A stretch of DNA of 64,000 nt. It comes from Rhizobium sp. BK313. GTDB taxonomy: Bacteria; Pseudomonadota; Alphaproteobacteria; Rhizobiales; Rhizobiaceae. The stretch covers positions 186,001-250,000 of the forward strand of contig NZ_JACHZQ010000008.1 in assembly GCF_014193655.1 (NCBI RefSeq), read 5' to 3'. This document shows positions 1 to 64,000 of this stretch, in pieces. The position numbers and the translations under genes were made by a program. Numbering within the stretch: position 1 is the first letter of the stretch; the number at the start of each line of letters is the position of its first letter. The notes under the pieces were generated by a model, which was not told the origin of the DNA, ran no database searches, and worked only from the letters and a program-made list of their open reading frames with translations.

Positions 1-1
1 C

Positions 2-553
2 CTGCTGACGACGCTGCTTTTGCTGCCGATGATGCTGTCGATGGCAGTGGTCGGCCTCTTCTGGAAGCTGCTCTACGATCCGTCCTTTGGCATCATCAAC
101 TACGCGCTCGGCCTCGGCTCGTTCGAGTGGCTGTCGAATCCGAACATGGCGCTCTACGCGGTCGCAATAACGGACATCTGGATGTGGTCACCCTTCGTCA
201 TGCTGTTATCGCTCGCCGGGCTTTCGGCCGTACCAAAGCATCTCTACGAGGCAGCGGCGATCGACAGGGCGGGACCGCTCTACACCTTCTTTCGTATCAC
301 GCTGCCGCTGGTGGCGCCGATCCTGATGATCGCGATCATCTTCCGCACTATGGAAGCCTTCAAGACCTTCGACCTCGCCTACATCCTGACAAGCCAACCG
401 ACGACCGAGATGATCTCGATCCGACTCTACAAGATGGCCTTCCAGGAATGGCAGACGGGGCGATCCTGCGCACTCGCCTACATCGTGCTCATCCTGGTGC
501 TCGCCATCACCAACATCTATGTCAAATACCTCAATAAGGTGAAGGAGCGCTGA
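2..553 (+). CDS. ABC sugar transporter permease, MalF/UgpA type (5' end outside window)
   Basis: The reading frame is open to the left edge, so the N-terminus is missing. The visible part has several hydrophobic membrane spans and the cytoplasmic EAA loop of binding-protein-dependent importers (EAAAIDRAG followed by a TLPLVAP segment), which docks on the ATPase. It ends one base before the next permease start, as expected for an operon. It should form the inner-membrane channel with the MalG-type partner. The solute-binding protein is not in the window and probably lies upstream. The substrate is unknown; neighbours suggest a sugar or sugar acid. Confidence 0.9.
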   Translation: MLTTLLLLPMMLSMAVVGLFWKLLYDPSFGIINYALGLGSFEWLSNPNMALYAVAITDIWMWSPFVMLLSLAGLSAVPKHLYEAAAIDRAGPLYTFFRITLPLVAPILMIAIIFRTMEAFKTFDLAYILTSQPTTEMISIRLYKMAFQEWQTGRSCALAYIVLILVLAITNIYVKYLNKVKER

Positions 554-554
554 G

Positions 555-1514
555 ATGGCTGCCGTCCAAACCCGCTCCGAACGCGCGCTGAACCGGGTGG
601 CGATCACCGCCGTGCTGGTCATCACGCTGATCTTCCTGGCGCCGATCTACTGGATCACCTCAACCGCCTTCAAGCCGCGAAACCTCGCCACCACCATTCC
701 GCCGACGGTGCTCTTCAAGCCGGAAATCTCGCCCTTCGTGAAGCTCTTCACCAAGCGCTCGCAACTGCGCGAACCGCCGACGCCGGAAGAATATGCCGCC
801 GCCCCCTGGTGGGAGCGGATGGTGTTTGACGGCGGCGAGAAAATCGTCCGCGACGGCCGCGGCGAAGTCCAGCTGTCCGGCTATCCGAACCGCTTCATGA
901 ATTCGCTGATCGTTGCGATCACGTCCACCGTGCTGGCCGTCGGCATGGGAACCTTCACGGCCTACGGCTTCTCGCGCTTCAAGATGAAGGGGGAAGCGGA
1001 CCTTCTCTTCTTCATCCTGTCGACGCGGATGCTTCCGCCCGTTGTCGTGGCGATCCCGATGTTCCTCATGTACCGCGTCGTCGGCCTTAACGACACGCAT
1101 TGGGGCCTGATCATCCTCTATACCGCCTTCAACCTCTCGTTTTCGGTCTGGCTCATGAAGGGCTTCATTGACGAAATTCCGAAGGAATATGAGGAGGCGG
1201 CACTCGTCGACGGCTACACCCGCATGCAGGCCTTCTTCAAGATCGTCATCCCGGAAGCCGCCACCGGTATCGCCGCCACGGCCGTCTTCTGCTTCATCAC
1301 GGCCTGGAACGAATATGCCTTCGCCCTGATCATGACCAACAGGAGAGCGCAGACCGCGCCGCCCTTCATTCCGAGCCAGGTCGGCTCCGGCCTGCCGGAC
1401 TGGACGGTGATTGCCGCCGGCACGTTCCTGTTTCTGCTGCCGGTCGCCATCTTCACCTTCCTGCTCAGGAACCATCTCCTGCGCGGCATGAGCTTCGGAG
1501 CGATCCGCAAATGA
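555..1514 (+). CDS. ABC sugar transporter permease, MalG/UgpE type
   Basis: A 319-residue inner-membrane protein. It has an N-terminal membrane span at about residues 18-38, then an unusually long hydrophilic loop (about residues 42-112) before the core of five spans. The EAA motif (EEAALVDGYTR followed by IVIPEA) lies near residues 213-235. It pairs with the preceding permease to form the channel. The start follows the upstream stop by one base, and the 3' end overlaps the small downstream gene by ATGA, indicating translational coupling. The long periplasmic loop is longer than in MalG and may contact the binding protein; that is inference. Confidence 0.93.
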   Translation: MAAVQTRSERALNRVAITAVLVITLIFLAPIYWITSTAFKPRNLATTIPPTVLFKPEISPFVKLFTKRSQLREPPTPEEYAAAPWWERMVFDGGEKIVRDGRGEVQLSGYPNRFMNSLIVAITSTVLAVGMGTFTAYGFSRFKMKGEADLLFFILSTRMLPPVVVAIPMFLMYRVVGLNDTHWGLIILYTAFNLSFSVWLMKGFIDEIPKEYEEAALVDGYTRMQAFFKIVIPEAATGIAATAVFCFITAWNEYAFALIMTNRRAQTAPPFIPSQVGSGLPDWTVIAAGTFLFLLPVAIFTFLLRNHLLRGMSFGAIRK

Positions 1515-1714
1515 CCTTTCGCGCCTTGAACCAGAAATATCTCGAACCCGGTTCGCAGTACCTGATGATCTTCGGCATCATCGCGCTCTGCCAGCCCTGG
1601 AACCTGTTTCTCCACCGCTACGGGCTGACGATGACGCTCGTCGGGCTGATCGCCTTCATGGTGACGACCAAGATTCCGCGGGACGAGCAGCAAGACGAAG
1701 GCAGCCGTTCATGA
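1511..1714 (+). CDS. Small two-span membrane protein of the ABC importer operon
   Basis: A 67-residue protein that overlaps the upstream permease by ATGA and the downstream ATPase by ATGA, so it is a genuine translated member of the operon. It has two hydrophobic segments (about residues 17-38 and 40-55) and a charged C-terminal tail. Small two-span proteins of this kind occur in some rhizobial sugar/polyol ABC operons (for example DUF2160 next to glycerol transporters), but I cannot assign this one to a named family. It may be an accessory subunit of the permease. Confidence 0.75.
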   Translation: MTFRALNQKYLEPGSQYLMIFGIIALCQPWNLFLHRYGLTMTLVGLIAFMVTTKIPRDEQQDEGSRS

Positions 1715-2820
1715 CGCAGATCGAACTTCGTGGCATTCAGAAATATTTCGGTGCCGTCCAGGTCATCAAGGACCTCAATCTCGCCATCGCCGACAACGAA
1801 TTCATCGTGCTGCTCGGACAATCTGGATGCGGCAAGACCACGACGCTGCGCGCCGTTGCGGGCCTGGAGACCATCGATGAGGGCGACATCCTGATCGACG
1901 GTCGGCCGGTGCAGCATATCAAGGCATCCGACCGGGACATCGCGATGGTATTCCAGTCGTTCTCGCTGTATCCCCACATGACGGTCTACGAAAATATCGC
2001 CTTTCCGCTCCGCGCCACCCGGATGAGCCGGAACGATGTCGATAGGTTGGTGCGCGAGATCGCCGGCGTGCTGCGCATCACCGGCCTGCTGGGCCGCAAG
2101 CCATCGGCGTTATCAGGCGGCGACATGCAGCGTGTTGCGATCGGCCGCGCGCTTGTGCGACGCCCGAAGGCCATGCTGATGGACGAGCCAATAGGTGCGC
2201 TGGATGCGAAACTACGCGAAGAGATGCGGGCGGAAATCAAGCGTTTGCACATCAAGCAGGGCTCGACCACCGTTTACGTGACGCACGACCAGGTGGAGGC
2301 CATGTCGCTCGCCGACCGCATCGTCATCATGCACGAAGGCATCCTCCAGCAGGTTGGCACGCCGGAAGAGGTCTACTCGCAGCCCGCCAACATGTTCGTC
2401 GCCCAGTTCGTCGGAAGCCCCGTCATGAACATGGCGCAGGCGACCGTCAGTGAAACGGGCGGCCATGCCCGCGTGCAGGTCAGCGGTGGCGCAAAGGGCT
2501 TCGAGTTTCCCGCCGCCCTTGCCAACCGCCTCTCGGACGCGAGGGCGGAAAACGGCAAGCTGACGCTCGGCGTCCGGCCTGAGGGCGTGCTCGTCTCGCG
2601 CGAGGCCCGCGAGGGCTTCATGCCGGTCGAGGCACATATCATCGAACCGCTCGGCTCGCACGATATCGTCGACCTGAAGGTCGGCGACCAGATAATTAGG
2701 GCCCGCACCAAGAGCGGATTCGTGCCTGGTCCTGGCCAAGCCGTCTGGGCCCGCATCGACCCTGCGCAGGCGCATTTCTTCAACACGGCAACCGGCTCGT
2801 CACTCGGGATCAGACTCTGA
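1711..2820 (+). CDS. ABC transporter ATPase, UgpC/MsmX type (first of two)
   Basis: A 369-residue ATPase. It shows Walker A GQSGCGKTT near residue 36, a Q-loop, the signature LSGGDMQR near 136, Walker B MLMDEPIGALD and a switch histidine (VTHDQ). A C-terminal MalK-type TOBE/OB domain begins at about residue 240. It overlaps its neighbours by four bases upstream and one base downstream. Two different ATPases in one operon suggest a heterodimeric engine, as in the glycerol-type importers of rhizobia. The D in the signature (GGD instead of GGQ) is a mild departure from the canonical form. Confidence 0.95.
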   Translation: MTQIELRGIQKYFGAVQVIKDLNLAIADNEFIVLLGQSGCGKTTTLRAVAGLETIDEGDILIDGRPVQHIKASDRDIAMVFQSFSLYPHMTVYENIAFPLRATRMSRNDVDRLVREIAGVLRITGLLGRKPSALSGGDMQRVAIGRALVRRPKAMLMDEPIGALDAKLREEMRAEIKRLHIKQGSTTVYVTHDQVEAMSLADRIVIMHEGILQQVGTPEEVYSQPANMFVAQFVGSPVMNMAQATVSETGGHARVQVSGGAKGFEFPAALANRLSDARAENGKLTLGVRPEGVLVSREAREGFMPVEAHIIEPLGSHDIVDLKVGDQIIRARTKSGFVPGPGQAVWARIDPAQAHFFNTATGSSLGIRL

Positions 2821-3896
2821 TGGCGCACATCGAACTCAAGGGTATCACCAAGACCTTCGGCAACCACATGGCCTTGAAAAACATGGACATCGACATCGCC
2901 GACGGCGAGTTCTTCGTGCTGCTCGGCCAGACCGGCGCCGGCAAGACGACGACGTTGCGCCTGATTGCCGGACTCGAAAAGCCGACGGCTGGGCAGATCT
3001 TCATCGACGGGCAGGATGTCGCCGGCTGGGGTGTCGCCGAGCGCGACGTGGCCCTGGTGCTCCAGCAATATTCGCTCTATCCGCGCTATACGGTGCGGGA
3101 GAACCTGGAATTTCCGTTGAAATCCCGCATCCGCCGCGTCGAACCCGCTGAGATCAAGGAACGCGTTGACCGAGTTGCAAGAACTCTGCGCATCGAGCAC
3201 CTGCTCGACCGCAAGACTGACAGGCTGTCGGGCGGCGAGATGCAGCGCGTCTCGATCGGCCGGGCCATCGTGCGCAAGCCGCGCGTCTTTCTGATGGACG
3301 AACCACTTGCGGCGCTCGATGCGAAACTGCGCGAGGCGCTACGCACCGAGCTGAAAAACCTGCAGATGAACCTAGGCGCAACCTTCCTCTTCGTCACACA
3401 CGACCAGATCGAAGCGATGTCGATGGGCGACAAGATCGGCGTGCTGAACAACGGCCATCTCGTGCAGACGGGCACGCCGCATGAAATCTACAACAACCCG
3501 CTCAACACGTTCGTGGCTCGCTCCGTCGGCTCGCCGCCGATGAACTTGATCGACGGAAAGCTCACCGGCGGCGAGGCGGTATCGAACGATGGCTACCGCC
3601 TGCCCTTCCGCAGCGGACACAGCATCGCAACGGATGGACGTTCAATGACCTTCGGCATCCGCCCCGAAGACCTGCAACTCGAAAGCGGAGGTCCCGGTGA
3701 GGCGACGGTGCACGACATTGAGAACCACGGGGTAGCCAAGATCGTCACGCTGCGCATCGGCGAGAAGTTCATCCACGCGACGGTGCCGGCGCAGACGGTG
3801 CTCCGAATCGAGGATACGGTTCGGTTTTCGTGGAATCCGGAAAAGGTGGTGCTGTTCGACAGCGGAAGCGGCGTCAGCCTGCGGCACGCGGGCTGA
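2820..3896 (+). CDS. ABC transporter ATPase, UgpC/MsmX type (second of two)
   Basis: A 358-residue ATPase whose ATG shares a base with the stop of the preceding ATPase. Walker A is GQTGAGKTT, the signature LSGGEMQR, and Walker B FLMDEPLAALD, followed by VTHDQIEAMS and a C-terminal TOBE-type regulatory domain. The A in Walker A (TGAGKTT rather than SGCGKTT) and the E in the signature parallel the atypical residues of its partner. It is the last gene of the importer operon. The next gene is on the opposite strand after 80 bp. Confidence 0.94.
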   Translation: MAHIELKGITKTFGNHMALKNMDIDIADGEFFVLLGQTGAGKTTTLRLIAGLEKPTAGQIFIDGQDVAGWGVAERDVALVLQQYSLYPRYTVRENLEFPLKSRIRRVEPAEIKERVDRVARTLRIEHLLDRKTDRLSGGEMQRVSIGRAIVRKPRVFLMDEPLAALDAKLREALRTELKNLQMNLGATFLFVTHDQIEAMSMGDKIGVLNNGHLVQTGTPHEIYNNPLNTFVARSVGSPPMNLIDGKLTGGEAVSNDGYRLPFRSGHSIATDGRSMTFGIRPEDLQLESGGPGEATVHDIENHGVAKIVTLRIGEKFIHATVPAQTVLRIEDTVRFSWNPEKVVLFDSGSGVSLRHAG

Positions 3897-3976
3897 CATG
3901 ATAGGTCCGAAAAGATGCCGACGGCCTCGGAGACACCGCAGGCCAGCGCTTCGGGTTGCCGCGAAGGGGCGCGGAG

Positions 3977-4951
3977 CTATACCGGAAAGCGCCGGCGATA
4001 GTGCTCGACCACTTCGGGATTGCGCAGATTGACGGGGAGTTCGCCCTTCATGACGCGCAGGGCTTCGCTTGCCGCGCCCGTTCCCATCCGCATCATGCTC
4101 TCATCCGTGAGACCGGCGAGATGCGGAGTGACGATGACATTGTCGAAGCCGAAATATGGATGGTCGGGCGGAAGGGGCTCGGTTGCAAAGACGTCGAGCG
4201 CGGCTCCGCCGATGCGGCGATTGCGCAGCGCCTCGATCAGCCCCGCGTCATCGATCACTGGGCCGCGCGAGACATTGACCAGAATGGCATCGGGCTTCAT
4301 CCGGCCAATGCGCCCGGCATTGAGCAGACCGGTTGTCTCCGGCGTCAGCGGGCAGCAGAGCACGACGATGTCGGCCGCCGCGACGAGATCGTCGACCGGC
4401 AGGAAACGCGCACCATCCGGCATGCTCTCCGGCGTCCGGCTTGTGGCGACCACCTCCAGATCGAAACCGAACTTCGCGATCCGGAAAATCGCCTTGCCGA
4501 CATTGCCCATCCCGACGATGCCAAAGGTGCGGCCGCCGAGGTCCACAGCCGCATCCGACTGGCGCCGCCCCACCACCCAGCCCTTCTGCCGCAGGTCCCG
4601 GTCCATCGGGCGGAAGCGCCTAAGCAGGGCCAGCGTCACGAGGAAGACGTGCTCGGCGACCGTCCGGGCATTGACAGCCGGCACATTGGCGACAAGCACG
4701 CCGGCGCGGGTCGCCGCATCCATCGGCACCATGTCGACCCCGGCGCCATGGCGGATCGCAGCGCGAAGTGCAGGTGCATCCTCGAAGAAGGCCGGCGGGA
4801 TCGGCGCGCGCACGACGACGATGCCCGCGCCCCGCCCTTCTCGCAGTAACGTTTCGGGATCGGGGGCGGAGGCGACGCGCAGATCGCCAGCAGCCCTAAG
4901 CATCGCCTCGGCCGCGGGATGCAGGGGATGTGTGGAAAAGATTAAGCTCAT
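3977..4951 (-). CDS. D-isomer-specific 2-hydroxyacid dehydrogenase
   Basis: A 324-residue NAD(P)-dependent dehydrogenase that should interconvert a 2-hydroxyacid and a 2-oxoacid. The Rossmann motif GMGNVG is at residues 147-152. The catalytic triad is complete: Arg229 (NVSRGP), Glu258 (ATEPL) and His277 (TPHLAG). Length and layout match hydroxypyruvate/glyoxylate reductases and phosphoglycerate-dehydrogenase-like enzymes without the ACT domain. It is the last gene of the minus-strand operon running from 7783, downstream of the GntR regulator. It probably acts on an intermediate of the sugar-acid pathway; the exact substrate cannot be told. Confidence 0.9.
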   Translation of the reverse strand: MSLIFSTHPLHPAAEAMLRAAGDLRVASAPDPETLLREGRGAGIVVVRAPIPPAFFEDAPALRAAIRHGAGVDMVPMDAATRAGVLVANVPAVNARTVAEHVFLVTLALLRRFRPMDRDLRQKGWVVGRRQSDAAVDLGGRTFGIVGMGNVGKAIFRIAKFGFDLEVVATSRTPESMPDGARFLPVDDLVAAADIVVLCCPLTPETTGLLNAGRIGRMKPDAILVNVSRGPVIDDAGLIEALRNRRIGGAALDVFATEPLPPDHPYFGFDNVIVTPHLAGLTDESMMRMGTGAASEALRVMKGELPVNLRNPEVVEHYRRRFPV

Positions 4952-4972
4952 CAGCTCTCCCGCCGGTTACGC

Positions 4973-5671
4973 CTATCCGGCGACCGTCGCGGGCCGGCCG
5001 ATAAGACCCTTCCAATAGCTTTCCGCACCTTGGAGATGCGCATTCATCAGCGCCTGGGCGAGATTGCCGTCGCGGGCAAGCAGCGCCTCGTAGATGCGGA
5101 TATGTTCCTCATGCGAGCGCCGGCTGCGGGCGGCGTCGCTAAAATAGATCGGTAAGCGCTGCTCGCCCATCGTGTAGTAGACGCTGCACACGCGATAGAA
5201 GACGCTATTCTTGGTGGCTCGGACGATCTCCAGATGGAAATCCCGGTCCTCGCGTGCCAGCCCCTCGCCCGCGGCAAGCCTCGCTTCGGACGCGGCGAGG
5301 GTATCGCGCAGGCGCTGATAATTCTCTGCCGTCGCCCGCATGCAGGCGAGTTCCGCGGCCTTGATCTCATGGATCTTGCGAAGCTCCACGGTCTCGTAGA
5401 TCAGGATCGGATCGAGCGGCACGCCGGCGCGGGCAAAAAGGGCCATGGCCTCTACGCTCGCCTCCGTGGTTGTCAGGTAGATGCCCGACTTGGCGCGGCG
5501 CTCGACGATACGCATCGCCTCCAGGATGGCCAGCGCCTCGCGGATCTGGCCGCGACTGACGCCGAAATGCTCCGCAAGTTCGCGTTCTGAGGGCGTGCGG
5601 CCGTTGCCGCTCAAGTGCGAGAAAAGGTATGCCGCGAGATCGGAGAGAAGGGAATTTTCTTTCATCGTCAC
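4973..5671 (-). CDS. GntR family regulator, FadR/FCD subfamily
   Basis: A 232-residue regulator. An N-terminal winged helix-turn-helix (about residues 10-70, with the FGVSRGQIREAL recognition region) is followed by an all-helical FCD ligand domain, whose metal/ligand positions (Asp, His) are plausible around DRDFHLEIVRA. Its start overlaps the stop of the enolase-superfamily gene by ATGA, so it is co-transcribed with the enzymes. FCD regulators commonly bind TGGTNNNACCA sites. Two such sites occur at 7878-7888 and 8053-8063, so it is the likely repressor of the divergent promoters there. Confidence 0.92.
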   Translation of the reverse strand: MTMKENSLLSDLAAYLFSHLSGNGRTPSERELAEHFGVSRGQIREALAILEAMRIVERRAKSGIYLTTTEASVEAMALFARAGVPLDPILIYETVELRKIHEIKAAELACMRATAENYQRLRDTLAASEARLAAGEGLAREDRDFHLEIVRATKNSVFYRVCSVYYTMGEQRLPIYFSDAARSRRSHEEHIRIYEALLARDGNLAQALMNAHLQGAESYWKGLIGRPATVAG

Positions 5672-6837
5672 TGTCTTTGCGCGTGAGCCTCCAGGACCCG
5701 CTGATTGATCGTGAAGCCCAGGCCGGGTCTATCAGGAATCTCTATCATACCGTCCTTCACCGACACTGTGTCCTCGACAAGATCATGGATCATCGGATTC
5801 GCGCCAAGCGAATATTCGATGACGAAGCTTGCCGGGGAAGCCGCGCACAGGTGCAGGCCAGAGAAGAAACAGGGCGCACCGGCCCACAAATGCGGCGCGA
5901 AACGGAGGTTGAAGGCGCTGGCGAGCGAACTGATACGCATTGCCTCCGTTATGCCGCCGCAGAAGGCCGGATCGGGCTGGAATATATCGGCTGCCCGCAG
6001 CATAGCAAGATCGCGGAAGGCAAAACGTGTCGCCTCGCTCTCGCCCGCGGCGATCGGCACGTTTCCCGCGGCGCGCACCTCCGCCATGCCCGGCTTGTCG
6101 TCGGCGATCACCGGTTCCTCGAACCAGGCGAGATCGCAATCCGCCACCATCTGGATGAAGCGCTTCGCCTCGGCGACCGTATAGGTGCCGTGCGCATCGA
6201 CCATCAGGTCGACATCGGGGCCGATCGCCTCGCGGGCCGCCCGCACGCGCGACGCCGAGACATGCGGCGCACGGTCCATCGCGCCGACGCGCATCTTGAC
6301 GGACTTGAAACCGCCAACCGCAATATAGGACTGGAGCTGCTCGCCGATCCGGTCCGCACTCTCCCAACCCCCCGAGGCATAGGCGGGCAACCTGTCCGCC
6401 TTGCGGCCGCCCAGCAGCTTCCAGACGGGGACGCCGAGAGACTTACCGAGAATGTCCCAGAGCGCCATGTCGACTGCACTGATCGCCGCGACAGATAGAC
6501 CGCGCCGCGCGATGTCCGGCATGGCGTGACCGGAAATCGCCGCCATCTCATGGCGTACGCCGTTATAAAGCATTTCCCATATGGCGGAGATGTCAGCGGG
6601 GTCACGGCCGATGAGCTTCGGCCCCACCTCGTGGTTCAGCATGTCCACCAGCGTGCCGTAGGTGCCTGCACTGCCGGCGGCATTCTTGCCCTCTCCCCAG
6701 CCGACAATGCCGTCGTCTGTCTCGATACGCAAGATCGCAGCGTCGAACGTCGTCAGCCGGCCGAAGTCGCTGCGGTGTTGGCGGCTCGCCTCGATGGGGA
6801 TCTTCACCCACCAGGCTTTTGCGGTCTTGATACGCAT
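5668..6837 (-). CDS. Mandelate racemase/muconate lactonizing enzyme family protein (enolase superfamily)
   Basis: A 389-residue enolase-superfamily enzyme with an N-terminal capping domain and a TIM barrel. Visible residues include the KMR motif (in place of KxK) near residue 180, metal ligands in VDAHG, FEEP and AAGES, and a late barrel histidine in APHLWAG. A histidine there usually marks mandelate-racemase or acid-sugar dehydratase subgroups. It probably abstracts a proton alpha to a carboxylate in a sugar-acid or lactone pathway. It lies 58 bp downstream of the isomerase gene and overlaps the GntR gene by four bases. The substrate is unknown. Confidence 0.88.
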   Translation of the reverse strand: MRIKTAKAWWVKIPIEASRQHRSDFGRLTTFDAAILRIETDDGIVGWGEGKNAAGSAGTYGTLVDMLNHEVGPKLIGRDPADISAIWEMLYNGVRHEMAAISGHAMPDIARRGLSVAAISAVDMALWDILGKSLGVPVWKLLGGRKADRLPAYASGGWESADRIGEQLQSYIAVGGFKSVKMRVGAMDRAPHVSASRVRAAREAIGPDVDLMVDAHGTYTVAEAKRFIQMVADCDLAWFEEPVIADDKPGMAEVRAAGNVPIAAGESEATRFAFRDLAMLRAADIFQPDPAFCGGITEAMRISSLASAFNLRFAPHLWAGAPCFFSGLHLCAASPASFVIEYSLGANPMIHDLVEDTVSVKDGMIEIPDRPGLGFTINQRVLEAHAQRQ

Positions 6838-6895
6838 CTGTCGGGTCCCCCGCCCTCACGACCTTCAGGCCGCAGGGCACATGCCTTTCCGTTCG

Positions 6896-7783
6896 TTACT
6901 TGATCAGCGGCAGGATCGTCTCGGCAGTGATCCGCATCTGATCGTCGTAGAACTTCTCGGTGAGAAGGCTCGAGCCGTGGTCCTGGATGAACTTCAGTTG
7001 CTCCGGCGAGATATCGACGGGATTGCGCTCCACCATATCCGGATATTTGGCGGCCGGCGTGCGATCGACGGTTGCGACAAACTCGTTCGTCACTGCGCCG
7101 TCGTAACCGATCTCCTTCAGCGTGCCGATGATCTTCGGCCAGTCGAGCTGGCCGAGGCCGGCGGCGAAGCGATTGTTGTCGGCAACGTGGAAATCGAACA
7201 GGCGCTTTCCAGCGAGCCGGATCGCCTGGTACATGTCTTCCTCTTCGATGTTCAGGTGGAAGGCATCGAGGCAGACGCCACATTCAGGGCTGACGGCATC
7301 GGCGAGCGCCAGTGCCTGGGCGGCGCGGTTGAAGAAATAGGTCTCGAAACGGTTGAGGGGCTCGACGGCAATGCGCACGCCCTTCTTCTGGGCATGGGCA
7401 AAACACTCTCTGGTGGCGTCCACCACCCATGTCCACTCTTCCTCCTCGGTCCCATCCGGCACGACCTTCCCGACGGTCGCCGGCACGAGGGTGACGATTT
7501 CGCCCTCGAGTTCGCTGACCATGGTGATGACGCTCTTGACATAGTCGACTGACCTCGCGCGCTGGCCGTCGTTCCTGGCGGCAAGATTGCGTTCACCGAG
7601 CGTCAGCGTGACGGCCCCCCAACAGCGGATGCCATGCTGCTTCAGCAACGCGCGCGTCTCCTTGACGTCGTATTGTGTCGGCTCGCCGGATATCTCGATG
7701 CTCTCATAGCCATATTTCTTAATGCGTTTCAGCGTGACGGCAAGCGGTTCCGCCCGCATCCAGTTATGTGTCGAAAGATGCAT
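6896..7783 (-). CDS. Sugar phosphate isomerase/epimerase-like TIM-barrel protein
   Basis: A 295-residue protein of the xylose-isomerase-like (AP endonuclease 2) TIM-barrel family. Expected metal ligands appear as the Glu of AVEPLNRFET, the Asp/His of CLDAFHLNIEE, the His of DFHVADN and the Glu of VTNEFV. This pattern matches D-tagatose/D-psicose 3-epimerase-like enzymes. It is the first gene of the minus-strand operon and its promoter faces that of the paralog at 8121. The two proteins share motifs (EALNRFE, DTFHSNIEE) and are probably paralogs acting in one pathway. Confidence 0.88.
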   Translation of the reverse strand: MHLSTHNWMRAEPLAVTLKRIKKYGYESIEISGEPTQYDVKETRALLKQHGIRCWGAVTLTLGERNLAARNDGQRARSVDYVKSVITMVSELEGEIVTLVPATVGKVVPDGTEEEEWTWVVDATRECFAHAQKKGVRIAVEPLNRFETYFFNRAAQALALADAVSPECGVCLDAFHLNIEEEDMYQAIRLAGKRLFDFHVADNNRFAAGLGQLDWPKIIGTLKEIGYDGAVTNEFVATVDRTPAAKYPDMVERNPVDISPEQLKFIQDHGSSLLTEKFYDDQMRITAETILPLIK

Positions 7784-7877
7784 GAAGTCCTCCCAGACTG
7801 TTGCAGCTCGCTCGACCGCCAGCGGGGCGGCAAACGGTCACCTTTCTCGTTGGTCAGCGCCATCATCGTCGGTAATC

Positions 7878-7888
7878 TGGTTTGACCA
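7878..7888. promoter_or_regulatory. Predicted FadR-type GntR operator (TGGTNNNACCA), left copy
   Basis: TGGTTTGACCA is a perfect match to the TGGTNNNACCA dyad of FCD-type GntR regulators. It sits 95 bp upstream of the minus-strand isomerase gene, next to an AT-rich stretch that could hold its -10 region. The GntR gene at 4973-5671 is the obvious candidate to bind it. Confidence 0.6.
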
Positions 7889-8033
7889 ATTATTATGAGT
7901 TGAAAGCTCTAGCGCATTTTTCGCCCCTCGGCAAGATGGAGTGAAGAACGACAATACCTCTGATTATGCCGACATTTAATCCCACTTTTTTGGTTTTATG
8001 CGCAAACTGAGGGAGGGCGATACGGGAATTGGC

Positions 8034-8063
8034 TTGACCAGATTTCCAATTTTGGTATTACCA
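8034..8063 (+). promoter_or_regulatory. Predicted promoter with overlapping FadR-type operator, right copy
   Basis: TTGACC at 8034-8039 and TATTAC at 8056-8061 (16-base spacer) form a plausible sigma-70 promoter for the gene starting at 8121. A perfect palindrome TTTGGTATTACCAAA (8051-8065) covers the -10 and contains TGGTATTACCA. Binding there would block RNA polymerase, which suggests repression. The 337-bp region 7784-8120 otherwise holds only the left operator copy. Confidence 0.6.
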
Positions 8064-8120
8064 AATCGCGAAGTGAAAGACTTTGCCACCGTGTGGGGCC
8101 AAGGGCCGAAGGGAGGAACC

Positions 8121-8972
8121 GTGAAGATCGGTATGTGCATGTTCCTCTGGACGACGAGTGTAAGCCGGAAGCACGAAGGACTGTTGCGAGACATCAAGGA
8201 CACAGGGTTTGCTGGCGTCGAGATCCCGGTCTTTTCTGGCACGCCAGACGACTACCGCCGACTAGGGGCCCTGCTCGATCGGATCGGCCTGGAACGGACC
8301 GCCGTTTCCGCCATGGGCGACCCGTCGATGAACCTGATCGCCCCCGACGCCACGACCCGTAGACGTGGCATCGACTACATGAAATGGGCAATCGACTGCA
8401 GCGATGCGCTCGGCGCCACGATGCTGAGCGGGCCGCTGCATTCGACGCTTGGCAAATTTTCCGGAAGCGGGCCGAGCGCGGCAGAACTCAAGCGCTCGGT
8501 CTCCTCGCAACGCGCGATCGGCGATCATGCAGCAAAGCGCGGCGTCACAATCGGGCTCGAGGCGCTGAACCGCTTCGAATGCTACCTGTTCAACACGATG
8601 GATGCACTTGCGGCCCATGTCGATGCGGTCGGGCATCCGAATATCCGCGCTATGTACGACACCTTCCACAGCAATATAGAAGAGGCCGATCCCATCGGCG
8701 CCTTCACGCGAAACCGTGACCGCATCGTCCATGTCCACATTTCGGAGAACGACCGCGGCGTACCGGGGCGTGGCAACATTCCCTGGGCGGAGACGTTCAA
8801 GGCGATGCGCGCGAGCGGCTACGACGGCTGGCTGACGATCGAGGCCTTCGGTCGGGCGCTCAAGGACCTTGCCGCCGCGACAAAGGTCTGGCGCGACTTT
8901 GCCGAGACGCCGGAAGCGGTCTATCGCGAAGGCCTCCGTCATATCCGAGACGGATGGCACGCGGCGGCATAA
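8121..8972 (+). CDS. Sugar phosphate isomerase/epimerase-like TIM-barrel protein (divergent paralog)
   Basis: A 283-residue xylose-isomerase-like TIM-barrel protein. I chose the GTG at 8121 because GGGAGGA lies just upstream and homologous barrels begin with a KIG(M)C(M)F-type strand. An upstream in-frame ATG at 7998 would start before the predicted operator and add a sequence without family character. Metal ligands appear in GLEALNRFE, YDTFHSNIEE, VHISEND and LTIEAF. It is divergent from the operon holding its paralog, under the predicted GntR operator at 8051-8065. Probably an epimerase or isomerase of a keto-sugar or sugar acid. Confidence 0.87.
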   Translation: MKIGMCMFLWTTSVSRKHEGLLRDIKDTGFAGVEIPVFSGTPDDYRRLGALLDRIGLERTAVSAMGDPSMNLIAPDATTRRRGIDYMKWAIDCSDALGATMLSGPLHSTLGKFSGSGPSAAELKRSVSSQRAIGDHAAKRGVTIGLEALNRFECYLFNTMDALAAHVDAVGHPNIRAMYDTFHSNIEEADPIGAFTRNRDRIVHVHISENDRGVPGRGNIPWAETFKAMRASGYDGWLTIEAFGRALKDLAAATKVWRDFAETPEAVYREGLRHIRDGWHAAA

Positions 8973-9127
8973 AGGCGGTGACATTGATCGACATCTTGGC
9001 TATCTGTAGCGATCACTAAAATCTGGGCCCTCTCCGATCTGCAATTGAGCATCCCGGACGCGCATCCAGCGGCAACCCGGCGCAAGCAGGGGTGTAGCGT
9101 AGGATTAGGTCATGTCTGTTGCGTCGA

Positions 9128-10036
9128 TCAGGCGGATCGACCGGCGAGAATGGCGTCCCTATAGGCCCTCAGCCCTGCCGCAAGCGGCAGACGCGGCCGC
9201 CAGCCGAGATCGCGGCCGATGCGCCCTGTATCGAAATCGGTTTGCACATCCGGCACGTCGTCCGCCCCCGGAACGAGCTCGATATCCGCACCGGCAATCG
9301 CATCGGCGGCGACGTCGGCAATCTGCGGCATCGTCAGCGCTTCACCGGCTCCTACATTATACGAGCGCCGTGGAAATGCCGGTGCAGCAAGCACCGCCGC
9401 AATGGCCCCGGCAACATCGTCAACATGGACATAATGATAGATGAAATCCGGATCGCAGGGGATGGTCGTCCGCTTCCGAGCTTCGGCGTTTCGGATGATA
9501 TCGTTGAGGAAGCAGTTGGCACGGCGATAGGGACCGTAGACCCGACCGATCCTGAGGCTCACGCCGTCGAGACCGTACTCGGAGGCAAACCCTTCCACCA
9601 GTTGCTCGCCTGCAACCTTGCTGGCGCCGTAGACCGATGTCGGGTGAAGCTGCGTTTCTTCATTGATGGTGATCGGACCTGCATCGCCGTAGACGCTGAT
9701 CGAAGAACAAAACACGAAACGCTTCATCCTGTGGATGCGGGCGAGATCGAGCAGCAGTGCCGTCCTATCGATATTGACCGAGACGATCTTCAGCGGCTCA
9801 CCCCTTGCCATCATTGGCCCCGAGATCGCGCCGCAGTGGACGACAGCATCAATGTTCTTCGCCTGGATCAAGGCATCGAGTGCATCCCTGTCATCCAGCC
9901 CAATGATCCGAAGCATCGTGTCGCCGCGGCCGAAATCAGTGATATCGACCGCCGTCACCGCATGGCCAGCGCCGGCAAGCGTTTCTCGCGCCGCCATGCC
10001 GATCAGGCCCGCGCCACCCGTCAGGAGAATGTTCAT
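9128..10036 (-). CDS. NAD(P)-dependent epimerase/dehydratase (extended SDR)
   Basis: A 302-residue extended short-chain dehydrogenase. The N-terminal dinucleotide motif TGGAGLIG follows the chosen ATG directly, and the catalytic YxxxK is seen in SVYGASKVAGE. The ATG at 10036 overlaps the stop of the upstream SDR by ATGA; a longer in-frame extension would run into that gene. It is the last gene of a minus-strand operon that begins with the ring-opening amidohydrolase. Extended SDRs of this type epimerise or oxidise sugars or sugar acids (uronate dehydrogenase is one relative). Its role beside a ring-opening pathway is not clear. Confidence 0.88.
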   Translation of the reverse strand: MNILLTGGAGLIGMAARETLAGAGHAVTAVDITDFGRGDTMLRIIGLDDRDALDALIQAKNIDAVVHCGAISGPMMARGEPLKIVSVNIDRTALLLDLARIHRMKRFVFCSSISVYGDAGPITINEETQLHPTSVYGASKVAGEQLVEGFASEYGLDGVSLRIGRVYGPYRRANCFLNDIIRNAEARKRTTIPCDPDFIYHYVHVDDVAGAIAAVLAAPAFPRRSYNVGAGEALTMPQIADVAADAIAGADIELVPGADDVPDVQTDFDTGRIGRDLGWRPRLPLAAGLRAYRDAILAGRSA

Positions 10037-10776
10037 AGCGCGACCATCCCGCCATCGATGCTGACGTCTGCACCAGTCATGAAGGAAGAACCATTCGAGC
10101 AAAGGAAGACGATGACGCCGGAGACCTCCTCAGACGCTGCAAAGCGGCCGATCGGCGTCAACGGCAGGAAGGCGGCGCGCTGCTCCTCAGTCACGTCCCT
10201 CTGAAGGCCCGTCATCGTGGTGCCCGGCGAAACCGAGTTGATCTGGATGTTCAGCGGCGCGTATTGCACGCCAGCCTGACGGGTCAGAGCCAGCACGGCG
10301 CCCTTGGACGCGCAATAGGCGGCGGCATTTTTCAAGCCGATATGTGCGGCCGTCGAAGCGACATTGCAGATCTTGCCGCTCTTCTTCTCGATCATCGTTG
10401 GCAGGACGGCCTTCATGCCGAGCCATACGCCCTTGGCGTTGACGTCCATGATCTTGTCCCAGACGTCCTCGGATACATCGGCCGCCGTATCCCCGGGAAC
10501 GGCAACACCCGCATTGTTGACGAGCGCGTCGATCGTTCCGAACTTGGCGAGCACATCCTCCACCAACTCGCCCCAGGCCGCACCGTCGCGCACGTCCATG
10601 GATGCGGCGATGACTTCACTGCCCTTGGCTTTCAGTTCGTCCGCGATGGTCTCGACACCCTTGACGTCGATCAGCACCATCTTGGCACCCTTCTCTGCGA
10701 ACTCCCGTGCCGCTGCACGGCCGATCCCGTCGCCAGCGCCCGTTACGATCACCACCTTGCCCGCAAATTCAGCCAT
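10033..10776 (-). CDS. Short-chain dehydrogenase/reductase
   Basis: A 247-residue classical SDR. It has TGAGDGIG at the N-terminus, NNAG in the middle (LVNNAGVAV), the catalytic Ser in NVASTAA and YCASK as the active-site YxxxK. The start at 10776 (MAEFAGKV) has an AGGAG ribosome binding site inside the end of the amidase gene and lies one base after the amidase stop. It probably oxidises an alcohol or reduces a ketone in the same pathway as the amidase and monooxygenase genes upstream. The substrate is unknown. Confidence 0.9.
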   Translation of the reverse strand: MAEFAGKVVIVTGAGDGIGRAAAREFAEKGAKMVLIDVKGVETIADELKAKGSEVIAASMDVRDGAAWGELVEDVLAKFGTIDALVNNAGVAVPGDTAADVSEDVWDKIMDVNAKGVWLGMKAVLPTMIEKKSGKICNVASTAAHIGLKNAAAYCASKGAVLALTRQAGVQYAPLNIQINSVSPGTTMTGLQRDVTEEQRAAFLPLTPIGRFAASEEVSGVIVFLCSNGSSFMTGADVSIDGGMVAL

Positions 10777-10777
10777 G

Positions 10778-12181
10778 TCAGTCGAGTCTCCTTGAAAGCG
10801 GCACCGGACCAGAGGTCCGTAAAGCCGGCAAATTACACACAAAGTCGATGAGTTCGGCATCCCTGCCGACAGCGGCTACGAGCTGCATGCCGATGCCTCC
10901 GCGGTCCGCGGTCATGCCGGCCGGAACATTGACAGCGCAGACGCCGGTCACATTCATCCAGCCGGTGAACACGGCGTGCCCGCGCGGGCCGACGGGCTGT
11001 CCGTCGATTTCCGGCGGATAGGCTTCAGCCGCCGGCCAGGCGAGGGCGGCAATCGAAGGGCACAGAAGCAGGTCATAGGTGGAAAACAGCCGACCCGCAT
11101 CGGAACGCGCCGCGCGAGCGACGGCAATCGCAGCCGCATAGTCTCCCGCGCTGCGCGATGCACCTACCGCATCGAGCGCCAGCGCGTTGGCGCCAAGGCC
11201 TTGACGCGTTCCGGCGGCATCCAGATGCCAGTGCAGTCCGGCCGCGGCAATGGTGCCCCAGGCAGCAGCGACGCTCTCGGCGTCATAAGGGGTTTCGATG
11301 GTTACGAGATGATGTCCGGCCGCCGCCAGCTCTGCCGCGAAGGCATCCGCGGCGCTGGCAATGGCCGGATCGACGGGCGCAGTTCCCATTTTCGGCAGAT
11401 AGGCAATCCGGGCACGCTCCGGAAAAGGTCGGGCCAGCGCGAGCCCCGACAGCGAAGACGGGTCGGTCGGATCATAACCCTTGAGAACGGGAAAGATCAT
11501 GGCAAGGTCTTCCGCACTGCGGGTAACTGGGCCTACGACCTCGAAATCCAGAAGGATCTCGGGGAAGCCTCCATAACGGGCGATTTGTCCGATCGAAGGC
11601 TTGAGCGCAAAAAGGCCGCAATGGGCGGCGGGTCGGCGGAGCGAACCACCGCCATCCGTCCCGATCCCGATCGGGCCGATACCTGCCGCCACTGCTGCCG
11701 CACCTCCACCTGTCGAGCCTCCCGGTGTCATGTCAGGCGCGTGGGGATTGCCGGTCGTGCCGAAGACCAGGTTCGAGGCGTATCCCTGCAGGGTGAATTC
11801 TGGAACGTTCGTCTTGCCTATGAACACGGCGCCCGCAGCCCTGAGCCTTGCAACCGGTGCCTCGTCCGCCGTTGGCACATTGTCCGCGTAGAGCCTGCTG
11901 CCCCAGGTCGCCGGCAAGCCGGCCAGAAAGAGGTTGTCCTTGATAGTCATCGGCACGCCGTCGATAGGCGAAAGCGGCGTGACGGATCGCCATCGAGCGG
12001 TCGCGGCCTCGGCTTGCGCCCGAGACGCACCACGGTTCTCAGCGACGACCGCATTGATTTTGGAATTCACGGCATCAAGGCGCGCCTCGATCGAAAAAAG
12101 GACATCCAGCGGCGTAAAGGTGCCAGCGCGGTAACCCTTAGCGAGTTCGGATGCCGTGAGTTGCCATAGATCCGTGTTCAT
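10778..12181 (-). CDS. Amidase (amidase signature family)
   Basis: A 467-residue amidase-signature hydrolase. The Ser-cisSer-Lys triad is intact: Lys81 (TIKDN), Ser156 (in GGSTGGG) and nucleophile Ser180 (TDGGGSLR). The second signature serine is replaced by threonine. Its start overlaps the stop of the monooxygenase by ATGA. In the known oxidative pyrimidine route of Rhodococcus, barbiturase is followed by ureidomalonase, an amidase-family enzyme. The position of this amidase in an operon with a barbiturase/cyanuric-hydrolase-like gene suggests that it cleaves the ring-opened amide. That assignment is inference. Confidence 0.9.
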   Translation of the reverse strand: MNTDLWQLTASELAKGYRAGTFTPLDVLFSIEARLDAVNSKINAVVAENRGASRAQAEAATARWRSVTPLSPIDGVPMTIKDNLFLAGLPATWGSRLYADNVPTADEAPVARLRAAGAVFIGKTNVPEFTLQGYASNLVFGTTGNPHAPDMTPGGSTGGGAAAVAAGIGPIGIGTDGGGSLRRPAAHCGLFALKPSIGQIARYGGFPEILLDFEVVGPVTRSAEDLAMIFPVLKGYDPTDPSSLSGLALARPFPERARIAYLPKMGTAPVDPAIASAADAFAAELAAAGHHLVTIETPYDAESVAAAWGTIAAAGLHWHLDAAGTRQGLGANALALDAVGASRSAGDYAAAIAVARAARSDAGRLFSTYDLLLCPSIAALAWPAAEAYPPEIDGQPVGPRGHAVFTGWMNVTGVCAVNVPAGMTADRGGIGMQLVAAVGRDAELIDFVCNLPALRTSGPVPLSRRLD

Positions 12182-13380
12182 GAGAGCGGCACCGGCACAT
12201 CGCGGTACAGTCTTTCAAGCCGAGAGGTAAACGCCGGCTCGAGCTTCTTCAGCGTGCCCGCAACCGGGTCGGAGCCTGCCAGCATGGTGTCGGTCGCGTC
12301 GCGAGAGAACGAAACGACGAACTCGGCCCGCTCCGTCCGGCGTGCGGAAACGCTAGCGGGTATGTCCTCCAGCGACGCGCCGTTCATCAGGGCTCGTCGG
12401 ACCTCGTCGACGACGACGCACGCGTCCTCGACGGCCTGGGTTGCCCCCTGTCCAAGTGTCGGCACCATCGGATGGGCGGAATCGCCGACAAGAACGACGC
12501 CCGCGCCGGCATCATAACGCGTCGTGCCGTCCTGAAGACGGGCCCAATGGATGCGGTCGGTATATTGCTCGAGGGCGCTGATAAGATAGGCAGCCTCGGC
12601 GCAGAGCATTCCGCCCTCGGGGGTATAAGCGCCGCGCAGAAATTCGGGTGTCTTCATCTCGTCGCTGACAACACCGTCGTCGCCAATCGGAAACGAGCCC
12701 GCACAATAGACGAAATCGCCGGGAACGCGGAATGCCAGAAGCCGGTTCGGCCCATTGAACCATTGACCGTAGTCGTCGATCGGGCAGTCCGCTCCAGCGG
12801 GAAAGAGCAAGCGATAGAGGCAGACACCCAGAAAGCGAGGCTCCTCCTTTGACACGAAATGCTCTCGGATTCTCGAATATCGCCCATCGCCAGCAATTAT
12901 GAGATCGATGTTGTCGATCCTGATATCAGCTGCCGCCTCCTTGTCGTGATAGGTCACGAAGAGCCCGTTTCCGTCGCGTCCGCAAGAGGAAAGCGCGGCA
13001 CCATAGCGGATAACGTTCGTGAGCGGCTTGCGAAGCAACGCATAGAGCTCCGCCCAGCGGATGCGGATGCCGGCATTGTCGGCGACATCGCTCAGAGCGA
13101 GGTTCATAAGACTGCGACCGCTGGTCAGCGCGATCGACCAGCTTTGCCACGCCAGGCTGTTGCTGACGATTGCATCGGCCCGCTCAGGCATGACAGCTTT
13201 CAATGCCTTAATGGCGTTGGGACCGATGTTCAGGCCGGTTCCGGCGTCCATGTGGTCGGTGGCACCCACACGCTCCAGGCAGATTACCTCGACGTCTTCC
13301 CGCCCGGACAAACCGGACGCGATTAGACTTCCGGCGATACCCGCACCGGCGACGACAATACGCTGCTGGCGACTTGCCAT
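12178..13380 (-). CDS. FAD-dependent aromatic-type monooxygenase (class A)
   Basis: A 400-residue class A flavoprotein hydroxylase. It has the N-terminal GAGIAG FAD motif, the middle DG motif (IIAGDGRYSRIR) and the GD motif (VLVGDSAHPM followed by LGQGATQAVED). The start at 13380 (MASRQQR) is chosen because the Rossmann motif follows immediately and the upstream gene ends two bases away. Members hydroxylate aromatic or heteroaromatic rings with NAD(P)H and oxygen; relatives act on salicylate, urate, pyridines and pyrimidines. Placed directly after a ring-opening amidohydrolase, it could make the lactam or hydroxyl group that the hydrolase then opens (inference). Confidence 0.9.
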   Translation of the reverse strand: MASRQQRIVVAGAGIAGSLIASGLSGREDVEVICLERVGATDHMDAGTGLNIGPNAIKALKAVMPERADAIVSNSLAWQSWSIALTSGRSLMNLALSDVADNAGIRIRWAELYALLRKPLTNVIRYGAALSSCGRDGNGLFVTYHDKEAAADIRIDNIDLIIAGDGRYSRIREHFVSKEEPRFLGVCLYRLLFPAGADCPIDDYGQWFNGPNRLLAFRVPGDFVYCAGSFPIGDDGVVSDEMKTPEFLRGAYTPEGGMLCAEAAYLISALEQYTDRIHWARLQDGTTRYDAGAGVVLVGDSAHPMVPTLGQGATQAVEDACVVVDEVRRALMNGASLEDIPASVSARRTERAEFVVSFSRDATDTMLAGSDPVAGTLKKLEPAFTSRLERLYRDVPVPLS

Positions 13381-13382
13381 GC

Positions 13383-14492
13383 TCAACTTCTCCCTGCGCG
13401 TTCGACAATAAGACTGACAAGGCCGCCTCCATCGGGGCCCTGGTGTTCGGCGCCGCCAGAAACGAAAAGGGCGGTATCGCCGAGCACGCTGGCGATGATC
13501 GCGCCGACAGCACCGCGGATATGTCGCTGCTGATCCATGTCGCCGTCGTTCAGCATCGTATGCGCCTTGCCGCGCACGAGCCCGTCGCGCGACGCCTCGC
13601 ATTTCACGAAAGCCGCTTTTATCCTTCGGCTCTCGGCGGCGGATATCTGTGCTCCGCGGTCAAAACCGAGTTCCGCTAGCATCGCATGGATGCCGGAGAG
13701 ATCGAGCGCGTCGGCCATCAACGCATGCGCGATCGTCAGGTTGCCGCTCCATTTTTGGCTGAGACCGATCACCACAACCTCGTTGCATCTGACCTCGACA
13801 CCGGCCGAGATGCTGGCAACGGGCGAAAACAGGCTGAAGTCCTTGAGGACAGCTTCTGCAACCGAGCGCTCCTCCGCTATATGTCCGAGCGCCCTGCCGA
13901 CGCCAAGCGCCGACGCGGCGCGTCCATAGCCCATCAATTTGCCCGGATTGTCCGTCGCCGGCGGATGGCCGTCCGCGACACTGGAAGCAATATCGGCCTG
14001 CGCAAAGGCCGGTCCCTTCACCTGAACGAAATGCACGTCATCTGCAGCGTCGATCGACGCCTTTCGCATCGCTTCGGCAACCGCCTCCGCGGTCAGGTCG
14101 ATCTGTCGTTGCCGGCCAACCTCTTCCGGTCGGAGATCCGGTGTGAACGCCACGCCTATTGCCAGCGCCTTATGGGCCGACGGCACGGTATCCGGCGATG
14201 CGGTGAAAACCGTATAGTGAGGCGAGAGCACACCCTCCACGCCTCCCGAGAAGATGAAGGGAACGCGCTTGCAAACGGTTTCGGGTGGCTGGCCCGTCGC
14301 CTGCCCGATCAGAAGCGACAAAGATTGCGAGAGGTATCCGCGTGTATAGTCGTTCACCAACCCGTTGCCGTGCGTCTTACCGATCACCGCAATGATTGCC
14401 TCCGGATCGATGATTCCCTCGACAATCGCCGTAGCCAGAGCGGAAACGTCGCCTGGATCGGGGAGACTGAAACGATGCACGCCTGCCTGCAT
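13383..14492 (-). CDS. Ring-opening amidohydrolase, cyanuric acid hydrolase/barbiturase (AtzD) family, copy 1
   Basis: A 369-residue member of the small AtzD/TrzD/barbiturase family, which hydrolyses a cyclic amide using three repeated domains each bearing a Lys-Ser dyad. All dyads are visible: Lys39/Ser82 (GKTHGNG, FSGGVEG), Lys159/Ser227 (QVKGP, VASISAG) and Lys297/Ser345 (KCEAS, VSGGAEHQGP). The C-terminal HQGPDGGG motif is the usual family form. The ATG at 14492 has TTGGAG upstream; a TTG at 14504 is an alternative. It is the first gene of the operon with the monooxygenase, amidase, SDR and epimerase. The true ring substrate is unknown. Confidence 0.92.
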   Translation of the reverse strand: MQAGVHRFSLPDPGDVSALATAIVEGIIDPEAIIAVIGKTHGNGLVNDYTRGYLSQSLSLLIGQATGQPPETVCKRVPFIFSGGVEGVLSPHYTVFTASPDTVPSAHKALAIGVAFTPDLRPEEVGRQRQIDLTAEAVAEAMRKASIDAADDVHFVQVKGPAFAQADIASSVADGHPPATDNPGKLMGYGRAASALGVGRALGHIAEERSVAEAVLKDFSLFSPVASISAGVEVRCNEVVVIGLSQKWSGNLTIAHALMADALDLSGIHAMLAELGFDRGAQISAAESRRIKAAFVKCEASRDGLVRGKAHTMLNDGDMDQQRHIRGAVGAIIASVLGDTALFVSGGAEHQGPDGGGLVSLIVERAGRS

Positions 14493-14617
14493 GGCGAACT
14501 CCAAGGGAAGTAACGATCACAACTGGACAGAGGTCAGACGTCTGTCCTTTGGAAATGCAATTCTCATCGGCGCAAGAGGAAATGCGACCAATGTCGAATC
14601 CCTCGCCACAGCCTGAC

Positions 14618-15352
14618 CTACCCCTTGCTAGCTTTCTCCGCCGCGCGGCTGTGCTTTCCATCGACAGGCTTGAACGGCTTCGTCTCGCTGTAAGCCGCAG
14701 CGATGACCGGCCATTTGCTTTTGATATGATCACGCATCAGTTGGGCCAGCGCCGCGCCATCACGGCGACGCAAAAGCATGACCATCAGACGATGATCGTC
14801 GATGGCGCGTGCCCATTGCTCATCGGTCTTGTGTGCAGAAAATCTTGCGCGCTGCACACGACCGGAAAGGCTGCGATAAGTCGATTGCAGCGCCGAATTG
14901 CGTGCCGCCGCCATGATCGCATCGTGGACCTCACGGTTTCGAGCAAAATAGATCGGATAATCGCCAGCCTTCCAGGCCGTGATCATTGCCTCGGTCGCCG
15001 CCTCAATAAGACTAAGTTCCGCCTCTGTTATCAACCCGCAAGCCAGTTCGCCAGCCGCCCCCTCCAGCGCGCCGACGACCTGCAGGATCTCGCTGATCTC
15101 GGTTTCGGAAAGTGCCACCACGCGCGCGCCGCGATTGGGAAGCAATTCCAGCAGCCCTTCCGCCGCCAGCAGCTTGATGGCTTCACGCAGCGGCGTCCGG
15201 GAAATTCCGAAACGCTCGCAAAGCGCCACTTCGTTGATCCTTGAACGCGGCTCCAACTCGCCTTCCAGAATGAGCTCGCGCAACGCGTCTACGACGACTT
15301 CATGATGCAGCGTCTTGCGCACGATACCTTGATATCGGTCTATGGTATTCAC
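14618..15352 (-). CDS. GntR family regulator, FCD subfamily
   Basis: A regulator of about 244 residues. Its N-terminal winged helix (RFGISRTPLREAIK as recognition region) is followed by a helical FCD domain with metal/ligand histidines around NREVHDAIMAAARN. The GTG at 15352 is preferred because the N-terminal MNTIDRYQ-type start is followed directly by the helix-turn-helix and a GGAGGG sequence lies upstream; a longer frame to 15451 is possible. It is divergent from the aminotransferase gene and adjacent to the ring-opening amidohydrolase operon, so it is the likely local regulator of this island. Confidence 0.87.
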   Translation of the reverse strand: MNTIDRYQGIVRKTLHHEVVVDALRELILEGELEPRSRINEVALCERFGISRTPLREAIKLLAAEGLLELLPNRGARVVALSETEISEILQVVGALEGAAGELACGLITEAELSLIEAATEAMITAWKAGDYPIYFARNREVHDAIMAAARNSALQSTYRSLSGRVQRARFSAHKTDEQWARAIDDHRLMVMLLRRRDGAALAQLMRDHIKSKWPVIAAAYSETKPFKPVDGKHSRAAEKASKG

Positions 15353-15566
15353 TCGGCCACGCCCTCCAGCTTCCTTCCCGCTGCACCAGCAATCGCATGC
15401 AGTTTCACACCGTTGGAACCGCTCGAATTTGCATTGCCTGCGCCAAGTCACGCAGGTGAGAGATTTTCTTTCGATGTATTTCTAAACAAATCTCCCGAAA
15501 TTAAAAGTGCAATTTGGATGTTTTGACGACATTATTGAGCCTTGCCTTGCAGTTTTCCGCAAAATA

Positions 15567-15579
15567 GCATTCATAATGC
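15567..15579. promoter_or_regulatory. Inverted repeat GCATT-CAT-AATGC upstream of aminotransferase gene
   Basis: A perfect 5+3+5 dyad lies 43 bp before the aminotransferase start, in the divergent region shared with the GntR gene. Similar TGCAAT/ATTGCA sequences recur at 15429-15437 and 15508-15516 and again upstream of the ECF transporter. It is a candidate GntR operator, judged by eye only. Confidence 0.35.
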
Positions 15580-15621
15580 AATTTCTGAAAATGCCATCCA
15601 CCAAGACAAGGTTTGTTATCG

Positions 15622-16809
15622 ATGCGCTCAGCCGGCCGCCATTTCCTGCAGATCCCCGGACCGACAAACGTGCCGCTTCCGGTTCTTGCGGCAATCGCCC
15701 AGCCAACGGTGGATCACAGAGGGCCGGACTTTCCGGCGCTGACCTTCGGCGTCATCGAGGGAATGAAGCGTATATTTCGGACACAGGACAATGTTGTGAT
15801 CTATCCGGCATCGGGCACGGGCGCCTGGGAGGCCGCCCTCGTTAATGCGCTGTCGCCGGGAGACAGCGTCCTCATGGCAGAGACGGGGCATTTTTCCACT
15901 CTTTGGAAGACGATGGCGACACGCCTCGGGCTGAATATCGAGTTCCTGCACGGCGACTGGCGACGCGGAGCGGATTTCGGGGCGATCGAAAACCATCTAC
16001 GCGGCGACCGTCAACACAAGATCAAGGCCGTAGCGGTCGTCCACAATGAAACGTCTACCGGCGCGGTATCGAACATCCGCGCGGTTCGCCAGGCCCTCGA
16101 CGCGGCCCGCCATCCGGCCCTCCTCATGGTCGACACGATTTCCTCGCTGGCATCGATCGACTACCGTCACGACGAATGGCAAGTGGACGTCACAGTCGGG
16201 GGCTCGCAGAAGGGCCTGATGCTACCGCCGGGCCTCTCTTTCAACGCCGTGTCCGAAAAAGCGCGCAAAGCGGCCCAAAACGCCCGGCTGCCGCACGTCT
16301 TCTGGGATTGGGAGGACATGATCGCCATGAACGGCAAAGGTTATTTTCCCTACACCCCGGCGACGAACATGCTGCAGGGACTGAAGGTTGCCATTGAACT
16401 GCTTGAGGAAGAGGGCCTCCCGGCGGTTTTCGCTCGCCACGACAGGGCGGCGGCGGCCGCACGCGCATGCGTTCGCTATTGGGGCCTCGAAATCTGGTGC
16501 GCCGAGCCGGATGATTATTCCAGTTCGCTGACAGCCGTTCTTGTGCCGGAAGGCTATTCGGCGGACGTTCTGCGCGCGACGATCCTCAGCCAATCCTCCG
16601 TTTCGCTTGGCAATGGCCTCGGACGGCTCGCCGATCGCGTCTTCCGGATCGGCCACCTCGGAGATTTCAATGATGCTGCGCTTCTAGGCACCCTCGCCGC
16701 GATCGAAGCGGGACTTACGAGCGCCGCCGTTCCCATCAGGAGTGGCGGCGTCATGGCCGCTATCGATTCGCTGAGTGGACGAAACGCCATGGCGGCCGCC
16801 GCCGAATGA
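15622..16809 (+). CDS. Class V aminotransferase, serine-glyoxylate/alanine-glyoxylate type
   Basis: A 395-residue PLP enzyme closely resembling serine-glyoxylate aminotransferase (SgaA). It shows the N-terminal PGPTNVP substrate loop, DHRGPDF, the SGTGAWE phosphate-binding segment, the HNETSTG motif and the PLP lysine in GGSQKGLMLPPG near residue 198. The ATG at 15622 is preferred to the TTG at 15613. Family members transfer amino groups from serine, alanine or (S)-ureidoglycine to glyoxylate. Within a ring-opening pathway it could deaminate an amino-acid-like fragment, but this is unproven. It is transcribed away from the GntR gene. Confidence 0.88.
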   Translation: MRSAGRHFLQIPGPTNVPLPVLAAIAQPTVDHRGPDFPALTFGVIEGMKRIFRTQDNVVIYPASGTGAWEAALVNALSPGDSVLMAETGHFSTLWKTMATRLGLNIEFLHGDWRRGADFGAIENHLRGDRQHKIKAVAVVHNETSTGAVSNIRAVRQALDAARHPALLMVDTISSLASIDYRHDEWQVDVTVGGSQKGLMLPPGLSFNAVSEKARKAAQNARLPHVFWDWEDMIAMNGKGYFPYTPATNMLQGLKVAIELLEEEGLPAVFARHDRAAAAARACVRYWGLEIWCAEPDDYSSSLTAVLVPEGYSADVLRATILSQSSVSLGNGLGRLADRVFRIGHLGDFNDAALLGTLAAIEAGLTSAAVPIRSGGVMAAIDSLSGRNAMAAAAE

Positions 16810-16817
16810 TGACTTTT

Positions 16818-16970
16818 TATGCAATGCATATGTATATTTTGTGCAATATGCCTATAATTTGATTTATTACTTCCAAATGCTTCATTTGAATGCAAAATGG
16901 CTAAAAATTAACGTCAATTTGCCGACTTTATCTTCTTGCATTGCGGTAAAAATTGAATTTAGAATGCATT
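16818..16970. repeat. AT-rich cluster of short palindromes upstream of the ECF transporter
   Basis: The 451-bp gap 16810-17260 opens with an AT-rich stretch carrying several dyads: TATGCA-A-TGCATA (16818-16830), CAAATG-CTT-CATTTG (16874-16888) and AATGCATT (16963-16970). GTGCAAT- and TTGCATTGC-type repeats are also present. Base composition is clearly lower in GC than the surroundings. It probably carries the promoter and regulator sites of the ECF operon. Confidence 0.45.
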
Positions 16971-17159
16971 TCAGTGCTGCAGGCAGGGTATATAACCGGT
17001 CAGCTTCACGGGGCTGCGTGACTACACTTAAAAAGTTGGAAACCCTGCCCTCACCGTAGCGCTTGGCATCGGAGTGCGCCCGGACGCACTGTTGAAGTCG
17101 ATTGTCGATCGCCAGATCTAGCCGCCCATCTTCGACCGGTGCCCGCTTCAAAGGCCCGA

Positions 17160-17245
17160 GAGTTGGAAGACGGTTGCCGTGTGAATGATCCCTTTGGCGG
17201 GTGCAGGCGCCGTCAGGGAGGTGTGAGAGCCTGATCCCCCAACTC
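17160..17245 (+). ncRNA. Possible structured leader (three-way junction) of the ECF transporter mRNA
   Basis: GAGTTGG (17160-17166) can pair with CCAACTC (17239-17245). Inside this closing stem, GACGG (17169-17173) pairs with CCGTC (17210-17214), and GGGAGG (17216-17221) pairs with CC...TCCC (17230-17238). The layout is a compact three-way junction ending just before the GCGGAG ribosome binding site of the S-component gene. The fold was found by eye and GC-rich DNA makes chance pairing easy. The conserved blocks of the thiamine pyrophosphate riboswitch are not all present. Confidence 0.3.
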
Positions 17246-17260
17246 GCGGAGTATCCTACC

Positions 17261-17962
17261 ATGTCCGTCGGTCTCATCTATCTCATCGTCGCCATCATCG
17301 CGGTCGCACTCGCCGCCTTTGCCTTCTTCATCAATCGCGGACAGGGCGGAAAGACGTTCGTCGCGTTCACGCTGCTTGAGATCGTCATCATGGCGATCAT
17401 CGGCGTCATCAACGGCGTTCTCGGCACGCCGAACGCCATGATCGGACGGTTCTTCATGACCTTTTCCGGCGCCTATGGCTTCCTGGCATTTGCTGCCATC
17501 TGCGGCGGCTTCTACATTGCCGGCCCGCTTTGCGGCTATATCATCCGAAAGCCCGGCGCGGCCACCATCGCAGAAACCATGAACGGCGTGGCGCAAGTGC
17601 TTTCCGGCAATCCGAACGGCATCATGGTTCTCGGCGCCGGATTCCTGCAGGGCTTCATGTCCGACGTTGGCTTCGCCTTCTACGGCTATCGCCGGTGGAC
17701 CCTGTCGGTTCTGGCCCTCTCCGGCGCCCTGGCCCCGTTGCTTCAGCAAATTCCGGAAGTCTATTTCTTCGGCGTCGGCGACATGGGCATTTCTTATAAT
17801 CTGCTCGCCCTTGTGATCCGCATGATCAGCGGCGCGGTCTACGCCATCATCCTCGTCAAGCCGATCGCCCACGGCCTTGCCAAGGCCGGTGTGCTCCGTG
17901 GCACGGCGATCGCCAAGGATCAATCTCCGGTCGTGGCCGCAAACCAGCCGACCCGGGCTTGA
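17261..17962 (+). CDS. ECF transporter S component, YkoE-like
   Basis: A 233-residue membrane protein with about six hydrophobic spans. Blocks such as GPLCGYIIRKPGAATIAE, FLQGFMSDVGFA and YGYRRW match the YkoE family of substrate-binding (S) components of energy-coupling-factor importers. YkoE proteins have been linked to uptake of the thiamine pyrimidine (HMP) in Bacillus by comparative genomics. The ATG at 17261 has GGAG ten bases upstream. It heads an operon with its own ATPase and T component and a ring-opening amidohydrolase, so the cargo here may be another N-heterocycle (inference). Confidence 0.85.
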   Translation: MSVGLIYLIVAIIAVALAAFAFFINRGQGGKTFVAFTLLEIVIMAIIGVINGVLGTPNAMIGRFFMTFSGAYGFLAFAAICGGFYIAGPLCGYIIRKPGAATIAETMNGVAQVLSGNPNGIMVLGAGFLQGFMSDVGFAFYGYRRWTLSVLALSGALAPLLQQIPEVYFFGVGDMGISYNLLALVIRMISGAVYAIILVKPIAHGLAKAGVLRGTAIAKDQSPVVAANQPTRA

Positions 17963-17965
17963 TCG

Positions 17966-19864
17966 ATGAGCACCGCCTCCTTTCACGCCGATGAGGGTGC
18001 GCTTGACCGCGCCCTCTCTCCGGCCCCCCAGTCTGCCGGACAAGCGATCCTCGCGGAACCCGGCAGCGACAAATGCGAGAGCGGTGCATCCCGCGCGCGT
18101 CATCTGGTCGATCTTTCGGGCATCACCTACACCTATGAGGGCGAAGCCCAGCCCGTTCTCCACAATGTCGACCTCACAGTCGGGGAAGGCGAATTCGTGC
18201 TGATCCTTGGCCCGAGCGGCTGCGGCAAAAGCACCCTGCTGCATCTTCTCAACGGCTCGGTTCCCCATCTTCTCGGCGGCACACTGCAGGGGTCTGCCAC
18301 TATCTGCGGAAAATCGGTGGCCAATACCAAGGTTGCATCCTTCGCAACCGATGTCGGCATGGTCTTCCAGGATCCCGACGCCCAGATCATCAATACGCGG
18401 GTCCGCGACGAAGTCTGCTTCGGGCTTGAAAATCTTTGCCGACCTACTCCGGAAATTCTGGTGGAACAGTCCCGGGCGCTGGAATTTGTCGGTCTTGCGG
18501 ACTTCGGCGATCGGTCGATTTTCGAATTGTCGGGCGGTCAGAAGCAACGCGTCAGTATAGCAGCCGTCCTTGCCGCGCGTCCGCGCCTCCTTGTGCTCGA
18601 CGAACCCACCGCGAACCTCGACCCCGCCGGTATGGCAGAGGTGTTCTCCGTGCTTGCGCGCCTCAATCGCGAGCACGGTACGACGATCATCATGGTCGAA
18701 CACCGCGTTGACGAGCTCGCAGATAAAGTCAGCCGTGTCGTCATGATGGATCGCGGCACCATCGTATTCGACGGCGCGCCGCGCGCCGCATTCTCCTCTC
18801 GCCGCGTCGTCCATTCTGAAGAAGCCGGCGTCGTTCCGACCGCAAGCTGGTTTCCGCAGGTCGCAGAGTTCGCAATGGCTCTCTCCCAGGCTGCGGGGCG
18901 CCCGCTGGCGAGTGATCAGGTGCCCCTCTCCGTTGGCGAGGCCGTAGCTCTCTGCGACATCATGCAGCCGACACAATCTCTCGATCCGAGATCCGCGAGC
19001 GTTGCAGCAGAACCTCTGGGTTTGCCGCTTCTCTCGATCCGCTCGCTGCGCTTCTGCTACGATCGCAAGAACCCAATCCTGAAAAATGTCAACCTTGCAC
19101 TCGAAAACAACCGGATCGTCGCCCTGCTCGGGCGCAACGGCTCCGGCAAGACGACACTTGCCCGCATGCTCGTGGGCATCAACGATGCGCCTGTCGGCAC
19201 GATCGATCTCAACGGCAGAGATATCGCCAAACTCGGCGCGCGCGAGATCGCGGCGGAAGTGGGATATGTCTTTCAGAATCCCGACCATCAATTCGTTACC
19301 GATCAGGTGGATGAGGAAGTCGCTTACGGCCTGCGCGTTCGTGGCTTTGCCGACAGCGAGGTTGAGAGGCGTGTGGAAGATGTACTCTCGATCGTTGATC
19401 TCGCGCGCTACCGACATCGTTCACCATTCAGCCTAAGCCTTGGGGAACGCAGGCGCCTCAGCGTCGCGACGATGATGGTACTCGAACCGCGCCTTCTTGT
19501 GCTCGACGAGCCGACCATCGGCCAGGATCACGAACGAGCACAGCAGCTGATGGGCCTCATGACCCGTCTTCGCGAGCGTTATGGTACGACCATCCTGATG
19601 ATCACGCACGACGTTCGGCTGGTGGCTGAATGGGCGGACCGGGCGCTGGTGCTCCGCTCTGGCGAGATCGCCTTCGATGGCGCCCCGATCGAGCTTTTCG
19701 GCAAGGCGGAGCTGCTCGAAAGCTCCGGCCTGCTCGCTCCTCCGATCTACGAGGTGAGCCGCCGGCTGGCGGATCGTGATCCGGGTCGGGGACTTCGCCC
19801 CGTACTGTCATCGGAGTCCCTGGTTTCCTGCCTGGCCGCCACGTTGCAAGCGAGGGTGTTGTGA
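17966..19864 (+). CDS. ECF transporter ATPase, fused double-domain (YkoD/CbiO-like)
   Basis: A 632-residue protein with two ABC ATPase domains in tandem. The N-terminal domain (about residues 45-280) has Walker A GPSGCGKSTLL, signature LSGGQKQR and Walker B LLVLDEPTANLD. The C-terminal domain (about 350-590) has GRNGSGKTT, the degenerate signature LSLGERRR and LLVLDEPTIGQD. A fused pair is typical of YkoD-type ECF modules, where one protein replaces EcfA1 and EcfA2. The gene starts three bases after the S component and overlaps the T component by GTGA. It powers import by the adjacent membrane subunits. Confidence 0.94.
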   Translation: MSTASFHADEGALDRALSPAPQSAGQAILAEPGSDKCESGASRARHLVDLSGITYTYEGEAQPVLHNVDLTVGEGEFVLILGPSGCGKSTLLHLLNGSVPHLLGGTLQGSATICGKSVANTKVASFATDVGMVFQDPDAQIINTRVRDEVCFGLENLCRPTPEILVEQSRALEFVGLADFGDRSIFELSGGQKQRVSIAAVLAARPRLLVLDEPTANLDPAGMAEVFSVLARLNREHGTTIIMVEHRVDELADKVSRVVMMDRGTIVFDGAPRAAFSSRRVVHSEEAGVVPTASWFPQVAEFAMALSQAAGRPLASDQVPLSVGEAVALCDIMQPTQSLDPRSASVAAEPLGLPLLSIRSLRFCYDRKNPILKNVNLALENNRIVALLGRNGSGKTTLARMLVGINDAPVGTIDLNGRDIAKLGAREIAAEVGYVFQNPDHQFVTDQVDEEVAYGLRVRGFADSEVERRVEDVLSIVDLARYRHRSPFSLSLGERRRLSVATMMVLEPRLLVLDEPTIGQDHERAQQLMGLMTRLRERYGTTILMITHDVRLVAEWADRALVLRSGEIAFDGAPIELFGKAELLESSGLLAPPIYEVSRRLADRDPGRGLRPVLSSESLVSCLAATLQARVL

Positions 19865-20673
19865 GAAGCAAGAACGCATTTCAATTCCGCGCAGGCCGTT
19901 CGATCTTTCATCGGCTTGATCCGCTGTCGAAGTTCGCCTGGCTGATCGGGATCTCGCTCCTTGCCTTCGGCGCGTACATAGCCTGGATACAGATCACGAT
20001 CGCGGTCGCGGTCCTCCTCACCGCCCTCGTTCTGGCGCGCCTAACGCCGTTGGAAATTGTCCGCGGCACATGGCTTTTCATCATTGCCTGCATTGGCTTC
20101 CTGGTGGTCCAGAGTCTGACACTGCCGGGCCAAACGGTCGCCTTCCAAATCCTTTCGAAGCCGATCTATGCCGAGAGCGCCGACTATGCGCTGGCCTCGG
20201 CTCTGCGCATTTACACCATCATCCTCTCCTCAATGGTTTTCGTGCGCACCACCGACCCGCGGGATCTTGCTATCGCGCTGGTCACGCAGATGCGTGTTCC
20301 CTATCGCATCGCCTATGCCTTCTTCATCGCCCTGCGTATCGTTCCAACGATCGAGGAGGAGATCAAGATCATCCGTTCGGCTCAAGCCGTGCGCGGCGTC
20401 GCACGAAAGCGTGGCATTGCCGGTCGCATCCTTGAAACCAAGCGATATGCCATGCCGCTTCTCGTCGGCAGCCTGCGCAAGGCTTCGATGATGGTGATGT
20501 CGATGGAAGGCCGCGCCTTTGGCGCCTATCCGCAGAGAACATTCGTCGACGCGCCGCATATGAGCGCTCGGGGCATCGCGCTCATCGTCGTGACACTTGC
20601 GGCAGTCGTCGCCTGGTATACAAGTCTTGCGATGGGCGTGGTCCATTCCGTCTACGTCTTCGCGCCAAATTGA
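19861..20673 (+). CDS. ECF transporter T component (EcfT/YkoC-like)
   Basis: A 270-residue membrane protein of the CbiQ/EcfT family with about five spans. The cytoplasmic coupling region carries the family motif near AFFIALRIVPTIEEE and AQAVRG (the Ala-Arg-Gly-type helix that contacts the ATPases). It starts at a GTG overlapping the ATPase stop. It links the YkoE-like S component to the double ATPase. The stop is followed after 16 bp by the second ring-opening amidohydrolase, which belongs to the same transcript. Confidence 0.92.
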   Translation: MRSKNAFQFRAGRSIFHRLDPLSKFAWLIGISLLAFGAYIAWIQITIAVAVLLTALVLARLTPLEIVRGTWLFIIACIGFLVVQSLTLPGQTVAFQILSKPIYAESADYALASALRIYTIILSSMVFVRTTDPRDLAIALVTQMRVPYRIAYAFFIALRIVPTIEEEIKIIRSAQAVRGVARKRGIAGRILETKRYAMPLLVGSLRKASMMVMSMEGRAFGAYPQRTFVDAPHMSARGIALIVVTLAAVVAWYTSLAMGVVHSVYVFAPN

Positions 20674-20689
20674 ATATGGTACACACACA

Positions 20690-21769
20690 ATGAAAATCGG
20701 TGTCCACAAGATCGCAATGGCATCGCCCGACGATGTTACCGCACTCGAAAAGCTGATCGACGCAGGTGAGGTTAACCCGGCGGATATCGTTGCCGTCATT
20801 GGCAAAACCGAAGGCAATGGCGGTGCCAACGATTTCACGCGGGGTTATGCGACGCTCGCCTTTCGTCTTCTTCTGGCGAAAAAACTGGGTGTTGAATTCG
20901 ACGACGTCGTCCGCCGCATCGCCTTTGTCTGGTCCGGCGGCACCGAAGGGGTGCTCTCGCCGCACGCGACGATTTTTACTCGCACGGACGAAACATTGGC
21001 GCGCAGCGAGCGAAGGCTTGTGCTCGGCATCTCGGAGACCCGTGCGCTCTCACCCGAAGAGGTCGGCACAACGATTCATGTCCGCTTGGTTGCCGACGCT
21101 GTCCGTGAGGCTTTTCGGCAAGCAGGCGTCGTCAATCCGGCAGATGTCCATTACGTGCAAGTGAAGGGACCGCTTCTGACGGGTGCGGCCATATCGGATG
21201 CCGACAGCCGCGGCGTTGCCGTGGTGACGCGCGACCCGAACGGTTCGAAGGTCTATGCCCGCGGCGCCATGGGCCTCGGCGTTGCGCTTGCGCTTGGCGA
21301 GGTCGAGGAATCGCAGCTCTCCGACGCAATGATCGGACGGAAGCTCGATCAGTTTTCGGCCGTTGCGTCGACCTCCGCAGGCGGCGAACTGAAGGCCTGC
21401 GAAGTGCTGCTGTTCGGCAATGCGCCGGGCGCGGCCAGCGACTTCCGCATCGGCCATGCCGTCCTCAAGGACGTGATCGATGCGGCTGGCGTCCGCGCGG
21501 CCATCGAAAATGCCGGAGAATCGTCGGCCGGGATCGCCGCCATTTTCGCCAAGGCCGAGGCAAGCCCGACAGGTCGGTTGCGCGGCTGGCGCAACACGAT
21601 GCTGTCAGATGCCGACATCAATTACGAGCGCCACGCGCGCGCCGCCCTGGGAGCCGTGATTGCCTCGGTGACGGGCGATCCGGCGATTTTCGTTTCCGGC
21701 GGCACGGAGCATCAATGTGCACCCGGCGAGGCGCCGATTGCGGCAATCGTCCGTTGCGGCGAAAGCTGA
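20690..21769 (+). CDS. Ring-opening amidohydrolase, cyanuric acid hydrolase/barbiturase (AtzD) family, copy 2
   Basis: A 359-residue AtzD/barbiturase-family protein downstream of the ECF importer. The three Lys-Ser dyads are intact: Lys39/Ser82 (GKTEGNG, WSGGTEG), Lys159/Ser227 (QVKGP, VASTSAG) and Lys288/Ser336 (AKAEAS, VSGGTEHQ). The C-terminal family motif is changed to HQCAPGEAP where copy 1 has HQGPDGGG, so the two copies may prefer different substrates. The ATG at 20690 follows the T-component stop by 16 bp; the longer upstream frame overlaps that gene. Genetic linkage to the importer suggests it acts on the imported ring. Confidence 0.92.
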   Translation: MKIGVHKIAMASPDDVTALEKLIDAGEVNPADIVAVIGKTEGNGGANDFTRGYATLAFRLLLAKKLGVEFDDVVRRIAFVWSGGTEGVLSPHATIFTRTDETLARSERRLVLGISETRALSPEEVGTTIHVRLVADAVREAFRQAGVVNPADVHYVQVKGPLLTGAAISDADSRGVAVVTRDPNGSKVYARGAMGLGVALALGEVEESQLSDAMIGRKLDQFSAVASTSAGGELKACEVLLFGNAPGAASDFRIGHAVLKDVIDAAGVRAAIENAGESSAGIAAIFAKAEASPTGRLRGWRNTMLSDADINYERHARAALGAVIASVTGDPAIFVSGGTEHQCAPGEAPIAAIVRCGES

Positions 21770-21861
21770 GAACTGCCGTTTCCGCGAGCCTCCGCGATTT
21801 TAGACCATTGCGCCTCCCCGTTCTCCTCGGTTAAGTCTGCCAAAACCGTGCCCGCGAAAGC

Positions 21862-22530
21862 GTGCAGAGTTCGCGGGGGCAGAGGCCGGAAGAGCACTTG
21901 CTCTACGACCGGCTGGTGGATGCGATCATCGACAAGACCCTGAGACCGGGCCAACATTTGAACGAGGTCAAGCTCGCAGCCACCTATAGCGTACCCCGCT
22001 CCCGCGTCCGTCGCGTGCTGGAGCGTCTGCGCGACGAGGCTGTGGTCGAGATCGAGCTCAATCGCGGTGCCTTCATATCGCGACCGACAATCGCCGAGGC
22101 GCGCGACGTCTTCGAGGCGCGCAAAAACCTCGAGATGATCATTGTCCGTCTCGCCTGCGAACGCGCAACGCCAGCCGATATCGCCCGGCTGCGGGATCAT
22201 CTGCTTGCCGAGCGCGACGTCTTCGATAATTTGCGGCCAGAGATGAACCGTATCGCGGGCGATTTCCACGTATTGCTTGCCGAGACCGCCGGCAATGCGG
22301 TGCTGGCGCGGATGCTGACGTTGCTGATGCGACGCGTCTGTCTTATCCAGTCGCTTTAGGAAAAGCGAAGCGGCGTTCTGTGTCTCGTCGACGAGCACGA
22401 GAAGCTCGTCGATCTCATTGCAGCGAGTTTGCGTCAGGATATTCTGTCCACGACTATGGACTATTATTTAGCAATCACGCACATTGAGGATACGAGGCAA
22501 AGTAGAAGTCGTCCGGTGCTGCATGTTTGA
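21862..22530 (+). pseudogene. GntR/FCD regulator interrupted by an in-frame amber codon
   Basis: A GTG-initiated frame encodes a winged helix-turn-helix (YSVPRSRVRRVLERLRDE) and most of an FCD domain, then stops at TAG 22357-22359. The same frame continues without another stop to TGA 22528-22530. The continuation (LVDEHEKLVDLIAASLRQD) reads as the normal C-terminal helix of this family. The TAG stands where a tyrosine codon is expected. No frameshift is needed, so this is a single-base nonsense mutation, a sequencing error or a readthrough site. It was probably the regulator of the ECF/amidohydrolase operon. Confidence 0.8.
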
Positions 22531-22658
22531 TATGCGAAGCTGACGCTTGACTTCGTTCGGGCATTTCCGGGTGGGGAAAAATCGTTGCATATCCGTCCTT
22601 TAGGCTACCACCTAAGGCGCATTGCAGTCCGTTCCGGATGGCGTCCGGAGGGAAACAC

Positions 22659-23813
22659 ATGCCTGATCTTCAACGCAGAGAATTTATTGTTCAAGGAAGT
22701 GCGGCTCTCGCCGCAATCGCGGGTCTATACGCTTCGAAGGTCAACGCTTTTCCGACGCAGACCGGCGAGAAGGTCCTTCCATGGCTCGATCAGCCGACGG
22801 AAAACCCTAATCCGGCCGGTATCCAGACGCAGCTCGTCTGGGAAGATTTGAATACCTTCATAACTCCAAATGACAAGTTCTTCAGCATCTCGCATTTCAA
22901 TCGACCGACGATTGACGAGAAATCGTGGTCCCTCGATATCGGCGGCCTGGTCAAGAAGCCGTTTAAATTGACGCTCGCTGACATCAAGGCGCGACCGCGA
23001 CAGGAGGTCGTTTTCACAGTGGAATGCTCGGGCAACCACGGTTTCCCATTTTTCACCGGCGGCATCGGCAATGCCCGCTGGGCAGGCACGCCGCTTGCGC
23101 CGATTCTGAAGGAAGCCAGCATCCTTGATAATGGCATCGAGGTTGTGTTCTTCGGCACCGACAGAGGCGACGTCGAAATACGCGACATGAAGATGCAACA
23201 GAACTTCGCTCGTAGCATGTCGCTCGCCGATGCAATGAACCCCGACAATCTACTCTGCTATGAAATGAACGGCGCGACGCTGCCGACGCCCAATGGTTTC
23301 CCGCTGCGGCTGATTGCTCCGGGCTGGTACGGCATCGCCAACGTCAAGTGGCTGAAGGCCATCGAGGTTCGCGACACCCGTTTTATGAGCCTGCTGATGG
23401 CCCGCGACTATGTCACCATCCGGGAGGAAGAGCACAACGGCGAGACCAGGTGGATCGAGACCTCAGTCGGCCGAGCCCTGATAAAGTCCGCACCCGCCAA
23501 AGTCACCCGGACAGACTCAGGTTACCGCATTATTGGCGCGGCCTGGGGAGCACCGATCGACCGGGTCGAAGTGAGAATCGATCAAGGGCCCTGGAAACCA
23601 GCGGTCATTGATCACAGTGAGGAGGCCGAACACGCTTGGAAAATTTGGTCCTTGGATTGGGCAAATCCCTCTCCTGGAGAACACACTGTGACCTCACGCG
23701 CGATCGGTACCACGGGGCAGATTCAACCGGCAATGGACGATCCGTTGATCGCCAAAAAACACACATACTGGGAAAGCAATGGCCAGGTGACACGCCGCAT
23801 CCGCATCGTTTAA
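22659..23813 (+). CDS. Sulfite-oxidase-like molybdopterin oxidoreductase, TAT-exported
   Basis: A 384-residue protein of the sulfite oxidase family. The twin-arginine signal (QRREFIVQG, Arg6-Arg7) followed by an Ala-rich stretch implies folding with cofactor in the cytoplasm and export to the periplasm. Cys123 in VECSGNHG is the molybdenum ligand, and a C-terminal dimerisation domain spans about residues 260-380. The start at 22659 follows CGGAGGG. No cytochrome c or heme partner gene lies next to it, unlike SorAB-type sulfite dehydrogenases. It could oxidise sulfite or, like other family members, another substrate. Confidence 0.87.
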   Translation: MPDLQRREFIVQGSAALAAIAGLYASKVNAFPTQTGEKVLPWLDQPTENPNPAGIQTQLVWEDLNTFITPNDKFFSISHFNRPTIDEKSWSLDIGGLVKKPFKLTLADIKARPRQEVVFTVECSGNHGFPFFTGGIGNARWAGTPLAPILKEASILDNGIEVVFFGTDRGDVEIRDMKMQQNFARSMSLADAMNPDNLLCYEMNGATLPTPNGFPLRLIAPGWYGIANVKWLKAIEVRDTRFMSLLMARDYVTIREEEHNGETRWIETSVGRALIKSAPAKVTRTDSGYRIIGAAWGAPIDRVEVRIDQGPWKPAVIDHSEEAEHAWKIWSLDWANPSPGEHTVTSRAIGTTGQIQPAMDDPLIAKKHTYWESNGQVTRRIRIV

Positions 23814-24180
23814 GAAGCTTTGCCGCCACGTACGACGGCTAAGGAGGAAAGGGTACGTTCGACCGAGAACCCTTCGCTTGGGATTACGGCAGTTGAGAAG
23901 GCGCTGGCTGTCATCCGCTGACTGCCCGTCCAGTAGTGGTGAGGACCGGCGGTACGTTGATCCTGAGCCGCACCTGACCGCAGCTTCGGGGGACTGTGAA
24001 TTCGGTAGTAGACTTCGCGCCTGCTATCTCATGAGAATACCCACCGCCGATATCTGCTCGGCACAATTTGAGATCTCGGAACCTCGCGCTCTCGTCGATG
24101 CGAGGAAATTACTCGACCAACTGCGATAGGCACAATTGCAGACGGTACGAGATCGTATCAAATAAGCCTCCACCCTTCCG
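23814..24180. other. Intergenic gap, 367 bp, no gene supported
   Basis: The gap lies between the sulfite-oxidase-like gene and the convergent PAP2-type gene. A short plus-strand frame (23878-24129) has no recognisable protein character. I see no convincing terminator, tRNA or repeat. Confidence 0.5.
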
Positions 24181-25533
24181 CTAGTCTGCCCCATCTTTTT
24201 TTGCCCGCTCGATGAATTTCGCCGCGACCGCTTTGCCAAGTGCGACACCGGCCCGGTTGTCCATTTCATAGTGGATGCCGGCCCAGATGCGGGAATCTCC
24301 CGCCTCCTTGCCGACTGTGCGGATGAACTCCGCGCGGCTGGGGAATAGGTACGCAAGAACCTCGCACCGGGCAGTCGAGAGCGTGGAGTGGTTCGACGGA
24401 TAACTGGGAAAGGGCGGCACCGCGAACAGCGGAGTTATGCTGGGGTCAAGCTGGTTGGGCCGCAGATACCAATAAGCGAACTTCCCGTCGTTGCTTGCAA
24501 TGAATGCGTCGAAATGGACCGTTGCGAGCAACGCGTAAGCCCGCGCGGCGCGCGGAGGGTTCGAGTCCGTCTTGTCCTCGAACATCCACTTGCTTGCGTA
24601 GTCATACCAACTGGTAAACAGGCCGGATGGACTTTGCCAGTAGAACGCTTTGTAGTTGTTGGGGAATTTTCGATCAAACTGTCGGACCGCATCCGTCTCA
24701 GCCTTCACAACCGCGGACTTGCAGTCGGGCGGAGCGGACGGTCTGAATTCATTGGGTGCCTCGAGCAGGATCGGCTTCCAGTTTGGCATGGTCACATTGG
24801 CGGGTTTGTCTCCGACCCACATGCACGGACCGGTCGGGACCGTTCCGGTCCAGACGGCATCGGACCCATCGGCCTTTGCCCGCGCAATCACTTGCTCTCC
24901 CACACGTCGCCCCAGTTCCAGGCCAGCGGAAGAGTCGCTTGGGAACTGGACACCCGCAAGGACACGCGACTGCGCCGCTTCTTCGGCCATCGCCTGGAAC
25001 GACGACGCCTCGTCTGGGAAGAAATAGGCAAGAACGGTCGCGGCGGCTCCGCCGACTGCCGCGTGTTCAGATGGATAAGCGGGACTCCGAGGGGTGGGCA
25101 GCGCAGTCGGCAGTGTCGCATCCACCTCGCTTGGGCGGGGGCGATTGTAGAAGTATTTCGACTCCCAAGCCGCGACGGTGGCGTCGTAGATCGCGATGGT
25201 CAAATAGGTATAGACGCGGTGCGCATTGGGGATCGTTTGGTTTGCGAGAAGACGGTTGTTGACCAGGTCGATCCATCGATAGCCGGGCGAGCCGGCGTCC
25301 CAGAACTTGATCTTGGCGGCGACCTGCGCATCGTTTGCTGCAGGAAGTTCACGGAGCTGCCGCAACTCGGTCGCGGAAGTATCCGGTGGGGGCGGTACTC
25401 GGAAGTCTTTGCCCGACGTAATTACCCACGTTTTCCACGTTCCCGCCTTAGGCTCTATCGGATCAGATTGGGCGAAAGCGCAGTTCGCGGACAAAAGGAT
25501 TACCGCACAGACCTTGCTGAACCCGCTAAGCAT
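24181..25533 (-). CDS. Tandem PAP2 phosphatase/haloperoxidase-like exported protein
   Basis: A 450-residue protein with an N-terminal signal peptide ending near Ala-Phe-Ala-Gln (residue 22). It contains two PAP2/vanadium-haloperoxidase-type motif sets. The first set is K(x6)RP in KYFYNRPRP, PSEH, and SR with FPSD, but the final histidine is Gln. The second set is K(x6)RP in KFAYWYLRP, PSNH, and SRIWAGIHYEMD with the histidine kept. The usual family member has one set in about 200-250 residues, so this is an internal duplication. It should act in the periplasm as an acid phosphatase or a relative. Confidence 0.85.
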   Translation of the reverse strand: MLSGFSKVCAVILLSANCAFAQSDPIEPKAGTWKTWVITSGKDFRVPPPPDTSATELRQLRELPAANDAQVAAKIKFWDAGSPGYRWIDLVNNRLLANQTIPNAHRVYTYLTIAIYDATVAAWESKYFYNRPRPSEVDATLPTALPTPRSPAYPSEHAAVGGAAATVLAYFFPDEASSFQAMAEEAAQSRVLAGVQFPSDSSAGLELGRRVGEQVIARAKADGSDAVWTGTVPTGPCMWVGDKPANVTMPNWKPILLEAPNEFRPSAPPDCKSAVVKAETDAVRQFDRKFPNNYKAFYWQSPSGLFTSWYDYASKWMFEDKTDSNPPRAARAYALLATVHFDAFIASNDGKFAYWYLRPNQLDPSITPLFAVPPFPSYPSNHSTLSTARCEVLAYLFPSRAEFIRTVGKEAGDSRIWAGIHYEMDNRAGVALGKAVAAKFIERAKKDGAD

Positions 25534-25980
25534 GTTCGCCCCCCTAGTTCATCCCCCGGCGCGAAGACGGAGGTTTTTTGTTTTGACGCTTCAACTTAAT
25601 TTTAGCAATTACTAATTATATCTCGTGGCACTGCTAAGTAAAAGCGTCAAAAATGAGAGAGGGCTGCGTTGTGAAAGATCACGTCCGAAGCGACCCGCAG
25701 CGGCCGTTTGCCGCTCGGCCATCCACGTGACGCCATGACGCTGATCCGCGCGCGACGATCGCATCTGCGCTGGAGGGACCTGTCGGCTCTGCACCGATCT
25801 GCGACATCACACGGCCGGTTCCTCCATGGCAGTCAAGTGTTTTGTAAGTCCCTGGGCCCGCTGCTGTGCACAGTTCGGTCGGTCGAGAGGGCCCTTGTTC
25901 CTAGCCACCTTTCTGGAAGCCTCGCGACTGCCAGCAACCTCTAGCTAACGACGGTATTCATGCTCTGAGGAGAAAGGGCA
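25534..25980. other. Intergenic gap, about 450 bp, no gene supported
   Basis: AT-rich sequence upstream of the PAP2-type gene (25534-25640) probably holds its promoter. The rest reads as non-coding. A 78-codon plus-strand frame at 25708-25944 has no family resemblance that I can see. Confidence 0.45.
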
Positions 25981-26008
25981 GCAGGAGCCGAGATAGGCGG
26001 GCTCCTGC
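25981..26008 (-). terminator. Hairpin downstream of the MHS transporter gene
   Basis: GCAGGAGCC (25981-25989) pairs perfectly with GGCTCCTGC (26000-26008), 16 bases beyond the transporter stop. Read on the minus strand it is followed by TGCCCTTTCT, a weak T tract. It is likely the operon terminator. Confidence 0.55.
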
Positions 26009-26024
26009 CAAAATGGCGGAAGTC

Positions 26025-27335
26025 TCAAGCCTTGCGAATTTGGCCGGATATTTCCAGGGGGGAGAGCCCATGATGATCGGCAACGTCGCCCTTGTGGCCG
26101 GCAAAAATGACCGCCGCAAGGCCAAGCAGGCTTGTTCCGCCCATGCAGAGCGCGACCGGCCACGAAGCTCCTGACCACGAGACCAGTGCCGTGGCGATGA
26201 CAGGCGCCAATCCGGCGCCGATGACCGTCGCCGCCTCGCGACCGAGCGAGATGCCGCTGTAGCGGATATTCGCAGTGAAGAAGCGCGCGAAATAGTCCGG
26301 CTGCACCGAAGAGATGGCGCCATTGGCAAGGCCGAAACCGAGCGTCAGGGCCAGCGTGATCAGGCCCGGCGACCTCGATTCCAGAAGCCAGAAGAACGGG
26401 AATGCCAGCAGCAACTGGATCGTCAGACCGATCAGCATGACCTTCTTGCTGCCGATTCGGTCCGCCAGCAGGCCGAACAGCACCGATGTCACACATTCAG
26501 CGAGAGCGGCGACGATGACGGCATTGAGGACGATCGTCTTTGGCAAACCGAGCACGCCGGACACATAGGTCAGGCTGAAGGCTGCGAAAATGTAGAAGCT
26601 GAAATTCTCAGCGGTGCGAATGAGGAAGATCGTCAGAATGCTCCGCCATTCCCGCAAAGCGGCGATCATCGGCTGTTTTTCGCGTTCGCCACGTTCCGCC
26701 ATTTTCTTGAACTCGGGCGATTCCGCAATGTTCAGACGCATATAAAGGCCGATGACGACGAGGACTGCGCTCAGCAGGAACGGAACGCGCCAGCCCCAGC
26801 TCATGAAGGCGGCATCCGGCAGCAGGGTGAAGAGATTGAAGACGAGGGAGGCGATCACCAGCCCTAGGACGATGCCGACCGTGATGAGGCTTCCCCATAA
26901 TCCGCGGCGTTTATCGCCGGCATGCTCCACGGTCATCAGCGCCGCTCCGCCCCATTCTCCGCCCGTGGCAAATCCCTGGATGACACGCAGAACCAAAAGG
27001 AGGATGGGTGCAAAAATGCCGATCGACGAATAGGTCGGCAGCAGGCCGATAAGGCAGGTCGCGCCGCCCATGAACACCAGCGTGATCATCAGCAACGCCT
27101 TGCGGCCGACACGGTCGCCGTAATGACCGGCGACGATTGCGCCGAGCGGGCGGGCGAGAAAGCCCGTTGCCGATGTGCCGAACGCCAGCAGCGTGCCAAT
27201 CAACGGATCCACCTGCGGGAAAAAGAGCTTGTTGAACACCAGCGCGGCGGCAGTACCATAGATGAAAAAATCGTACCACTCGATTGTCGTACCGACTGTC
27301 GCAGCAAATGCGACTCTGGTCATGGGGGCAGCCAT
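26025..27335 (-). CDS. MFS transporter, metabolite:H+ symporter (MHS) family
   Basis: A 436-residue protein with 12 predicted spans. The N-terminal GTTIEWYDFFIYGTAAAL signature, the loop 2-3 motif GHYGDRVGRKALL and GFATGGEWGGAALM are typical of the MHS family (KgtP, ShiA, ProP, citrate and dicarboxylate carriers). It is divergent from nothing nearby, but its promoter carries the same tandem operator as the citryl-CoA-lyase-like gene at 28713. It therefore probably imports the organic acid processed by that lyase and the CoA-transferase. The exact substrate is not evident. Confidence 0.92.
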   Translation of the reverse strand: MAAPMTRVAFAATVGTTIEWYDFFIYGTAAALVFNKLFFPQVDPLIGTLLAFGTSATGFLARPLGAIVAGHYGDRVGRKALLMITLVFMGGATCLIGLLPTYSSIGIFAPILLLVLRVIQGFATGGEWGGAALMTVEHAGDKRRGLWGSLITVGIVLGLVIASLVFNLFTLLPDAAFMSWGWRVPFLLSAVLVVIGLYMRLNIAESPEFKKMAERGEREKQPMIAALREWRSILTIFLIRTAENFSFYIFAAFSLTYVSGVLGLPKTIVLNAVIVAALAECVTSVLFGLLADRIGSKKVMLIGLTIQLLLAFPFFWLLESRSPGLITLALTLGFGLANGAISSVQPDYFARFFTANIRYSGISLGREAATVIGAGLAPVIATALVSWSGASWPVALCMGGTSLLGLAAVIFAGHKGDVADHHGLSPLEISGQIRKA

Positions 27336-27444
27336 AAAAATCCTCCCTGTCTAAAAACTACATTCATAGATCCGCGAAAGCCGGATGTGTCGCTATTTTC
27401 CGACCATACGCTCCCGGCTCCGCGAAACACCGCCTCCGCGGATA

Positions 27445-27505
27445 TTTCGTATAGCGAAAAAGTTTTCGTAGTGCGAATGTTGCGGCAATGAGTCGGGTTT
27501 GTCAA
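27445..27505 (-). promoter_or_regulatory. Promoter and tandem IclR-type operator of the MHS transporter gene
   Basis: On the minus strand, TTGACA (27505-27500) is followed about 18 bases later by AACATT. Two palindromes lie directly downstream: TTTCGTAGTGCGAAT (27464-27478) and TTTCGTATAGCGAAA (27445-27459), 19 bp centre to centre. The arrangement mirrors that at 28638-28699. The IclR protein encoded between them is the likely ligand-responsive binder. Confidence 0.7.
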
Positions 27506-27636
27506 CTGGCCGTGAAATTGCGTTGCGCAAACCGCCACCCGTAGCTGGCAGACTGCCTGTCTTTCGGGGACGAAGAGGTGGGTGTGACGACAGGCAGGCC
27601 TGCCGAGGATGCCTGCGGTGGCGGCCGGTTCCGCCG

Positions 27637-28440
27637 TCAGTAGCCGAGCACGGAATGAACAAGCGCCGGATTGTGCCGCAACGTCTCCGAGATCTGGCGC
27701 GAGGTCACTTGCAGCAGCGGCAGCCGGCTCGCGAGCATTTCTTCCCGCGAAATCCGCGAAGGGGATGTGGAGCAATTTACGGCGGCAACGACGGCGCCAC
27801 TCTCGGCAAACACCGGGACGGAAACCGAAACGACGCCATAATCGAGCTCGTCCTGGATACTGGCGACGCCGGCGGCGCGGATCTCAGCCAAGATCGCGCG
27901 AAGCTCTGTCGGATCGGTCACCGTCTTCTCGGTCAGCTTGCGAAGGTCGGTTTCCGCGAAGTATCGATCCAGCCGATCCGGGGGGAGATAGGCGAGGAGG
28001 ACACGGCCGAGCGAGGTCGCATAGGCGGGATAGCGCGTGCCGAGACCCGCAGTCAGGCGGACGGAGCGTTTCGAGGAGACGGAGGCGATATAGAGCACTT
28101 CGCCGCTATCGAGGACGGCAACGGAGGAACTGTCGCCCGTCTGGTCGACCACGTCCTGCAGATACTGGTTCGCAACCTCCTGCAGGTTCATCGACGACAG
28201 GAACGAGGCGCTGAGTTTCAGAACCCGGGGCGTCAGCACGAAGCGCCTGCCGTGACTCCTCACATAGCCGAGCGCCTGGAGGGTCAAAAGCGACCGGCGC
28301 GCCGTGGCGGGCGCGACATTGGCAAGCGCCGAGACTTCGCTCAGCGTCAGCTCCGGTTTTTCCCTGCTGAAGACCAGAAGAATTTCTATCCCGCGGGCAA
28401 GCGCCGTCACGAAATCGGGACTTTCGGGGGATAGTTCCAA
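27637..28440 (-). CDS. IclR family transcriptional regulator (PcaR/PobR-like)
   Basis: A 267-residue regulator. The N-terminal winged helix (about residues 10-72, NVAPATARRSLLTLQALGY as recognition region) is followed by an IclR effector domain with the conserved SLGRVLLA, LDYGVVSVSVPVF and AVVAAVNCST blocks. The sequence type resembles regulators of aromatic or organic acid catabolism (PcaR, PobR, PcaU). It sits between the MHS transporter and the citryl-CoA-lyase-like gene, both of which have matching tandem palindromes in their promoters, and most likely controls both. Confidence 0.92.
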   Translation of the reverse strand: MELSPESPDFVTALARGIEILLVFSREKPELTLSEVSALANVAPATARRSLLTLQALGYVRSHGRRFVLTPRVLKLSASFLSSMNLQEVANQYLQDVVDQTGDSSSVAVLDSGEVLYIASVSSKRSVRLTAGLGTRYPAYATSLGRVLLAYLPPDRLDRYFAETDLRKLTEKTVTDPTELRAILAEIRAAGVASIQDELDYGVVSVSVPVFAESGAVVAAVNCSTSPSRISREEMLASRLPLLQVTSRQISETLRHNPALVHSVLGY

Positions 28441-28637
28441 TGTGATCTCCGTAATCTCCGCCCAGTGAATTAATTTTCGCAGCGCGGAATGTCAAGGATC
28501 GCCAGACCGCTTCCTTCGGCGAAGTCTTTGGCGATACTCACATAATCGCGCAGAAGCGTCGATGTCTCGACGGCAACGCAAGAGCGTAAAGCCCATTCTT
28601 TCTCTGAACTTCCGCTGGTTTCGATACCAGTCCTCCC

Positions 28638-28699
28638 TTGACAGCTTTCAAGAGCTTATCCGATAATTCGTATAACGAATAAACTTTCGCTATACGAAA
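28638..28699 (+). promoter_or_regulatory. Promoter and tandem IclR-type operator of the citryl-CoA-lyase-like operon
   Basis: TTGACA (28638-28643), an 18-base spacer and GATAAT (28662-28667) form a good sigma-70 promoter. Palindromes ATTCGTATAACGAAT (28666-28680) and TTTCGCTATACGAAA (28685-28699) follow, 19 bp centre to centre. The first overlaps the -10. This geometry suggests repression relieved by an inducer. Confidence 0.72.
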
Positions 28700-28712
28700 A
28701 ATGGAAATGCCG

Positions 28713-29510
28713 ATGACCCGTCTCCAACCTTCGTCCGCCATCGCCCATGTCGAGCCCGATCGTATCACCGTTCGCGGATACGATCTCTGCGCCGATCTTA
28801 TCGGGCAGATCTCCTTCACAGACTATGCTTTTCTGCTGATTGCCGGCGAAAAGCCTTCCGACGATCAGTCGGCGATATTGAACGCCTGTCTCGTAGCACT
28901 TGCCGAGCATGGCCTCGTGCCATCGGTGCAGGCGGCGCGCATGACTTTTGCGGCCGCCCCCGAAGCCCTGCACGGGGCGGTATCGGCCGGCCTCCTCGGC
29001 TGTGGTTCCGTCATTCTGGGCAGCTCGGAAGTCGCAGGCCGCATGCTGGCTGACATCGTGGTCCGGGTCGAGCAGACGGGAGGCGACCTGCGGACCATCG
29101 TGCGCGAGCATGTCTCCGAACTCAGGGCGACGAAGTCGCCGCTCCCGGGTTTCGGACATCCGGTTCACCGGCAAGAAGATCCGCGCTCGACACGCTTGCT
29201 CGCCTATGCGCGCGAACGACGCACGTTCGGACGCCATTGCGAGGCGCTGATCGCCGTCGTCGAGGCCGTGCCTGATGTCTATGGCCGTCACCTGCCTCTC
29301 AATGTCTCTGGCGCCATTCCCGCCGTGCTGCTCGATGTCGGTTTTCCGATGAGAGCGCTCAAAGGCATTCCGTTGATCGGCCGAACAGCAAGCCTTCTCG
29401 CCCATCTGCTGGAGGAAATGGATCGTCCCATCGGTTTCGCCCTCTCCAGCATTGGCGAGGAACACGTGGCCTATGACGGCCCCGCATCAAAAACAGAAGA
29501 CAAGGAATAA
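28713..29510 (+). CDS. Citryl-CoA lyase-like protein (citrate synthase family)
   Basis: A 265-residue protein of the short citrate-synthase-like family that includes citryl-CoA lyases. Family residues are seen in ALHGAVSAGLLG and PGFGHPVHR. It is much shorter than citrate synthase (about 430 residues), consistent with a lyase lacking the large N-terminal region. The ATG at 28713 is chosen because GGAA lies six bases upstream; the ATG at 28701 is possible but has no ribosome binding site. It is five bases upstream of a CoA-transferase gene. Together they suggest CoA activation of a citrate-like acid followed by retro-aldol cleavage. Confidence 0.83.
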   Translation: MTRLQPSSAIAHVEPDRITVRGYDLCADLIGQISFTDYAFLLIAGEKPSDDQSAILNACLVALAEHGLVPSVQAARMTFAAAPEALHGAVSAGLLGCGSVILGSSEVAGRMLADIVVRVEQTGGDLRTIVREHVSELRATKSPLPGFGHPVHRQEDPRSTRLLAYARERRTFGRHCEALIAVVEAVPDVYGRHLPLNVSGAIPAVLLDVGFPMRALKGIPLIGRTASLLAHLLEEMDRPIGFALSSIGEEHVAYDGPASKTEDKE

Positions 29511-29515
29511 ATTCA

Positions 29516-30667
29516 ATGGCGAACGAAAAGCCTCTCCGTTCAATTCGCGTGCTTGAATGCGGCGGTTTCATCACTGGTCCCTATGCGTCGATGCTGCTTG
29601 CCGACATGGGGGCCGACGTCATCAAGGTCGAGCGGCCGGATGGCGGCGACCCGTTCCGCAGCTTTCGCGGCGGTCTCTATAGTCCGCATTTCCAGGCTTA
29701 TAACCGGAACAAGCGGAGCATCACTCTCGACACGCGGCAAACGGACGATCTTGCCGTTTTCGATGAGCTGCTTTCGACCGCTGATGTCTTCATCCAGAAT
29801 TCAAGGCCGGGCATTGCAAAGAAGCTGGGTCTCGACGCCGAACGACTCATGAAAATCAACCCGAAGCTGATCTATTGCTCGATCAGCGGTTTCGGCAGCG
29901 GCGGCCCCTATGTTGACCGGCCGACCTACGACACCGTCGCCCAGGCGATGAGCGGCTTCCTCAACATGCTGGTCGATCCCGCGGCTCCCAAGGTCATGGG
30001 ACCGGCGATCGCCGACGCGGTGACCGGACTTTATGCCTCCAACGGCATCATGGCGGCGCTTATCGAACGTGGAATCACCGGCAAAGGGCGCTTGATCGAG
30101 GTCTCCATGCTGGAAGCGATGACGCATTTTTCCATCGAGCCCTATTCGAACTACTTCAATTCCGGCGTCACGCCGGGACCTTACGGCCGTGCCGCGGTAT
30201 CGCAGTCCTATGTGCTCGCCTGCGCCGACGACAAGCTAGTGGCCCTGCATCTGTCTTCGCCTGAAAAATTCTGGACCGGCCTCGTCGCTGCGACGGAGCA
30301 TCCGCAGCTCGCCGCCGATCCGCGCTTTGCCACCCGCATGGATCGCGTCGACCATCACGAGGCGCTGCGGCTCGAACTTGCCTTGCTGTTCCGCGCCAAG
30401 ACCCGGCAACAATGGCTCGACGCTCTCGTCGCTAACGATGTTCCCTGTGCGCCGGTCTACGATCTGGATGAGGCACTCGAAGACCCTCAGGCAAAGTTCA
30501 TGAACCTCGAAATCAGGGCGGTGCATCCGACTGAAGGAGAGGTACGCACCATCCGCCCCGCCATCACCATCGATGGCAATGTTCCGGTCGAATTCCTTCC
30601 GCCCCCGACGCTCGGAGAACATTCCGAGGAGATCCGCCAGGAGCTTCGGCGGATTTCCGCAGCCTGA
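29516..30667 (+). CDS. CaiB/BaiF family (class III) CoA-transferase
   Basis: A 383-residue class III CoA-transferase. Family blocks are visible: GPYASMLLADMGADVIKVE near the N-terminus, NKRSITLD, and the catalytic aspartate, probably Asp167 in GPAIADAVTG, matching Asp169 of formyl-CoA transferase. It follows the citryl-CoA-lyase-like gene by five bases and shares its operator-controlled promoter. It likely moves CoA from a donor such as succinyl-CoA or acetyl-CoA to the imported organic acid, giving the substrate for the lyase. The acid is unidentified. Confidence 0.93.
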   Translation: MANEKPLRSIRVLECGGFITGPYASMLLADMGADVIKVERPDGGDPFRSFRGGLYSPHFQAYNRNKRSITLDTRQTDDLAVFDELLSTADVFIQNSRPGIAKKLGLDAERLMKINPKLIYCSISGFGSGGPYVDRPTYDTVAQAMSGFLNMLVDPAAPKVMGPAIADAVTGLYASNGIMAALIERGITGKGRLIEVSMLEAMTHFSIEPYSNYFNSGVTPGPYGRAAVSQSYVLACADDKLVALHLSSPEKFWTGLVAATEHPQLAADPRFATRMDRVDHHEALRLELALLFRAKTRQQWLDALVANDVPCAPVYDLDEALEDPQAKFMNLEIRAVHPTEGEVRTIRPAITIDGNVPVEFLPPPTLGEHSEEIRQELRRISAA

Positions 30668-30682
30668 CAAACTCTCGTCACT

Positions 30683-30716
30683 GCAGCGCCGGGCGGCTTC
30701 GGAGGGCCGGCGCTGC
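30683..30716 (+). terminator. Hairpin after the CoA-transferase gene
   Basis: GCAGCGCCGG (30683-30692) pairs perfectly with CCGGCGCTGC (30707-30716), 15 bases past the stop codon, followed by TGCATTTCT. It is a strong stem with a weak T tract and likely ends the lyase/CoA-transferase transcript. Confidence 0.65.
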
Positions 30717-30866
30717 ATGCATTTCTAAGCCGGGGCCGATTCTAGCAAACAATGCTGTCGTCTTATTTAATGCATGGGGCAAATTGAATGGAAGTTGAAC
30801 CTGAACCAATCGATCCGATCCGGCCACTGCTGCACAGGCGGCTTAAATCAGGCACAACGGAAGATC

Positions 30867-31097
30867 GGATTGTTGTACACACCTGCTCTCGACGCCGGTC
30901 TCCTCGCGGCAGCCCAAGCCGTTGAACACTACGAGCTGTCGCGCTACGGCACGCTGAGAACTTGGGCGCTTGAACTTGGCATGAAGGACGCCGCAAAACT
31001 CCTGCAGACCACGCTAGACGAGGAACAGGCGACGGACACCGCCCTCACCGCGATCGCGACAAACGTCGTGAACCAGAACGCTGAGAAGGCAGCCTAA
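30867..31097 (+). pseudogene. DUF892 (YciE/YciF-like ferritin-like) C-terminal remnant
   Basis: The C-terminal part of a 107-codon frame (30774-31097) reads as DUF892: DAGLLAAAQAVEHYELSRYG, WALELGMKDAAKLL and LDEEQATD. Full members are about 160-170 residues and form a four-helix bundle. Here the first two helices are missing, and the upstream codons of the frame are unrelated. The remnant keeps an intact end and its terminator, so it is a 5'-truncated gene and probably non-functional. Family members are linked to stress responses. Confidence 0.72.
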
Positions 31098-31103
31098 TCT
31101 GCC

Positions 31104-31138
31104 AAAGAGGTCCAGCCTGCGACGGTTGGACCTCTTTT
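31104..31138. terminator. Strong intrinsic terminator after the DUF892 remnant
   Basis: AAAGAGGTCCA (31104-31114) pairs with TGGACCTCTTT (31127-31137) and continues into TTTTATTTT. The stem begins seven bases after the stop codon. Its A tract on the other side allows it to work for the minus strand as well. Confidence 0.88.
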
Positions 31139-31418
31139 ATTTTACAAATGGTGGAAGCTCACGGCCAATTCGCTTTCGCATGAAGACCACTTCCCCTTTT
31201 TCACTTTCGATATAAAGCGGGCGCCGAGCCCAAATGCTCGGGTAGAAAAACGCTACGGCAGTCATAACAGTAGTTGCTCGCCGTAGGGCGGGCAACCAGT
31301 GCTTCGTAGAAGCATCAGACCAATTGGCGGTGGCAGCTCTCTGCGCGGCGTCTTTAAATGCCAAACTCTTAGCATTGGTGGGATCAACACCGGCGCCAAT
31401 GGTGACCCACGCAGTTTT
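31137..31418 (-). pseudogene. Unrecognised minus-strand fragment ending at the terminator
   Basis: A frame open from an in-frame TAG at 31419-31421 to TAA at 31137-31139 has protein-like composition (FKDAAQRAATANW, PLYIESEKGEVVFMRKRIG) but no ATG at its beginning. It ends exactly at the bidirectional terminator. It may be the 3' end of a truncated gene. I do not recognise a family. The rest of 31419-31582 shows nothing. Confidence 0.28.
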
Positions 31419-31582
31419 CTATTTTTGTCTCTAATTCAAAACCTTACGCTCATGTCGCGGCGGTCAGCCTTCGGTACCGATTCACATCCAGCGCGCGAGA
31501 TTCGAGAAGGTTCATCCTGCCTCACGGCGTTTTCGGCTTGTCAATACTCACCCCTGCTTGATCGCAATTGCACCAGATGACC

Positions 31583-33457
31583 TTACAGGCGCCTTGACCA
31601 CGCAAGTTTTGGTCCAATAGCCAGCGCATTGTCGCCCGTCTTACGAACCGCGTGCGTTGCTTCCGTCATCTCCAGCCGGAACTGAGAAACTAGCGAACGA
31701 AGGCGACCGACCTCCGTAGCCAAGGTTGCGCTCGCCGCATTGCTCTCCTCTACCATCGCCGCATTCTTTTGAGTGACCTGGTCCATTTGGTTCACCGCCA
31801 TGTTGACCTCCGAAAGGCCTATTGATTGCTCCCGCGCCGAAGTGGCGATTGCCTCCATGTGCCGGTTTATCTCGACGATATAGCTCTCTATGGTCTTCAG
31901 CGCGTCCCCGGTCTGGCTGACGAGCTTCACGCCTCCTTCGACTTCGACCGAAGAATTGCGGATCAGCTCCTTGATTTCCCGTGCCGCCTGCGCCGACCGT
32001 TGCGCCAGTTCACGGACCTCTTGAGCCACGACAGCGAAGCCCTTTCCCGCTTCGCCAGCACGCGCCGCCTCCACGCCCGCGTTGAGGGCGAGAAGATTGG
32101 TTTGAAATGCGATATCGTCGATGACGCCGATGATGCTGGAAATCTGCTGCGATGAGTTTTCGATCTTATGCATGGCCTCGACGGCACCGGCGACGATGAT
32201 GCCGGACTGGACGGCGCTTTCGTTAGCCTGCTTTGCAAGCAACCGTGCTTCATCGGTCCGCTTGGAGGCATTGGCAACGTTTGTGGTGATCTCGTCGAGA
32301 GCGGCCGCAGTCTCTTCCAGCGACGCGGCTTGCTGTTCCGTGCGTTTGGAAAGGTCGTCGGCGCTGAGACTGATCTCTCTCGTGCCGCTGTCGATGGAGC
32401 CGGTTGCTTCGGCAACCGCGGCAAGTGTTTGTCGCAGCTGATCGGCAGCCGCGTTGTAGTCGGAGCGCAGGCTTTCGAAATCACGCGCAAAAGGCTCGCT
32501 GAGCTGGAAGGTGAGATCCCCCGTTGAAAGCCGCTGCAGGCCGCCGGCGAGATTCGACGTTGCCGTTGCCATCTCCTCAGACCTTGCGCGTTGGACGGCC
32601 GCGTTATGTTCGCGTTCTCTCTCGCTCTGGTCACGCATTGCACTCGCCTCGGCCTCGACCTGGCGGGCTCGCAAACCGTTGTCTTTGAAGACCTGCACGG
32701 CCTTGGCCATGCTGCCGACCTCGTCCTTCCGATCCGCGCCTGCTACAGGCACGGCAAGATCGCCATTCGCGAGTTGCACCATCGTTGCGGCCAGCTGCTT
32801 GATCGGCTGAACGAGCCAAGCCCGGATTGCGAAAAATGAGGCCGTCATGACCACTAGCAGGCCCGCGACGATGATGGCGAAGGTCATGCGGATGGTATCC
32901 TGAGAGAGGTCAGAGAGATCATGGTTTCTGATGCCCACCTGGTCCTCGAGCCGTTTTGCCGCTTCGCTGATCTTGACGCTCAATGCCGGAAATTGCGGCT
33001 GACAATCGCGGAGGAATATTGCCTGCGAGGCTGCGACATCCGCGGCAATTGTCGCGACCATCGCTTTTTGGATGGTGAGTTTGCAGACATTGTCAAGCAC
33101 GTTCAGCCCCGCAGCCTTGAGGTCAACAAGTGTTGCCTCTTGTGGGGCGGCCGCGACCGCGCGGTCCATGTCGCCCAGAAACGCGTCGTGCGCGTCCTTC
33201 AGTTCCTTGATCGCTTTGGCATTGAGGGCATCGTCTGTCAGCATCAGAAGATCGCCAATCGCTGCCCGACCGTTTTCGAAAGCCTTGTCGGCCTTGCCGA
33301 GGGCGAGCGCAGCAATGGAGTCATGCCTCAAGAGATCGGTGTAGCTTTCGTCTATCTTCGATATTTGGCTTGCAGAATAGGTGGCGACACCGAGAGTGAA
33401 TACTCCGAATACTGCCAAAAGCGCGGCAAACTTGCCTACGATGGAAAGGTTTTTCAT
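31583..33457 (-). CDS. Methyl-accepting chemotaxis protein
   Basis: A 624-residue transmembrane chemoreceptor. It has membrane spans at about residues 8-27 and 191-211, a helical periplasmic sensor between them, and a HAMP domain at about 212-265 with a second HAMP-like segment near 300-350. The signalling coiled coil has the conserved hairpin tip DIAFQTNLLALNAGVEAARAG (about 448-468). It ends without the NWETF-type CheR/CheB tether. It should pass signals to a CheW/CheA complex; no che genes are in the window. The ligand is unknown. Confidence 0.95.
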   Translation of the reverse strand: MKNLSIVGKFAALLAVFGVFTLGVATYSASQISKIDESYTDLLRHDSIAALALGKADKAFENGRAAIGDLLMLTDDALNAKAIKELKDAHDAFLGDMDRAVAAAPQEATLVDLKAAGLNVLDNVCKLTIQKAMVATIAADVAASQAIFLRDCQPQFPALSVKISEAAKRLEDQVGIRNHDLSDLSQDTIRMTFAIIVAGLLVVMTASFFAIRAWLVQPIKQLAATMVQLANGDLAVPVAGADRKDEVGSMAKAVQVFKDNGLRARQVEAEASAMRDQSEREREHNAAVQRARSEEMATATSNLAGGLQRLSTGDLTFQLSEPFARDFESLRSDYNAAADQLRQTLAAVAEATGSIDSGTREISLSADDLSKRTEQQAASLEETAAALDEITTNVANASKRTDEARLLAKQANESAVQSGIIVAGAVEAMHKIENSSQQISSIIGVIDDIAFQTNLLALNAGVEAARAGEAGKGFAVVAQEVRELAQRSAQAAREIKELIRNSSVEVEGGVKLVSQTGDALKTIESYIVEINRHMEAIATSAREQSIGLSEVNMAVNQMDQVTQKNAAMVEESNAASATLATEVGRLRSLVSQFRLEMTEATHAVRKTGDNALAIGPKLAWSRRL

Positions 33458-33732
33458 GCCAAGGTTCCCCTACGCCTGTCGCGTCAGCGACAAGCCTGAT
33501 GATTTCGGAAATGTCAGGACGGGCCCACCAACAAAGTCATTCTGCCGCGGGTACCGGACGAGGCGAGGAGGGTCATGTCTCGTTGAATGCGGGAGATCAG
33601 CTCACAGAAAGCGAGCCAATTTTTCTTCTGTGAAAATTACAGTCGAAACCTTTATGTCCCGTTAAGCTTCCTGTGAAGGATACAAAAATGAAAGTATTAT
33701 CATAGTCTCTAAAGAATATTCAGCAATTCAAT

Positions 33733-35364
33733 TTAACTACAACTCGTTTGCGTGATGAATTTCTCGATCGGACGTGGGTAGCCAAAAAGAAATCCCTGCA
33801 TCTCCTGGCAGTTCAATCGAGAGAGCCAATCACGTTGTTGCTCCGTTTCCACTCCCTCGATCGTTACGGAGATGCCAAGTGAACTGAGAAGTCCAGTCAT
33901 TGCCTCCAATATTTTTTCGGATTGTTTCGATGTCCCAACGTGCTGCACAAACGAACGGTCGATCTTGACCTTGTCGAAGGGAAAGCTCTGGAGATAGCTA
34001 AGCGATGAAAATCCTTTTCCGAAATCGTCCAGGGCGATGACAACGCCGAGCGCGCGGATTCGGTGCAGCATCTCCAAGTTCGCATCCGTTTCATGCAGCA
34101 GGATGGATTCGGTGATTTCCAGGACAAGTCGGCTTGGATGCAATCTGCTGGCTTGAAGTGCGGCCTCAACAATCGAAGGAACGGAACCGTCTCGGAATTG
34201 CCGAGGCGATACATTCACGGAGACGGTTGTCGATTCCGACCATGTCTCGGCATCGCGGCACGCTTGGTAAAGCACCCATTCGCCGATCGACGATATCAAG
34301 CCGTTTTCTTCTGCAAGTGGTATGAACTCCGCCGGCGATATCATCCCATGCTGCGGATGCATCCAGCGTAGCAACGCCTCGTATGAGCATGTCTTTCCCG
34401 AACTGCTATTCACAAGCGGCTGATAGAAGATGCGAAACTGCCCCAATTTCAACGCATGACGAAGATCTTCCAAGACCACTTGCCGGCGCCGACTTTCCAC
34501 TTCCATGGAAGGATCATAAGTAAGGAAGCAGCTGCCTTGCTCCGATTTTGCGCGATAGAGGGCAATGTCCGCCTTTCTCAGCAATTCGTTCGACGATGTC
34601 CCATGGTCAGGTATTTCGACGACGCCGATGGAGACTTCCGCTGTTAATTCGACGCCGTTGATTTCCATCGGCTCGCTGATTGCGGCGATCACTCGGGACG
34701 CGACATCAAGCGCCGCGCTGGGCCAATCCTGAATCTTGAGAATTATCGCGAATTCGTCGCCGCCAAGCCTGCTGACAGTGCCCGCGTTTTGCACGACTTG
34801 CCGCATGCGAGCGGCGACCGTCTTCAAGAACTCGTCACCGACCCCATGTCCGTGAACGTCATTGATTTCCTTGAAATGGTCGAAGTCAAGCATCAGGACC
34901 GCGCCGATTGGATCATGTTCGAATACCGCTGTCGTCAGGATTGTCAGTTCTTCTTCAAGCGAACGACGGTTTGCCAAGCCTGTCAGGCTGTCATGATAGG
35001 CAAGGTGTCGGGCACGCCGCTCGGCGATGATACGCCGTTCGATCTCCTGCCGCTGGGATACATATTGCCATGCTCCAAAAGCCAGGAGCGCCATGGTGAT
35101 CACGAGACCGAGCGACAGAGCCTCATCGAGCTGTATCGATACATGTCTTGGGCTAACGATCTTTTTTTCATCAAAGACGCTAATCGCCCAAGCAAAGTAG
35201 CAGATAAAAGTACCCCCCAACAATGAGAGGGTGCGGAACCACGACTTTGTCTGCCTGGCTGCGAAGGAATGCGCTGTTAACATTGAGCCGACCGGAAAAC
35301 GAAACTGAGGTCCGTGATCCATTTTCTTTGTGGATTGTTCGAGTCGGTCGGAAAATGCGGTCAA
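33733..35364 (-). CDS. Membrane-bound GGDEF-EAL cyclic-di-GMP enzyme
   Basis: A 543-residue protein with two membrane spans (about 45-62 and 84-103). Its GGDEF domain has an intact motif at 201-205. Its EAL domain has EALLRW at 329-334 plus the usual metal and catalytic residues in VNVSPRQF, VLEITES, ALDDFGKG, VKIDRSF and TIEGVE. Both activities therefore look possible. The product-inhibition I-site expected upstream of GGDEF (RxxD) is replaced by QNAG, so feedback control of the cyclase is probably lost. It is transcribed toward the chemoreceptor but separated by 275 bp. Confidence 0.94.
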   Translation of the reverse strand: MTAFSDRLEQSTKKMDHGPQFRFPVGSMLTAHSFAARQTKSWFRTLSLLGGTFICYFAWAISVFDEKKIVSPRHVSIQLDEALSLGLVITMALLAFGAWQYVSQRQEIERRIIAERRARHLAYHDSLTGLANRRSLEEELTILTTAVFEHDPIGAVLMLDFDHFKEINDVHGHGVGDEFLKTVAARMRQVVQNAGTVSRLGGDEFAIILKIQDWPSAALDVASRVIAAISEPMEINGVELTAEVSIGVVEIPDHGTSSNELLRKADIALYRAKSEQGSCFLTYDPSMEVESRRRQVVLEDLRHALKLGQFRIFYQPLVNSSSGKTCSYEALLRWMHPQHGMISPAEFIPLAEENGLISSIGEWVLYQACRDAETWSESTTVSVNVSPRQFRDGSVPSIVEAALQASRLHPSRLVLEITESILLHETDANLEMLHRIRALGVVIALDDFGKGFSSLSYLQSFPFDKVKIDRSFVQHVGTSKQSEKILEAMTGLLSSLGISVTIEGVETEQQRDWLSRLNCQEMQGFLFGYPRPIEKFITQTSCS

Positions 35365-35436
35365 ATTATTAATGGCATATTAATTATATCGCTGCTCACG
35401 CATCCGTGATGCCTGTCAAGGTTGGCTCGATAGGCA

Positions 35437-36171
35437 TCAGGCGATCAAACCTCGCCGAATAGCTTCCGCGACCGCTTCAACGCGATTTGATGCATCCAGC
35501 TTTTTGGTTACCGATCTAATGTAGCTGTCAACGGTTCGAATTTCGTACCTGCTTTCAACGGCAATCTCTTCGCTTGTGTACCCGCGACTGGCAAGCTGCA
35601 GGCACAACAATTCGCCTGGCGTTATTTCGAGATGCTGGCTTGCATATCGATCCATGATCGGTTTGGTCAAAGCTGCGTGCAACGGCGTCGATACGAATGA
35701 GAGAAATTGCTTCTCGTCACTCGTGAAGGGCTGTTCTCGAGTAAAGATCACGCAGCCGTAAATGCTTTCGTCAGTTCCAACTGGAAAGAGCGTTCGATTC
35801 ATGACGCCAAACTGACGCGTCAATGCCAGCACATCATTCGATATGCCAAATTCGTCGGACGCCTCGGTCTCCGTGATAGCCCTGCGTCCCAGGAGCCCGG
35901 CGGGCACCAGGGGATCAGACTTACCTAGATCGCGCTCGAAATATTGTTCCAGCATCAATGGTGGCATGCTCGAATCGATCGATCGAGCATTGCCGAATTC
36001 GAATCCCGCAAGCTTGAGCCCGCCAACTGACACATAATCGAACGTAATGCTGGAGCGCAGAAACTCCGTCAGAAAATTCAGTCGCAAATGCCGATGCGGT
36101 GGCAGGGACGGCAAATCCATGTAATGGGCGAAGGAACTGGGTTCAAAAAGCGAAAACGGAACAACCGGCAT
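35437..36171 (-). CDS. LuxR-type transcriptional regulator with possible autoinducer-binding domain
   Basis: A 244-residue regulator. The C-terminal LuxR helix-turn-helix occupies about residues 182-244 (ITPGELLCLQLASRGYTSEEIA ending in EAVAEAIRRGLI). The N-terminal 170 residues have the length and general pattern of an autoinducer-binding domain, but I cannot confirm the acyl-homoserine-lactone residues. No luxI-type gene is near, so it would be a LuxR solo. The neighbouring chemoreceptor and cyclic-di-GMP gene suggest a motility or lifestyle role (inference). Confidence 0.82.
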   Translation of the reverse strand: MPVVPFSLFEPSSFAHYMDLPSLPPHRHLRLNFLTEFLRSSITFDYVSVGGLKLAGFEFGNARSIDSSMPPLMLEQYFERDLGKSDPLVPAGLLGRRAITETEASDEFGISNDVLALTRQFGVMNRTLFPVGTDESIYGCVIFTREQPFTSDEKQFLSFVSTPLHAALTKPIMDRYASQHLEITPGELLCLQLASRGYTSEEIAVESRYEIRTVDSYIRSVTKKLDASNRVEAVAEAIRRGLIA

Positions 36172-36431
36172 GTTTACTCAAACTACTTTCAGCTGTGCAC
36201 AATTTCTGAGCAATTTAGGCGGAATGAGAAAATAGACAAAATCAAATTGCAAGGAGCTGACCGTCACTCGTCCGTGACCAACGATCAGAATGGCGATAGA
36301 ACTCGGCACAGCCGCAACTCGATCTCGGCCTATCTTCACCCGCGGTCGCTTGGCGCTTCCACAGGCGGAAGAAGCGGACGATCTGCCCGGGCTCAAGCAT
36401 TTCGGCCTCGATAATACGCTCAAGACCGTCC

Positions 36432-36641
36432 ATGAATTCGGTGCGAATGGTGGATAAAGATGTCCCAATCAAGGTGATGGACAACGGGATCGGCATACGG
36501 GCCGGCATGCAGTCCGAGGTCTTCCAGATGTTTGCTCAGGCGGGTGACCATCTTGACCATGCACAAGGCGGGCTAGGGATTGGCTTTGCCCTTGTGAACA
36601 GCTTCTCACTAATAACTCAACGTCGCCGCAAATCTAACTGA
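36432..36641 (+). pseudogene. Histidine kinase ATPase-domain remnant
   Basis: Codons 36471-36605 read as the end of a histidine-kinase HATPase domain: VMDNGIGI (G1 box), VFQMFAQ (F box) and QGGLGIGFALV (G2 box). Only about 50 residues remain, with no dimerisation domain or N box before them and no proper C-terminus after. It overlaps the 3' end of the convergent gene at 36617. The rest of the 36172-36431 gap shows no recognisable gene. Confidence 0.72.
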
Positions 36642-37120
36642 GTGGTAACAATCGACTTCCCAGATTCAGGATCTTGATCGATCGTTCGAATTCGAAGGCC
36701 GTCCTCTCCGACCTTCTCGATCGTCATTTTCGCTTTGCGATCCCCGTATATGGCACTCGCCCAGGTGACATTGAGATTGATGGTGTTCCCATCTCGCCTT
36801 CCCAGGAGTTTAGACGGCTTACCAGAGACTCCGACATAACTACCAGAATACGAGTTGCCGGACGCCCTGACATTCGCGGTGAAGCTGCGTGTGACAATGG
36901 CGAGAGTCCGGCATGTGCCGTTCATCGAAAAGCTGGACGACTTGGCATCCGATTGCATGCTGCACAAGACATTAACCTTGTTTCCGCCGATCTTTGTCAG
37001 GACCGCTCCGCCGCCCGTCCACTGCCCTTCTATCGACCTCAAGAAGGCTTGCTCCGAAGCGGACGCGCTTGACGAAAAACAGGTCGCGCAAGCCAGCGCC
37101 ATGGCCGGTAAAATTCGCAT
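36617..37120 (-). CDS. Conserved exported protein of unknown function
   Basis: A 167-residue protein. The ATG at 37120 gives a signal peptide (MRILPAMALACATCF then SASASEQ, cleavage near residue 22). The mature part is a beta-rich domain with GQWTGGG, a Cys pair and repeated VTWAS/KAKMTIEK-like strands, suggesting a small periplasmic beta-barrel or lipocalin-like protein. The upstream in-frame extension to 37300 has no signal character and was rejected. I do not recognise a named family. Confidence 0.7.
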   Translation of the reverse strand: MRILPAMALACATCFSSSASASEQAFLRSIEGQWTGGGAVLTKIGGNKVNVLCSMQSDAKSSSFSMNGTCRTLAIVTRSFTANVRASGNSYSGSYVGVSGKPSKLLGRRDGNTINLNVTWASAIYGDRKAKMTIEKVGEDGLRIRTIDQDPESGKSIVTTQLDLRRR

Positions 37121-37489
37121 GTTGGAATCCTGTTTGGTTGAAAATGACCAACTTCCGACCGAACAACTTGTTCCATTGAATAGCTCAATCGTTACAGGCA
37201 GCCTTTTCATGGAGCTGAAGCGGATGTTTCCCTTGGAAATCGAGCGGGTGGCTTCTTGAAGCTGACCTATGCGATGTCTGTCTCGAGTGATAGTGCACAA
37301 CCAGCTGCTGGCTCTTGAAGGAATGTGAACTTTTGACCCACCAATCGCTAGCTGAGCTTACTCTAGGCCATTCGCGACCGTGTTCATAAAAACAGTGGCG
37401 ACAGAGTAATCTGAGCAAACTGTCTTCTAAGCCTTGATCATTAATGCCCATAGATCTAATGAGGCGTCAGTGATCCCTAGGAGTTTGGA

Positions 37490-37732
37490 ATGCAAGTTCT
37501 GGTACGTGACAACAACGTTGAGCAAGCGCTCCGTTTTCTGAAAAAGAAATTGCAGCGGGAGGGCGTTTTCAGGGAAGCCCGACTGCGGGAGCGTTTTGAA
37601 AAGCCCTCCGAAAAACGTGCTCGTGAAAAGGCCGAGGGTATTAGGCGTGTCCGTAAACTCGCCCGCAAAAAGCTTGAGCGGGAAAGCGGCATTTCGGCCC
37701 CAAAGAAGGCCAGAACTTCTGGTCGCAAGTGA
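37490..37732 (+). CDS. rpsU: 30S ribosomal protein S21
   Basis: An 80-residue, strongly basic protein matching bS21. It starts [20 protein letters not shown], continues with the REGVFRE block and [13 protein letters not shown], and ends in a Lys/Arg-rich tail. S21 binds the 30S platform and aids mRNA start-site recognition. Rhizobia often carry more than one rpsU. This copy stands alone among signalling genes and remnants, so it may be a secondary copy. GGAG lies about eight bases before the ATG. The 369 bp upstream (37121-37489) contain no other supported gene. Confidence 0.95.
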
Positions 37733-38038
37733 GGATGGGGCGGCGGATGTTTCGTCCGTGAGGGGTGAGACTTTCGCTTGCCGGCGAGATCCCTTTGCCG
37801 TCGGTCGTGCCCGATACGGCGCTGCCGCCCTTGGGCTTGCAGCTTTGTGTCCAAAGCGAAGAGCATAGTCCGGACCAAACTTCGTGGCCCGGTATCGGAT
37901 GGACTTAATGGACACGACGATACCGCACTCCCCCAACTTTTCCTCGGCCGTCCGCAGCTGAGCGGTAAGCGGAGATACAGCCAGACCGCATGGGCAATGC
38001 GGGATGGCTGAAATCACGAGCTAATGGGGTGAACGATC
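37733..38038. other. Intergenic gap, 306 bp, no gene supported
   Basis: Between rpsU and the DUF2026-like gene. Overlapping frames on both strands have no protein family character, and no clear terminator hairpin with T tract is seen after rpsU. Confidence 0.45.
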
Positions 38039-38647
38039 GTGTTGATCAAGCAAAGCGACTATCATCGGATTTACAAGGTGATCAACAGCCTGCTGATCGG
38101 CGAAGATGCCAATCCCGCCACAGCGTCGATGTATTTCAGCACATTTGGAGCCTTCATCCTCGAACATCATTACAAGGTAAAAGCGAAACCGAAGGGCGGG
38201 CTCGCCGCATATAATTTGGAAGGAACACGCATCCTTTTCGCAGATCACCGCGAAGACGGCTACGTCTCTGGCGCTGGAGAAAACTTTCACTGCTGGGTCG
38301 AGGCGGACGGTTGGGCAATCGACTTCATGGCCCCAACGTTCTCGGAGAGTGTCCCGGGTCTGGCGATGCCTTCGAAGATGTTTCAGCGCCCGCTTTTGTC
38401 AATGGCTCCATCTATCAACGACCTCGGCCAATCCGGCGATTTCTTCTATCGCTCTGAGCCTGAGGCAATGAGCCAGCGTTTCGCAGATTGGCGCAAGCAT
38501 CCGATGATCGGAGACCTCGCCACCGTCGCCACCAACTGGTTTCGGAAATCGCCTAAGCAAATGCAGGCGTCAATCGCCGTTCAGGATCAGCGCGGGAGAA
38601 CCAAGACTGTTCACCTTGTCGGCAATTCCCTCACTGGCGCCTGGTGA
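38039..38647 (+). CDS. DUF2026-like protein
   Basis: A 202-residue protein starting at GTG 38039. It resembles the DUF2026 family: GLAAYNLEG, NFHCWVEADGWAIDFMAP and FYRSEPEAM blocks. A Cys-His-Asp-like set (HCWVE...WAIDFMAP) resembles papain-like or transglutaminase-like folds, in which cysteine, histidine and aspartate form a triad. That reading is tentative. It stands alone on the plus strand between rpsU and the cyclase gene. No biological role can be given. Confidence 0.72.
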   Translation: MLIKQSDYHRIYKVINSLLIGEDANPATASMYFSTFGAFILEHHYKVKAKPKGGLAAYNLEGTRILFADHREDGYVSGAGENFHCWVEADGWAIDFMAPTFSESVPGLAMPSKMFQRPLLSMAPSINDLGQSGDFFYRSEPEAMSQRFADWRKHPMIGDLATVATNWFRKSPKQMQASIAVQDQRGRTKTVHLVGNSLTGAW

Positions 38648-38904
38648 TCTGCGGAAGTTCGACCAATTGCGCTGATATCGACACCGCTCTCGAGTCAATC
38701 TGATTGTCAGATCAGTTCTGCGCCTGACGGCGTCTCCTTAACGCCTGGGCAGGCGTAGCCGCGTACGAGAAGGTATGATCGACAATACTCCTGCCTCCGG
38801 CGATGTGCGCAACACGCGCCACTGCTTTCCTGCCGAGATCTTCCTCGGGATTTATCCCGAGACCGAGAGTCATGGTATGATCCGCCCACAAGGAGGTAGT
38901 TGTC

Positions 38905-41900
38905 ATGTCGGACATCGCCTCGTGGCTGGCCCGTCTCGGGCTAGACAAGTACGCGGGGGCGTTCACCGCCAACGAAGTTGATTTTGATACGCTGCGACAT
39001 CTCAGCGAAGAGGACCTGAGGGAGCTGGGCTTACCCCTCGGCCCGCGTCGGAAGCTCCTGGCGGCGATTGCCGCGATGGACGGCATGTCGCCAGCGAGTT
39101 CCGTGTCCGTAACTGGGCTTTCGCGTGTCCAAGCCGAGCGCCGGCAGCTGACCGTGATGTTCATCGATCTCGTAGGTTCGACCGAGTTGTCACAACGGCT
39201 CGATCCGGAGGAAATGCGCGACATTTTACGCGCCTATCAAAGTGCGGTGTCAACGCAGATTGCACGATACGACGGTTACGTTGCCAAGCTCATGGGTGAC
39301 GGCGTGCTTGTCTATTTCGGTTGGCCAAGGGCGCATGAAGACGACGCTGAACGAGCAGTGCGAGCGAGTCTGGCGGCAATGACGGCGACCGCTCGCCTGA
39401 CGACTCCAATGGGCAAATCGCTGGCGGCCCGGATAGGCATAGCCACCGGTCTCGTCGTGGTCGGCGACCTGATAGGTGAAGGATCAGCACAGGAAGAAGC
39501 CGTCGTTGGCGAAACGCCGAACCTTGCTGCCCGCTTGCAGGCCTTGGCCGAGCCAAACACCGTCGTGATCGCTGACGGCACGCACCGGTTGGTTGCCGGA
39601 TTGTTTGAGATGATCGATCTCGGTCTCCACCAGCTTAAAGGTTTCGCAGCACCTGTCCCCGCCTGGCGCATTACCGGCGAGGCCGATGTCGATGGACGTT
39701 TCGATGCGTTGCACGGCATCGCAACGCCGCTGGTGGGGCGATCAGAGGAACTCGAGCTTTTACTTCAACTCTGGCAGCAAGCCCGGAAAGGACAAGGCCA
39801 TGCGGTGATGCTGTCGGGTGAGCCCGGCATTGGCAAGTCGCGCCTGACGGCCGCCTTCGAAGAGCGACTGAGCAACGAGCCACACGCACGGCTTCGCTAC
39901 TTCTGTTCGCCATACTACGTCAACAGCGCCCTTTACCCTGTGTTGAAACAGCTTGAGCGTGCTGCCGGACTTGAACGGAGCGATAGCGCGAGCGTGAAGC
40001 TCGACAAGCTTGAGGCATTGAAGCTGCAATCGACATCGGACACATTCGAAGCTGCCTCGCTTTTGGCGACACTATTGTCAATCGACACGACTGGCCGCTA
40101 TGCGCCGACGACGCTGACACCACAAGCGCAGAAAGCCCGTACGCTCAGCGTTCTCATTCAACTGCTTGAAGGAATGACCGCAAACCAGCCCGTTGTGATG
40201 GTCATTGAAGATGCGCAGTGGATCGACCCGACGACTGCCGAATGGCTCGACATGCTCATCACACGCTTACGCGACCTGCGGATGCTTCTGATCGCCACCT
40301 CTCGCCCCGAATACCGGCCATCCTGGCTCGGATTGTCACATGTGACGGTGATCGCGCTTGGCCGTCTTGACCACGATCAGGCAGCAGCAATCGTAGACCG
40401 TGTAGCCGGCGGCAAAACCCTGCCTTCGGCAGTCAGGGACCAGATTTTGGCCAGGACGGAGGGCGTGCCGTTGTTCGTCGAAGAACTGACCAAGACCGTC
40501 CTTGTTTCCGGCCTGCTTGTCGACGCTGGCGATCACTATCGATTGAAGGCCCCATTGCCTTCACTTGCGATTCCTTCGACGCTGCAGGATTCACTCATGG
40601 CCCGTCTCGACCGAGCCTCCTCAGTCAAGAGCATGGCACAGATCGGCGCGTGCATTGGTCGTGTCTTCCATCACCGGTTGCTGGCCGCAATCACCGGATG
40701 CGATGCCGCCAAGCTCGGGGATGATCTTCAGAAGCTGGAAAAATCCGAGCTCGTTTTGCGAAATGGCGTCGCACCGGAGGCCACCTACGCCTTCAAGCAC
40801 GCACTATTGCAGGACGCGGCGTATCAGAGCCTGCTCAAGAGCCAACGGCAACAGATCCACGCAAATATCGCGTCAACGATGGAGCTGCAGTTCCCGGAAA
40901 TCGCCGAGACCGAGCCCGAGACGCTCGCGCATCACTACACGGCCGCCGGGCTTGCCGATCAGGCCGCAGGGTACTGGCTGAAGGCAGGGCAGCAGGCGCT
41001 GAAGCGGTCGGCGAATGTCGAAGCGTTGGATCACCTCGGAAAGGGACTGGAAGCGGTCGCGTCCCTGCCCCGCAACGAGGTCCGATTGCGGCGCGAGATT
41101 CATTTGCAGCGCGCCATGGGAGTGGCCGCAATGGCTGTCAAAGGCTGGGGCGCGCCAGACGTTTTGCTTGCCTTCTCTTCGGCACGCAGGCTTTGCGAGA
41201 AACTGGGCGATAGCAACGAACTCTTTATTGCGGTTCGAGGCGAAGCTTCATATCATCTTGTATCTGGTCACCTGCGCGAGGCAGACAACCTCGGCCGTGA
41301 ATGTCTGCGGATCGCTCAGTCGGCAAATGACTTAGGCCTCCTCCTCGAAGCGCATCATCAGGTGTGGTCGAGCAAATTCTTTCTTGGTGACTATCGGGCC
41401 GCCGAGAAGCACACAAGCTGGGGGATCGCGACCTATGATCGCGAGCGGGATCATCGCCTGACCTATGTCTTTACGGGTCATGACCCTGGAGTGTGTTGCA
41501 GGAATTACTTTTCGGAAATTCTCTGGACTCGCGGTTACCCCGACCAGGCTTTGCACCGCGTCCGAGAGGCGCTGGCACTGGCCAGACACGTGTCTCATTC
41601 CGTCAGCATAGCCACCGCACTGAACAACTTGACCAATGTCCACCTCCTGCGCCGTGAACCTAGGGCAGCCCTCGAAGCGGCGCAGCAGCAGCTTGAGATA
41701 TCCGCAAAATTCGACCTGCCGCTCATGGCAGGGATAGCCCGTTTCCACATTGGCTGGGCGCTGGCTCAACAGGGAGAATTGGAACGGGGTATCCAGGAAA
41801 TGCACGAAGCCGTTGAAGCCGTTGCGGCTACCGGCGCGGACATGGGCATGGCGTTCCGCCTCTGTATCCTGGCGCAAGCGCACGGGCAGTTCGGCGAGGC

Positions 41901-42270
41901 AATCGAAGGGCTAATCGTGTTGGAGAAGGCGTTCGCAACCACGGCCATGACCCGCTCAAAATATAAACTGCCCGAACTACTGCGCACCAAGGGTGAACTC
42001 TTGTCGCGCCTGGAACCACACGGCGATGCTGCCGAGAGGTGGTTTCGAAAGTCGCTAGTAATGGCCCGCGCCGAGGGCGCGAAATCGGCGGAGTTGAGAG
42101 CTGCAACAAGCCTTGCCCGTTTCTACTTCGACGAGGGTCGAGGCAAAAAGGGTCGCGGGATTCTCGCCCCAATCTATACCTGGTTCACCGAAGGCTTCGA
42201 GACCGGAGATCTTGTCGATGCCACGGCGCTCCTCGATAAGCTGCAGCAGGATCGACCCTGCGCCGGTTAG
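38905..42270 (+). CDS. SAM domain - class III adenylate cyclase - STAND ATPase - TPR signalling protein
   Basis: An 1121-residue protein. A SAM domain (about 1-60, LGLDKYAGAF and LRELGLPLGPRRKLL) precedes a class III nucleotide cyclase domain (about 78-255). The metal aspartates Asp88 (FIDLVGST) and Asp132 (MGDGVLVYFG) and the transition-state residues Asn206 and Arg210 (NLAARL) are present, so it should be active. An AAA/STAND ATPase follows, with Walker A GEPGIGKSR at 305-313, then C-terminal TPR-like helical repeats. CyaA-like proteins of this layout are numerous in rhizobia. The stimulus is unknown. It converges on the winged-helix STAND gene. Confidence 0.93.
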   Translation: MSDIASWLARLGLDKYAGAFTANEVDFDTLRHLSEEDLRELGLPLGPRRKLLAAIAAMDGMSPASSVSVTGLSRVQAERRQLTVMFIDLVGSTELSQRLDPEEMRDILRAYQSAVSTQIARYDGYVAKLMGDGVLVYFGWPRAHEDDAERAVRASLAAMTATARLTTPMGKSLAARIGIATGLVVVGDLIGEGSAQEEAVVGETPNLAARLQALAEPNTVVIADGTHRLVAGLFEMIDLGLHQLKGFAAPVPAWRITGEADVDGRFDALHGIATPLVGRSEELELLLQLWQQARKGQGHAVMLSGEPGIGKSRLTAAFEERLSNEPHARLRYFCSPYYVNSALYPVLKQLERAAGLERSDSASVKLDKLEALKLQSTSDTFEAASLLATLLSIDTTGRYAPTTLTPQAQKARTLSVLIQLLEGMTANQPVVMVIEDAQWIDPTTAEWLDMLITRLRDLRMLLIATSRPEYRPSWLGLSHVTVIALGRLDHDQAAAIVDRVAGGKTLPSAVRDQILARTEGVPLFVEELTKTVLVSGLLVDAGDHYRLKAPLPSLAIPSTLQDSLMARLDRASSVKSMAQIGACIGRVFHHRLLAAITGCDAAKLGDDLQKLEKSELVLRNGVAPEATYAFKHALLQDAAYQSLLKSQRQQIHANIASTMELQFPEIAETEPETLAHHYTAAGLADQAAGYWLKAGQQALKRSANVEALDHLGKGLEAVASLPRNEVRLRREIHLQRAMGVAAMAVKGWGAPDVLLAFSSARRLCEKLGDSNELFIAVRGEASYHLVSGHLREADNLGRECLRIAQSANDLGLLLEAHHQVWSSKFFLGDYRAAEKHTSWGIATYDRERDHRLTYVFTGHDPGVCCRNYFSEILWTRGYPDQALHRVREALALARHVSHSVSIATALNNLTNVHLLRREPRAALEAAQQQLEISAKFDLPLMAGIARFHIGWALAQQGELERGIQEMHEAVEAVAATGADMGMAFRLCILAQAHGQFGEAIEGLIVLEKAFATTAMTRSKYKLPELLRTKGELLSRLEPHGDAAERWFRKSLVMARAEGAKSAELRAATSLARFYFDEGRGKKGRGILAPIYTWFTEGFETGDLVDATALLDKLQQDRPCAG

Positions 42271-42470
42271 CCCTATAACCTTGGCGATGGCGAAAACGGA
42301 AAAGAATATTGATGGGCGACCACACTGGCATGCCCTATCCTTGGCGGTGCCGGTAGCGGTGAGACGACATTTCATCGGAGACCTCGTTAAACGGCACTGT
42401 AAAATTATCGGCGTTCGGGTTAGGTAGGACCTGAGGTCTCTGATCAGGCGACAGCCGAGGGCCAGATTGA

Positions 42471-45320
42471 CTAACCAAGTCCCGCAAGGACGTCAGCGGC
42501 TGCACGAAGAGTGAGCGTGTCTCTCCCCTCCATCAGCCGCTCGTAAACGGGTCGAAGCAGCCTATCGGCTTCCGCAGTCCGCCCTTGCACCGTCCACAGC
42601 CTCGCCAGGTCAGTCGCCGCCCGGATTTCCCAGGCTCCAGCGCCTTGCCTGCGGCTCACGTCCAATGACAGCGCGAAGTGGGTCTCAGCATCCATGTTAC
42701 TCAGTCCGGGTGCCGCCAACAGAATGCTGCCCCTGAGCCGCAGAAGCTCCGAAAGATAGGAATAGTAGCCCTTTTCCTCGATCAACTGCTCGGTTTCCTC
42801 CGCGAGTTCCCATGCTTCGGCGGATCGCCCGCCGGCCAGCAGGCCCATGATGAGAACGAAGTGGAACCGCACCGTGAAGAGTTCGAAGCGCGTGGCGTGC
42901 AGGTCCTCCAGCTGCTTACGCAGTGCCGTAACGCCGGCTTCGAAGTCACCGCGCCGTATCGCGATCTCGGCTTTGTAGGCATGACCCATGGAGAGATAAG
43001 GGCCGAAAGCCTGGGTTTCCGCTCTGGCGATGAAGGAAACCAGATGTTCCTCCGCCACGTCGAAATCGCCGATCCACAGAAGCGTCGCGATCGAACTCAA
43101 CGAGATCGCGAAAGAGACGGGATGGCGCATCGTCTCCGCATCCTTGAAGCATTGGCGGATCACCGCGCGAGCCCGGTCGGTATGGCCTTCCAGCCAGAGA
43201 TTTGTCGACCATCCTATCCTGGCCCAGGTGTAGTGATCGAAGCCGTAGTGCGTCTGCTTGCTGGCTGGCGAGAGACCGTGCTCGACAACGGGTTCCAGTG
43301 TCGCGTGCGCCTCAGCAAGGCGCCCGACGAGGCAGTAGGAGAGACCGAGAAGAGCTTTGGACAGCGTGGTCGCAGCAGGATCGCCTATTCGATCGGCGAT
43401 CTGGGTGCAGCGCTCGGCGTATTCCACGCATCGCCTGAACTCGCCGCTGCGCAGATGGAAGAAATGTATCGGTCCCAACAGTCTTGCGGCATTGAGATCG
43501 TCACCGCGCGCTTCGGCAATTTCCAGACTCCTGTTCAGCGCGGCAGCCGACATCTCGTTGTGGCCTCTCATGAACATCATCGAGACTCCGAACGCCGCCT
43601 GGAGCTGCATCTCCTCGCTCGTGCCACGGGTGGCATCGTCCAGCGACTGGAGCGCGCGCTCCGTCCATCGTTGGCACTCGGGCAGCAAGCCCATCGCACG
43701 GAAGACAGGAGCAACAGAGGCGACAAGGCCGACTCCGAGCGGCGTATCGCCGTTCTCCCCGAAACACCATTCGAGCGCACTGCGAACGTTGTCGACCGCA
43801 TTGAAGTGCGGCGCTCGCTCCAAGGGGGTCGAGAGCGACGTCCACTCACTGCCGTTATTTTCGAACCAAAGGCGGCAGTAGGCCGCGTGCCGCCTCGCCA
43901 GTTCCCGCCACTCATCATCCTTGCTGAGTTCGATCACGTAGGCGCGCGTGGTGTCGAGAAGCCGGTAACGCATCATCGCACCGATCGGGCGGGCGGCCAC
44001 CATCGACTTTTCCACCAGATTGTCGATAGCCGCGAAAACCGAAGCACGCTCGAGCGTGTCGTTCGTCACCACGTCCAAAGCAGCATCGAGTGGAAAATTT
44101 CCCACGAACACCGCGAGCCTGCGCAGCACAGCACGTTCGGTTTCGGACAGAAGCCCATAGCTCCAGTCGAGGGTGGCCTGCAGCGTTTGCTGGCGCGGCG
44201 GGGCCGTCCGCAAACCCTGCCACAGGTGCGTCAGCCGTTGATCGAGCAGTGCTGCGGTCTGTTCCAGACCATAGGCCTCGACGCGTCTGGCGGCGAGTTC
44301 GATGGCCAGGGCGACCCCATCGAGCTTTCGGCATATGTCGCAGACTATCGCGGCTTCGGCCTCGTTCCCGTCGAGCTGGGCACCGCTGGCTATCGCTCGT
44401 TCGACGAAGAGCTGTGCTGCCGGATACTGCTGGACGGCTGTCGATGGCGCTTCAGTGACTTCCGGTGGGTATCCCAGAGCATCCAATCTGTAGATGCGCT
44501 CGCTATCGATGCGCAGCGCCTCACGGCTCGTCGCTATGATGTGCACCTGTGGTGCGGCATCCAGAATGGACGAAGCAATGTTGGCGATCGTTTCCACCAG
44601 GTGCTCGCAGGTATCGAGGATCAGGAGAAGGCGTTTGCCCCGGAGAAACCGCACGACATCGGGTGTCGCGTCTTCGGCCTGCACCGAAAGTCCGAGCAGG
44701 GCAGCGATCGTCGTCGCTGCAAGTCTTGGATCGGCGACTACGCCGAGATCGACGAACAGCACGTGTCCGGCAAAAACCTCGGCTGCCTGATGCGCTGCCG
44801 CAATCGCGACGGTCGTCTTACCCACTCCGCCCGGGCCGACGATCGTGACGAGCCGGGAATCCGTCAGCTGCGCGCCCAGCTTCATGATATCGACGTCACG
44901 GCCGACCATTCGTGCTAGCCGTGGAGGAAGGTTCGCATGCGGAAACGCGTCTTCGACGGGCGGGTTATCGCGATGATCGGCCAACACGGCTACAGTGGGG
45001 GCGACGAAACAGTAGCCCCTCCCCGCAATCGTGGTGATATAGCGTGCGCCGTCCTGGCCATCTCCGAGGGCCTTGCGCAACCCGGCCATATGGAAGCGAA
45101 GGCTGCCTTCCTCGACGATCGCGTCGGGCCAGACCCGGTCCATCAGGTCCTTCTTGCTGACGATTTCGTTTGGGGACGTCACGAGCGCTATAAGAATGTC
45201 GAGGGCACGTCCGCCCAGTTCCACCGGGACACCTTCCCTGGTCAGAAGTCTTTCGCCTACCACCAGCTTGAACGGTCCAAAGCGAATTCCCGTGCTATCA
45301 CCGACTGCTGCCATCGCCAT
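42471..45320 (-). CDS. Winged-helix STAND ATPase transcriptional regulator
   Basis: A 949-residue protein. The N-terminal OmpR/CadC-type winged helix (about 12-110, GRALDILIALVTSPNEIVSK and HMAGLRKALGD) is followed by an NB-ARC-like ATPase with Walker A GPGGVGKTT at 162-170 and a Walker B-like LLLILDTCEHL. A long alpha-helical TPR-like C-terminus completes it. An ATG two codons downstream (45314) is equally plausible as start. It is divergent from the six-gene operon at 45571-50682 across 250 bp, and it is the natural candidate regulator of that operon. Such proteins usually act as ATP-dependent activators. Confidence 0.92.
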   Translation of the reverse strand: MAMAAVGDSTGIRFGPFKLVVGERLLTREGVPVELGGRALDILIALVTSPNEIVSKKDLMDRVWPDAIVEEGSLRFHMAGLRKALGDGQDGARYITTIAGRGYCFVAPTVAVLADHRDNPPVEDAFPHANLPPRLARMVGRDVDIMKLGAQLTDSRLVTIVGPGGVGKTTVAIAAAHQAAEVFAGHVLFVDLGVVADPRLAATTIAALLGLSVQAEDATPDVVRFLRGKRLLLILDTCEHLVETIANIASSILDAAPQVHIIATSREALRIDSERIYRLDALGYPPEVTEAPSTAVQQYPAAQLFVERAIASGAQLDGNEAEAAIVCDICRKLDGVALAIELAARRVEAYGLEQTAALLDQRLTHLWQGLRTAPPRQQTLQATLDWSYGLLSETERAVLRRLAVFVGNFPLDAALDVVTNDTLERASVFAAIDNLVEKSMVAARPIGAMMRYRLLDTTRAYVIELSKDDEWRELARRHAAYCRLWFENNGSEWTSLSTPLERAPHFNAVDNVRSALEWCFGENGDTPLGVGLVASVAPVFRAMGLLPECQRWTERALQSLDDATRGTSEEMQLQAAFGVSMMFMRGHNEMSAAALNRSLEIAEARGDDLNAARLLGPIHFFHLRSGEFRRCVEYAERCTQIADRIGDPAATTLSKALLGLSYCLVGRLAEAHATLEPVVEHGLSPASKQTHYGFDHYTWARIGWSTNLWLEGHTDRARAVIRQCFKDAETMRHPVSFAISLSSIATLLWIGDFDVAEEHLVSFIARAETQAFGPYLSMGHAYKAEIAIRRGDFEAGVTALRKQLEDLHATRFELFTVRFHFVLIMGLLAGGRSAEAWELAEETEQLIEEKGYYSYLSELLRLRGSILLAAPGLSNMDAETHFALSLDVSRRQGAGAWEIRAATDLARLWTVQGRTAEADRLLRPVYERLMEGRDTLTLRAAADVLAGLG

Positions 45321-45570
45321 GGCTCATCCCTCACGCCGACGTCTCTGCGCTGGCGGAGATTAGTCCAGCAGTCCAAACCATGCCACTACTCGAAGCTATC
45401 GAAACGGGAGAAAAACAGTCGATGCGCAAACATTGCCAATTGTTAGCATGCTCCGCTTTCGTGTCCTAACAACAGCTAATAACGCATAACGGGCGCTTCT
45501 CGGCATACGGCAGTAGGTTTCAGCCAGCACGAACGTGCAACCGAAACACCCCACCCCCGAGGAGAAAGCC

Positions 45571-46896
45571 ATGATCAAGACCGAAGTCGCTGATGCCATC
45601 GACCAGGACCGCCGCCGTTTTCTAGCCGCCGCCTCCCTGGGCGTGGCAGTTGCAAGTTCAGGCGCGCTTCTGCCGTCCCATCTGCTTGCCGCCACCGCCA
45701 ATGAGGCGATCAAGCCGTTCCAAGTTCATTTTCCGAACGAGGCGCTCAAAGACCTCCATCGTCGCGTCGCCGCTACCCGTTGGCCGGACAGTGAAACGGT
45801 CAAGGACCACTCACAGGGCGTACAGCTCTCCACCATCAAGAAACTCGCCGACTATTGGGGCAAGGACTACGACTGGCGCAAGATCGAGAAGAAGCTCAAC
45901 TCCTACCCGCAGTTCACGACGAAGATCGACGGACTGGACATCCACTTCATTCATGTGAAGTCCAAGCATGAAAACGCCTTGCCGATCATCGTCACCCATG
46001 GCTGGCCAGGTTCGATCATCGAACAGCTAAAGATCATCGAGCCTTTGACCGATCCGACCGCGCACGGCGGCAGCGCCGAAGATGCTTTTCATGTCGTGAT
46101 CCCGTCGCTGCCGGGCTACGGGTTCTCCGGCAAACCGACCGAGCCCGGATGGAATCCGCCACGCATCGCCAAGGCCTGGGCCGTGCTGATGCAGCGCCTG
46201 GGTTACACGAAATATGTCGCCCAGGGCGGCGACTGGGGAAATGCCGTCACCGAACTGATGGCGGTCCAGGAGCCTCCGGGCCTGCTCGGCATCCACACCA
46301 ACATGGCGGCAACCGTGCCCGCCGATATTGCCAAGTCACTCGCAGCGGGTAGTCCGGCTCCCGCCGGTCTTTCGGACGACGAAAAGCGCGCCTACGGCCA
46401 GCTCGACGATTTCTACAAGAACGGACTTGGCTATGCGATCGAAATGAACAACCGGCCGCAGACCCTCTACGGCATCGTCGACTCCCCGATCGGCTTGGCC
46501 GCGTGGATGCTCGACCATGACATCCGCAGCTACGACATGATCGCTCATGTCTTCGAAGGCAGCTCCGAAGGCCTGACAAAGGACGATATCCTCGACAACG
46601 TCACGCTCTACTGGCTGACCAATACGGCGATCTCTTCCGCTCGCCTCTACTGGGACAACGCCCACTTCCCGTCGGGCGGCTTCTTCGATCCCCGTGGCAT
46701 CAAGATACCGGTCGCCGTCAGCGCCTTCCCCGACGAAATCTACCAGGCTCCGCAGAGCTGGGCCGAGAAGGCCTATCCGCAGCTCATCTTCTACAACCGT
46801 CCGCCCAAGGGCGGCCACTTCGCGGCCTGGGAGCAGCCCATGCTCCTGACAGCCGATCTGCGCGCTGCATTCAAGCCGCTTCGCAAATCGATCTGA
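45571..46896 (+). CDS. Epoxide hydrolase (alpha/beta hydrolase), TAT-exported
   Basis: A 441-residue protein. The ATG at 45571 follows GAGGAGAAA and gives a twin-arginine signal (DRRRFLAAA), implying periplasmic location. An N-terminal epoxide-hydrolase region (FQVHFPNEALKDLHRRVAATRWP) precedes the alpha/beta hydrolase core. The core has the oxyanion motif HGWPGS, nucleophile Asp in GGDWGNAV and catalytic His in KGGHFAAWE. This is the microsomal-type epoxide hydrolase family. It is the first gene of a six-gene operon with Ohr and oxidoreductases, suggesting detoxification of reactive organics. Confidence 0.9.
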   Translation: MIKTEVADAIDQDRRRFLAAASLGVAVASSGALLPSHLLAATANEAIKPFQVHFPNEALKDLHRRVAATRWPDSETVKDHSQGVQLSTIKKLADYWGKDYDWRKIEKKLNSYPQFTTKIDGLDIHFIHVKSKHENALPIIVTHGWPGSIIEQLKIIEPLTDPTAHGGSAEDAFHVVIPSLPGYGFSGKPTEPGWNPPRIAKAWAVLMQRLGYTKYVAQGGDWGNAVTELMAVQEPPGLLGIHTNMAATVPADIAKSLAAGSPAPAGLSDDEKRAYGQLDDFYKNGLGYAIEMNNRPQTLYGIVDSPIGLAAWMLDHDIRSYDMIAHVFEGSSEGLTKDDILDNVTLYWLTNTAISSARLYWDNAHFPSGGFFDPRGIKIPVAVSAFPDEIYQAPQSWAEKAYPQLIFYNRPPKGGHFAAWEQPMLLTADLRAAFKPLRKSI

Positions 46897-46903
46897 CAAC
46901 AGT

Positions 46904-46924
46904 GGCGGCGCGGTGTGCGCCGCC
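46904..46924 (+). other. Intercistronic hairpin
   Basis: GGCGGCGC (46904-46911) pairs perfectly with GCGCCGCC (46917-46924) a few bases after the epoxide hydrolase stop. There is no T tract, so it is more likely an mRNA-stabilising or attenuating element inside the operon than a terminator. Confidence 0.5.
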
Positions 46925-46967
46925 CGACACAACAATCCCACCCCCTTATCGCAGAAGGAGACAGACA

Positions 46968-47513
46968 ATGCGTGACAATCAGATCGTCGATTCCAGCTTC
47001 ACCGCCATCATCAACGCGCCGATCGAAAAGATTGACATCCCGACGTGGTGCTTCTCGCTACCCGAGAAGGAATATCAGGGCTGCTCGCCCGCCCATATCG
47101 CCGCCGGCTTCACGACCGCGCCTGACGGCACGCGCATGTCGATCAATGTGGAAACGATCGGCGGCAGCCTTATGGTCCAGCACTATCACGAAACGATCGG
47201 CGAGAAGGATCACCTGATCCTCGATTCCGACTCGGACGTCTTCACGCCGACCGGCCGGGTGACCATCCATGTTACCTGGGAACTGAGCGTCAAGGCGATC
47301 GACAAGGACCGCTGCGAGTTCACCAACCGCGTCCAGTCCTTCGCAACCGACGAGATGTTGGCGAACCTCGACCGGCAGGGCATCCCCTTCGAGGTGTTCC
47401 GCACGCAGCGCCAGCCGATGTCGATCGCCCACAACAAAGGCGAGACGCCGCTCTTTGCAGCAAGCATCGAGCGCTTTGCGCTTCGCAACCAGTCATCTTC
47501 GAGAGCCGCCTGA
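46968..47513 (+). CDS. SRPBCC/polyketide-cyclase-like protein
   Basis: A 181-residue protein with the START/SRPBCC-like pattern: an N-terminal strand with INAPIEKID, a central run of beta strands (MSINVETIGG, VQHYHET) and a C-terminal helix. The ATG at 46968 has AGAAGGAG upstream. Proteins of this type bind hydrophobic ligands or act as dehydratases or cyclases. It sits between the epoxide hydrolase and the isochorismatase-like gene in a tight operon. Family assignment is from pattern only; no catalytic residues can be named. Confidence 0.65.
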   Translation: MRDNQIVDSSFTAIINAPIEKIDIPTWCFSLPEKEYQGCSPAHIAAGFTTAPDGTRMSINVETIGGSLMVQHYHETIGEKDHLILDSDSDVFTPTGRVTIHVTWELSVKAIDKDRCEFTNRVQSFATDEMLANLDRQGIPFEVFRTQRQPMSIAHNKGETPLFAASIERFALRNQSSSRAA

Positions 47514-47531
47514 ACGCTGAAGGAGATTACG

Positions 47532-48179
47532 ATGAACGAACTGTCCTACGAACGCGGCATCACCGGGCTTCTGGTGGTCGATCCGTATAACGACTTCATT
47601 TCTGAAGGCGGCAAGATCTGGCCGCGCATCCAGGCGGTCGCCGAGGCCAACAATTGCGTCCCGCACATGGAGCAGATCCTCAAGGCGGCACGGCAGGTCA
47701 AACTCCCCGTCTTCTTCGCGATGCACCACCGCTTTCGCGAAGGCGACTACGAGAACTGGAAGTATATTGCCCCCATTCAGAAACTGGCCTGGAAGCGCAA
47801 GACCTTCGAGTTCGGCACCTGGGGCGGCGAATTCAAGGCCGAGTTCGTTCCTGCTGCAGGCGAAGTCGTGGCTTCGGAGCACTGGTGCTCCAGCGGCTTT
47901 GCCAACACCGACCTCGACAACCAGCTCAAAAGGCGGGGCATCCACAGACTGATCGTCATCGGCCTGATCGCGCACACCTGCATCGAGGCAACTGTGCGGT
48001 TCGCGGCCGAACTTGGCTACGACGTGACGGTCGTGAAGGACGCGGTTGCCGACTACTCCGACGAAATGATGCACGCAGCTCTGGAAATCAACATGCCGAA
48101 CTACGCCAGCGCCATCGTGACGACCGAGGAAATCCTCAAAGCTTTGGCTGCCATGGAGACGATGGCACCGGCGGCATAA
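47532..48179 (+). CDS. Isochorismatase-like cysteine hydrolase with altered active site
   Basis: A 215-residue isochorismatase-fold hydrolase. The nucleophile Cys150 (IAHTCIEAT) and the catalytic Asp17 (VVDPYNDF) are present. The usual catalytic lysine near residue 116 appears as Glu (VASEHWCSSGFANTD), so either this is a subfamily with a different mechanism or the lysine comes from elsewhere. Family members cleave amides, imides or enol ethers, such as nicotinamide, biuret and isochorismate. It is 18 bp downstream of the SRPBCC-like gene. The substrate is unknown. Confidence 0.85.
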   Translation: MNELSYERGITGLLVVDPYNDFISEGGKIWPRIQAVAEANNCVPHMEQILKAARQVKLPVFFAMHHRFREGDYENWKYIAPIQKLAWKRKTFEFGTWGGEFKAEFVPAAGEVVASEHWCSSGFANTDLDNQLKRRGIHRLIVIGLIAHTCIEATVRFAAELGYDVTVVKDAVADYSDEMMHAALEINMPNYASAIVTTEEILKALAAMETMAPAA

Positions 48180-48318
48180 CCGATCAGTCAAATGCTTCGG
48201 AGGGTGGCTATGCGGCCGTCCTCCCCTCATCCAAGCGATTATCGGCGTCAACGCGCCTGATCGAATGAGCCATCACCGCCCGCAGGGCGTCCCCAACGAA
48301 ACCAAACAGGAGCCCGTC

Positions 48319-48747
48319 ATGGACCAGAAAATGAACTCGAAAATCCTCTACACGGCAAAGACGCACGTTACTGGCGGCCGCGAACACGGGGTCGCCCGCA
48401 GTTCCGACGGGCGTCTTGACGTTAGATTGGGCGTGCCCGGCACGGCGCGTATCGGCACCAATCCGGAACAGCTCTTCGCGGCAGGCTGGTCGGCCTGCTT
48501 CGAGAGCGCCATCGGACTCATCGTGCAGAAGCGGAAGATCGCGCTTTCCGGCGATGTGACCATCGATGCCGAAGTTGATCTCAACCTGTCCGACACCGAC
48601 GGCTACTCGCTGACCGCTCGCCTGAACGTCGGCATTCCAGGCGTGGAGCGCGACGTCGCCCAGTCGCTGATCGACGAGGCGCATCAGATTTGCCCGTATT
48701 CGAAGGCAACGCGTGGAAACATCGACGTCACGATCAAGCTGGTCTGA
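48319..48747 (+). CDS. Organic hydroperoxide resistance protein (Ohr/OsmC family)
   Basis: A 142-residue Ohr-type peroxidase that reduces organic hydroperoxides using lipoylated proteins. The reactive Cys60 (WSACFESA) and resolving Cys125 (HQICPYSKA) match Ohr positions, and a conserved Arg lies at 21. The ATG at 48319 is preceded by CAGGAG. It is within the detoxification-like operon. The usual ohrR repressor (MarR family) is not adjacent, so control may come from the divergent STAND regulator instead. The gene symbol ohr is likely. Confidence 0.93.
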   Translation: MDQKMNSKILYTAKTHVTGGREHGVARSSDGRLDVRLGVPGTARIGTNPEQLFAAGWSACFESAIGLIVQKRKIALSGDVTIDAEVDLNLSDTDGYSLTARLNVGIPGVERDVAQSLIDEAHQICPYSKATRGNIDVTIKLV

Positions 48748-48810
48748 CAAAAACCGACTGACAGCCCCCTCGCCGCAGGTCGCGGCCGATGCCAAGAAGG
48801 AGTGCATGCA

Positions 48811-49614
48811 ATGACTTCTGCAAATGGTACTGCGCTGATAACAGGCGCATCTTCGGGTATCGGCGCGATCTACGCCGACAGGCTTGCACGGCGGGGGTTT
48901 GACCTCGTCCTGGTGGCGAGAGGGAAAGATGCCTTGGCCAAAGTCGCCCTGGCCATCTCGGAATCGACGGGTAGAGTCGTTACACCGGTTCCGGCCGATC
49001 TTGGCAGGAAGGAGGATCTCCGACGCATCGAAACCATCCTGATGACCGATCCTTCGATCACCATGCTCGTCAACAATGCGGGCGTAGGTTCCGTCGCGCC
49101 GCTCCTGAAAGCCGATGTCGACGACATGGAACGTATGATCGAGATCAACGTCGTCGCGTTGACCCGGCTGGTCTATGCCGCCGTCCCGGCATTTGCGAAG
49201 CGTAAACGCGGTACGATCATAAACCTTGCGTCCGCGCTTGCGCTCGCTCCCGGCATGTTCAACGGTGTCTACGGAGCGTCAAAAGCCTTCGTGGTGTCGT
49301 TCACGCAGTCGCTCGACGAGGAACTATCCGGAAGCGGCCTGCGCTTCCAGGCCGTCCTTCCAGGCGCAATCGCGACACAGTTCTGGGAAACCTCCGGAGG
49401 ATCGCTGGATCATCTGCCCAGCCGCGCCGTCATGCGCGCAGAAGATGCCGTCGATGCCGCTCTTGCCGGCCTCGACCTCGGTGAATTGGTCACTCTGCCC
49501 TCGCTGCCGGATGTATCGGAGTGGGAGGCATACGACGCGGCACGCCAGCAACTCGTTCCGAAGATATCCTTGAATGCCCCGGCGCAGCGCTACCTCAAGA
49601 CCGCCCAAACGTAG
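48811..49614 (+). CDS. Short-chain dehydrogenase/reductase
   Basis: A 267-residue SDR. It has TGASSGIG near the N-terminus, NNAG in the middle (LVNNAGVGS), the catalytic Ser in NLASALAL and YGASK as YxxxK. The ATG at 48811 has GAAGGAG eight bases upstream. The C-terminal region (LPGAIATQFWE) resembles the DltE/YqjQ-type SDR subgroup. It likely reduces a carbonyl product in the detoxification operon. The substrate is not known. Confidence 0.92.
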   Translation: MTSANGTALITGASSGIGAIYADRLARRGFDLVLVARGKDALAKVALAISESTGRVVTPVPADLGRKEDLRRIETILMTDPSITMLVNNAGVGSVAPLLKADVDDMERMIEINVVALTRLVYAAVPAFAKRKRGTIINLASALALAPGMFNGVYGASKAFVVSFTQSLDEELSGSGLRFQAVLPGAIATQFWETSGGSLDHLPSRAVMRAEDAVDAALAGLDLGELVTLPSLPDVSEWEAYDAARQQLVPKISLNAPAQRYLKTAQT

Positions 49615-49668
49615 ACAGCTCAGCCATCCCCCGGACATGGCCGCTTACCACAGTGAAAGGAACCCGCG

Positions 49669-50682
49669 ATGAGATCGTCAGCAATCGTCCTAGCCAGTCG
49701 GCCGACAGGCGCACCAGGGCCCGAGCATTTTCGGACCGAGGCGATCGAGATCAACGAGCCACATGAGGGCGAAGTCTTGCTTCGTGTTCTCTATCTCTCG
49801 CTCGATCCCTATATGCGCGGTCGCATGAGCGACGCCAAATCCTATGCCAAGCCGGTTCCCGTCGGCGGCATCATGGAAGGCGAGACTGTCTGCGAAGTCA
49901 CGCAGTCCGGGAGCCCGGAATTCAAACCGGGTGATATCGTTCGTGCAATGACGGGATGGTGCACTCACGCGGTCATGGACGCCAAGCGCGTTCGGCACGT
50001 GAACACTTACGGCGCCCCCATTTCCACTGCGCTCGGCGTCCTTGGCATGCCCGGATTCACGGCATATGGCGGAATGAAGGTCATCGGCCAGCCGAGAGCC
50101 AGCGAAACGGTGGTCGTTGCCGCCGCTTCCGGACCTGTCGGATCACTCGTCGGCCAACTTGCAATGCGGGCCGGCGCACGCGCGGTGGGCATCGCTGGAG
50201 GCAAGGACAAATGCGACTATGTAAAAGACGCGCTGCGCTTCGACGCCGTGGTCGATCACCGCTCAGCCGATTTCGTATCTGAGCTTTCCAGAGCCTGCCC
50301 CGATGGCGTTGACGTCTACTTCGAAAATGTCGGCGGCCATGTCTGGGATGCGGTGTTTCCGCTGCTGAACCAATACGCCCGCGTACCTGTCTGCGGACTT
50401 ATCGCCCAATACAACGATCCGGGCAAAGGCGAGCAGGATCGGCTCCCTGCCACGATGTCGGCGATCCTCCGCCGGAGCCTTCTCTTGAGGGGGTTCATCA
50501 ACACCGAATTCGTCGAACGTTATTACGAAGCTTTTCAACAGGAGATCGGTCCGCTCGTCGCTTCGGCCCAGATAAAGTATCGCGAAGACATTGTTGACGG
50601 CCTCGAAAACGCCCCAGATGCATTCATAGGAATGCTTTCGGGCAGCAACTTCGGAAAGCTGCTCGTCCGCATTTCCCATTGA
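49669..50682 (+). CDS. NADP-dependent zinc-free medium-chain oxidoreductase (CurA-like)
   Basis: A 337-residue reductase of the leukotriene B4 dehydrogenase/curcumin reductase group of the MDR superfamily. It shows YLSLDPYMRGRMSD at the N-terminus, the nucleotide motif AASGPVGSLVGQLA and YFENVGGHVWDAV. It lacks the zinc ligands of alcohol dehydrogenases. It reduces alpha,beta-unsaturated carbonyls with NADPH. An AAAGGAA ribosome binding site precedes the ATG. It closes the operon started by the epoxide hydrolase and fits a role against reactive electrophiles. Confidence 0.93.
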   Translation: MRSSAIVLASRPTGAPGPEHFRTEAIEINEPHEGEVLLRVLYLSLDPYMRGRMSDAKSYAKPVPVGGIMEGETVCEVTQSGSPEFKPGDIVRAMTGWCTHAVMDAKRVRHVNTYGAPISTALGVLGMPGFTAYGGMKVIGQPRASETVVVAAASGPVGSLVGQLAMRAGARAVGIAGGKDKCDYVKDALRFDAVVDHRSADFVSELSRACPDGVDVYFENVGGHVWDAVFPLLNQYARVPVCGLIAQYNDPGKGEQDRLPATMSAILRRSLLLRGFINTEFVERYYEAFQQEIGPLVASAQIKYREDIVDGLENAPDAFIGMLSGSNFGKLLVRISH

Positions 50683-51089
50683 GCCGACAAGCGATGTCTA
50701 CTAACGGCGCATAGTTGCCGCGTCCCGCTCGGCAGCCATCGCATGCGCCACGGCTACCGCACCCGCTCTTGCGGCTTCGATAGTCCGTGACACTTTGATC
50801 GCTTCGCCGAATTTCCGGGCAAATCCCCAGAAATCGGAAACGTCGGTCGGCAGGGCGACGGTCGGATGGATCGTCGTGAGTACACCCGGCGTTTCCTGGA
50901 GGCCCTGGATAGGCCTCAGGTCGAAAGGGGAGAGACAGACAACTGGCCTTGAGTTCCATCTATGTATTTCGCGCTCGCCAACCCTTACACATGCAGTCAC
51001 CAGCGCCCCTTGGAAAGTAGAGCCCTGGTGCCAAGCACAGCAAGGGCAACATCCTCACTTGGACGCCGGGACAGAATCAGCCTTCCTCC
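50683..51089. other. Degraded intergenic stretch
   Basis: No intact gene. A minus-strand frame (50701-51000) has a protein-like C-terminal part (SDFWGFARKFGEAIKVSRTIE) but no family that I recognise. The stretch borders transposase and peptidase fragments and is probably a scar of past insertions. Confidence 0.4.
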
Positions 51090-51347
51090 GAGGCGCATCC
51101 GGCCGACCTCCTGAAGCTTTACATCTACGGTTGCATCAACCGCGTGCGATTGAGAAGCAGGCTGGAAGCGGAAACACATCGCAACATCGAGGTGATCTGG
51201 CTGCTGCGGCATCGGAAGCCGGACTTCCGCACGATCGCCGCTTTCCACCGTGTGAACCAAGCCGCATTCCGACAGGTGTTTCGGGAATTCCTCATCCTGT
51301 GACCGCAACGCGACCTGTTCGGGCGGGAGCTTCTGGAAGTGCGTCCG
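51090..51347 (+). pseudogene. IS1182-type transposase fragment
   Basis: The frame reads HPADLLKLYIYGCINRVR, RLEAETHRNIEVIWLLRH, KPDFRTIAAFHR and FRQVFREFLIL, a highly characteristic N-terminal region of IS1182-family transposases. It then hits TGA at 51300-51302 and continues in the same frame as DLFGRELL, matching the next family block. It therefore carries a nonsense mutation and lacks the catalytic DDE domain. No terminal inverted repeats can be defined. It is a dead fragment. Confidence 0.82.
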
Positions 51348-51349
51348 CA

Positions 51350-51529
51350 ATCTCCAAAGGCATAGCCGGCCCTTCCAGAATTGCGATCATGGGTGGAAGT
51401 TGTGGCGGATACGCCGCTCTGGCCCCACTGACCTTCACACCCGAGAAATTCGCCCGCGCCATTGACCTTGTGGGAACCTTCAACCTGGTCACGTTGATCA
51501 ACACGATTGTGCCGCAGACGCCAACTTGA
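51350..51529 (+). pseudogene. S9 (prolyl oligopeptidase) catalytic-domain fragment
   Basis: About 58 codons read as the nucleophile region of an S9-family peptidase: GIAGPSRIAIMGGSCGGYAAL with the GxSxGGY motif, then LTFTPEKFARAIDLVG and LVTLINTI. The rest of the roughly 600-residue enzyme is missing and the frame stops at 51527-51529. It directly abuts the transposase fragment in another frame, consistent with insertion and deletion. Confidence 0.75.
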
Positions 51530-51590
51530 CAGCACCGAAAACTTCCAACTATGATCAAATGCTCACAGGCTCTATTCAAATAGGAATAGT
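51526..51590 (+). promoter_or_regulatory. Predicted promoter and operator of the ABC importer operon
   Basis: TTGACA (51526-51531), a 19-base spacer and TATGAT (51551-51556) make a plausible promoter. The dyad CTATTC...GAATAG (51573-51590) follows downstream and contains TTCAAATAGGA (51576-51586). A near-identical core lies at 62368-62378 upstream of the IclR gene. Confidence 0.55.
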
Positions 51591-51641
51591 TTTATAACTG
51601 ATAATAGGTACTGATGCTGTTTCGACTCTGGGAGGAGAATT

Positions 51642-52886
51642 ATGAAACAAGGTCTCAAAGTGGCTGTTGCTGCTTTTTCATTTGCTGCTCTGATCGCGAC
51701 AAATACGCATGCAGCGGGGTTGAAGGCCGAGGTCCTGCATTGGTGGACATCCGGCGGCCAGGCGGCTGGTGTCAGGGTGCTAGCCGATGCCTATGCCAAG
51801 GCCGGCGGCGAATGGGTTGATAACGCCATCGCCAATCCGGAGCAGGCAAGATCGATCGGCATCAATCGCGTCGTCTCCGGCGATCCGCCGACAATGATGC
51901 AGATGAACGCTGGCAAGCAGTTCGACGAACTCGTCGACCAGGGCTTGCTCCGCAATCTCGATGCCATAGCCGACGCCGAGGGATGGCGGAAGGTGCTGCC
52001 GGCCGATGTGCTTGACGCTGTGAGCCGGAACGGACACATCTATGCCGTCCCAGTCGGCCTGCAGACACCCAATTGGCTTTGGTACAACAAGGCCATCTTC
52101 CAGAAGAACGGCCTCACCGAGCCTACCACCTGGGATCAGTTTTTCGCCGATGCCGACAAGCTGAAACAGGCGGGTGTGATCCCGCTCGCGGTCGGCGCAC
52201 AGCCGCCATGGATCAACCAGCTCTTTAACGGCGTTCTTGTCGGCGCCGGCGGTCAGGACGTGTATCTGAAGATCATGCGCGACAAGGACGCCGACGCCGT
52301 CAAGTCGCCGGCCTTCCTCAACGCCGCAAAGACCTTCAGCCGCCTGCGAGACTATATCGATCCGGGCAGCCCCAACCGCAGCTTCAATGAAGCCGCCGCC
52401 ATGATCATTCGCGGAACGGCGGGTATGCACATCATGGGCGACTGGGAAAAGGGCGAATTCAATGTCGCCGGCCTCACCGCCGGCAAAGATTACGGCTGCG
52501 TCGTCGGCATGGGCGACCAGACATTCCTCACTGACAGCAACGTCTTCGTCATGCCGGTAACCCAAAATCCGGATACGGAAAAGGCTCAGGACATCCTGGC
52601 GAAAATGCTGCTCTCCAAGGATGTTCAGATCGCATTCAACAACAAGAAGGGCAACCTGCCCGTCCGCACCGATATCGATCCAAGCACGCTGGACGCCTGC
52701 GCGCAGATCGGCATCAAAGTGTTGCAGGACCCGAAGAAGCAGCTGCCGGGACCGGATTGGCTGGCGACGCCGGACATGCTCAACTCGCTTGAAGACGTGA
52801 ATGTCGAATTCTGGGCGAGCAAGACGATGACCCCGGAACAGTTCGCGGACAAATACGCGGCCGTGGTCGCGAAGTTCAAAGAGTGA
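51642..52886 (+). CDS. ABC transporter sugar-binding protein (family 1 extracellular solute-binding protein)
   Basis: A 414-residue periplasmic protein. The signal peptide (about residues 1-24) ends at Thr-His-Ala-Ala, with the mature start near AGLKAEVLHWWTSGG, a typical opening of family 1 sugar-binding proteins. The length fits glucose/mannose-type binding proteins of rhizobia. GGGAGGAG precedes the ATG. It is followed by a strong hairpin and then the two permease genes. The binding specificity is unknown; the convergent catabolic operon suggests a sugar or sugar acid. Confidence 0.94.
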   Translation: MKQGLKVAVAAFSFAALIATNTHAAGLKAEVLHWWTSGGQAAGVRVLADAYAKAGGEWVDNAIANPEQARSIGINRVVSGDPPTMMQMNAGKQFDELVDQGLLRNLDAIADAEGWRKVLPADVLDAVSRNGHIYAVPVGLQTPNWLWYNKAIFQKNGLTEPTTWDQFFADADKLKQAGVIPLAVGAQPPWINQLFNGVLVGAGGQDVYLKIMRDKDADAVKSPAFLNAAKTFSRLRDYIDPGSPNRSFNEAAAMIIRGTAGMHIMGDWEKGEFNVAGLTAGKDYGCVVGMGDQTFLTDSNVFVMPVTQNPDTEKAQDILAKMLLSKDVQIAFNNKKGNLPVRTDIDPSTLDACAQIGIKVLQDPKKQLPGPDWLATPDMLNSLEDVNVEFWASKTMTPEQFADKYAAVVAKFKE

Positions 52887-52892
52887 CGCTCA

Positions 52893-52928
52893 GGCGGGCA
52901 CGGACCCAGGAAAGACTCCGTGCCCGCC
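52893..52928 (+). other. Strong intercistronic hairpin between binding-protein and permease genes
   Basis: GGCGGGCACGGA (52893-52904) pairs perfectly with TCCGTGCCCGCC (52917-52928) seven bases after the binding-protein stop, with no T tract. Hairpins at this place usually protect the upstream mRNA or attenuate, giving much more binding protein than permease. Confidence 0.75.
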
Positions 52929-52956
52929 CGCCCCTCTCAAACCAGCGAGAACCTTC

Positions 52957-53856
52957 GTGACCCCAGCCGCCGCCCTGACGCGACGCCGAATCCAGTGGAG
53001 CCTCTATGTCGGCCTCTTGCCGGCAACTGTGATCGCCCTCTTCGGCTATATCGGAACCATGGTCTGGACCATCGGGATTTCCTTCACGGAATCAAAGATG
53101 TTGCCCGTGGCCCGCTTCGCGGGCTTCGATCAGTACGTCCGTCTCTTCGGCACCGAACGCTGGATCACCTCGCTTGAGAACATGGTCATCTTCGGCTGCT
53201 TGATGATCGTGATCTCCCTTGCTATCGGGCTGCTGCTCGCCATCGCGCTCGATAAGCATCTGCGTGGCGAGGGCATTTTTCGGGTCATCCTTCTGTACCC
53301 CTATTCGATGTCCTTCATCGTCACCGGCTTCACCTGGCAATGGATCCTCAATCCCGAGCTCGGCATTCAGCATGCCGTGCGGAGCTGGGGCTGGACGAGT
53401 TTTCGTTTCGACTGGATCGTCAACAACAACACCGCGATCTATTGCGTTGTGCTCGCCGCCGTGTGGCATGCCGCCGGCCTGGTGATGGCGATCATGCTGG
53501 CGGGCCTGCGCGGGGTAGATCCCGATCTCTGGAAGGCCGCCCGCGTCGACGGCATCAAGACCTGGCGCGTCTACGTGCACATCGTCATCCCGCTGCTGCG
53601 GCCGAATATCATCACCGCTGTAGTGCTGCTCTCGCTTGGCGTCGTCAAGCTCTATGACCTGGTCGTAGTCCTGACCGGCGGCGGCCCCGGCATATCGTCG
53701 GAAGTCCCGGCAAAGTTCGTCATGGACAATCTCTTCATTCGCCAGAACATCGGATTGGCGACGGCAGCGGCGACCGTGTTGCTCATTACCGTCCTAAGTG
53801 TTCTCGCGCCGTGGCTCTACCACGAATATTTTCGACCGTCCCGGGCGCGGAGCTGA
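52957..53856 (+). CDS. ABC sugar transporter permease, MalF type
   Basis: A 299-residue inner-membrane protein with six spans, starting at GTG 52957. The EAA-type loop is DLWKAARVDGIKTWRVYVHIVIPLLRP (about residues 187-213), read in two parts as KAARVDG and VIPLLRP. It forms the channel with the next permease. The start choice rests on the family N-terminus (QWSLYVGLLPA) lying shortly downstream. Confidence 0.92.
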   Translation: MTPAAALTRRRIQWSLYVGLLPATVIALFGYIGTMVWTIGISFTESKMLPVARFAGFDQYVRLFGTERWITSLENMVIFGCLMIVISLAIGLLLAIALDKHLRGEGIFRVILLYPYSMSFIVTGFTWQWILNPELGIQHAVRSWGWTSFRFDWIVNNNTAIYCVVLAAVWHAAGLVMAIMLAGLRGVDPDLWKAARVDGIKTWRVYVHIVIPLLRPNIITAVVLLSLGVVKLYDLVVVLTGGGPGISSEVPAKFVMDNLFIRQNIGLATAAATVLLITVLSVLAPWLYHEYFRPSRARS

Positions 53857-53861
53857 CGCAA

Positions 53862-54785
53862 ATGGACACCAGCGCAAAACTCTCGCAGACATCGGGCGAA
53901 AAATCCCCTGTACGGCCACGCGGAAAAAAGCCAAGGCGCTTCTCCGTCGGCAACGCGGGTTTCTACGTGTTTCTCATCATGGCATCGGCGTTCTTTGTCC
54001 TGCCGTTTTATGTCATGCTGGTAACGTCCTTCAAGTCGATGGACGAAGTCCGGTTGGGCGAAGTCTTCTCGCCGCCCCAGGTCTGGACCATCGCGCCATG
54101 GATCAAGGCCTGGGCGACCGCCTGTACCGGCCTGGAATGCGATGGCATCAGCGTCGGCTTCTGGAACTCCGTGCGCATCCTGATCCCGAGCGCCATATGT
54201 TCGATCCTAGTCGGCGCCATCACCGGCTATGCGCTGTCCTTCTGGCGAGCCCGCCATGCCAATCTTCTGTTTGCGGTGCTGCTCTTCGGTGCGTTCGTGC
54301 CGTATCAGATCTTCCTCTATCCATTGGTTCGGGCCTATTCGCTGCTGCATATGAACAGTACGATGTTCGCGCTGGTCTTTTCCCACGTCCTGTTCGGCCT
54401 GCCGGTCATGACGCTGGTGTTCCGCAATTTCTACAGCAGCCTGCCGCAGGAAATCTTCAAGGCCGCGCGTGTCGACGGCGGCGGCTTCTTCCAGATCTTC
54501 ATCTATCTCATCCTGCCGATGTCCGCTCCGATGCTGGTGGTCGCCTCCATCCTTCAGGTCACCGGCATCTGGAACGACTATGTACTGGGTCTGGTCTTCG
54601 GCGGCCTGCAGAACCGTCCGATGACGGTGCAGCTCATCAATATCGTCGCGCCGTCCGGCGCCGAAATCGAATACAACGTCAGCATGGCGGCAACCATCCT
54701 GACGGCAATCGTCCCGTTGGTGATCTATATGGTGTCGGGCCGCTGGTTCGTGCGCGGGATCGCTGCGGGCGCCGTGAAAGGGTAG
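53862..54785 (+). CDS. ABC sugar transporter permease, MalG type
   Basis: A 307-residue inner-membrane protein. The ATG at 53862 lies five bases after the preceding stop, and an earlier in-frame TTG at 53811 would overlap it. A hydrophilic N-terminal tail of about 35 residues precedes the first span. The EAA-type loop is QEIFKAARVDGGG followed by LILPMSAP. It completes the permease pair of this importer and is followed after two bases by the ATPase gene. Confidence 0.93.
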   Translation: MDTSAKLSQTSGEKSPVRPRGKKPRRFSVGNAGFYVFLIMASAFFVLPFYVMLVTSFKSMDEVRLGEVFSPPQVWTIAPWIKAWATACTGLECDGISVGFWNSVRILIPSAICSILVGAITGYALSFWRARHANLLFAVLLFGAFVPYQIFLYPLVRAYSLLHMNSTMFALVFSHVLFGLPVMTLVFRNFYSSLPQEIFKAARVDGGGFFQIFIYLILPMSAPMLVVASILQVTGIWNDYVLGLVFGGLQNRPMTVQLINIVAPSGAEIEYNVSMAATILTAIVPLVIYMVSGRWFVRGIAAGAVKG

Positions 54786-54787
54786 AC

Positions 54788-55870
54788 ATGGCCAGCATCT
54801 CCATCCGCGACATCGAAATTCGCTTCGAGGCATTCCAGGTGCTTCAGGGCCTCGATCTCGAAATCAACAGCGGCGAGTTCATCGTCCTGCTCGGCCCGTC
54901 GGGCTGCGGCAAATCCACCCTGCTCAATGCGATCGCCGGCCTGATCGATGTCGCGGACGGCGAGATCTGGATCGGCGAGCGCAACGTCACCTGGGAAGAA
55001 CCCAGCGATCGCAACATCGGCATGGTCTTCCAATCCTATGCGCTCTATCCGCGCATGACGGTAGAGGGAAACCTGTCGTTCGGGCTACGCATGGCGGGCG
55101 TAGCCAAGGCCGAGATCGAGAAGCGCATCGCGCGGGCCGCCCAGATCCTGCGCATCGAACCCTATCTCAAACGCCGTCCTTCGGAACTTTCGGGCGGGCA
55201 ACGGCAGCGCGTCGCCATCGGCCGCGCACTCGTGCGCGATGTCGGCGTGTTCCTGTTCGATGAACCGCTGTCGAACTTGGATGCAAAGCTTAGAACGGAA
55301 TTGCGCGTCGAGCTGAAAAGGCTCCATCAGGAGCTCGGGACCACCATGGTCTTCGTCACACACGACCAGATCGAGGCGCTGACGCTTGCCGACCGCATCG
55401 CAGTCATGAATGGCGGCATCATCCAACAGTTCGATACGCCCGACGACGTCTATCGCCGGCCGAACAATCGCTTCGTCGCCGAATTCGTCGGCTCGCCGGC
55501 GATGAATTTTTTCGACGGTACGGTCGTGACCAGAGGCCGTTCGATCGGCTTCGAAGTTCGAGGCGGTCCGACGCTGGATCTCGATGGTTATGCCTTCGCA
55601 AGCCGCCCCACCGCCGACGCGCGGGCATCACTTGGAATCCGCCCCGAGCAGATATCCCTGTCGAAAAGCGACAGGAGCGTCAGCATGCCCGCCATCGTCA
55701 ATCTGGTCGAACCCATGGGGTCGGATAAGCTGCTATGGGCAACGGCGGCGGATACCACCATGTCCCTGCGTACGGCGCCGGACTTCGAAGTGCCCTTGCG
55801 ACAGCCGATCGATGTGTTCTTCCAGGCATCGCAAGCATCGCTATTCGGCGAAAACGGCGAACGTCTCTAG
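54788..55870 (+). CDS. ABC transporter ATPase, UgpC/MalK type
   Basis: A 360-residue ATPase. Walker A is GPSGCGKST near residue 36, the signature LSGGQRQR, Walker B FLFDEPLSNLD, then VTHDQIEALT and a C-terminal TOBE/OB domain. The start at 54788 (MASISIRD) immediately follows the permease stop. The same frame stays open upstream to 53798 but only as antisense-free overlap with the permease gene. It powers the importer of this operon. A second MalK-type ATPase gene lies in the convergent operon at 60712. Confidence 0.94.
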   Translation: MASISIRDIEIRFEAFQVLQGLDLEINSGEFIVLLGPSGCGKSTLLNAIAGLIDVADGEIWIGERNVTWEEPSDRNIGMVFQSYALYPRMTVEGNLSFGLRMAGVAKAEIEKRIARAAQILRIEPYLKRRPSELSGGQRQRVAIGRALVRDVGVFLFDEPLSNLDAKLRTELRVELKRLHQELGTTMVFVTHDQIEALTLADRIAVMNGGIIQQFDTPDDVYRRPNNRFVAEFVGSPAMNFFDGTVVTRGRSIGFEVRGGPTLDLDGYAFASRPTADARASLGIRPEQISLSKSDRSVSMPAIVNLVEPMGSDKLLWATAADTTMSLRTAPDFEVPLRQPIDVFFQASQASLFGENGERL

Positions 55871-55971
55871 AACGGTTCAGCTTTTCACGGAAAGGCTGAA
55901 CCGCTCTATCTCTTTGTTTTCACGCAATTCCAACGGAAAACCGCCGCTCACTTTTCCTGGAATTGCTCTGA
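55869..55971. repeat. RIME-like rhizobial intergenic palindromic element
   Basis: About 103 bp with two hairpins: CGGTTCAGC (55872-55880) with GCTGAACCG (55894-55902), and GCAATTCC (55924-55931) with GGAATTGC (55959-55966). They are joined by a CTCTATCTCTTTGTTTT linker. This matches the Rhizobium-specific intergenic mosaic element known from many Rhizobiaceae genomes. It lies between two convergent operons and may also act as a terminator. Confidence 0.8.
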
Positions 55972-55983
55972 GAGACCGATCGA

Positions 55984-56760
55984 TCAGCGCAGCAGTGACT
56001 GACCGCCGTCGACCCAGATGGGCGTGCCGGTAATATGCCTTGCCTGATCCGAGGCTAGGAAAACCACCGCTTCCGCGACATCTTCTGCCTGTCCCGGCTT
56101 GCCGCCAGTGATCGGAATATCGCCTTCCGGCCATTGCACTGGAATGGCGGCCTCGATCGTGTTGCGCTTCAGCGTGCTCTCGCCGATGGAGGTCGTCACC
56201 TGCCCAGGGCAGACGGCGTTAACCCGTATCCGATGCTTCGCCAGTTCGAGGGCAAGCTGCTGCGCGATGGCGAATTGCGCGGCCTTGGTCGCGACATAGG
56301 CCGTGGCGCCGGCGGTTGTGAAAATGCGGGTTCCGTTCATCGACGAAATGATGACGATCGAACCGCCACCCCCCGCTTTCAGCAGCGGAACGGTGGTATG
56401 CAGCGTATTGTAGGTGCCGGTCAGGTTTACATCGATGGTCTTCGACCATTCCTGCGGCTGCAGATCATCGATCGGCGCCCATACGCCATTGATCCCCGCA
56501 TTGGCGATGACGATGTCCAGGCCACCCTCGCCGACCAGAGCCGAGACCGCATCCGCAACCTGTTGAAAGTCGGCGATGTCGACGGTCGCGGAGCGGATTT
56601 TGCCGCCAGCGCGGCTAATCTCCTCGCAAGTTCCCGCCAGCGTCTCCTCGTTGCGGTCCAGTGCAAGCACCGTCGCGCCTTGCGCGGCCAGCAGCCTCGC
56701 GCAGGCCCGCCCGATTCCTGCCCCTGCGCCCGTCACCAACGCGACTTTCGAACTGAACAT
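55984..56760 (-). CDS. Short-chain dehydrogenase/reductase
   Basis: A 258-residue SDR with TGAGAGIG at the N-terminus, NAGINGVW in the middle, the catalytic Ser in IISSMNG and YVATK as YxxxK. The ATG at 56760 has CGGGAGG just upstream; the longer frame to 56811 was rejected. It is the last gene of the minus-strand catabolic operon. It likely oxidises a sugar, lactone-forming sugar or sugar acid for the pathway served by the convergent importer. Confidence 0.92.
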   Translation of the reverse strand: MFSSKVALVTGAGAGIGRACARLLAAQGATVLALDRNEETLAGTCEEISRAGGKIRSATVDIADFQQVADAVSALVGEGGLDIVIANAGINGVWAPIDDLQPQEWSKTIDVNLTGTYNTLHTTVPLLKAGGGGSIVIISSMNGTRIFTTAGATAYVATKAAQFAIAQQLALELAKHRIRVNAVCPGQVTTSIGESTLKRNTIEAAIPVQWPEGDIPITGGKPGQAEDVAEAVVFLASDQARHITGTPIWVDGGQSLLR

Positions 56761-56807
56761 GATACCTCCCGGAAAGATCGTTTTTTGAAATTGGACAGTT
56801 TCGGCCG

Positions 56808-57758
56808 TCAATAGCCCCTGGCCGCGTCCACCGCATTGTCCAATCGTTCGCCGGCAAGATAGCGATCGAGATTTGCGAGCAGCCGCGCAGACATGCGCTC
56901 GACAGTGTCCTCGGATGTGTAGGATATATGCGGCGTCAGGCGGATGCGCGGATGATGATAGAAAGCATGTCCCTCCGGCAGCGGTTCAGGGAACGTAACA
57001 TCCAGCGTCGCCGCCGAGATCCGGTTCTGGTCAAGTGCCTCTAGGAGTGCATCGTCATCGATGACCTCGCCACGGCAGACATTGATGACATGAAGGCCGG
57101 GTTTTGCGTTCCTCAATATATCGCGGTCAAGGATGCGGCGTGTCTCCCGCGTCAGCGGGACAGCGAGCAACAGATGATCGACATCGGCGACCATTTCCCG
57201 CAGCGATGCAAACTGGCGAAGGCCGGCGGCCGAATTCGATATACCCGACGAGCGCCGCACGAAACCGACCTCCATTCCAAGCGCGCGTGCTTTGGTGGCT
57301 GTCTGCACGCCGATCGCTCCCAGCCCGAGAATGCCGAGCCGCTTGCCCGAGACCAGGCCGAGCGTGCGACTTTTCCATTGCTCGGCGGAACTTACCCGAA
57401 GTCCGTCGAACAATTGCTTTTCATGCGCAAAAATCGCGGCAATCGCATATTCGGCGATCGCATCGGCCGTGATCCCCCGGCCCGTCGTCACCAAAGGCGC
57501 ATCGAAGAACCATGACGGAAAGGCATCGACCCCGGCACCGCCCACCTGAACCCATTTCAAGTTACGGGGCCAAGTTGGCGGGCGCTCCACCGGGGCCGAA
57601 TTCCAGCCTTTGAAGAAGGTAAACAGGATCTCCGCATCGGCGGGAACGTCCCAGACCGAATGAGCCTCGGCATAGTTCAGCAGGATCGGTTTGCTCTCAT
57701 GCGCACGCAATCGCTCGACCTGATATTCATCCATATTGCAAGCAATGACCGGCCGCAT
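56808..57758 (-). CDS. D-isomer-specific 2-hydroxyacid dehydrogenase
   Basis: A 316-residue NAD(P)-dependent dehydrogenase. The Rossmann motif is LGILGLGAIG. The catalytic Arg (NVCRGEV), Glu (FPEPLPEG) and His (TPHISYT) are all present. The ATG at 57758 is preceded by GAGGGCGGG; an alternative GTG lies at 57785. It resembles hydroxypyruvate/glyoxylate reductase-like enzymes. It sits between the SDR and the AraD1/GguC-like gene in the same operon and is similar in role to the dehydrogenase at 3977. Confidence 0.91.
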   Translation of the reverse strand: MRPVIACNMDEYQVERLRAHESKPILLNYAEAHSVWDVPADAEILFTFFKGWNSAPVERPPTWPRNLKWVQVGGAGVDAFPSWFFDAPLVTTGRGITADAIAEYAIAAIFAHEKQLFDGLRVSSAEQWKSRTLGLVSGKRLGILGLGAIGVQTATKARALGMEVGFVRRSSGISNSAAGLRQFASLREMVADVDHLLLAVPLTRETRRILDRDILRNAKPGLHVINVCRGEVIDDDALLEALDQNRISAATLDVTFPEPLPEGHAFYHHPRIRLTPHISYTSEDTVERMSARLLANLDRYLAGERLDNAVDAARGY

Positions 57759-57838
57759 CCCGCCCTCGTCCTTTGCTGAGATCACACGTTCAGTGAACGT
57801 CCAAGATGGCTTCGTTGGCCCCCTGAAAACGGAATGCT

Positions 57839-58837
57839 CTAAAGTGCAACCACGCCGTTGGGTCGCACTTTTTCCGGCCTGCGGAACGTGCCGTTGATCA
57901 ACGGCTTTCCGAACTCCGGAATCTCCATTTCAAAGACATCACCATCCATCGTCTTCACGCCGTCGCCAAAGGACGCAACGGAGGTTCCCATGAACTGGAC
58001 ATGCACATTGCCCGGCTGCAGGAACTGATCGTACTTGAAGTAGTGATATTCGAGATTGGCGATGGAATGACTCATATTGTCCTCGCCGGTCGGGAAGGCC
58101 TTGCTCCAGATCACCTCGCCGTTTCGGCGAATGCGCACCTCGCCGAGAAGCGAGGAAGGCAGCTCGCCGACGCGCAGCTCCGGCCCGAAGGAACAATATC
58201 TAAGTTTGGAATGGGGAAGGTAGAGATAGTTCTTCTTCTCCATGACGTGATCGGTACATTCGTTGCCGATGGCAAATCCCAGCCGGTAGGGCATGCCGTC
58301 GGGCCCGATAACGTAGAGGCCGACGATTTCCGGTTCCTCGCCTTCGTCATCGGCAAAGGCGGGAACGGGATAGGGCTGACCGGGGCGCACCACGATCGAC
58401 CCGTCGCCCTTGTAGAACCATTCCGGCTGAGCGCCCGCCTTGCCCTTTTCAGGCTTGCCGCCCTCGAGGCCCCATTTGAACATGCGCATGGAATCGCTGA
58501 GGTTCGCCTCGCCGTCATCGGAAAGCTTCTTGTGCATCTGATCGCGCGCGGCAGCGCTAGCGACATGCGTGAGGCCGGTGCCGGCGATCATGCAGTTGGT
58601 CGCGCGGGGATGATCGAGCGGCGGCAGGACGCGGCCTTCGGAAAGCAGCGTCGCGTAAGAATGTTGCTCCGCTGTCCCCAAGTGGCCCACGAGCGATGCC
58701 AGCGTCGTCTTCCGCGCAATTGCCTCAAGGGCAAGTTCGCGCGTCGTCGCAAACACCTTGACCTGCCGGATGGTCTCGCCGTCGACAAGCCCAACGGCGC
58801 GAGAGCCATCGGCGGTTTCAAATTGAATCAGTCGCAT
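57839..58837 (-). CDS. AraD1/GguC-like protein (fumarylacetoacetate hydrolase superfamily)
   Basis: A 332-residue protein starting MRLIQFETADGSRAVG. It resembles the AraD1/GguC family, a branch of the FAH superfamily found next to sugar ABC transporters in Agrobacterium and relatives. The FAH-like metal ligands appear as Glu-x-Glu in EEPEIVG and Asp in NECTDHVME. FAH-family enzymes cleave or dehydrate 2-keto-3-deoxy sugar acids and related beta-diketones. That fits a pathway beginning with the enolase-superfamily dehydratase at the right edge. The precise reaction is unproven. Confidence 0.83.
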   Translation of the reverse strand: MRLIQFETADGSRAVGLVDGETIRQVKVFATTRELALEAIARKTTLASLVGHLGTAEQHSYATLLSEGRVLPPLDHPRATNCMIAGTGLTHVASAAARDQMHKKLSDDGEANLSDSMRMFKWGLEGGKPEKGKAGAQPEWFYKGDGSIVVRPGQPYPVPAFADDEGEEPEIVGLYVIGPDGMPYRLGFAIGNECTDHVMEKKNYLYLPHSKLRYCSFGPELRVGELPSSLLGEVRIRRNGEVIWSKAFPTGEDNMSHSIANLEYHYFKYDQFLQPGNVHVQFMGTSVASFGDGVKTMDGDVFEMEIPEFGKPLINGTFRRPEKVRPNGVVAL

Positions 58838-58911
58838 CTTCTTTTCCTATCTGCCTGCAACAAGCGGCCAACAATCGGGCATCGGAATGCCTCAATTCGT
58901 TAAATCGAAGC

Positions 58912-59880
58912 TCACGCCGTCTCATCTTCCGGGAGCTCGAAGAATTCGATACGCTTCGCCGTCTCGAACTTCACGAAGTCCGGATGGGCACGGACGGCAC
59001 TGAGAACGAGAACTTCCTCCTCGTTCATCGGCGTGTCGTAGGATCTGGCGTTCGCAATCAGCTGTTCGCTATTGTCGACGCCCATCAGCACTGTATCCGG
59101 CTGCTGCTGGGCGACCCACTTCAACGCGGCACGCGCCAGAAGCCCACGGTCCTCGATGCCGGCGGCGGCGCCGATGCGGAAAAGCTCGCTCTTGAAGAAG
59201 ACCTCGCGCGCAGTCACGCCGAGATTTTGCTGGCGCGCTCTTGGGACGACAGTTTCCAGGCAGGTGGCATCGCCGATGCTGAGATCAAGGTTCACGGCAT
59301 CGAAGGCGCCGCAAGCCATCATCGCGAGATAGAGACGTTCACCGGAAAAAGAGTCGGCAACGGCGAAGCGGATAAGACCCTCGCGCTTCAACTCGCCGAT
59401 ATTGTAGGCGAGTTTTTGAAGATATTCGGGATCGTTGTCGATCGACCAGGCCAGCAGCCCGACATTCAAGAGATCGATGGCATCGCGGCGGATGAGCTTC
59501 AGGCCGCGCTGCAACTCGGCGCGCAGCTTGCCGAGATCGAGCATGCTGCGATTGTTCTTGTCATAGGAGTAGCACATGCCCTCCGGTCTGGTCTGGACCA
59601 CGATGTCATAGGGCGGCGGATTGTCGCGCAGGTTGCGCCCAAGCGCTTCCTTCTCGGAATCGATCGTGACGTCGAACAGATTGATGCCGAGATCATAAGC
59701 CGTCTTCAGCAGGGCGACGCGCTTTGGGCCGCCATAACCCTCACCGATATGGCCGGGCGCCACCGCCAAAGCCATGTTCTCGTTGAAGCCCCTGGATTTG
59801 CCGCTCGGCAGATATTCGTGGCCTCCGAGCGCGAGAACCGAGACATTCAGCCCGGTGCGGCCCAAGATCGTCTTGCGCAT
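58912..59880 (-). CDS. Aldo/keto reductase-like protein lacking most of the catalytic tetrad
   Basis: A 322-residue TIM-barrel protein recognisable as an aldo/keto reductase from LGRTGLNVSVLALGG, GINLFD and the REGLIRFAVADS strand. Asp70 is kept. The tetrad Tyr is missing (VTIDSEKEALG replaces the usual YG.SE..LG), the Lys position reads VVQTRPEG and the His position reads LLNVGLL. Canonical NADPH-dependent reduction is therefore doubtful. It may be a binding protein or carry another activity. It is embedded in the operon between the AraD1-like and RraA-like genes. Confidence 0.85.
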   Translation of the reverse strand: MRKTILGRTGLNVSVLALGGHEYLPSGKSRGFNENMALAVAPGHIGEGYGGPKRVALLKTAYDLGINLFDVTIDSEKEALGRNLRDNPPPYDIVVQTRPEGMCYSYDKNNRSMLDLGKLRAELQRGLKLIRRDAIDLLNVGLLAWSIDNDPEYLQKLAYNIGELKREGLIRFAVADSFSGERLYLAMMACGAFDAVNLDLSIGDATCLETVVPRARQQNLGVTAREVFFKSELFRIGAAAGIEDRGLLARAALKWVAQQQPDTVLMGVDNSEQLIANARSYDTPMNEEEVLVLSAVRAHPDFVKFETAKRIEFFELPEDETA

Positions 59881-59941
59881 GTCTATCTCCGTCGTCTCCG
59901 GTTCGACCCTCTGCCGCCGGCAAGGATGAACCTACATCCTG

Positions 59942-60664
59942 TCACTGTTCGCTTTCGGGCACTTCGCTTTGGTAGCGGGCTAAGGTCTCGTCGCTCGGGG
60001 GATAATAGCCGCGCACGCCGCTGCCTGCGGCGACCTGCTTCTGAACCCAATTGTCCTGACGTTCCTTCTTGGCGCCATTTTCGGCAACTTCCGCGGCAAG
60101 GTGGGCGGGCAGCACCACGACGCCATCCTCATCGGCGACAATGAAATCACCTGGGAAAACGGCAACGCCGCCGCAGCCGATAAGGGTTTGAACGTCGGCG
60201 GGCATCAGGCCGGCCGGCGATGGCGGCGCGGCCGGGCCGGAGCAATAGATCGGCAGTCCCAGCTTGCGAAGCTGCTGGACGTCGCGCATGCCGCCATCGG
60301 CGACAAGACCCGCCACGCCGGCATAGATCAACTGCGATACCAGCACGTCTCCGAGCGCTCCCACAGCGGAGTTCTTCTGCATGTCGAGCACGAGGACCGC
60401 ACCGGCCGGAATTCCTTCCATGGCCGCAAGCACGACGCTGCCCGGCGAGCCAAGATCGGTCGATGTGTTCAGATCCTCCCGTTGAGGAACGTAGCGAAGT
60501 GTATATGCCGGTCCGGCGAAACTGCAATTGCCTTGGTCAAGAGGTACGATACCGCGGATCGCCTGATATCGCAGTCCGTGTTTTTTCAGGAGCTGTCCCG
60601 TGATGGCCGCCGTAGGGACTTTCCTTAGCGCCTCAACGATCGCCGTCTGTTGATCTTCCGTCAT
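59942..60664 (-). CDS. RraA-like/HMG-CHA aldolase family protein
   Basis: A 240-residue protein of the RraA/4-hydroxy-4-methyl-2-oxoglutarate aldolase family. The active-site signature GGMRDVQQL (Arg-Asp pair) and the GDVLVSQLIYAG pyruvate-binding region are visible. The ATG at 60664 (MTEDQQTAI) is chosen because an AAAGG sequence lies upstream and the longer frame overlaps the ATPase gene. Class II pyruvate aldolases of this family cleave 4-hydroxy-2-oxo acids to pyruvate. That would suit the last step of a sugar-acid pathway. Confidence 0.85.
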   Translation of the reverse strand: MTEDQQTAIVEALRKVPTAAITGQLLKKHGLRYQAIRGIVPLDQGNCSFAGPAYTLRYVPQREDLNTSTDLGSPGSVVLAAMEGIPAGAVLVLDMQKNSAVGALGDVLVSQLIYAGVAGLVADGGMRDVQQLRKLGLPIYCSGPAAPPSPAGLMPADVQTLIGCGGVAVFPGDFIVADEDGVVVLPAHLAAEVAENGAKKERQDNWVQKQVAAGSGVRGYYPPSDETLARYQSEVPESEQ

Positions 60665-60711
60665 TTCCAAACCTTTCAGATAATCACGAACGCCCCCATG
60701 GGCCAAAAATC

Positions 60712-61797
60712 TCAAGCGCCGAACCGCCGCCCGTTGTCGCTTGCGCCATCGAAAAGGTGCATGTGTTGGCGCTTGAAGCGAAAACCGACCTTTGCGCCCG
60801 GGGCGATATGGATCCGCTCGCGCACCAGCGCGGTGATCGGAGCGCCGGCGGTTTCGGCTTGAACGATTGTTTCCGACCCGGTCGGCTCCACCACCACGAT
60901 CGCGCCGGGAATGGCGCCGGGATCAGCCGCATCGCAGAGTTCGATATGTTCCGGGCGGATACCGAGTACGATCGGCCGTCCCGCCTCCGCACCATTGGCA
61001 GGCGAAACGGCAATCTTCGTCCCGTCTCCGGCCACGAATTCCTGACTGTTTTCGGGGCTGATGCGTCCCTGCAGGAAATTCATGGCCGGCGAACCGATAA
61101 ACCCGGCCACGAAGCGGGTATTCGGCCGATCGTAGACCTCGAGCGGCGAGCCGATTTGCTGAATGTTGCCATCGAGCATGACCACGATCTTGTCCGCCAT
61201 CGTCATGGCTTCGATCTGGTCGTGCGTCACGTATACCGTCGTGGTCTTGAGGCGATGATGCAGATTCTTGACCTCGGCGCGCATCTGGACGCGCAATTTG
61301 GCGTCGAGATTGGACAGCGGCTCGTCGAACAGGAAGACTTGCGGATCGCGCACGATGGCGCGTCCCATTGCAACGCGTTGGCGCTGCCCGCCCGAGAGCT
61401 GTCGCGGATAACGATCCAGCAAATTGGCGAGGCCGAGAATGCTTGCTGCCTCCCTCACACGTTTCCTGATCTCTTCATTCGGCCGGCCGCGCAGCTTGAG
61501 GGAAAAGCCCATATTCTGCTCGACGCTCATGTGCGGATAGAGCGCGTAATTCTGAAAGACCATGGAGATATCCCGATCCTTCGGCGCGAGATCGTTGACG
61601 AGCTTCTCGCCGATCCGGATCGTCCCGCCTGAAATCTCCTCCAGGCCAGCGATCATGCGCAGCAATGTCGACTTGCCGCACCCCGAGGGTCCGACAAGGA
61701 CGACGAACTCCCCCTCGTCTATGTCGACATTCAACCCGTGGATGACCTCAAGAGCGCCGTATCTCTTGTAAACGCTCTCTATGGCTACTCGTCCCAT
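60712..61797 (-). CDS. ABC transporter ATPase, UgpC/MalK type (second in this locus)
   Basis: A 361-residue ATPase with Walker A GPSGCGKST, signature LSGGQRQR, Walker B FLFDEPLSNLD, VTHDQIEAMT and a C-terminal TOBE domain. It lies inside a catabolic operon with no permease genes, while the convergent importer operon already has its own ATPase. It may serve a second importer outside the window, or form a heterodimer with the ATPase at 54788. All ATPase motifs are intact. Confidence 0.94.
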   Translation of the reverse strand: MGRVAIESVYKRYGALEVIHGLNVDIDEGEFVVLVGPSGCGKSTLLRMIAGLEEISGGTIRIGEKLVNDLAPKDRDISMVFQNYALYPHMSVEQNMGFSLKLRGRPNEEIRKRVREAASILGLANLLDRYPRQLSGGQRQRVAMGRAIVRDPQVFLFDEPLSNLDAKLRVQMRAEVKNLHHRLKTTTVYVTHDQIEAMTMADKIVVMLDGNIQQIGSPLEVYDRPNTRFVAGFIGSPAMNFLQGRISPENSQEFVAGDGTKIAVSPANGAEAGRPIVLGIRPEHIELCDAADPGAIPGAIVVVEPTGSETIVQAETAGAPITALVRERIHIAPGAKVGFRFKRQHMHLFDGASDNGRRFGA

Positions 61798-61863
61798 CGA
61801 TTCCCTCCCTGCTTCACTGTCGGGGGCCCGGCACGCCGCGCCACCCTTACCGCGCCTGCCCCG

Positions 61864-62280
61864 TCAGCCCCGCGTATCCAGGTCGATCAATTCGATGCGG
61901 TAGCCATCGGGATCGTCGACGAAAGCGATATGAATTTTCCCGAACTTGAGCGGACCGGGTTCGCGGACAATCTTGATGCCCGCCGCCCTCAGCTTGTCGC
62001 AGACGGCATAGATGTCGCGGACGCCGATGGCGACGTGGCCGAAGCCGTCCCCGCGTTCATAGGATTCACGGCCGTAATTGTAGGTGAGCTCGATCATCGG
62101 ATCGGTGGCCTCGTCGCCGTAGCCAATGAAGACGTTCGTGTATTTGCCTTCCGGTACGTCGCTGCGACTTACCTCCCGCATGCCGAAATTATCGCTGTAG
62201 AAGCGGATGGACCGCTCCAGATCGCCCACACGGATCATGGTGTGCATGATGCGGAACGTGCCGGCTGGATTGTCAGACAT
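61864..62280 (-). CDS. Glyoxalase I (lactoylglutathione lyase), VOC family
   Basis: A 138-residue VOC protein of the glyoxalase I type. The four metal ligands His13, Glu64, His82 and Glu130 are all offset by eight from E. coli GloA (His5, Glu56, His74, Glu122), which strongly supports the family and the short nickel-type form. It converts the methylglyoxal-glutathione adduct to lactoylglutathione. It is the first gene of the minus-strand operon. Methylglyoxal removal during sugar-acid catabolism is a plausible role, though related substrates are possible. Confidence 0.88.
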   Translation of the reverse strand: MSDNPAGTFRIMHTMIRVGDLERSIRFYSDNFGMREVSRSDVPEGKYTNVFIGYGDEATDPMIELTYNYGRESYERGDGFGHVAIGVRDIYAVCDKLRAAGIKIVREPGPLKFGKIHIAFVDDPDGYRIELIDLDTRG

Positions 62281-62362
62281 GATTTCTCCTCCATTTGGCC
62301 ATGTCGTGGCCTGCCATGAAAATTTACGAAAAATTCGATTTACCTATTCTCATTTGATCAGG

Positions 62363-62380
62363 CTATGTTCATATAGGACA
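62363..62380. promoter_or_regulatory. Predicted IclR-type operator in the divergent region
   Basis: CTATGTTCATATAGGACA contains TTCATATAGGA (62368-62378), which differs by one base from TTCAAATAGGA in the importer promoter at 51576-51586. It lies between the glyoxalase operon and the IclR gene and probably controls both directions. Confidence 0.5.
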
Positions 62381-62504
62381 ACAGATAGCAGAAGCTGTCA
62401 ACATCAATTCTTGGCCGCGACGCGCTAGCGCGGTGCAACGAAGGAGGGTTGCAACTTTCAAGCCGATCTTGATAATAAACTCCGACACAGAACCGGATGA
62501 CTGC

Positions 62505-63320
62505 ATGAGTGTGACGCAAAAGAGCGATTCCAATTCCGCCTCCAGCCTTGCCAGAGAGGACAAGAATCATATTCCGGTCATCGACCGCATGCTCGACATC
62601 CTCGAGCTGATCGAGCTCCGCCAATCGGGTATCGTCATCAAGGATCTCTGCGAACGCCTCTCCGTGCCGCGCTCGACCGTCTATCGCATCCTCAACACGC
62701 TTGAAGCGCGCGACGTGGTCAAACGCGCCGCCAGCGGCGCCTATGTTCTCGGGCCCCGGCTGATGAATTTCGCGGCCAACGTCACGGATACGCGCGGCAC
62801 CGACATCGCGCAGATCGCGGTCGGACCGATTGAGCGCCTGTCGCTGGACATCGGACAGTCCGTCAAAGTATCGATCGTCTACAATGGGCTTGCGCTCGTC
62901 GTCTGCTGCGCCCAGAGCACACAGGATTTTGCGATCACCGTGCGGCCTGGTCGCACCATCCCTCTGCATTCCGGCGCGGCAAGCAAGATCCTGCTTGCCA
63001 ACATGCCGGAGGCGGAACGCGAGAAAATATTGTCGCGGCCGCTCCGCTCGTTCACCTCCAAAACCATCACAGATCCGGACAAGCTGCGGGAGGAACTCGA
63101 AGAAGTCCGCGCCACTGACTGGTCGGTCGACGTCGGCGAGCATGGCGAAGGCATTCATGCGATGGCGACTTCGATCCGCGACGGCGATGGCAACGTCGTC
63201 GCTGCGATATCGATTCCCTATCTCGGCACGCATGCGCGCGCCGACCTGACCGTCATGCGGCAATCCCTGATCAAGACGGCCCAAGCCATTTCCAAAGAAT
63301 TGAGACGGCATTCCTCCTGA
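62505..63320 (+). CDS. IclR family transcriptional regulator
   Basis: A 271-residue regulator. The N-terminal winged helix has LCERLSVPRSTVYRILNTLEARD as recognition region, and the IclR effector domain shows SGAASKILLANM, SVDVGEHGEGIHAMATSIRD and VVAAISIPYLG. The ATG at 62505 is preferred; an upstream GTG at 62433 would lengthen it by 24 residues and has a good AAGGAGG after it, not before it. It is divergent from the catabolic operon and convergent with the enolase-superfamily gene, and is the likely regulator of the whole right-hand locus. Confidence 0.91.
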   Translation: MSVTQKSDSNSASSLAREDKNHIPVIDRMLDILELIELRQSGIVIKDLCERLSVPRSTVYRILNTLEARDVVKRAASGAYVLGPRLMNFAANVTDTRGTDIAQIAVGPIERLSLDIGQSVKVSIVYNGLALVVCCAQSTQDFAITVRPGRTIPLHSGAASKILLANMPEAEREKILSRPLRSFTSKTITDPDKLREELEEVRATDWSVDVGEHGEGIHAMATSIRDGDGNVVAAISIPYLGTHARADLTVMRQSLIKTAQAISKELRRHSS

Positions 63321-63342
63321 ACGGCCGTGTTCGGCAAACATG

Positions 63343-63375
63343 GGACTGTTCCGACCCGCAACGCCGGAGCAGTCC
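63343..63375. terminator. Possible bidirectional terminator hairpin
   Basis: GGACTGTTCCG (63343-63353) pairs with CGGAGCAGTCC (63365-63375), with one G-T wobble, between two convergent genes. There is no clear T tract on either side, so confidence is moderate. Confidence 0.5.
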
Positions 63376-63394
63376 GTGATGTTCTCGAACACTT

Positions 63395-64000
63395 TTAGCC
63401 GCCGTATCCATCGAGCGCATGCGCACGCAGGAAATCCATATCCATCTCGATTCCCAGACCGGGTTTATCGGTGAGCTTCAGGCTGCCGCCGGAATTGTCC
63501 AGCGGCTCCTGGATGAAGCGGTTATAGGAAGAAAGATCATGCAGGCTGGTCTCGACCCGATAGAAATTCGGCGTCGTGATCATAACGTGCGATCCAGCGA
63601 CGACATTGATTGGGCCGCTGGCATCATGAGGCGTGACCGGGACATAATAGGCCTCGCACATCGTCGCGATCTTCTTCAGTTCGCTGATGCCGCCCGCCCA
63701 CGTCACATCGGGCATGATGTAGTCGGCCAGCTGGTTTTCCAGGATCGGCACGAATTCCCATCGTGTGTGCAGGCGCTCGCCGACCGCAATCGGAACATCG
63801 ATCTGCTCGCGAACCTGCCGCAACGCGTGATAGCTTTCGGGCGGAACGGGTTCCTCGAACCAATCGATCTGGCCGGCATCCTTGAGGCGGTTGCATAGCC
63901 GCACGGCTGTGGGCACATTGAAACGCCCATGTGCGTCGATCAGGATTTCGATTTCGGGACCCGTCGTTTCGCGGATGAGAGCTGTCAGTTCCGCGCCGAT
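63395..64000 (-). CDS. Enolase-superfamily acid-sugar dehydratase-like protein (5' part outside window)
   Basis: The frame is open to the right edge, so the N-terminal capping domain and the KxK region are missing. The visible 201 residues cover metal ligands in LIDAHGRF, WFEEPVPPE and AVGERLHT and the barrel histidine in VTPHDASGP. This fits mandelate-racemase or galactonate-dehydratase-like subgroups. It probably dehydrates a sugar acid to a 2-keto-3-deoxy acid, feeding the AraD1-like and RraA-like enzymes of the adjacent operon. It converges on the IclR gene. Confidence 0.88.
   Translation of the reverse strand: MGAELTALIRETTGPEIEILIDAHGRFNVPTAVRLCNRLKDAGQIDWFEEPVPPESYHALRQVREQIDVPIAVGERLHTRWEFVPILENQLADYIMPDVTWAGGISELKKIATMCEAYYVPVTPHDASGPINVVAGSHVMITTPNFYRVETSLHDLSSYNRFIQEPLDNSGGSLKLTDKPGLGIEMDMDFLRAHALDGYGG

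Follow-up and report, generated by a model that had tools for sequence, protein, structure and literature searches.

Aldo/keto reductases (AKRs) are textbook oxidoreductases, and the Kv-beta proteins are AKR subunits found on potassium channels. Among AKR-type sugar enzymes, the L-galactose dehydrogenases are NAD(P)-dependent sugar 1-dehydrogenases that carry the Asp-Tyr-Lys-His catalytic tetrad. SmbA of Caulobacter folds as a TIM barrel and has both ppGpp and c-di-GMP as ligands, and its best BLAST hits outside its own kind are distant aldo-keto reductases (PMC9944927). The same study describes a guanine held by R78, E188 and R143, a loop 7 between strand 7 and helix 7 that bears an RxxD motif and was removed as fragment 198-215, an apparent restriction of the protein to prosthecate Caulobacterales, and ppGpp-site residues that are not strictly conserved (PMC9944927).

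Here we analyze an AKR-like gene of Rhizobium sp. BK313, located in a 64,000-nucleotide stretch of DNA that we refer to as the window. The gene is an intact open reading frame of 322 codons with verified strand and coordinates (Table 1). An original prediction made from the sequence alone proposed an AKR fold in which only the tetrad aspartate is preserved, and a conserved but different function.

Fold assignment and structural neighbors

The window protein belongs to the AKR superfamily, in fold and ancestry, by both profile and model. Like PF00248 AKRs in general, it passes the Pfam cut-off for Aldo_ket_red (45.6 bits against a cut-off of 24, E 6.4e-12), and the sole match in an NCBIfam scan at E 0.01 scored 18 bits where the cut-off is 550. 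When the window protein was searched against the PDB as a single sequence, no close homologue was found at E 0.001. The profile of the family described below matched AKRtyl (8xr2, E 2.6e-10) and AKR11C1 (1ynp, E 5e-10), from which the family differs in having the tetrad reduced to Asp and a longer segment between strand 1 and helix 1. Aligning the family against 23 ordinary AKR comparators with hhalign gave a probability of 99.9 (E 1.4e-33, 268 columns). This alignment has a four-column gap facing the Tyr loop, and about 19 columns within the strand 1-helix 1 segment are inserted in the family.

AlphaFold models of the window protein and its Paenibacillus relative, both built from one six-sequence alignment, reached pLDDT 87.3 and 84.8, respectively, each with pTM 0.86. 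The segment after strand 1 is less sure, with 10-residue block means over residues 21-50 of 67, 74 and 79 in the window protein and 52, 68 and 81 in the Paenibacillus protein. L-galactose dehydrogenases (8usu, 8scc, 7ezl, 9w6y and others) occupied the eight best rows of a VIA-align search (Z 26.8-28.0, 17-21% identity over 271-285 aligned residues), headed by 8usu (Z 28.0, rmsd 2.7, 278 residues, 20% identity). These dehydrogenases share the fold of the window protein but not its active site, in which the tetrad is absent and the nicotinamide positions are replaced. Below them among the best 50 matches were many AKRs, Kv-beta2 channel subunits (Z 24.2-24.9) and SmbA (8bvb, Z 24.7, rmsd 2.9, 257 residues; 6gtm and 7b0e, Z 24.0 each). 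The best 50 Foldseek rows were likewise AKR structures, with moderate TM-scores of 0.61-0.68 by query length. The Pfam match, the model at pLDDT 87 and Z scores up to 28 all bear out the predicted fold.

The catalytic tetrad and the residues conserved in its place

For comparison, we considered 37 non-member AKR-like matches listed from the genomes of six members, of which 24 had a locus; together with L002 from another genome, 25 were translated and a length filter (270-450 aa) retained 23, leaving out L015 (186 aa) and L002 (727 aa). Because they were chosen by weak similarity to the family's own profile, with 24 of the 37 having a locus, these comparators are near cousins and not a sample of all AKRs.

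We take Asp50, Lys84 and His117 of the AKR tetrad to correspond to D70, R98 and G141 of the window protein. In the joint alignment of eight family members and 23 comparators, the Asp column is D throughout both sets. The Tyr55 column is a gap in 8/8 family members versus Y in 23/23 comparators, the Lys column is R in 8/8 versus K in 23/23, and the His column holds G in seven members and A in one versus H in 23/23. Of the Asp-Tyr-Lys-His set required of an AKR enzyme, the family therefore retains Asp in every member and the other three in none (0/8), as the original prediction had it for the window protein. That prediction also described the Tyr, Lys and His positions as reading as unrelated residues, and here only the loss itself holds. 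The Tyr loop of the family is shortened and its Tyr not replaced: D70 to L80 spans 10 residues in 8/8 members versus 12-16 in the comparators, and in both models strand 2 ends at residue 71 and helix 2 starts at 74, with just residues 72-73 between them. The exchange of Lys for Arg, as aligned, is a conservative and invariant change and not an unrelated residue.

The positions that presumably contact the nicotinamide differ as well. D176, at what we take to be the anchoring Ser/Thr position, is found in 8/8 members versus S in 17 and T in six comparators, and the column we take to be the second anchor, a Gln, has N in seven members and Y in one versus Q in 22 comparators and L in one; the family thus has neither the Ser/Thr nor the Gln that anchor the nicotinamide in AKR enzymes. 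At the presumed nicotinamide-stacking position, R225 is present in 8/8 members versus W in 10, N in four, F in three, Y in three, M in two and R in one of the comparators. N277, which we assume to sit in the C-terminal segment near the adenine site, is kept in the 7/7 members that cover it. The strand 1-helix 1 segment is 34-35 residues long in the family versus 11-23 in the comparators.

A different set of residues is fixed across the family. We counted 69 of the 322 positions of the window protein as invariant, over eight rows to residue 245 and seven beyond it because the L042 copy is truncated; this extent of invariance indicates that the loss of the tetrad is not due to chance or decay. 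The residues invariant in all eight include G19, G20, H21, E22, G27, G31, F32, D70, T72, D74, E76, K77, E78, Q96, T97, R98, P99, E100, Y104, S105, Y106, D107, N110, N139, A175, D176, F178, S179, G180, R225, E226, F228 and K230 (Table 1); G101 and C103 are not invariant, since the truncated L042 copy has Ala and Asn there. At the H21-E22 columns, where the alignment beside an insertion is uncertain, neither H nor E occurs among the 23 comparators. With the catalytic face defined ad hoc as the last two residues of each strand, the following loop and the first helix turn, 38 of 127 face positions are invariant, compared with 31 of 187 other positions (Fisher p 0.006), and charged invariants, His included, number 15 on the face versus five elsewhere (p 0.0017). 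This enrichment suits any ligand site, not solely that of an enzyme.

Table 1. Coordinates, in the window, of the AKR-like gene, of the segments conserved in its product and of neighboring genes
Feature	Coordinates	Strand	Basis
AKR-like gene, 322 aa, tetrad lost but for Asp	58912..59880	-	ORF, Pfam, column counts
H21-E22 after strand 1 (GGHE), invariant 8/8	59815..59820	-	alignment
D70..E78: tetrad Asp, shortened Tyr-less loop, invariant D74, E76, K77, E78	59647..59673	-	alignment and model
R98..N110 (RPEGMCYSYDKNN): Lys-to-Arg position, family-specific strand 3-helix 3 loop	59551..59589	-	alignment
N139..G141: G141 at tetrad His position, N139 invariant	59458..59466	-	alignment
D176..G180: D176 at presumed nicotinamide-anchoring Ser/Thr position	59341..59355	-	alignment
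R225..K230 (REVFFK) after strand 7: R225 at presumed stacking position	59191..59208	-	alignment
SDR (FabG-like)	55984..56811	-	Pfam, NCBIfam
D-2-hydroxyacid dehydrogenase	56808..57785	-	Pfam
GguC / AraD1 family, downstream neighbor	57839..58837	-	NCBIfam NF040903, 499.8 bits, cut-off 340
RraA-like gene (PF03737), upstream neighbor	59942..60715	-	Pfam, NCBIfam
UgpC-like sugar ABC ATPase	60712..61797	-	NCBIfam and comparison
VOC/glyoxalase I-like gene, heads minus-strand row	61864..62280	-	Pfam, NCBIfam
IclR-family regulator, divergent	62433..63320	+	Pfam, NCBIfam
MR/MLE (enolase-superfamily) sugar-acid dehydratase-like gene, continues past window end	63395..64000	-	

Relatives and gene context

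A scan of species-genome contigs with exact peptide patterns of the window protein, which is blind to distant relatives, found five relative loci with 42-61% identity to the window protein, in a Burkholderiaceae MAG, two Rhodospirillales MAGs, a Xanthobacteraceae genome and Paenibacillus filicis, and profile searches added members in G1099 and G1627. Including the window protein, the eight homologues span Alpha- and Betaproteobacteria and Paenibacillus, with the same residues replaced in each; the relatives, one of them from a Firmicute, are 41-61% identical to the window protein and long invariant motifs are common to all. In the G1627 member (L042:9199-10266), the AKR-like part extends to about residue 249 and continues in frame into a tail that shares about 40% identity with the C-terminal part of solute-binding proteins encoded on plasmids; this joined ORF is either a deletion fusion or an assembly error. 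No such family appears among the titles and abstract openings listed by our searches of the CC-licensed PubMed Central literature.

The family is very rare and patchy. In overlapping genome samples, each of which counts the genome at its center, and with a limited number of candidates scored per genome so that members may be missed (at most five in the class sample of 385, seven in the family sample of 297, and 9-11 in the samples of 246, 249, 248 and 198), it was found in 1/148 genomes of the genus, 1/297 of the family and 1/385 of the class around the window genome, and in 1/246 of the order and 1/25 of the genus around the Paenibacillus genome. The corresponding tallies are 3/5 for the family and 3/248 for the order around a Rhodospirillales MAG, 1/249 for the family and 1/71 for the genus around the Burkholderiaceae MAG, and 2/198 for the family of the Xanthobacteraceae genome. 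Thresholds were 1e-3 for the genus of 148 genomes, 1e-30 for the family of 297 and the class of 385, and 1e-20 for the rest. In a 61-genome sample, a second hit (E 4e-4, 30% identity over 5-182) was by its score no member. A sister family bridging the clade and ordinary AKRs was considered and rejected for the six genomes searched at E 0.001, where the best non-member scored 48.8 bits versus 538-584 for the six members, though intermediates may exist elsewhere. Plasmids searched with the window protein gave no match at 1e-5; the Paenibacillus relative matched 31 plasmid records, the best 20 of which were 21-27% identical and mostly annotated as aldo/keto reductase. Among viral contigs, none of 17 pattern matches was a relative.

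Phylogenetic analysis placed the eight members in one clade on a long stem (support 100/100). Within it, the window protein pairs with the Burkholderiaceae protein (100/99) and the alphaproteobacterial proteins of loci L004, L005, L006 and L040 form a separate group (100/100); the tree carries flags for odd composition in the Paenibacillus and Burkholderiaceae proteins and for long branches in two comparators. This pairing, together with the absence of the gene from the other 147 genomes sampled in the genus, suggests that the window gene was acquired by horizontal transfer. A function different from that of ordinary AKRs, as originally proposed, thus appears well supported in outline by eight homologues that share the same replacements in a single clade.

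In the window, the AKR-like gene lies in a minus-strand row of VOC/glyoxalase-like, ABC ATPase, RraA-like, AKR-like, GguC/AraD1, 2-hydroxyacid dehydrogenase and SDR genes. The GguC/AraD1 protein scores 21.9 with Pfam FAA_hydrolase, below the cut-off of 23.9, and the glyoxalase I-like gene (TIGR00068, 149 bits, cut-off 120) is an odd partner for sugar-acid genes. The best NCBIfam match of the MR/MLE gene is galactonate dehydratase (261 bits against a cut-off of 311), and two permeases and a solute-binding protein follow it past the end of the window (L043). A second carbohydrate-type ABC importer, with a solute-binding protein, two permeases and an ATPase, converges on this row from 51642-55870 (+). 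Elsewhere in the window, positions 32001-40000 have a G+C content of 0.54-0.56 versus 0.59-0.60 on both sides.

At L004, L005 and L006, a solute-binding protein gene and two permease genes come before the AKR-like gene, with the ATPase gene and then an FCD-type GntR regulator after it, and L040 has the same order plus one Pfam-less ORF between the AKR-like and ATPase genes; Pfam was run on the L006 genes, and the genes of L004, L005 and L040 were identified by similarity to these. The upstream permease gene is three bases from the AKR-like gene in L004 and L005, and among these four loci an RraA-like gene follows the importer row in L004 and L006 only. The UgpC-like ATPase of the window shares 58-60% identity with those encoded near the AKR-like gene at the four loci. 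The solute-binding proteins of these loci are only 23-25% identical to that of the window, which indicates that the importers differ. At L042, ATPase and permease genes lie downstream of the AKR-like gene and a GntR-like gene lies on its upstream side, and the substrate class of the importer there is uncertain, with FAD-dependent oxidoreductase and amino-acid-type solute-binding protein genes following. At L003, a TctC gene (Pfam) lies upstream and a similar-looking gene further downstream; directly after the AKR-like gene is a gene for a 723-aa GHL6/beta-galactosidase-trimerisation protein (L003:2617-4788). The Paenibacillus locus, L007, has no importer or sugar-acid enzyme among the genes identified, based on 14 listed ORFs of at least 180 aa, four of which were Pfam-scanned besides the AKR-like gene.

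Within the flanks examined, which contig ends limit at some loci (1.7 kb at L003, 3.3 kb at L040), an ABC importer is near the AKR-like gene at 6/8 loci, five of them carbohydrate-type by similarity and one uncertain, while an RraA-like gene is present at 3/8 and an AraD1-like (GguC) gene at 1/8. ABC import is therefore the most constant theme in the context of the gene. The original prediction had argued for its different function from a tight operon with AraD1-like and RraA-like enzymes; that argument is weak, and the counts within these flanks reject a conserved AraD1/RraA/AKR operon. The nearest match to the window's set of importer, dehydratase, RraA and IclR genes is on a plasmid of Roseomonas haemaphysalidis (L045, NZ_CP061178.1 184064-200795), with identities of 52% for the solute-binding protein, 61% and 69% for the permeases, 71% for the MR dehydratase, 57% for RraA and 42% for IclR. 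The AKR-like gene has no match anywhere on this plasmid, the replicon searched, and within the 16.7 kb there is no match at E 1e-10 to GguC, the ATPase, the hydroxyacid dehydrogenase, the SDR or the VOC protein. This set without an AKR-like gene indicates that the gene has no fixed link to that pathway.

Candidate functions of the family

Our preferred reading, to which we give nearly but not quite an even chance, is that the window protein is an AKR-derived, non-redox isomerase or epimerase (mutarotase-like activity included) or a lyase, and that its substrate is a sugar or sugar acid supplied by an ABC importer. The loss of Tyr, Lys and His together with the changed nicotinamide anchors in every member argues that hydride transfer was abandoned, and the fact that another polar set is strictly conserved on the same face points to a functioning ligand site and not to decay. 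A fold close to the sugar 1-dehydrogenases, combined with the import neighbors, favors a non-redox enzyme of sugars or sugar acids. The new invariant polar set would then serve as a working active site, in which R98, R225 and K230 may hold a substrate of anionic or polyol type, with H21/E22, D70, E100, D176 and E226 as candidate acid-base groups or metal ligands, the substrate presumably being a sugar or sugar acid imported by the ABC transporter. It is plausible, though clearly short of even, that the whole uncharacterized family has exchanged hydride transfer for a new charged active site and a non-redox reaction on imported sugars; judged from conservation, the candidate residues of that site are H21/E22, D70/D74, R98/E100, D176 and R225/E226.

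The same conserved face could instead belong to a non-catalytic switch of the SmbA type, in which a metabolite or nucleotide second messenger bound at the mouth of the barrel would cause a signaling change of conformation. We consider this unlikely. SmbA offers the likeness of the same barrel type in a non-reductive role, it is among the best 50 structural matches, and strands 3 and 7 of the family are followed by an invariant Arg and an invariant Glu, respectively, whose match to R78 and E188 is a positional guess. On the other hand, the Z scores of SmbA tie with those of many ordinary AKRs, it is absent from the 51 PDB sequences found with the family profile at E values up to 10, and in both models helix 7 starts at 230 after strand 7 has ended at 225, so that four residues stand where SmbA has its long RxxD-bearing loop 7. 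Gene neighborhood and taxonomic range also differ, and the face residues of the family are strictly conserved, unlike the ppGpp-site residues of SmbA. An NAD(P)-dependent oxidoreductase with a relocated tetrad, in which D70 is kept, R98 stands for Lys and H21, Y104 or Y106 act as His and Tyr, is rather improbable in our view. This possibility bears on the original prediction directly, which a tetrad supplied by nearby residues would contradict: no such supply is evident by sequence, but the invariant H21, R98, Y104 and Y106 are predicted by the model to lie at the barrel mouth, on the loops of strands 1 and 3. Dehydrogenases are the nearest folds and the retained N277 fits cofactor use, yet both nicotinamide anchors differ in 8/8 members and the stacking position is Arg in all of them, although one of the 23 comparators also has Arg there.

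By analogy with Kv-beta, the protein may be a regulatory or structural subunit of the ABC importer, a reading we hold to be quite doubtful. The position of the gene between the second permease and ATPase genes in L004, L005, L006 and L040, and the presence of an importer near six of the eight loci although the importers differ, would agree with such a role, and the Kv-beta2 structures provide the likeness of an AKR fold in a transport setting; the transporter link in the family, by comparison, comes from gene neighborhood alone. Against it, an RraA-like gene separates the ATPase gene from the AKR-like gene in the window, no such importer was seen at L003 (which has TctC genes instead) or L007, and the invariant residues cluster on the catalytic face. 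A decayed AKR without function, finally, is very improbable: the tetrad is lost and the L042 relative is a truncated copy fused in frame with a piece of a solute-binding protein gene, but the same replacements and long invariant motifs persist in proteins 41-61% identical, including the one from a Firmicute.

The preferred reading of a non-redox sugar or sugar-acid enzyme has to accommodate several observations that count against it. With N277 kept, a dinucleotide may still bind; the accompanying enzyme is not constant; and both the Paenibacillus locus, with neither an importer nor a sugar-acid enzyme identified, and the Roseomonas plasmid set, with no AKR-like gene, speak against an enzyme of imported sugars. 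SmbA is the one non-redox re-use of the AKR barrel that came up in this analysis. If the preferred reading is true, a clade that has dropped the tetrad, changed the anchors and fixed other residues would be a natural case of one barrel that changed its function, from that of an oxidoreductase to that of an isomerase or lyase. This suggests that such proteins, where labeled aldo/keto reductase, bear the name of a reaction that they probably do not catalyze.
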